Shown here: piece after piece, positions 1 through 20,940 of the stretch
Layout: the number at the start of each line of letters is the position of its first letter
How positions within the stretch are numbered: position 1 is the stretch's first letter
Source of the DNA: a virus
Length of the DNA: 20,940 nt
Virus record (IMG/VR): IMGVR_UViG_3300020415_000002
Coordinates: 1-20,940 of that record
Direction: 5' to 3' (one strand)
Position numbers and translations under genes: made by a program
Notes under the pieces: generated by a model
Told to the model about the DNA's origin: nothing
Seen by the model: only the letters and a program-made list of their open reading frames with translations
Database searches by the model: none

Positions 1-213
1 AAAACGTTCCGGCATGTTGGCCGTGTCATGCCTATTGATGGTCCTTCCCCGGCGTTTGACTCTGCTCTTGACGGGGAAGAAACCGTTGATTGGCAGGCGT
101 TGGAGGAACTAATCGAAGACTTCCTAGTGCATTGTGTTGCTGGTCCACTGGGCAACGGTGACTGCGAAGTTGGGCGAAGCGAAATCAGTCACGGAACAAA
201 GCATTTCGCATGA
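1..213 (+). CDS. Small acidic protein of unknown function, 5' end outside the window
   Basis: The frame is open from the first base, so the gene may begin upstream. The first in-window ATG is at 28 and would give 61 residues. No strong Shine-Dalgarno is seen before it, so the true start is unclear. The middle is acidic and probably helical (WQALEELIEDF). I do not recognise the family. The last codons and stop (CGCATGA) belong to a 55-nt hairpin unit repeated after the 42-residue gene at 627-755. Both proteins end in an aromatic residue followed by Ala, which suggests related gene-end cassettes. Confidence 0.5.
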   Translation, partial: KTFRHVGRVMPIDGPSPAFDSALDGEETVDWQALEELIEDFLVHCVAGPLGNGDCEVGRSEISHGTKHFA

Positions 214-261
214 GATCCATCATCTCTCTCTCTCTCTTTTTGAGAGAGAGAGATGATGAGG
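207..261 (+). promoter_or_regulatory. Intergenic hairpin unit A (17-bp perfect stem)
   Basis: Bases 218-234 pair perfectly with 242-258 around a TCTTTTT loop (235-241). The inner stem is a CT/GA tract. The unit begins with CGCATGAGATCCA, which contains the stop codon of the upstream gene, and ends in AGG. It is matched by unit B at 749-803, of equal length, equal stem length and identical loop. No U tract follows the stem in either direction, so it is not a typical intrinsic terminator. An RNase III-type processing site or mRNA-stabilising element is more likely (inference). Confidence 0.85.
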
Positions 262-280
262 TAATGAAATCAGAAACCAA

Positions 281-295
281 TGCACGGGAGGTGCA
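281..295 (+). promoter_or_regulatory. Shine-Dalgarno hairpin of the gene at 299
   Basis: TGCAC (281-285) pairs with GTGCA (291-295), leaving the purine-rich Shine-Dalgarno GGGAG as a five-base loop. The stem ends three bases before the ATG at 299. The same architecture with a covarying stem occurs before the gene at 846. Confidence 0.7.
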
Positions 296-298
296 GAC

Positions 299-634
299 AT
301 GGCAACACTAATCAAAGATTCGTTGTACATAGGTGAGTCCCCTTGGGATGAGACTTGTGCACAGGTTGGTACAGACATGTACCGGGTGAACGCAGGCAAG
401 GAGTGTCGGCGGTTTATCGAACAGATCCGTAATCACTACGGGTCGGAGCCACAGGGTGCACGCTTGTACATCAAGTCGAACCCGCATGACTTCGGTAGTT
501 ACCTGTCGGTGGAGTGCGAGTTCATCTGGGATCCGTCCGAAGAGGACGAAGAGTACACGCCTTCACAGGAGTATGCCTTTGCGATTGAGGGCGATGACCT
601 GAAGGTCTTGCAGGCTTGGGATCCCAATGAGTGA
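299..634 (+). CDS. Conserved phage hypothetical protein, acidic
   Basis: A 111-residue acidic protein. The stretch GARLYIKSNPHDFGSY followed by a beta-like segment (LSVECEFIW) resembles hypothetical proteins I recall from other uncultivated phages. I know no function for them. The start is supported by GGGAGG eight bases upstream, displayed in a hairpin loop. There is no signal peptide or membrane segment. The C-terminal third is rich in Glu and Asp. Its end overlaps the next gene by eight bases (ATGAGTGA), implying coupled translation. Confidence 0.75.
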   Translation: MATLIKDSLYIGESPWDETCAQVGTDMYRVNAGKECRRFIEQIRNHYGSEPQGARLYIKSNPHDFGSYLSVECEFIWDPSEEDEEYTPSQEYAFAIEGDDLKVLQAWDPNE

Positions 635-755
635 CCCGAAGCAGGCACCCGACTGGGTGCATGAGGACTTCGATGAGTGGTCAGAACTCACGAAGGAACG
701 TGACGCATACAGGGCAGACGCTGAGGCCGAACGGCATCGGAACCCTTACGCATGA
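627..755 (+). CDS. 42-residue charged hypothetical protein
   Basis: The ATG at 627 lies within the end of the previous gene (ATGAGTGA overlap), so it is probably translated by reinitiation. It encodes 42 residues, begins MSDPKQAPDW and is mostly charged and helical (ELTKERDAYRADAEAERHR). The stop at 753-755 is part of hairpin unit B, just as the stop of the first gene is part of unit A. No family is recognised. Support comes from the overlap, the continuous coding-like composition and the shared gene-end cassette. Confidence 0.6.
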   Translation: MSDPKQAPDWVHEDFDEWSELTKERDAYRADAEAERHRNPYA

Positions 756-803
756 GATCCACCCTTTCTCTCTCTCTCTTTTTGAGAGAGAGAAAGGGTG
801 AGG
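749..803 (+). promoter_or_regulatory. Intergenic hairpin unit B (17-bp perfect stem, covaries with unit A)
   Basis: Bases 760-776 pair with 784-800 around TCTTTTT (777-783). Compared with unit A, stem pairs 3, 5 and 7 from the base change from T-A, A-T and C-G to C-G, C-G and T-A. Both partners changed each time, so pairing is preserved. The leading CGCATGAGATCCA, which includes the stop codon, and the trailing AGG are identical. A small inverted repeat, GGCCA/TGGCC, follows at 803-814. Confidence 0.85.
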
Positions 804-826
804 CCAACTGGCCGAACCAAACCATA

Positions 827-841
827 CACACGGGAGGTGTG
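827..841 (+). promoter_or_regulatory. Shine-Dalgarno hairpin of the gene at 846
   Basis: CACAC (827-831) pairs with GTGTG (837-841), with GGGAG as the loop. The stem ends four bases before the ATG at 846. Compared with the hairpin at 281-295, the two outer pairs differ on both strands, so the structure rather than the sequence is retained. Confidence 0.7.
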
Positions 842-845
842 AGCA

Positions 846-1298
846 ATGAGCCATGAAGTAACGGTAAACGAGTTCAGCGTAGACGTTGAGTTGGATTATG
901 CGGAGATACTGGCGAACATTGAAGACAGTATCTATGAACGGGTAACGGATCAGATCAACGAGGATGCGTGGGGTGCCGTTGAGTATCAGGTTGACGAGTT
1001 CGTGGCGGAGGCCATCGACAGTCAGGATTCCAGCGGGATAAGTGAGGCTCTGGATGAGGGCATCGCTTCGCTGCTCCTTGATTACATCCGCATCAAGGAG
1101 CGTGGTGGAGAGTCTTGCGGAACTGGCGAGCAGTTTGAGAAGGCAGTCAGGTACGCCGCCGAGCGTGGGGTGGTTGATGAAGCCCTACAGGTTCAGAAGC
1201 GTTTAGCCGATCTGGAGCGCAAGGTCAGCACGATCTTGGATGCCTTGTTCGTGCTAGGTGAGCGAGCCTCATCGGTAGATGACCGTAATGCTGGCTGA
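846..1298 (+). CDS. Acidic hypothetical protein with C-terminal coiled coil
   Basis: 150 residues. The start ATG follows a loop-displayed GGGAGG. The N-terminal two thirds are acidic and mixed helix/strand. Residues about 110-145 (DEALQVQKRLADLERKVSTIL and on) look like a coiled coil, so the protein may form oligomers. There are no catalytic motifs and no membrane segment. It lies in the early-type cluster of small genes, and its end overlaps the start of a small membrane protein. I do not recognise a family. Confidence 0.75.
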   Translation: MSHEVTVNEFSVDVELDYAEILANIEDSIYERVTDQINEDAWGAVEYQVDEFVAEAIDSQDSSGISEALDEGIASLLLDYIRIKERGGESCGTGEQFEKAVRYAAERGVVDEALQVQKRLADLERKVSTILDALFVLGERASSVDDRNAG

Positions 1299-1512
1299 CC
1301 AATCCGCCATCGTGTGGACCGACTGGTTCGGGACCGCACCTTGGTTCATTGCCGGGGTGGTTGCGACCGTCGCGGTCATGGAGATAGTTCAGCGCAGACG
1401 TAGGCGCAGAACGAAATCCTACCGTGACTGGTTGCAGGCACTCCGGTCTGTCACATCCGAAAGAGATAATACAAACACAGGAGGAAATGTGCATGAGAAG
1501 CACAACAGATAA
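1288..1512 (+). CDS. Small single-pass membrane protein
   Basis: I take the ATG at 1288 (74 residues). The in-frame ATG at 1279 is an alternative. Both overlap the end of the preceding gene, and neither has a strong Shine-Dalgarno. One hydrophobic segment (PWFIAGVVATVAVMEIV) is followed by a block of six arginines. By the positive-inside rule the N-terminus would be outside and the basic tail in the cytoplasm. The tail is polar and the last 20 bases overlap the start of the DUF932-like gene. Function unknown. A membrane role in early takeover or exclusion is only a guess. Confidence 0.5.
   Translation: MLADQSAIVWTDWFGTAPWFIAGVVATVAVMEIVQRRRRRRTKSYRDWLQALRSVTSERDNTNTGGNVHEKHNR
1476..1491 (+). 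promoter_or_regulatory. Shine-Dalgarno hairpin of the DUF932-like gene
   Basis: CACA (1476-1479) pairs with TGTG (1488-1491), placing GGAGGAAA entirely in the loop. One base separates the stem from the ATG at 1493. This also decides the start: the in-frame ATG at 1424 lacks a comparable site and lies inside the preceding gene. Confidence 0.6.
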
Positions 1513-2584
1513 CACAAGCGGACATGAGAACAACTGGATTCAGCGGTTGCGGGAACAGATTGAACCACACGCACAGGCTGTAGTCGATGCGATGATTCCC
1601 GTTCCACGAGAGGATGATTCGGGGATCGTTGACTTCCGTGTTGATGACACGGTGGGCTTCGTGAGTGACAGCGTGCGAGGCATGGCAAACCTGACAGGTG
1701 CCGACTTCGACGTTGACTACGCCCCATCAGGGTATGTCCATCCGGTCACGGGTGAGCATGTCATCCCGACCTACCAGTCGGGTACTTATCGGGGAGAACC
1801 CAGCGACCAGTACATTCTGCGTAGTGATACGCATGGTGTAGTCGGCAACATGAGCGGGCGTTACCCAACCCGTGATGGATACAAGCATGTCCTAGACACG
1901 CTTGATTCGATGTTCCCGAACTCTTGCGAAAGCATCAGTGTCTACGGCAATGGTGAGCGGGTGGTAGTTGAGCAGGTGCTTGACAAGCCGTTCGACCTTG
2001 GCGGGGGTGACCTGATTCAGCCGTACATTTACACTCGTATGTCGTTGAACGGGACGTGGAAGACGGAGATCATTCCGATCACCCGTCGAATCTCCTGCGA
2101 GAACATGCTTGGGCATTCCGGTCAGTTGATCGGTGTGCGTGCCACGAAGAATCACGACCAGTTGCTGACCATGAAGGCCAGCGTGGTGGAGATGTCGATG
2201 GCTCAGGGGCAGGCATTGAAGCAGATGGCTCAGACCTTGCAGGATCAGGAGTTCACAGACTTCATGTTCATGCAGATGCTGGAGCAACTGTTGCCGGTAC
2301 CTGAACCTGATGCTCATCACAAGACGATGGGTGCTTGGGTGAGTAAGCGGGCTGCCTGCAATGCGAGTTGGCGTGATGAGATTGCCAACTATGCGGACTC
2401 CACGATGTGGAACGCATACAACGCTATGCAAGCAGCGGAGCAGCACCGGATCAACACCGGGTTCAAGACAACTGAGAAGGCACAGCAGCGATCACTTACG
2501 AAGGCGTTGGATGGGAAGACGCCGATTGCTGATGCTGCGGAACAGTACCTGATGAGTCTCGTCCTAGCGGAAGAGCCTTTCTAG
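1493..2584 (+). CDS. DUF932-like phage/plasmid protein
   Basis: 363 residues from the ATG preceded by GGAGG. The central region fits the DUF932 (phage/plasmid-like, TIGR03299-type) family: a strand-rich part with PYIYTRMSLNG, then ITRRISCENML at about 197-206, which corresponds to the family's conserved Arg-x-Cys-x-Asn segment. A helical C-terminal half follows, with the W-x2-YNAMQ-type motif near residue 310. The family is widespread on phages and plasmids and usually lies near early or replication genes. Its biochemical function is not established. No membrane segment or signal peptide is seen. A structured non-coding stretch follows it, suggesting the end of a transcript segment. Confidence 0.75.
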   Translation: MRSTTDNTSGHENNWIQRLREQIEPHAQAVVDAMIPVPREDDSGIVDFRVDDTVGFVSDSVRGMANLTGADFDVDYAPSGYVHPVTGEHVIPTYQSGTYRGEPSDQYILRSDTHGVVGNMSGRYPTRDGYKHVLDTLDSMFPNSCESISVYGNGERVVVEQVLDKPFDLGGGDLIQPYIYTRMSLNGTWKTEIIPITRRISCENMLGHSGQLIGVRATKNHDQLLTMKASVVEMSMAQGQALKQMAQTLQDQEFTDFMFMQMLEQLLPVPEPDAHHKTMGAWVSKRAACNASWRDEIANYADSTMWNAYNAMQAAEQHRINTGFKTTEKAQQRSLTKALDGKTPIADAAEQYLMSLVLAEEPF

Positions 2585-2747
2585 TACATAGGATGGGGAG
2601 GACAGGCGACCGGTTGCCCTCCCACTCCGGTTGCCCGCAGGGGTGCGTCTGCGTAAACAACGCACGCTAACTAAACATTCGCGTATGGGGCGGGGAACAG
2701 GACAGGAGCGTTAGCGCGTTCCGGCAGTCCCCGTCCCATGCGTTCTA
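2585..2747 (+). promoter_or_regulatory. Structured intergenic region with a long hairpin
   Basis: About 160 bases without a convincing gene but with several inverted repeats. GGGAGG pairs with CCTCCC around the near-palindrome GGCGACCGGTTGCC. TGCGT (2650-2654) pairs with ACGCA (2660-2664). A long stem, 2682-2696 with 2728-2742, has 15 pairs including two G-U and encloses an inner GGAGCG/CGTTCC hairpin. No long U tract follows. This could be a transcript end, a structured leader for the gene at 2766 or a small non-coding RNA. I cannot tell which. No convincing -10/-35 promoter pair was identified. Confidence 0.55.
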
Positions 2748-2763
2748 CGTCATGGAGGTGACG
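2748..2763 (+). promoter_or_regulatory. Shine-Dalgarno hairpin of the gene at 2766
   Basis: CGTCA (2748-2752) pairs with TGACG (2759-2763) and the loop is TGGAGG. The stem ends two bases before the ATG at 2766. It repeats the architecture seen before the genes at 299, 846 and 1493, with an unrelated stem sequence. Confidence 0.65.
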
Positions 2764-2765
2764 CT

Positions 2766-3170
2766 ATGTGGGTATTTACAACTCACGGTTTTTATTCGGT
2801 TGTCTGCACATCGGACGATCATTCAGTAGTGCTTATACGGACACGCGATAGTGGATCGTTGGAGAAACTCATCGACTTCCTCAACGTTTCGGTCCAAGTG
2901 GGCGAAGAGCACGATCATCGTTACACAAACGAGAACATTATCGTGACCCCGTATCGGGACTACCCGTATCGGATTGCAGCGTTGCGTACTGACTGGGCTA
3001 AGTACCTAGAGCAGTATGCCTATGAGGGGTTGACGTACCCGAACTTTAAGAGTGCGTGTGGCAAGGCCGGGATGGATGTTGCTCAACTCCGTGCCTTGGG
3101 GGATGTGTGGCAGACCATGTATTACGATTGGGCACCGCGACCTGACATGGTGGACAACTCATGGCTATGA
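2766..3170 (+). CDS. Conserved hypothetical protein (MWVFTTHGFYSVV type)
   Basis: 134 residues. The N-terminus, MWVFTTHGFYSVV, and the later YEGLTYPNFKSA match a small-protein type I recall from many bacteria and phages. Those proteins start with a short strand-rich domain, carry arginine-rich regulated contacts and end near a YPNFKS/VW motif. No function is known to me. The start is decided by GGAGG in a hairpin loop. The end overlaps the HNH gene by ten bases (ATGGCTATGA), so the two are probably translated together. Confidence 0.7.
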   Translation: MWVFTTHGFYSVVCTSDDHSVVLIRTRDSGSLEKLIDFLNVSVQVGEEHDHRYTNENIIVTPYRDYPYRIAALRTDWAKYLEQYAYEGLTYPNFKSACGKAGMDVAQLRALGDVWQTMYYDWAPRPDMVDNSWL

Positions 3171-3922
3171 AACCGTCACCGGACAGGTGCCTGCTCTGCG
3201 ACGGCCCGTGGACCGGCGCCCAGCCGCACGGATACCGTGGGCTTCACCGCCGTTGCTACATGCGGATGAGGGACGCCGGTCGTCTTGACGAGTTCCCAAT
3301 ACTCCGATACCGCTTACCCACCCGGCCTCCGGTGGTGAAGGAGGAAGTCCCCTGCCTGACGCCGGGTTGTGGCGGCACGGTGATGCGATGGTCAAACCGG
3401 ATGAACAAGACATACCGGTGCAACGACTGCAAATCCTGTCACCGACTCACGGGGGGCTATGACCCTCGTCTGCGACGCGGTTACGATGTCCGGCTCCCAG
3501 ATAAGGAACGGGTCGCCTACTGGCTGGACCCAACCAACGTCAAGATGTTCCGAGGCGTTCCAACCCCGTTCGTGAAGCCCGGAGGCCCAGAAGGTGATTG
3601 TCTCGTCTGGCAGCGCGCCATGACCGGCAACCTCCAACAGACCAAATCAGGCAGCGTCTATCCGCAGGTTCATTGGTACGGACGACAGCAGCGTGTCCAC
3701 CGCATCGTCTACTCAGTCCTCAATGACCACCCGTTGGACGAACTCCTCGTTGTAGACCATCGGTGTGAGATCAAACAGTGCATCAACCCGGCTCATCTCG
3801 GAGCCGAAACCCTCGCCAGCAACACCGCCGGACGCATCAGAACGATGAGGCACGACCGCTTATGGAACGATCCTGAGGCGTTAAGAAAGCGCATACAAGA
3901 ACTAGAGGAAGACGCAGCATGA
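3161..3922 (+). CDS. HNH endonuclease with two N-terminal zinc-binding modules
   Basis: 253 residues. C10-x2-C13 with H29-x2-C32 forms a small zinc finger of a kind seen in actinophage HNH proteins. C65, C70, C87 and C90 form a zinc ribbon. The catalytic HNH_3-type core is at about 178-220: VHRIVY, then D199-H200, C202, C207, N209-P and H212-L. H200, N209 and H212 are the expected ββα-metal residues. Such free-standing enzymes are often homing endonucleases that nick or cut DNA at an allele lacking them, though some act in packaging. The position among early genes favours the homing type. Starts at 3161 or 3167 are both possible. The end overlaps the next gene by ATGA. Confidence 0.88.
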   Translation: MAMKPSPDRCLLCDGPWTGAQPHGYRGLHRRCYMRMRDAGRLDEFPILRYRLPTRPPVVKEEVPCLTPGCGGTVMRWSNRMNKTYRCNDCKSCHRLTGGYDPRLRRGYDVRLPDKERVAYWLDPTNVKMFRGVPTPFVKPGGPEGDCLVWQRAMTGNLQQTKSGSVYPQVHWYGRQQRVHRIVYSVLNDHPLDELLVVDHRCEIKQCINPAHLGAETLASNTAGRIRTMRHDRLWNDPEALRKRIQELEEDAA

Positions 3923-4068
3923 GGAAAACAAAGCAAACTGTTCTGCCTGCTGATGGAGCCAAGATCACACCAGCCATGTTGGATTCCAAAGCAGACCTTA
4001 AGGCGTTGATTGATGACAGTGAACGGTGGACGAAGGAAGCGTTACTCGCAGAAGAAGGAGCAGGATGA
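3919..4068 (+). CDS. 49-residue hypothetical protein
   Basis: The ATG overlaps the HNH stop (ATGA), indicating translational coupling. It encodes 49 residues beginning MRKTKQTVLPADG, with a basic N-terminus and an acidic helical C-terminus (ALLAEEGAG). The stop overlaps the start of the next small gene in the same ATGA manner. No family is recognised. Support is from the two overlaps and the absence of any competing gene. Confidence 0.6.
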   Translation: MRKTKQTVLPADGAKITPAMLDSKADLKALIDDSERWTKEALLAEEGAG

Positions 4069-4220
4069 TGGTTCTAACTCCGCAGGGGTATGACCACACG
4101 TTCACTCGTGACGAACTGTTACGTGCCCGTAACGTGACCGTAAAGAAAGTCACGGAACTGGAACCTGAGTTGCAAGACTGCAACGAGCAGGAGTCGGAAC
4201 CGGACAACGACGACGACTAG
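4065..4220 (+). CDS. 51-residue acidic-tailed hypothetical protein
   Basis: AAGGAG at 4055-4060 precedes tandem ATGs at 4065 and 4068. The first overlaps the upstream stop, and the second has better spacing to the ribosome site. The product begins MMVLTPQGYDHTFTRDEL and ends in a strongly acidic tail (EQESEPDNDDD). Highly acidic small phage proteins sometimes mimic DNA or bind host enzymes, but nothing here shows that. It is the last gene before a GC-rich hairpin. Confidence 0.6.
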   Translation: MMVLTPQGYDHTFTRDELLRARNVTVKKVTELEPELQDCNEQESEPDNDDD

Positions 4221-4230
4221 GCTGGGAACA

Positions 4231-4282
4231 GGTACTTAGTACAACCCCTCCCCCCTTTAGGGGGAGAGGGGTTGGTACTTAG
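4231..4282 (+). terminator. GC-rich intergenic hairpin flanked by GGTACTTAG direct repeats
   Basis: Bases 4242-4255 pair with 4261-4274 with a single C/A mismatch around a TTTAG loop. The stem is C-rich on the left and G-rich on the right. GGTACTTAG occurs on both sides (4231-4239 and 4274-4282). No U tract follows, so a factor-independent terminator is only one option. It separates the small early genes from the replication operon and may end, attenuate or process that transcript. Confidence 0.55.
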
Positions 4283-4300
4283 GACGCTAAAGGGAGGCCA

Positions 4301-5101
4301 ATGCAGAAATATCCGCTACACAGAGATGCCGAAGGGCGATGGATCCATACGTGGGTTCGACAGTCATCCATCAAGACTTCAGATATGTGTCTGGAACGAT
4401 GGCGTAACGATGTCTTCGGACTTGTAAGCGAAAGCATTAAGGATGCTTCATCGCTGGGGACCGTATGCCACGCCGTCGCTGAAGATGCGTTGAACTCACG
4501 CTTGGATGGCATCGCAGAGATGTCCCTTCAGGACATGAACGATGCGTTTGAAGACTATTGGGAAGAGACAGTCCCAACCATTCAGGTGTGGAACAACTAC
4601 AACCCTGAGACTGCGTATGCGGCGGGGCTGGAGAAGTTAGCCAACTGGCATGGGGAAGTGTTCCCGCAGGTACAACCCCTGATGGTTGAACACACCTTCG
4701 ATGTGCCGCTGATCGAAGACAGCGAACGTGTTGTCCGCATGACAGGCACTATCGACCTCGTGGAAGAGGACCGGCTGTGGGATTGGAAGTTTCCCGGTCG
4801 TGATTACAGCAGGGATGCTTGGCAGTATGAACGCTGGGATGTGCAATCCATTGCGTACTGCTATGCGATGGGCATCCCAAACTTTTCATATGCAGTCATG
4901 CACCCGAAGGGTGTAGGCCGCATGGATCTAGTGCGTGACCAGTCGCACTTCGACTGGTTGCGTATAAAGGTGTTGGCACTCTGCCGACTGTTGGAAACCC
5001 AGACGGGTCCATTCCCGTTGGGCGATAACGGTTGGTGGTGTTCTAATAAATGGTGCGAAAATTTCGCACGGTGTAAAGGTGCAACATTAGGAGGCACTTG
5101 A
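4301..5101 (+). CDS. Cas4/RecB-type PD-(D/E)XK nuclease with likely Fe-S cluster
   Basis: 266 residues, with GGGAGG four bases before the ATG. Motifs of the PDDEXK_1 (RecB/Cas4/AddB nuclease) family run in order: GTVCHAVAE with H57, VEHTFDV with E130, TGTIDLV with D152, then D161-W-K163, and Q182-x3-Y186. C30 near the N-terminus plus C247, C252 and C258 at the C-terminus match the one-plus-three cysteine pattern that holds a 4Fe-4S cluster in Cas4 and AddB. Phage members act as 5'-3' exonucleases in recombination or end processing. It heads the replication block. Its last codons contain a 7-bp inverted repeat (5053-5069). Confidence 0.85.
   Translation: MQKYPLHRDAEGRWIHTWVRQSSIKTSDMCLERWRNDVFGLVSESIKDASSLGTVCHAVAEDALNSRLDGIAEMSLQDMNDAFEDYWEETVPTIQVWNNYNPETAYAAGLEKLANWHGEVFPQVQPLMVEHTFDVPLIEDSERVVRMTGTIDLVEEDRLWDWKFPGRDYSRDAWQYERWDVQSIAYCYAMGIPNFSYAVMHPKGVGRMDLVRDQSHFDWLRIKVLALCRLLETQTGPFPLGDNGWWCSNKWCENFARCKGATLGGT
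5077..5099 (+). promoter_or_regulatory. Probable Shine-Dalgarno hairpin of the gene at 5103
   Basis: Bases 5077-5082 can pair with 5094-5099 (six pairs, one G-U) around an 11-base loop containing most of AGGAGG. The stem ends three bases before the ATG. It is weaker than the four hairpins upstream because the last G of the ribosome site is paired. Confidence 0.4.
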
Positions 5102-5102
5102 T

Positions 5103-5843
5103 ATGGCTTGGACGCCAATGAGTCCGCTAGAGCGGGCGAGTATAGAAGCACAGGTCATTCTCAAAGCGGCGGTTGAACTCGCTGTTGCAGAGATTGGCAA
5201 CGAACCCGACGGTGTAGCCGTCACGATGGCAATAGAGAATGCACGGGCGTTAGCGAAGGAACTACCCAACCTGAAAGATTCTCTCGTGAATCTGGAAGGT
5301 GGACCTGTGATAGCGATAGCGCCCGGTCAGGATGTGTCTGCTAGCGCAGTCCCTGAGTTGACCGCCGTCGTGACCGCTGCGTTCCCCGGAGCAGCACAGG
5401 TAAATGCCCCCGCATACAGCGGTGCATCAAAGTATGTGGCCGACGAAGAGTACGGTCAGGTGCTGGCAATTTGGCAAGCGGAAAAGAATGCTGGCGTTGC
5501 ATTCGCTGGCAAGGATTCCATGTTCCTGTGTAATCAGGCGATCCGGCAGTTGTTCGGGAGTGGCACACGCCAGTTCCCCGCCGACTATTGGGCTGAAGCA
5601 TTGCAGAACAAGGACATCCCGGTTACCAAGAACGGCAAGTGTGGGCTTGGTGATTTCAAAATCAAGAAGGGCGTTAGCGTGGCTGCTGACGGTACCCCCG
5701 TCTTGAATCAGGGTGAGGGTAACCATCCCCTAGCGAGCAAGAGTGGGTACTTCGCTGCTCTGGTGAAGAACACTTCCTTCAACTGGGGCGACCGCCCCGA
5801 TCCTGTGGACCCGCAGGGCTGGTTGGCTAAGGCCGGTGGCTGA
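5103..5843 (+). CDS. Replication-module protein of unknown function
   Basis: 246 residues. AGGAGG lies nine bases before the ATG and the start is one base after the nuclease stop. The N-terminal 60 residues are helical, followed by a low-complexity Ala/Val/Pro-rich linker (about 68-105). A C-terminal domain follows with ADEEYGQVLAIW, an RQLFGSG turn and GKCGLGDFKIKKG. I do not recognise it. Lying between a Cas4-type nuclease and a DnaB-like ATPase, it could be a DNA-binding or loader partner of either, but that rests on position only. Its end overlaps the next gene by eight bases. Confidence 0.75.
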   Translation: MAWTPMSPLERASIEAQVILKAAVELAVAEIGNEPDGVAVTMAIENARALAKELPNLKDSLVNLEGGPVIAIAPGQDVSASAVPELTAVVTAAFPGAAQVNAPAYSGASKYVADEEYGQVLAIWQAEKNAGVAFAGKDSMFLCNQAIRQLFGSGTRQFPADYWAEALQNKDIPVTKNGKCGLGDFKIKKGVSVAADGTPVLNQGEGNHPLASKSGYFAALVKNTSFNWGDRPDPVDPQGWLAKAGG

Positions 5844-6852
5844 GGAACTCAGTCTGGAGGAAGCGTTGACGAGAGTCGCCAACGCACGGATCGGGGAAGG
5901 GGCATCTACGGATGCCCCGACCCCGGTGCCCTCGCAACCTCCAGCAGAAATAGAGGGAATATCCGCAGCAGACCTGCAAAGACTATTCACACCGAAGCGT
6001 GAGCAAGTCAGGCGTATGCGCCATGACCTGCGTTCCGGTAGCGAATGGTCTTTCGGTGTGCGGGTGTTTGATGAAGCCACCTTGGGTGGAGCACGCGCTG
6101 GTCAGTTGGTGACCGTTATCGGTCGCTCGCATACAGGCAAAACGCTGCTGGCTTTGAACATGGTGGCTCGTAACCGCAACCACCGCACTCTGTGGGTGAG
6201 TCCAGACGAAACCGAAACAATGTTTTGGGGCCGATACGCAGCCATCCGTATGGAAATCGACCAGAAGGATTGGATTGGACGCCTAATCAGGGAAGACCCA
6301 ACCGCTTGGGAACGTGTCGAACAACTGATGCGTGACGAAACGAACCTGCACTTTGAATCTACGGGCATGAGTGTCGATGATATCGACAAGGCCATGCGCA
6401 TTGCTTCAGTTGAATTGTGGGATGGGCAGCGCCCCGAGGTGCTGGTGTACGACTACTTGGAGTTGATTCGGGGTGGTGGCGCTGGCGATGCAGCCAGCGT
6501 GCAAGCCAAAATCGAATCGTTCAAGCAGTTGGTATCGGATTGGCGTGTCATAGGTGTGATCTTGCATCAGTCCGGTCGGGGTTCAGGGAACCGTGGTCGG
6601 GCTGGCGGGATTGAGGCGGGACGATACGCATCCACGAGTGAGAGCCACTTCCTGATCGAAACGTGGCGGCGGTGGGATGACACCAACATGGAGGAAGCAG
6701 AGCGCAAAGTCTATGAAAACGAAATCAGCGCTGGCTTGTGGAAGAATAAGTCTGGTGACGGAGAGAAAGCGGAAGTCAACCTGACCATCCACGCAAGCGG
6801 AAGACTATTGGAACCGGGAATTGTATGGGAGCAGATGATCTTAGATGAGTGA
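5836..6852 (+). CDS. DnaB-like RecA-fold ATPase (replicative helicase candidate)
   Basis: 338 residues from a GTG at 5836. An alternative TTG at 5866 has GGAGG five bases upstream. After a poorly ordered N-terminus comes a RecA-fold core: Walker A GRSHTGKT (96-103), a VSPDETE segment (121-127) carrying the likely catalytic glutamate as in DnaB, Walker B VLVYD (202-206) and the sensor-like ILHQSGRG (242-249). The ending resembles the DnaB C-terminal domain. The N-terminal primase-binding domain of DnaB is missing, so this is a core-only helicase or a KaiC/RadA-like ATPase. The adjacent primase favours a replicative helicase unwinding the phage fork. Its stop overlaps the primase start. Confidence 0.82.
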   Translation: MAEELSLEEALTRVANARIGEGASTDAPTPVPSQPPAEIEGISAADLQRLFTPKREQVRRMRHDLRSGSEWSFGVRVFDEATLGGARAGQLVTVIGRSHTGKTLLALNMVARNRNHRTLWVSPDETETMFWGRYAAIRMEIDQKDWIGRLIREDPTAWERVEQLMRDETNLHFESTGMSVDDIDKAMRIASVELWDGQRPEVLVYDYLELIRGGGAGDAASVQAKIESFKQLVSDWRVIGVILHQSGRGSGNRGRAGGIEAGRYASTSESHFLIETWRRWDDTNMEEAERKVYENEISAGLWKNKSGDGEKAEVNLTIHASGRLLEPGIVWEQMILDE

Positions 6853-7900
6853 GATACTCCCCTCCTCGCAGATAAGGAACCTGTTCATCGGGTTCAATCT
6901 CGCTTATGGAACGGACGTTGGCGGCTGCCGGTGGGCAGACGTTGACGATGCGTTGCTAGAGAAGCACCTCACGGGTGAAGAGATGATCGGTATCTATCCG
7001 ATGGTTTATGACCCCCGGTATGAGCGTGGTGGTTCCGATACGTGGCGTGAAGATGTTGACGACAACCGCTACTACGTGGAGATGGAGCCAGACCTTTGGA
7101 TGTGCCGATGGGGTTCCATCGACATAGACGAAGGCGATGACTCACTGATCTACGCAAGGAGTGTCCAGAATGTTTTGCGTGCATTGGATATTCAATGCTG
7201 GTTGGAACGCTCGCGTAGCAAGGGTTATCACGTTTGGATATTCAACAAGGACTGGGTGAAGGCATCGACCATGCGCCGCGCTATGAAGGCTGCGCTTGAT
7301 CTTGCCGACATCCCTTACGACGCTGTTTATCCGAAACAGGATTCTCTTAAGGGTCCACCCGGCAACTACATGCGCTTACCGTATGGTGGGAAACGTCCTG
7401 AGCATCGGCAGGTTGTCGTGGATAGCAGCAGCGACAGCGAAACCGATGAGGAATGGTTGGATCTATTCGACTTCATCATTCTCGCAGAACAAGGACGAAC
7501 GCCTACAGCCACGTTGGAGGCGGCTGCCGCCCTGTATCAGGAACCGGAACCCGTTTATCCTGACCTGCCACCTAAGCGGGACTACAGCAAGGAACCCTTG
7601 ATGAACGTGGATGGCACACGTTTGCGTGGGCTATCAGCGGAGATGTACGAGAACGGTCCCGTCCCGTACTATCGTGGTACCGGTGCTGGCCGTGGTCGGC
7701 ACGGCTTTCTCAACAGGTTCGCTCGTTCGATGGTCGAATCGGGTTACTCTCAAGGGGACGTTCTGTCATGGACGAAAGACTTAGATACGCGATTGGGGCA
7801 ATGGTGGCAAGACGGACCCAAGTTCACAGGCAGGCATGACTGTGACCGCCAAATCGAAAGGCTCGTCCAAGACGCAAGCCGACGAGCGAGCGTCAGATGA
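6845..7900 (+). CDS. Archaeo-eukaryotic-type primase (AEP superfamily)
   Basis: 351 residues. WGSIDIDEGD carries the catalytic D93-x-D95 pair, SRSKGYHVWIF (123-133) is the S-x-H nucleotide-binding motif with H129, and YPKQD with K164 plus a GNYMRLPYGG segment (173-182) completes the pattern. These features match AEP primase-polymerases, in particular the branch found in TOTE-type conflict systems and many phages. The C-terminal 80 residues (GRHGFLNRFARSMVESGYS onward) form a helical domain like those following primase cores. It would make primers for, and may also extend, phage DNA. It overlaps the helicase gene by eight bases and RusA by 65 bases. Confidence 0.82.
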   Translation: MSEILPSSQIRNLFIGFNLAYGTDVGGCRWADVDDALLEKHLTGEEMIGIYPMVYDPRYERGGSDTWREDVDDNRYYVEMEPDLWMCRWGSIDIDEGDDSLIYARSVQNVLRALDIQCWLERSRSKGYHVWIFNKDWVKASTMRRAMKAALDLADIPYDAVYPKQDSLKGPPGNYMRLPYGGKRPEHRQVVVDSSSDSETDEEWLDLFDFIILAEQGRTPTATLEAAAALYQEPEPVYPDLPPKRDYSKEPLMNVDGTRLRGLSAEMYENGPVPYYRGTGAGRGRHGFLNRFARSMVESGYSQGDVLSWTKDLDTRLGQWWQDGPKFTGRHDCDRQIERLVQDASRRASVR

Positions 7901-8237
7901 GTTCTCATTCGTCGTACCCGGAAGACCACAGCCCAAGGGTCGTCCCCGAATGTCGCGCAAGGGGCGCGTGTATACGCCTAAAGAAACCGTTCTGGCTGAG
8001 AAATCTTACATCGCTGCTGCGGGAGAGAATCCGCCAGTCTTTGACGGCCCTGTATCGGTGGAGATGACGTTTTGCAAAGAAGCAACGTACATCACTGTCC
8101 GCTCCTTGAAAGAATGGCAGACTCCCTTGCGTGGCGATCTGGACAACTACGTCAAACTGTGTCTGGATGGGTGCCAACGTGCGGGAATAATCCCGAACGA
8201 CCGGTTTGTGATGCGACTGGAAGCGGTCAAAGAATGA
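7836..8237 (+). CDS. rusA: RusA-family Holliday junction resolvase
   Basis: 133 residues, close to the usual RusA length. VVPGRPQPKGRPR (26-38) and RVYTPKET (44-51) are family signatures. GDLDNYVK gives D101, D103 and K107. The third metal ligand region is N121-D122, where most members have two aspartates. The retained D122 matches the essential one in E. coli RusA. The enzyme resolves four-way junctions made during recombination and replication so that DNA can be packaged. The ATG at 7836 lies 65 bases inside the primase gene. The GTG at 7842 is the only nearby alternative. Confidence 0.88.
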   Translation: MTVTAKSKGSSKTQADERASDEFSFVVPGRPQPKGRPRMSRKGRVYTPKETVLAEKSYIAAAGENPPVFDGPVSVEMTFCKEATYITVRSLKEWQTPLRGDLDNYVKLCLDGCQRAGIIPNDRFVMRLEAVKE

Positions 8238-8743
8238 TGCTTGTCGAATTGGAAACGTGGGAATACGAATGGGCTTCCCATGTAGGCGCCCGAAGGTACA
8301 TTGAAAACTGGGGGAAAAGGGATGCCCCCTACTACGACAAGAAACGCATGGAAGATGATCGAACGGCGCAGGTCGCAGCCTGTGTCGGAGAGTTAGCGGT
8401 AGCAAAGATCACCAACCAATACTGGTCGGGCCATGTGTGGCACCAGTCCGTACACAAGGACTACAGACACATCCCTGATGTCGGGCGCGACATCGAAGTA
8501 CGCCGGGTGAGAACAAGCACTAATGCCGCCGTGCGGGAACGTCAGTTGGGCAAGGGGTTGACTTTGTTCGTGGTCAAACCCGTAGCCCCGGAGTTTCGGG
8601 CAGTTGAAATCTTGGGTTGGATTGACCATGACGAAGCGTGGGAAAAGGGTGAGCCTTCGGGTTACAGCGAGGACACCCGCGTAATCGCTGAAGAACATCT
8701 GCACGCTGCCATGACTTACACTAGTACCGATGGCAAGACGTGA
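8234..8743 (+). CDS. Probable PD-(D/E)XK nuclease-like protein
   Basis: 169 residues from the ATG overlapping the RusA stop (ATGA). A longer in-frame version from 8072 would lie inside RusA and is unlikely. The central part has CVGELAVAK (glutamate helix) and then PDVGRDIEVRRVRT, where D-x-E-V-R resembles the D-(D/E)-x-K catalytic strand, with Arg where Lys is common. Strands LTLFVVKPV and VEILGWID follow. This fits a restriction-enzyme-like fold seen in phage proteins near resolvases. Activity is uncertain because of the Arg. Its end overlaps the next gene by 14 bases. Confidence 0.55.
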   Translation: MMLVELETWEYEWASHVGARRYIENWGKRDAPYYDKKRMEDDRTAQVAACVGELAVAKITNQYWSGHVWHQSVHKDYRHIPDVGRDIEVRRVRTSTNAAVRERQLGKGLTLFVVKPVAPEFRAVEILGWIDHDEAWEKGEPSGYSEDTRVIAEEHLHAAMTYTSTDGKT

Positions 8744-9101
8744 GTATTCCTTCGACCCGATAGCGTTAGTTTCTCTTTCTCAGCGTTACGGAAGCCAAGG
8801 CCGATTACCTGCAACACCGATGGAGGCGTTGCAACAAGCCGGTCCTGATGAACCGCTTACGTCTAAAGACGAGCAGGTTGAACTCCAAGAAATAGTGTTA
8901 AACGCACTAAATCATTTGGAAGATTGGGAACAATGGCTTCTTAACGCGCTGCTTTTTGAGAAGATGAGCCTGCGTCAAGTTGAGTTTGTATTAGGAATGC
9001 CGAAGACAACCGTTGCAAGAAAACGCGACATTGTGTTGGACAAATTGAAAACATATTTGGCAAATGAGCCAGTAATCAGGAGGTATTTGCATGGAGAATG
9101 A
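8730..9101 (+). CDS. Sigma-70 region 4-like HTH protein
   Basis: 123 residues. Residues about 62-110 (LEDWEQWLLNALLFEKMSL, then RQVEFVLGMPKTTVARKRD) look like region 4 of sigma-70 factors, with the recognition helix at TTVARKRDIVLDKLK. Region 2, needed to bind the -10 element, is absent, so it is not a full sigma factor. It may be a DNA-binding regulator, or it may bind the RNA polymerase flap in place of host sigma region 4. The DNA around 8880-9070 looks richer in A and T than its neighbours by eye. It overlaps the genes on both sides. Confidence 0.7.
   Translation: MARREYSFDPIALVSLSQRYGSQGRLPATPMEALQQAGPDEPLTSKDEQVELQEIVLNALNHLEDWEQWLLNALLFEKMSLRQVEFVLGMPKTTVARKRDIVLDKLKTYLANEPVIRRYLHGE
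9060..9090 (+). promoter_or_regulatory. Possible Shine-Dalgarno hairpin of the Nmad1-like gene
   Basis: GCAAAT (9060-9065) is complementary to ATTTGC (9085-9090), which ends directly before the ATG at 9091. AGGAGGT lies in the 19-base loop. The stem is AU-rich and the loop long, so this is the weakest member of the series. Confidence 0.35.
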
Positions 9102-9633
9102 AGTGCCAGTCATCCAGCCGAAGACTTGGGAAAGCGCTGCCGGTCTTTGTGCTTGGCAAATAGATAAGGAACACAAGTTGCGGCTTGAATCTATGCGATC
9201 CCATCCGTCTTGGGGTGGTTCAGCAAACTGGTTGACCAGTTTGCGTGAAGAATATGACGGGCTGACCGAACAGTGGTACGGGTCCGATGACGGACCCGCT
9301 TGGGAATGGTTCAGGAGTCTTGCGAGTACAACAATGCTTGCCGCCTACACGACGGGCGCTGCCCCCTCGCTAACGGCAGAGTCCATACTCCCGTTACTGG
9401 GACGCAAGCAGAACGACTATGGCTACGAGAACATCAACCGGTTTGGGCGCGACGGAATCTTGGTGCGGATGCACGACAAGATCGCCCGCATAGAGAATCT
9501 AGTGGATCAGACAGACGCACCCAGTAACGAATCCTTAGCGGATTCGTTCGTGGATCTAGTGGGTTATTCCATCATCGGAATGATGTGGGAGTACGGGATC
9601 TGGCACCTGCCATTAACAGGGAATCAGTCCTGA
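9091..9633 (+). CDS. Nmad1/DUF1599-like nucleotide-modification-associated protein
   Basis: 180 residues, with AGGAGGT seven bases before the ATG. The C-terminal half carries the DUF1599 pattern: K106-x2-DYG (109-111), GILVRMHDKIARIENL (122-137) and NESLADSFVDLVGY (146-159). This family was named nucleotide modification associated domain 1 because of its gene neighbours in phages. Its helical fold and E147-x3-D151-x3-D155 arrangement recall all-alpha NTP pyrophosphatases, so it may act on a nucleotide pool. No hydroxymethylase, glycosylase or other base-modifying enzyme is visible in this window. The end overlaps the convergent gene by ten bases. Confidence 0.72.
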   Translation: MENEVPVIQPKTWESAAGLCAWQIDKEHKLRLESMRSHPSWGGSANWLTSLREEYDGLTEQWYGSDDGPAWEWFRSLASTTMLAAYTTGAAPSLTAESILPLLGRKQNDYGYENINRFGRDGILVRMHDKIARIENLVDQTDAPSNESLADSFVDLVGYSIIGMMWEYGIWHLPLTGNQS

Positions 9634-9944
9634 TCCAACTCATCCAACTCATCCAACGCATCCATGCTTCCCATAATCAGGTGAGTCATGGTTGAGAACA
9701 CGTAACTGTGCAACGGGCTTTCGTCAAAGTTCCCGACGATATTTTCCGCAGCGAACGCCATAGCGCGTTCGTAAGGAAGAACGATCAGAACACCTAGATC
9801 GCTTTCATTCCACTTAGCGTGATTCCCGTCAGTGATGTCCAACAGGTGCGAAGTCTTCCGAATCTCTTTATAGATTTCGGTAGCGATGTAGCCGTACTCG
9901 TCGTGCCATTTGGCAAACGCTCCGTCTACAGGCTCCCCCGACAT
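9624..9944 (-). CDS. Hypothetical protein downstream of the lysis genes
   Basis: 106 residues from the ATG at 9944, which overlaps the holin stop (TGATG). A longer reading up to 10076 runs through the holin gene and gives an unprotein-like Arg/Gly-rich start, so I reject it. The protein is helical and acidic. Its tail repeats a three-residue unit, LDELDELDQD, encoded by a nine-base direct repeat. Being the last gene of the leftward operon after amidase and holin, it may be an accessory lysis factor, but no family is recognised and no membrane segment is clear. Confidence 0.6.
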   Translation of the reverse strand: MSGEPVDGAFAKWHDEYGYIATEIYKEIRKTSHLLDITDGNHAKWNESDLGVLIVLPYERAMAFAAENIVGNFDESPLHSYVFSTMTHLIMGSMDALDELDELDQD

Positions 9945-10102
9945 CAGCCGATACGTTCCTTTGCGTATCCCTTCAGGACGGAAAGGGCGGCTGCCACCCC
10001 GGCAATCACCGCCACCTTCAAAGTTCCCTGATCTCCGATTACGAATACGGCTAGAAAAGCCTGAACGAACGTCCAACCGGAGCGTTCCATAATGTCCATC
10101 AT
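9944..10102 (-). CDS. Putative holin
   Basis: 52 residues, encoded between the amidase and the 106-residue gene. The start ATG overlaps the amidase stop (ATGA) and the stop overlaps the next ATG (TGATG), a tight coupled arrangement. After MMDIMERSGWTF there are two hydrophobic stretches: QAFLAVFVIG (about 14-23), then a short DQGTLK turn, then VAVIAGVAAALSVL (about 30-43). A basic end (KGYAKERIG) follows. This matches the short phage holin type with an SGWTFVQAF-like entry that I associate with actinophages. It would permeabilise the membrane and time release of the neighbouring amidase. Confidence 0.72.
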   Translation of the reverse strand: MMDIMERSGWTFVQAFLAVFVIGDQGTLKVAVIAGVAAALSVLKGYAKERIG

Positions 10103-10854
10103 GCTACCCACAACACCTTCCATGTGTCTGCGTCAACGATCCCGTTGACTTTCATAGCGAACTGTGACTGAAATCGTTTACATGCGCTCGCAGATTGCTT
10201 ACCGTAAATACCATCCACTTTCAATCCGGCGTCAATGCGATCATTCAGTTTCTGTTGCGTAATCGAAACCCACTTTCCCGTAGAGCCTCGCTTGATTGGT
10301 TTACTTATTACGTATTGCAAACCTGTCTCCGTAAGATATCGAAGGATCCCGGCCCAATCGACAACCTTATTCGTATGGGGTTGGCCGGTAGCCATTCCGG
10401 CTTCTATCCATTTGGTCAGAGTTTCGCCGGGGCAAGTCGTAGATGAGAAATCTTTATGACATCGCACCCATAGGTGATCGCCATGCTTTTCCCTGATTGC
10501 CCCGACGGCGGTCAAGATACTATCTTTACCGCGATCCGTTAGCCCATCATCGGAATCTCCGATGTATGCAACGGAGATGCTTTTAGAGTTCCAACCGCGC
10601 GTGGCTGCACCCCTCTTCCACCCGCGACCTTCAAAGATTTCACCCGTTTCACCTGACACAAGCCAGTTGTACGCGATGGAATCCCATCCCTTGGTATGCA
10701 CATGATACCTGTCATGTCCCCTCACACGCTCCCACGGGCCGTGTGACGGCCCCGTGGTGTGATGGACGATGATCCCCTGCACACGACGCCTGAAGGGCTT
10801 CAGACGCTTCCCTGTATCTATCGCACCCCAATCGGTGCGGGCGACGTACCTCAT
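10099..10854 (-). CDS. Endolysin: N-acetylmuramoyl-L-alanine amidase with peptidoglycan-binding domain
   Basis: 251 residues. Residues 1-150 form an Amidase_2/PGRP domain like T7 lysozyme: IIVHHTTG with zinc ligand H31, a Y50/Y62 region, SISVAYIGD (92-100), then H133 (CHKDF) and C141 (TTCPGE) as the other ligands. Residues about 190-251 form a PG_binding_1 module (VSITQQKLND, then VDGIYGKQSASACKRFQ). It cleaves the amide bond between muramic acid and the peptide to lyse the host. There is no signal peptide, consistent with release through the adjacent holin. The gene starts 24 bases after the stop of the giant gene. Confidence 0.93.
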   Translation of the reverse strand: MRYVARTDWGAIDTGKRLKPFRRRVQGIIVHHTTGPSHGPWERVRGHDRYHVHTKGWDSIAYNWLVSGETGEIFEGRGWKRGAATRGWNSKSISVAYIGDSDDGLTDRGKDSILTAVGAIREKHGDHLWVRCHKDFSSTTCPGETLTKWIEAGMATGQPHTNKVVDWAGILRYLTETGLQYVISKPIKRGSTGKWVSITQQKLNDRIDAGLKVDGIYGKQSASACKRFQSQFAMKVNGIVDADTWKVLWVA

Positions 10855-10878
10855 ACCCTAAGGATACTTTGTCCCTCG

Positions 10879-13800
10879 CTACAAATGCGACCTTCTCAAC
10901 GCCCGCTCTTGCGCCCGCTCTTCCCGCAGGTCATAGCCGCGAGAACGCATCTCCTGCTGCTGCTCCCACTTCGTGTTCGTTCGCAACCCGATACCAGCAA
11001 ACCAAGAAATCCAATTGCTTACAGCGCGCTGCTGATACTTCTCTTCATCAGGGAACAGCCGTCGGTAATCCGTGAACGTAGGCAGCAACTGTGCCATGCC
11101 ATGCAACGCATGGTCTGGCATCACCCACTCGTCCTCGTAATTCTTTGAAGCGATACCAAGCACCCGTAAACCCTGCATCAAACCGGGAATCATCGCATAC
11201 GCAGTCGGCACAGGCTCCGGGCGACCATCAAAACTGTAACCCTTCCAAAGATTCTGCTTCGCCTTCCACTCATAAGGCGCCTTAATGATCGGTGTCAACT
11301 GTGTACCAAAGGTTCCCAACGCAATCTCCGCACGCTCCATAATCCCAAGGTCTTTATCGAAAGCAAGCATGGGATCAAGCAGTTCAAGCGGAGCCTTGAA
11401 CGGCATGTCAGGCAAGATCATCATGTTCTCACCCTCGTACTTCCACGGCAAACGAATGGCACCCTGACGTTGCATCCAACGCGGGACGACACCCCCCTCA
11501 TCGTCTTCCGACATGAGTTCAACTTCCTTCTTCAAACTCACATAACGGTTGAACACCTCTGGCTGACGCGCGAATTGCTCCATCATCAAAGGCATGTTCT
11601 TACGAGTCCACGTATAGAACGGAACCACCCGCTTCACAACGTTTCGTTCAAAGTCCGACAGATCGTCGTAATCGAAATGGAACTTCATAATGTTGTCGAA
11701 CGCTTCGCTGGCGGTGCCGCCCTTCTTCAACGTGTCAAAGCCAAGCGACCCACGCAAGAAAGTCTCAGTCGCCATACCGAAATTCTTAGACAAACGCAAT
11801 GGAGCGTTGCGTGTATTCATCGGGTTGATGGCGTCAACTATGTTGACTTCCTTCCCTCCGATGCGGACGTTGGCGTTCGGCGCAAGACGACGAGCCAAGA
11901 TCCCACGACCAGAAGACTCCACAAACTCAGAAGCAACCTGACCAGAAGCAGAACCCAAACTGCCAGTCCGCGCCAACTCCCTAATAATCTCTACATCCGC
12001 ACGACTCACATTCTCTGGGTTAATCATCCGGCCACGCATCGCCTTACGCATCCGCGCAGCCTTCTTCGTCAACCCCGCAGTAACAGCCTCCTCCTCCTGA
12101 TACTTCCAATACGCACGCATGAACTTGCGATAACTGGACCAATCCATGCCAGCGAGATGATTCATAAACGCACCAGAGAGGAAGTTGCGCCCGTGGAAAC
12201 CCGGCTTCGCAATCATGTAAGCACGCAACAGATTGTGCAACTTGTCGTACTTGCTTAAGAACCCCGCAGCACCACCCCTAGCGGCAAACATTTCAGTCGC
12301 AAGCATCGACTCAACCAACGTGTCATTGCCCTGTAGGCGACCAAACTCTTTCATGCCCGAAAGGAAAATGTCTTCAATCATTTCCTCCGCTTGGGGCACC
12401 TTGTGAAGATCGCCCAATTTCTGTTCAGGCAACTTCGATATGAGATCAGTCCAGCCCTCAGCGCCGCGTTGGAACTCATCCAACGCAAGGTTCAGCATGG
12501 CGTTATCACCCTCAATGAGAGCGCCTACAGCCAACCGCAACTCAATCAAATCGTCCGGTAGATCCTCCAACGGTGTGTTCACCGGGGCACCCAAACGATC
12601 CAGCAGGTCCAGAGCCTCATCTATCTGACGCTGCTTCTCATCCATGCCGCTCTTAACGAGCCACCTTTCGGTGTCCGCCAGATCGGCAACCCATGAATCA
12701 GGTGGTGTTGAAAGTTCAATCGCTTCTCTGGCCGCCTTGAGTTCTATCTCAGAAAGTACCAGACCTTGAGTTTCCCTGTAAGTCTTAGCCGCTAGTTGCT
12801 GGTCTGCAACCAGCACGGCGCGACGTTCAACCAACTGTTGCAGAACATCCGGTAACGGCTGATTTCCTATGACCGTTTTGGGTGATGCGGATACTTCTTG
12901 GAACCATTCAAAGAATGCGGCTGGCTCAACAAATAAAGTCTCACCCTCTTTAGCCTGCGTGCTGGCAGTCAGCCGCGTGGTCGGATCAAGCGGATCGGCT
13001 CCACCCTGATCTTTCATCCACTGGGCTACTTCCATTTCGTATTGGTCAACGTCCCAATTATTGATGTACATATCTTCAAGGAAATCGTTGACATCATCAA
13101 CCGATGCTCCCTGATCGGTCATGTCTTGCGCCATGTCCTCCATCAGGGCGTCTGGATCCCAGAAAGGATGTGTCTTATCATTTTTGACAGTGGCCCACGG
13201 TGCCTTCGGCACCTCCACCGCATCATACGGAGTCGATATCATCGACTCCTGTTCGGCCAGATTCTTTGCGAGTTGTTCGTATTCGATTTCCAGATTGTCA
13301 CTCAACTTTGCGGTGAGGTCTGCTTCCGTTATGGCTTCCTTCGTTGGCACCAACTTTCCGTCCACGACCTCGTTGCCGGTCAAGCGGGAAATGTTGCGGT
13401 GCGTCATCGACACATCCATCGACCTCAGAGCCGCCGGGTTTGTAGCCATGAAATTGGGGAACTGCGTCCGACCAAAGGTGCTCAACCCGCCAGCCCCCGG
13501 AACGTTCACTGCGTCAGGGGAGTTAGGTCCACCGCTCACCCAATACGCAGCGGAATACCCATCGGCTGATAGCGAATTCTGAAACTCCTGATTGAACTGT
13601 GTCAGGTACCACCGACGCAGAGTTTCCTGTTTGCCTCCACCGCCGGTTCCCGGCCTTATCTGCTTGTGGCCTCCTCCGCGACCTGCCGTCGCCGGAGATT
13701 CCAACATCCCCTCCCAGCCAAAGGCACCTCTCGCCACCTCGCTCTCATCAGCGAAGTCCACCAGCCACGGGGTTACGATGTGCTCGCCCTCACCAGTGAA

Positions 13801-16800
13801 CGCAGCGTTTATGACCGCACCAAAGTTTATGTGGTCATTGATGGGCAGCCGCATGGCATCTATGGCGGGGTTGATATCCGGGTCATGGGTCCAAAGGTAA
13901 TGGGCGAACTCTTCTGACAGATCCCGTGGCGGGAGGTGCGGGATCCCTCCCACGGGATCAACCGCTATAGCGACAGTGTTTCTCTTCCGAAAAGCCCACA
14001 TCGCGAATTCGGTACGCTCCCTGTAAGAAGAATTGGCAATCTTCTCAACAACCAGAGAAGAATTCGCTGCTTCCGTAGTCCAATTGCTGATGTCAGTAGG
14101 TACGCGGACATCCCCTAGTTCATCTGCATACCGGAGTGCTTCCAATACTTGCACCACCTCGTCGCTCACGGAGTCGCCCCTTGCGGCCCACGCCTCCATG
14201 ACCTGACGTACCTGTCGTACCAACTGCGGGTTCGATTCAAAGACACGAGAGAACTGATCCAAATAGAAATCACCTTGTGCGTTGCCAGCACCCCCGCTGT
14301 TCTGCCAAACACCGCTCCGTCCACCACCCCCATGCAGAGCATCGGCCACAAGTTTCCCAACCTCATCGGGGCTACTGGCCTGCGAAATATCAATAGCCAC
14401 CTGAGCCGCAACAGCCTCACTTGCCCCATGAGCAAGCCCATAAACCTTGATGCTGTTTGCACCCTCAGGCAAATCCAGCAACAAATTGTACCCATACTGC
14501 GTTCCAGACGCCTTGTAATACATATTGCCCGGAGTCGAATTCAAAAATGTTGTATCAAACCACCCGTGCCCCCTATTCCCGTATGAAGAAGTCAACGATA
14601 AGGGTGGATCATTGGATGTGAAATGAAACAAGTTCATCGTTGTTCCAGCCTCAGCAGCCCGTTCAATAACTTCCCGCGAGAAACCGCGCTGAGCCAACGC
14701 CGCCTTCACCATGTCCGGGCTATCCGCCGCGATAAACGGCAGACTGAATTGGTCAGCCAAAACCTCCAACCGCTTCTCAAGGAAATCCACAAACGGTTGC
14801 AGATCATCCTGCGCCTCCAACGGGGTAGGCATCATCCGGCGAACCCACGCCTCCATCCCCCCCGCCTGTAAGCGCATATCCAAAATCTGTTCCACTTGAT
14901 TCGCCATCGTTGCAACAAAGTCTTCTTCAGCCACACCAGCATTCGCTAAAGGCGCATACCACGCATTCTGGGCTGGATCCAACATCCCACCCTCACGACT
15001 GATGTCAGACATCGCTTCAGGAACCCAACCCAGATCACTCTTCGCGCCACCCTGAGCGCGATGAAAGAACGACGAACCCTGATCTATGCGAACCAAACCA
15101 TCGAAAGCACTAACACCAATATTGTCAAACCCCGTACCGACAACATCCCAATTAGCCAACAGTATGTCGGCTGCCATCCCGCGCGTAAGAGCGCTGGCAA
15201 CCGACTCTGTTACCTCGCCCGGACGAACACCATCAGGACCAATCAGGCGTTTGATTCCGGTAGTCGGGTCAACCGCTATCAAAGCCGTGCGTGGGTCCAA
15301 GCCAGATTCTGCAACAGTTTCAATACCCTCTATCCACGGCGAAATGTGCCACAGCGAACCATCCGCATGACGTGACGCATACGAATCGGGGGCACCAATG
15401 TTCAACTCCCGGTACAAAGCGTTACCCAAGACTTCGCCCGTGATCCGATCCCTCCCAGTACCCGGAGGCATCGGATCACCACCAGCAGTCATATCGTCGT
15501 AGCGTTTAGCGTAATACTTTCTTCCGTTGTACTCAAAGGAACCGCCTTCGTTGCTGCCCAACCTCCCGGTTACCGGTTCCCCAGAAAGAATGTCTTCAAT
15601 GCCGGGTCGCTTGTTGGCGATAGGCGAACTCATCGTTGAACGATAAAGTTCCATCGCCCTGTACTGGTGTTCCAACTGCACATAATCAGCAACAGTCAAC
15701 ATGCGTTCCGTGCCATCGTCACTGACAACCCGCAAACGGACTGGCTGCCCTGCTGCTTCAGCAGCCTCTTGGATGTATACCAAGTTTTTGTTGATTCCGT
15801 CAACGCTGTCTTCCAACGTGGAACGGATCTGCTTCAACAGGCCATCAAGGTCAGCCCCACCCTCAATCAACTGCGACGCAGGCAGACTTGATCCCGCATA
15901 ATAGGTTTGCAACGCCTCACGAACTGCCGGGTCACTCATCACGGCAGCGTCAGAAATGGCACCATCAGTCGCATCTAGGATCACCTGCTGTGCTGCCACC
16001 ACCTCATCAGGTGTGGGCAGCACACCCCCACCATTAGGTGCAAGAATCTCAGGCGCCACCTCGGCGTATTCGTTGATGACGCCAGTCATCTCGTCAATGT
16101 CTTTACGCATCCGGGTTAAAGCGAAATCAATCTTTGCTGCATCGTTTGCCAAGTGGTCCAAAACATTCAACTCGGCTTCAACACCAACCCACAGGCCAAT
16201 GCCATCCCGATCCGTCTGCCCTAGAACCTCATTGAGATCCATAAACAGTTTTTCCATCTCAAGAGGCTTGCCCTCAGGGGTTTGGAAAGCCCACTTGCCC
16301 GTAGGTAGTTCGACAATAGAATCTGGCAGATTCCCCGCGTCCGCCATTTCTCTCAGGCTCGCATCAATGTCGCTTACATTCATGCCACGCAACAAATCGT
16401 TGCTGATGAACGCTTCAAACGCTTCAGGTGTACCAAAAATCCTGCTAATAGATCGCTCAAGTTTCATAACCTGAACGGTGCCTGAAGTCAAAGTGTCATA
16501 TGCGAACCGCAACGTCGGAGCGTCATTGACAACCCCAGCCAAAGCGCCATTCAAACGAATACGCTGCTTCTCAAGTTCCACCAGTCGGGGACCAGCAGGG
16601 GTGGTAGCAATCTCTGCTTCCAACTGCGACAACTCATCGCTGACCTTGCGCATCTCCATGCGATTCGCTGCGAAACGATCCGATGCTTCCACATGCCGTT
16701 GCAGAAGATCGTCTTGATGAACATTCAAGCGGTCAAGTTCATCACTCTTCTGCTTAATGATCTGCTTTAACTTGTCCTGCTGCTGACGGTTCCTCGCCAA

Positions 16801-19407
16801 ATTGATAGCAGGATCAGCCTCATCCCGAATCGCATTCTGCAAATCAGCGGTCGCCCGAAGCAACCCATCACGGGCCTTCTGAATGTCACGCGCCGTCTTC
16901 ACCGCAGCAGCATCCGGCAACTTCACATATTGGGCAATCGTGGACTGCAACACCCCCTCGTTGAACAAGAGGTTCTCGCTGAAAACTTCACCCGCTCTGT
17001 GCGAAACCTGATTGATGTACCCATCCAAGGCAACCTGTAGGTCATCCGTGAACAGCATGTAGTCGGCACCAGAAGCGACAAGGATGTCAGCGATCTGGTC
17101 CTCAACAGAACCTGCGAGTATTTCCTGACCGGTCTTAGGATCAATAGTGCCTGTCGGAGTCTTTGGTTCTAATAGTTCCGTTCCCCAGAAATCAGTCTGG
17201 ATGGAATCGAAAGCGCCGTCACCATCACCAGAGCGAACAAATGCCTCCGCATTTTTCTTCGATACCGAAGGATTCTTTTTCTGGTAATCCACCACGCGGC
17301 GCTCAAAGTCTTGCTTCGTGATGTATTTACGCCCGATTTCTGAACCTTTCGGTTCAGCCATGTTGTTTCGGAAACGAGGGGTGTTGCGCCCCCTGTTGAC
17401 CAAAGCCTGTCTCACCTTGTCGCGCGCCTCACCAGTCAACGTACGCGGCACATGGTTATCGACCCGACCCAAGAACCCGCCATCACGACCGCTGGTCGTG
17501 TTGGCGAGATCCCTCAAGTCATCCATCATCCCCCGGCCACCATCAAGCAGACCCGGAGCAACAGCCTCAATCGCATCTATCTCGGCTTGGCTCCCACCCA
17601 AAGCGCTATAAACAGTTTTTCTAGACACCGCAGGATTGTTCGTAGCGGCAGCATCCACTTCGTCTATATAGGCGCGTACACGAGCCGACATCTGAACCTT
17701 GAGACTGCGGCCCACATTCTTGCCACGAGACAGAGCGTGAATGACACGCTTTCCCTGCTGGATTAGAACGCCGTCATCAGATTCTCTGATGACGGCTTTC
17801 AAGTCGGCCAACTTGCCCGACATCTTGCCTTCCTTACCGAAAGGTTTCCCAGCCAAACGGAACAAACCGCCACGCCTGAGAGCCTTCGGGATGGTCTTGG
17901 CACCGGCAGCCTTCGCTGCCTGAGCCAAGATGCCATTACGAATACCCTGCGGGATACCTGTAACCATCTTGCCAATGATGGGCGCTTCAGAACTAAGCAG
18001 CCTCAAGCCGTGCGGAGAGTCAAGTCCCTTCCCGAAAACCTTCCGGCTGAGATCATCTATCCTCGTGGAGATCCCCAGTTTTCTACCGATAGGCCCAGTT
18101 CCCGGCACCTTCAAACCGAAACCCAACTTCATGTTCGCTGCATCTTCAGGTGACAGCCAGCCAATGTTGCGGCGCTGCGATGGCGTAGCGTAAGTATTGC
18201 GACTACTCAACCGCGCCTTGTAGGCGTCCGCATCCACGACCTGACGGCCAGCCCATTTTTTAATTGTGGTTTCGACGGATTCGTCCAACCCGGATTCCGC
18301 TACCTGCTCACGAATACCTTTGCCCAATTCGTCAAAGAATTCGTCTGCGCCATGACGCATGTTTCTGTCCAGACCACTGTCGGCCATCATCTTGGCAGCG
18401 AACCGGAGATCATCTCCGGCAACAGCAGTAGCCCCCTTCTGCTGTGCCTTCCCGATCAGATCCCCCAACCGTTCCAAATCGTTTACTTCCGCATTGGAAA
18501 GAATGATCTTCTGCGCGGGAACACCGTCGCCTGCCCTGACAGACAACTCCCAACCCTTATCGCCAAGATCCACCAAGCCGCTCTTAACGGTGCCCTTCTT
18601 GCCTCCGGCAGCAGCACCTTGTGCAAGGTCATCGGCCAAAGCGTGCCAATCACCCTGCTTCATGCTCTTCCCAATAGTGGTCATGGCGTCCCCGCCAAGA
18701 TCACGCAACCTATTCATTACAGTCTTGCGGGCCACCTCACGGGTGATGTTTCCCGCAGCCTTCGTAGTGAGTTTCGCCCCGAAACCAATCCCCTTACCAA
18801 CCAACCCCAAATAGGAAAGCGGATCGAAAAGAACATCACCAGTAAACCCAATAGCGGCAGCAGCAAACTTCTGCCACCCACTATCACGATCCTGCAACAA
18901 ATCGTAGTCATGCAGCAATCGACCATACGTGTAGTTGTCGTTGTACTGCTGTTTGAAGTCACTCCAACTGGCGTCTTCGCCAGTGAATACGTCAATCGTT
19001 TCCTTCAAAGCAGACGTAGTGAAAGACAAAGGCTTCTGAATAGCGTTAAGGAAGCCGCCTACAGGCCCTGAAGTCAGAGTCTTCATGTACCACGGAGCGG
19101 TATTAGCGATATGGGATTGTGCGGCCCAACGCTGTGTTGACTCCGAAACGGGCCGTCCCACCACACCGGGGGTGACACGCCCCAATGCGCTCTGGTCTAC
19201 ATTGAGGATGTTGGCAAGGCGCTCACGCGGCGTGCCGATACCTGAAGACTGGAGGGGAGCCGGTGACGTATCCGGTGCGGCAGCGACCGTCGGTCGCATA
19301 GCAACCGTGGGTCGTATGATCTTCTGCTTGGGAAGATTGCTGGTGTCTGTTACTCCAGCAAGAGCATCGTATGCGACTCGTCGGGATTCGGGGTTGGTGG
19401 TAACCAC
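10879..19407 (-). CDS. Giant multidomain phage protein, likely internal virion/ejection protein
   Basis: 2842 residues from a GTG at 19407, four bases after the upstream stop. The frame is open to a TTG at 19515 but would overlap the upstream gene. Layout (residues from this GTG): hydrophobic segment about 176-212 (FTGDVLFDPLSYLGLVG); coiled coil about 830-955; kinase-like domain about 1273-1520; ADP-ribosyltransferase-like segment about 1588-1660; second coiled coil about 2180-2275; C-terminal domain from about 2390 with PFYTWTRKNMPLMM near 2594. That last motif recurs in very large phage proteins thought to be packed in the capsid and ejected with DNA. No protease site or signal peptide is obvious. 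Gene size and position favour a virion role; the enzymatic roles are inference. Confidence 0.8.
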   Translation of the reverse strand: MVTTNPESRRVAYDALAGVTDTSNLPKQKIIRPTVAMRPTVAAAPDTSPAPLQSSGIGTPRERLANILNVDQSALGRVTPGVVGRPVSESTQRWAAQSHIANTAPWYMKTLTSGPVGGFLNAIQKPLSFTTSALKETIDVFTGEDASWSDFKQQYNDNYTYGRLLHDYDLLQDRDSGWQKFAAAAIGFTGDVLFDPLSYLGLVGKGIGFGAKLTTKAAGNITREVARKTVMNRLRDLGGDAMTTIGKSMKQGDWHALADDLAQGAAAGGKKGTVKSGLVDLGDKGWELSVRAGDGVPAQKIILSNAEVNDLERLGDLIGKAQQKGATAVAGDDLRFAAKMMADSGLDRNMRHGADEFFDELGKGIREQVAESGLDESVETTIKKWAGRQVVDADAYKARLSSRNTYATPSQRRNIGWLSPEDAANMKLGFGLKVPGTGPIGRKLGISTRIDDLSRKVFGKGLDSPHGLRLLSSEAPIIGKMVTGIPQGIRNGILAQAAKAAGAKTIPKALRRGGLFRLAGKPFGKEGKMSGKLADLKAVIRESDDGVLIQQGKRVIHALSRGKNVGRSLKVQMSARVRAYIDEVDAAATNNPAVSRKTVYSALGGSQAEIDAIEAVAPGLLDGGRGMMDDLRDLANTTSGRDGGFLGRVDNHVPRTLTGEARDKVRQALVNRGRNTPRFRNNMAEPKGSEIGRKYITKQDFERRVVDYQKKNPSVSKKNAEAFVRSGDGDGAFDSIQTDFWGTELLEPKTPTGTIDPKTGQEILAGSVEDQIADILVASGADYMLFTDDLQVALDGYINQVSHRAGEVFSENLLFNEGVLQSTIAQYVKLPDAAAVKTARDIQKARDGLLRATADLQNAIRDEADPAINLARNRQQQDKLKQIIKQKSDELDRLNVHQDDLLQRHVEASDRFAANRMEMRKVSDELSQLEAEIATTPAGPRLVELEKQRIRLNGALAGVVNDAPTLRFAYDTLTSGTVQVMKLERSISRIFGTPEAFEAFISNDLLRGMNVSDIDASLREMADAGNLPDSIVELPTGKWAFQTPEGKPLEMEKLFMDLNEVLGQTDRDGIGLWVGVEAELNVLDHLANDAAKIDFALTRMRKDIDEMTGVINEYAEVAPEILAPNGGGVLPTPDEVVAAQQVILDATDGAISDAAVMSDPAVREALQTYYAGSSLPASQLIEGGADLDGLLKQIRSTLEDSVDGINKNLVYIQEAAEAAGQPVRLRVVSDDGTERMLTVADYVQLEHQYRAMELYRSTMSSPIANKRPGIEDILSGEPVTGRLGSNEGGSFEYNGRKYYAKRYDDMTAGGDPMPPGTGRDRITGEVLGNALYRELNIGAPDSYASRHADGSLWHISPWIEGIETVAESGLDPRTALIAVDPTTGIKRLIGPDGVRPGEVTESVASALTRGMAADILLANWDVVGTGFDNIGVSAFDGLVRIDQGSSFFHRAQGGAKSDLGWVPEAMSDISREGGMLDPAQNAWYAPLANAGVAEEDFVATMANQVEQILDMRLQAGGMEAWVRRMMPTPLEAQDDLQPFVDFLEKRLEVLADQFSLPFIAADSPDMVKAALAQRGFSREVIERAAEAGTTMNLFHFTSNDPPLSLTSSYGNRGHGWFDTTFLNSTPGNMYYKASGTQYGYNLLLDLPEGANSIKVYGLAHGASEAVAAQVAIDISQASSPDEVGKLVADALHGGGGRSGVWQNSGGAGNAQGDFYLDQFSRVFESNPQLVRQVRQVMEAWAARGDSVSDEVVQVLEALRYADELGDVRVPTDISNWTTEAANSSLVVEKIANSSYRERTEFAMWAFRKRNTVAIAVDPVGGIPHLPPRDLSEEFAHYLWTHDPDINPAIDAMRLPINDHINFGAVINAAFTGEGEHIVTPWLVDFADESEVARGAFGWEGMLESPATAGRGGGHKQIRPGTGGGGKQETLRRWYLTQFNQEFQNSLSADGYSAAYWVSGGPNSPDAVNVPGAGGLSTFGRTQFPNFMATNPAALRSMDVSMTHRNISRLTGNEVVDGKLVPTKEAITEADLTAKLSDNLEIEYEQLAKNLAEQESMISTPYDAVEVPKAPWATVKNDKTHPFWDPDALMEDMAQDMTDQGASVDDVNDFLEDMYINNWDVDQYEMEVAQWMKDQGGADPLDPTTRLTASTQAKEGETLFVEPAAFFEWFQEVSASPKTVIGNQPLPDVLQQLVERRAVLVADQQLAAKTYRETQGLVLSEIELKAAREAIELSTPPDSWVADLADTERWLVKSGMDEKQRQIDEALDLLDRLGAPVNTPLEDLPDDLIELRLAVGALIEGDNAMLNLALDEFQRGAEGWTDLISKLPEQKLGDLHKVPQAEEMIEDIFLSGMKEFGRLQGNDTLVESMLATEMFAARGGAAGFLSKYDKLHNLLRAYMIAKPGFHGRNFLSGAFMNHLAGMDWSSYRKFMRAYWKYQEEEAVTAGLTKKAARMRKAMRGRMINPENVSRADVEIIRELARTGSLGSASGQVASEFVESSGRGILARRLAPNANVRIGGKEVNIVDAINPMNTRNAPLRLSKNFGMATETFLRGSLGFDTLKKGGTASEAFDNIMKFHFDYDDLSDFERNVVKRVVPFYTWTRKNMPLMMEQFARQPEVFNRYVSLKKEVELMSEDDEGGVVPRWMQRQGAIRLPWKYEGENMMILPDMPFKAPLELLDPMLAFDKDLGIMERAEIALGTFGTQLTPIIKAPYEWKAKQNLWKGYSFDGRPEPVPTAYAMIPGLMQGLRVLGIASKNYEDEWVMPDHALHGMAQLLPTFTDYRRLFPDEEKYQQRAVSNWISWFAGIGLRTNTKWEQQQEMRSRGYDLREERAQERALRRSHL
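14850..15590 (-). other. Kinase-like domain inside the giant protein
   Basis: GGSFEYNGRKYYAKRY supplies a nucleotide-binding strand with K1301 (numbered from the GTG at 19407). LGNALYREL is the expected helix after it, and SPWIEG a hinge-like strand. ADILLANWDVVG then gives catalytic-type D1421, DNIG gives N1429, and VRIDQGSSF gives metal-binding-type D1442. This order matches HipA and phosphatidylinositol-kinase-like folds, although the spacing from D to N is eight rather than five. It may phosphorylate a host protein on entry. That is inference. Confidence 0.55.
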
Positions 19408-19411
19408 ATTA

Positions 19412-20940
19412 CTAGGCGTATGGCGATCTGGCCGCTGCGGCGCGCAATAACTGGTCGCGGGTCCAACCGGTTGCCTCACCAAGCCAGCCGAAATAGCCTT
19501 CGTCCAGCGGACCAAGAGTTCCCGGCGAAAGCGTTGTCTGAGGTGCTGCGGCTGTGCCCGTTGCCCCTGTGCCTATCGCTCCCGGCGGTGGTGCGGCGTT
19601 CGCCACCATCCGCTGTATTTCTTCAGGAGTGAAATTCGGGGCAACACGATCCTTGTTCTGTTCACGAGCAATCTCATCTGCCGTTATCCGATTCGCTGCC
19701 TGCACCGCCTTATTCGCAGCATCAATCTCCGCAAAGAACAATTCGATTCGACCAATGTCGTCCGCATCCATTGCCGCACCCGACATCAGACTTTCAGTCT
19801 GCAAGTTTTCCAGATAGCCCGCGCGTGCGGCTTCATCCATCCCAACCATGTGTTCAGCATGAAGAATATGGCTACTGTTATTCTCGCCATACTTGCCAAC
19901 CATGTTGGCATAAGAACCCGCATTCCAACGGGCACCCTGCGTGTCCTCATCAGCAATCTTGTCCTTATACATCTGGGTCTTCGCTGCCTCTGGCAACGCA
20001 TCCCATAGTGCTGCGCCTTCAGGACCATCTATGCCCATAAAGAAACTGGCAGCCTCAGCAGAACCAGCCGCCACCGCTGTAGCAGCCGCACTCTCTGCCG
20101 CACTATTAGCAAGCCTGATTCGATCCTGTTCAGTGTTCGCTTCAAAGATTTGCAACTGCTGACGCTCAAAGTTTGTTGTCGCCGCCTGCGTGGAACGCAC
20201 TCCAGCCTTCCGCGCCTCATCTGACTGAGCCTTCCGATCCAAACCACGCTGGCGTCCGCTCTCAGCGATCTGATCGCGCTGAAGATCCCGACCCAACTGC
20301 GCTTCACTAATCCGCATAGACCGATCCAACAATGATTCGCCTGCACGCCACTCACGCTCATCAACAGCCTGCTCACCCTGCCAAGTCCGCTGATCCGTGG
20401 CCTGTCCGCCTCGCCAAGTGCGATCATCAACGGCTTGCTGACCCTGCCATGTGCGCTGATCGGCAGCCTGATCGCCCTGCCAAGTCTGGCCCGCTACACG
20501 CTCATCCGACTGCCAGTCACGCTGCGCCCCAGCCTGCTGGCCCTGCCACAACCTCTGCATCGCCTGCTCATCCGACTGGAAAGCCTGCCCCTGTAGGCGC
20601 TCTGCCTCACGGGTAAGGAAGTCCTCGCGGCGACCCATGTCGCCAAGCAACGCCCCAATCATCGCCTCATCACGTTGCGTATTGAACTCTTCCTGACGCA
20701 TCGACTCCGACAAGAGGCGCTGCGTTTCTTCCTGACCCAACCCCTGCAACATCTGGAAAGCCTCATCGCCCAAAGCCAACTTGGATTCCGCCGCCAACTG
20801 ATCCGGTGCAGCAGCACGCTCCGCAGAAGCCATATTGGCAACCTGCGCAAGACGCGCCATAGCGTCCTGCGAAGAAGCAGCCTGAGAACCAGCCTGCCCC
20901 CCAACCAACTGCGCGACCTGTTCAAACTCGTCCGTGACCT
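19412..20940 (-). CDS. Coiled-coil protein with 11-residue W repeats, partial at the window edge
   Basis: The frame runs off the right edge: codons upstream of a TTG at 20908 remain open and read as ordinary protein (TDEFEQVAQL), so the true start is outside. At least 508 residues. The N-terminal half is Ala/Gln/Glu-rich and helical and holds seven exact 11-residue units starting with Trp. The middle is Ala-rich, with SHILHAEHMVGMDEAARAGY. A Pro/Gly/Thr linker (PPPGAIGTGATGTAAAPQTT) precedes a short domain (GYFGWLGEATGWTRDQLLRAA). The giant gene starts four bases after its stop, so the two are probably cotranslated and may act together, for example as internal virion proteins. No enzyme motif is seen. 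Confidence 0.8.
   Translation of the reverse strand, partial: VTDEFEQVAQLVGGQAGSQAASSQDAMARLAQVANMASAERAAAPDQLAAESKLALGDEAFQMLQGLGQEETQRLLSESMRQEEFNTQRDEAMIGALLGDMGRREDFLTREAERLQGQAFQSDEQAMQRLWQGQQAGAQRDWQSDERVAGQTWQGDQAADQRTWQGQQAVDDRTWRGGQATDQRTWQGEQAVDEREWRAGESLLDRSMRISEAQLGRDLQRDQIAESGRQRGLDRKAQSDEARKAGVRSTQAATTNFERQQLQIFEANTEQDRIRLANSAAESAAATAVAAGSAEAASFFMGIDGPEGAALWDALPEAAKTQMYKDKIADEDTQGARWNAGSYANMVGKYGENNSSHILHAEHMVGMDEAARAGYLENLQTESLMSGAAMDADDIGRIELFFAEIDAANKAVQAANRITADEIAREQNKDRVAPNFTPEEIQRMVANAAPPPGAIGTGATGTAAAPQTTLSPGTLGPLDEGYFGWLGEATGWTRDQLLRAAAARSPYA
20318..20548 (-). repeat. Seven tandem 33-bp coding repeats (11-residue W units)
   Basis: Units start at W121, W132, W143, W154, W165, W176 and W187 (numbered from the TTG at 20908). 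Typical units are WQGDQAADQRT and WQGQQAVDDRT, that is W-(Q/R)-G-x-Q-A-x-D-x-R-T. Flanking units with Phe, Met or Leu in place of Trp suggest up to three further degenerate copies. Eleven-residue periodicity fits a hendecad coiled coil. Confidence 0.85.

Follow-up and report, generated by a model that had tools for sequence, protein, structure and literature searches.

The closest described relatives of the elements reported here are the SAS and ESAS of Cluster K and EF actinophages, which form series at start codons and are found only in non-structural genes (PMC3203893). The SAS has a 13-bp consensus, GGGATAGGAGCCC in Cluster K and GGGAAAGGACCCC in EF, and its role, called ill-defined in 2011, was still so described in 2024–2025 (PMC3203893, PMC11373665, PMC12699233). 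We analyzed a window of 20,940 nucleotides, positions 1 to 20,940 of the IMG/VR virus record IMGVR_UViG_3300020415_000002, in which the Shine-Dalgarno (SD) sites of several genes are displayed in the loops of short hairpins just before the start codon. A first-pass annotation of this DNA had knowledge of no described system with such a serial arrangement. SAS and ESAS have that arrangement, at starts of non-structural genes, and the statement holds only in that they are conserved by sequence, unlike the hairpins described here.

Reading and folding of the sequence placed the four principal SD hairpins (starts 299, 846, 1493 and 2766) at the very bases proposed by the annotation (Table 1), with two compensatory pairs between the stems of the first two. 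P values for the window were obtained by shuffling the flanks with the SD kept fixed, and the 10 SD starts in the window together gave a Fisher P of 0.008. The window alone is therefore modest evidence for SD hairpins. Among orthologues, the hairpin is found in 4/4 distinct sequences for start 299 (three different stems), in 5/7 for start 846 (four stems, with covariation seen in pooled GGGAG-loop leaders), in 10/11 for start 1493 (nine stems) and in 19/22 for start 2766 (eight stems, down to 27% protein identity). Two looser forms had also been proposed. The one at 5077–5099 held up: 98% of cells are paired, a value matched by 0 of 500 shuffles; the hairpin is present in 27 of 32 orthologues; of 16 distinct relatives, 6 have C-G in place of a U-A pair; and where the upstream frame changes synonymously between GGT and GGC, the opposite arm changes with it. 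The one at 9060–9090 did not (P = 0.49, no conserved stem among relatives). Relatives generally keep the complementarity, the exceptions being start 4301 in most of them, 3 of the 22 orthologues at start 2766, and contig L018 at start 846. At start 4301 the SD hairpin is absent in this window, and one subclade carries it as GTCAC-GGGAG-GTGAC.

Table 1 Hairpins of the window and the genes that follow them
Feature	Position	Strand	Details
Long leader hairpin before start 299	218–258	+	17-bp perfect arms, apex CTCTCTTTTTGAG; −33 kcal/mol, z −5.0
SD hairpin, start 299	281–295	+	TGCAC-GGGAG-GTGCA; MFE −6.8 kcal/mol; flank-shuffle P = 0.008
Gene behind two-hairpin leader	299–634	+	Early; no PHROGs or Pfam match
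Long leader hairpin before start 846	760–800	+	17-bp perfect arms, apex same as 218–258; −32.9 kcal/mol, z −6.1
SD hairpin, start 846	827–841	+	CACAC-GGGAG-GTGTG; −6.4 kcal/mol; flank-shuffle P = 0.009
Gene behind two-hairpin leader	846–1298	+	Early; no PHROGs or Pfam match
SD hairpin, DUF932 gene start 1493	1476–1491	+	CACA-GGAGGAAA-TGTG; −3.2 kcal/mol; flank-shuffle P = 0.051
DUF932 / phrog_1221 gene behind SD hairpin	1493–2584	+	PHROGs/Pfam matches
Long hairpin directly 5′ of the start-2766 SD hairpin	2681–2743	+	GCGTATGGGGCGGGGA...TCCCCGTCCCATGCG; −42 kcal/mol, z −6.3
SD hairpin, start 2766	2748–2763	+	CGTCA-TGGAGG-TGACG; −7.1 kcal/mol; flank-shuffle P = 0.027
Gene behind SD hairpin	2766–3170	+	Early; PHROGs and Pfam searched, function not assigned
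Long hairpin before nuclease gene (start 4301)	4242–4274	+	Flanked by GGTACTTAGTAC and GGTACTTAGGAC
Looser SD hairpin, start 5103	5079–5097	+	GTGC-AACATTAGGAG-GCAC, 11-nt loop; within end of upstream reading frame

The wider family, in which the evidence becomes overwhelming, comprised 88 related contigs from uncultured, apparently marine phages. We called a hairpin where a stem of at least 4 Watson-Crick pairs held GGAG in its loop, and counted non-redundant early-arm starts with a GGAG site. Hairpins were present at 77 of 181 such starts, compared with 17.0 after exchange of flanks between genes (maximum 27 in 100 permutations), and at 54 of 123 compared with 16.0 when flanks were exchanged within one contig. 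A blind scan detected them at 27.0% of GGAG sites before ORFs versus 4.8% elsewhere. Shuffled or exchanged flanks gave far fewer hairpins than the native ones, and the checks that the annotation had set itself, on such flanks and on complementarity in relatives, turned out mostly in its favor. There was no significant excess in 80 P-SSP7-like contigs (10/68 versus 5.6, maximum 12) or in T7, T4, D29, P-SSP7 and MW202803 together (4/68 versus 5.8), and the small holdout sample L124–L132 was not significant (3/17 versus 1.2 expected). As the annotation had claimed, stems are unrelated or covary: 41 different 4-mers occur among the 77 hairpins, and complementarity is kept at orthologous genes despite unrelated stems. 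The stems span 4–8 bp, with a mean energy of −3.3 kcal/mol across the family, and in 67 of the 77 hairpins they end 0–4 nt before the start codon, which lies outside the stem; the distance from GGAG to the start clusters at 5–10 nt. The modal loop is 6 nt, closed most commonly by C-G and then by A-U. Loop register is broad (5′ gap 0–3 nt), GGA is the element that is always open, the fourth G is loop-terminal or paired, and the 3′ stem arm usually consists of the extended SD's GU, immediately 3′ of GGAG. Taken together, these results strongly support selection on SD-displaying RNA hairpins.

The hairpins are partitioned between the two arms of the genome. Among GGAG starts, 80 of 200 on the plus strand (early) carry one and none of 33 on the minus strand (virion arm) does (Fisher P = 4e-7), in agreement with the annotation's remark on minus-strand starts; separately gathered late arms had a hairpin at 0 of 28 GGAG starts of ORFs of at least 100 aa. 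Roughly 40% of the replication-side genes that have a good ribosome-binding site carry an SD hairpin, and virion genes never do. Late genes need the most protein and yet lack the hairpin, and a general aid to translation therefore leaves the pattern unexplained. Our computations show that the complementarity is under selection, that it acts in the RNA and that it is early-arm-specific, and the early-gene hairpins point to a shared, previously undescribed translation control for one class of phage genes.

Many SD hairpins are accompanied by a second, longer hairpin, which the first-pass annotation had not recorded. Across the family the long hairpins have 9–20 bp and lie ~25–50 nt 5′ of the start in many genes; their arms are free in sequence and only the apex is conserved. 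In the window, the outer arm at 760–800 is changed on both sides relative to that at 218–258 (CATCATC/GATGATG to CACCCTT/AAGGGTG), and at the position of 2681–2743 relatives have hairpins with different arms. SD hairpins are coupled to an upstream long hairpin (42/66 versus 36/131, P = 1.4e-6). Where the long hairpin bears a conserved apex (for example GAACGAAGTGA), an SD hairpin follows at 20 of 23 starts, and for this reason we take the unit to be a two-hairpin leader. By its conservation, the apex would suggest some RNA- or DNA-binding factor.

The most likely reading, to which we give about an even chance, is that the SD hairpin presents the ribosome site to the 30S subunit. The hairpin would act in cis: the loop would leave GGAG open for the 16S anti-SD to land on, the weak stem would keep other leader RNA from capturing the ribosome site, and the stem would melt as the 30S subunit, extending its pairing, arrives at the start codon. 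The role of the long hairpin might be to fix how the 5′ end folds or to label the unit as the leader of a transcript. The predicted unpaired fraction of GGAG at all early GGAG starts was 0.575 with native and 0.451 with foreign 5′ flanks (P = 2e-10); at hairpin starts only, predicted openness was 0.74 versus 0.49, a comparison that is partly circular because these starts were selected for their hairpins. A broad loop register is also expected if openness of GGA alone matters. The partial pairing of the extended SD in the stem counts against presentation, since initiation could be slowed by it, and so does the lack of the hairpin in late genes. The annotation had offered presentation to host ribosomes or resistance to structure elsewhere in the mRNA; predicted accessibility supports presentation or insulation, but a need to resist other structure is not supported, as hairpin genes do not lie in more occluding contexts (0.51 open with foreign flanks, versus 0.40 for other genes). 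Upstream anti-SD-like stretches are not significantly commoner at hairpin genes either, and a matching of hairpins to occluding context or to such stretches is unsupported by these comparisons. As for the operators it had suggested, the unrelated stems make the coat-protein type, with its fixed hairpin sequence, unlikely, and the RegA type is unlikely too, given that RegA sites are rich in A+U and have no structure (PMC3014915).

Less probable than presentation, and still a serious contender, is a phage- or host-encoded regulator, such as a CsrA/RsmA-like repressor or a RegB-like endoribonuclease, that reads GGA or GGAG in a loop on any stem and controls or shuts off early mRNAs. Confinement to the early arm is consistent with such a reader, as is a constantly open GGA on variable stems with the fourth G loop-terminal or paired. 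CsrA SELEX ligands are short hairpins with at most 4 contiguous pairs and mostly 6-nt GGA loops closed by AC/GU (PMC7652899), close to the modal loop and closing pairs found here. However, those ligands invariably have an A two bases before GGA, and it occurs in only 19 of 77 hairpins, the loop register is not fixed, and the sequence 3′ of GGAG has a mean of 3.0/7 matches to the RegB consensus GGAGRAYARAA. The ACARGGAU core was found in 0 of the 77 hairpins. Homologues of CsrA were found in 0 of 20 phage records and of RegB (PF10715) in 0 of 25 at E ≤ 1, records that may be incomplete. A shape-coded post-transcriptional regulon is more tentative still: early mRNAs would be marked by the two-hairpin leader, whose apex and GGA loop would be read by a dedicated factor of phage or host, switching early genes on or off regardless of stem sequence.

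It is improbable that the elements are SAS/ESAS-type sequence motifs, or DNA palindromes for a DNA-binding protein, with RNA pairing incidental. The serial layout at starts of non-structural genes, frequently preceded by an inverted repeat, is that of SAS/ESAS (PMC3203893), and ESAS inverted repeats have now been linked to putative promoters (PMC11373665). Against this reading, pairing is retained here while stem sequences are unrelated, and a search with the K consensus allowing up to 2 mismatches found no match in the window or family. In Cluster K itself, most changes to the outer triplets affect a single side (GGG..CCA 30, GGG..CAC 8, CCG..CCC 6); sequence, not pairing, is therefore conserved there, and we rejected the idea that Cluster K SAS are RNA hairpins, compensated exceptions being few (Pixie CGG..CCG; AnnaSerena gene 39 CCTG..CAGG). 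Apparent hairpins arising by chance or method from extended SDs and composition, a reading that the window's P value and the holdout might seem to favor, are refuted for the whole family by the excess over flanks exchanged between genes or within contigs and in the blind GGAG scan, by the lack of a significant excess in the P-SSP7-like contigs and the five comparison phages, and by the early/late contrast.

Searches for known RNA families gave nothing near gathering thresholds, and sigma-70-like promoters near the leaders were absent on the plus strand and fewer than expected overall. The idea that the giant virion-arm protein at 10879–19515 is a virion RNA polymerase of the N4 kind, with hairpins as its promoters, is unsupported because Pfam gave the protein no hit and PHROGs only a weak one, to a tail fibre. 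Two scans of GTDB genome contigs, made to assign a host, yielded no relatives of the helicase; its one match was a distant phage record, MW202803 (29% identity), in which GGAGG starts are nearly absent and hairpins show no clear excess.

With a family that has the SAS layout but conserves pairing instead of sequence, a structural role of such start-site elements can be tested directly. The family would also be an instance from nature, repeated across one gene class, of a ribosome site shown in a loop, and its dozens of natural variants are a ready set for measuring loop effects on 30S landing.

Engineered toehold switches also place the ribosome site in a hairpin loop, with the start codon region in the stem and translation off, but here the start codon lies outside the hairpin. 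RegA and coat-protein operators are likewise translational control sites at phage starts; coat-protein operators, however, are fixed hairpins for one protein, whereas here a series has unrelated stems. CsrA and RegB targets are functional analogues of the SD hairpins. CsrA/RsmA targets share with them a GGA in a short weak hairpin loop at or near the SD, with several genes under one code and free stems (PMC7652899), but here the conserved A of ACARGGA is missing in most sites, loop register varies and no csrA was found in the phage records. T4 RegB sites resemble them in having GGAG in the SD of early, not late, genes and in that structure around GGAG matters, although secondary structure in T4 is generally protective against RegB (PMC3014915); unlike those sites, ours have no RegB homologue in the phage records and do not match the A-rich 3′ consensus. 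The likeness to SAS goes furthest: serial sites containing the SD directly before starts (stems ending 0–4 nt away in 67/77), only in non-structural genes (80/200 early versus 0/33 and 0/28 late), often after a larger intergenic gap, and many with an inverted repeat just upstream; the outer bases GGG...CCC of the SAS could also pair around the SD. Cluster K ESAS, however, are imperfect 17-bp inverted repeats of conserved sequence just 5′ of the SAS, for which the ESAS authors found little support as RNA hairpins; here the long hairpins are perfect, with arms free in sequence and only the apex conserved, though the repeats are coupled to the SD hairpins. The SAS is a near-invariant 13-mer (263 of 341 ATAGGAG sites exact in our analysis) without consistent compensation, whereas here it is the pairing that is conserved, not the sequence.

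Four Shine-Dalgarno (SD) hairpins, small stems holding GGAG in the loop just before a plus-strand start codon, had been claimed for the window, an IMG/VR virus record of 20,940 bp. Sequence reading together with folding confirmed all four, each being the minimum-energy fold of its own 25–26-nt surroundings. When flanks were shuffled with the SD fixed, P was 0.008 (start 299), 0.009 (846), 0.051 (1493, a DUF932 gene) and 0.027 (2766), and 0.008 for the ten SD-bearing starts taken together. The window alone thus makes a suggestive case only. Its DnaB-like helicase has many relatives in viral contigs (70–98% identity), and searches with four early proteins brought in others, leaving 88 partial contigs once duplicates were dropped. 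Genes were called automatically by a simple ORF procedure that prefers SD-bearing starts and is blind to hairpins. Nearly identical upstream regions were merged at a 75% identity threshold, which still leaves related leaders not fully independent. "Early" denotes the replication-side plus-strand arm, as inferred from gene content and not from measured timing.

Counting only stems of four or more Watson-Crick pairs that enclose the SD in their loop, we observed hairpins at 91 of 298 non-redundant SD starts against 23.9 in shuffles, and at 73 of 140 GGAGG sites against 13.2. Replacing the 3' flank by that of another gene, which retains natural sequence, reduced the 77/181 hairpin-bearing plus-strand starts to 17.0 (100 permutations, maximum 27); within single contigs the figures were 54/123 and 16.0. 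Exchanged flanks and shuffled ones, the latter a control proposed with the original claim, give far fewer hairpins. A blind scan covering all GGAG occurrences (stem of at least five pairs) placed 27.0% of sites before plus-strand ORFs in such a loop; the share was 4.8% for the remaining sites of that strand and 6.0% (3/50) for those preceding minus-strand ORFs. No significant excess was detected in T7, T4 (first 40 kb), D29, P-SSP7 and MW202803 (plus strand, 4/68 vs 5.8), in 80 P-SSP7-like contigs (10/68 vs 5.6; permutation maximum 12) or in Cluster K (12/70 vs 6.8; maximum 13). Nine later contigs held out gave 3/17 vs 1.2, too small a sample.

What is conserved is pairing. The 77 hairpins have 41 different 5' 4-mers, loops mostly of 5–7 nt, and mainly C-G (43), A-U (18) or U-A (10) closing pairs. 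Aligned upstream regions of orthologous starts carry stems that differ yet remain complementary: the hairpin is kept in 19 of 22 distinct orthologues of start 2766 (8 different stems; protein identity down to 27%) and in 10 of 11 of start 1493 (9 stems), so complementarity survives with unrelated stems, as the first-pass annotation implied. Two-sided changes occurred in 21 cells of pooled leaders unselected for pairing, versus 11.5 when shuffled, and numbered 13 versus 5.2 in GGGAG-loop leaders, some hand-picked (0/500 as high in either set). At start 5103, where the 5' arm lies inside the upstream gene and 98% of alignment cells are paired, 6 of 16 distinct sequences show a synonymous GGT/GGC change offset by A/G in the opposite arm. 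Together, these observations indicate selection on RNA structure, and we are highly confident that the SD-in-loop structures are selected RNA hairpins.

The hairpin was found at 80/200 GGAG starts on the plus strand versus 0/33 on the minus strand (virion and lysis genes; Fisher, 4e-7). The late arms of six larger records added 0/28 GGAG starts (ORFs of at least 100 aa), bearing out the earlier remark that the minus-strand starts inspected lack it. Newly fetched early genes of one of these records, contig L247, have it at 3/5 GGAGG starts, a fourth showing three Watson-Crick pairs. Tightly packed early genes (gap of 10 nt or less) carry it at 24/80 starts, and it is commoner at wider gaps (19/40 at 41–120 nt; 29/53 above 120 nt). 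In four contigs a late gene starts behind a conserved, hairpin-free AGGAGCGCATAC-ATG leader, which provides a natural comparison with the leaders of early genes.

Many early leaders also contain a long hairpin ~25–50 nt upstream of the start, present at 34 of the 50 SD-hairpin starts whose gap is 45 nt or more (0.4 in shuffles). Its 10–20-bp arms vary freely in sequence around a conserved asymmetric apex, and it occurs on the early strand only. Three apex types (GAACGAAGTGA, CTCTTGTTTGA, CTCTTTTTGAG) were seen: GAAC[AGT][AT]AGTGA (22 distinct, every one on the early strand), CTCNNNTWTGA (15) and CTCT[C/T]TTTTGAG (14). The apex is possibly a binding site of some factor. SD hairpins follow 20/23 apex hairpins versus 58/174 GGAG starts without one (P = 1e-6), and 42/66 long hairpins of any kind versus 36/131 starts lacking one, the latter figure being itself an excess (over 11.1). 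Many genes, though not every one, are thus headed by a two-hairpin leader. In the window no T run comes after the long hairpins, so they do not qualify as classic intrinsic terminators. The hairpin that precedes the PD-(D/E)XK nuclease gene lies between direct repeats GGTACTTAGTAC / GGTACTTAGGAC; relatives have ACTAAGTAC-like copies at the equivalent place.

Features of the window and of compared contigs (L-numbers)
Feature	Location	Strand
Long hairpins, apex CTCT[C/T]TTTTGAG	window 218-258, 760-800	early
Long hairpins with conserved apex	L044 500, L018 98, L095 2970, others	early
HNH endonuclease gene	window 3161-3922	
Small ORF beside HNH gene	window 3919-4068	
Repeat-flanked hairpin upstream of PD-(D/E)XK nuclease gene	window 4231-4285	
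Giant virion-arm protein, 2878 aa	window 10879-19515	minus
Hairpin-less late leader AGGAGCGCATAC-ATG	L055 948, L059 1048, L071 728, L102 486	minus

By tblastn, the HNH gene and small ORF (3161-4068) have no counterpart in any relative and both neighbours are conserved; the segment looks like a homing-type insertion. The giant protein has no Pfam match, and its sole PHROG match is a weak tail-fibre one near the C-terminus.

The hairpin may present the SD to the 30S subunit in cis, its weak stem presumably melting upon 30S binding; we give this reading an even chance. Predicted GGAG openness across all early GGAG starts was 0.575 with native 5' flanks versus 0.451 with foreign ones (P = 2e-10), so in these predictions native flanks leave the SD accessible; predicted start-codon openness at hairpin starts was unchanged. 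Presentation, which the first-pass annotation had proposed, leaves the absence of hairpins in late genes unexplained. Because of that early restriction, a regulator reading GGA in the loop is a serious rival, if a somewhat less than probable one. Unpaired GGA is involved in both CsrA ligands (PMC7652899) and RegB substrates (PMC3014915), but a CsrA gene was not found in 20 phage records nor a RegB gene in 25, the sites depart from both the CsrA core and the RegB 3' consensus, and the GGA register within the loop is broad. The annotation's further suggestion, a need to resist occluding structure, is not supported, as the context of hairpin genes is not more occluding.

The claim that no described system has this arrangement holds in part: a search of open-access literature turned up no account of SD-in-loop hairpins in series, but the start-associated SAS/ESAS motifs of Cluster K (PMC3203893) and EF (PMC7302621) actinophages, whose role continues to be described as unknown (PMC11373665, PMC12699233), share this layout and are likewise confined to non-structural genes. 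AnnaSerena gene 39, reported to have an ESAS and no SAS (PMC7302621), carries CCTG-AAAGGAC-CAGG before its start (contig L123, 5315-5360), a pairing-preserving SAS variant. The SAS outer bases GGG..CCC could likewise pair around the SD, as the stems here do. Across 32 Cluster K sequences, however, outer-base changes are mostly one-sided; the hairpins described here therefore fall outside SAS/ESAS, whose defining sequence they lack, and share with it the layout.
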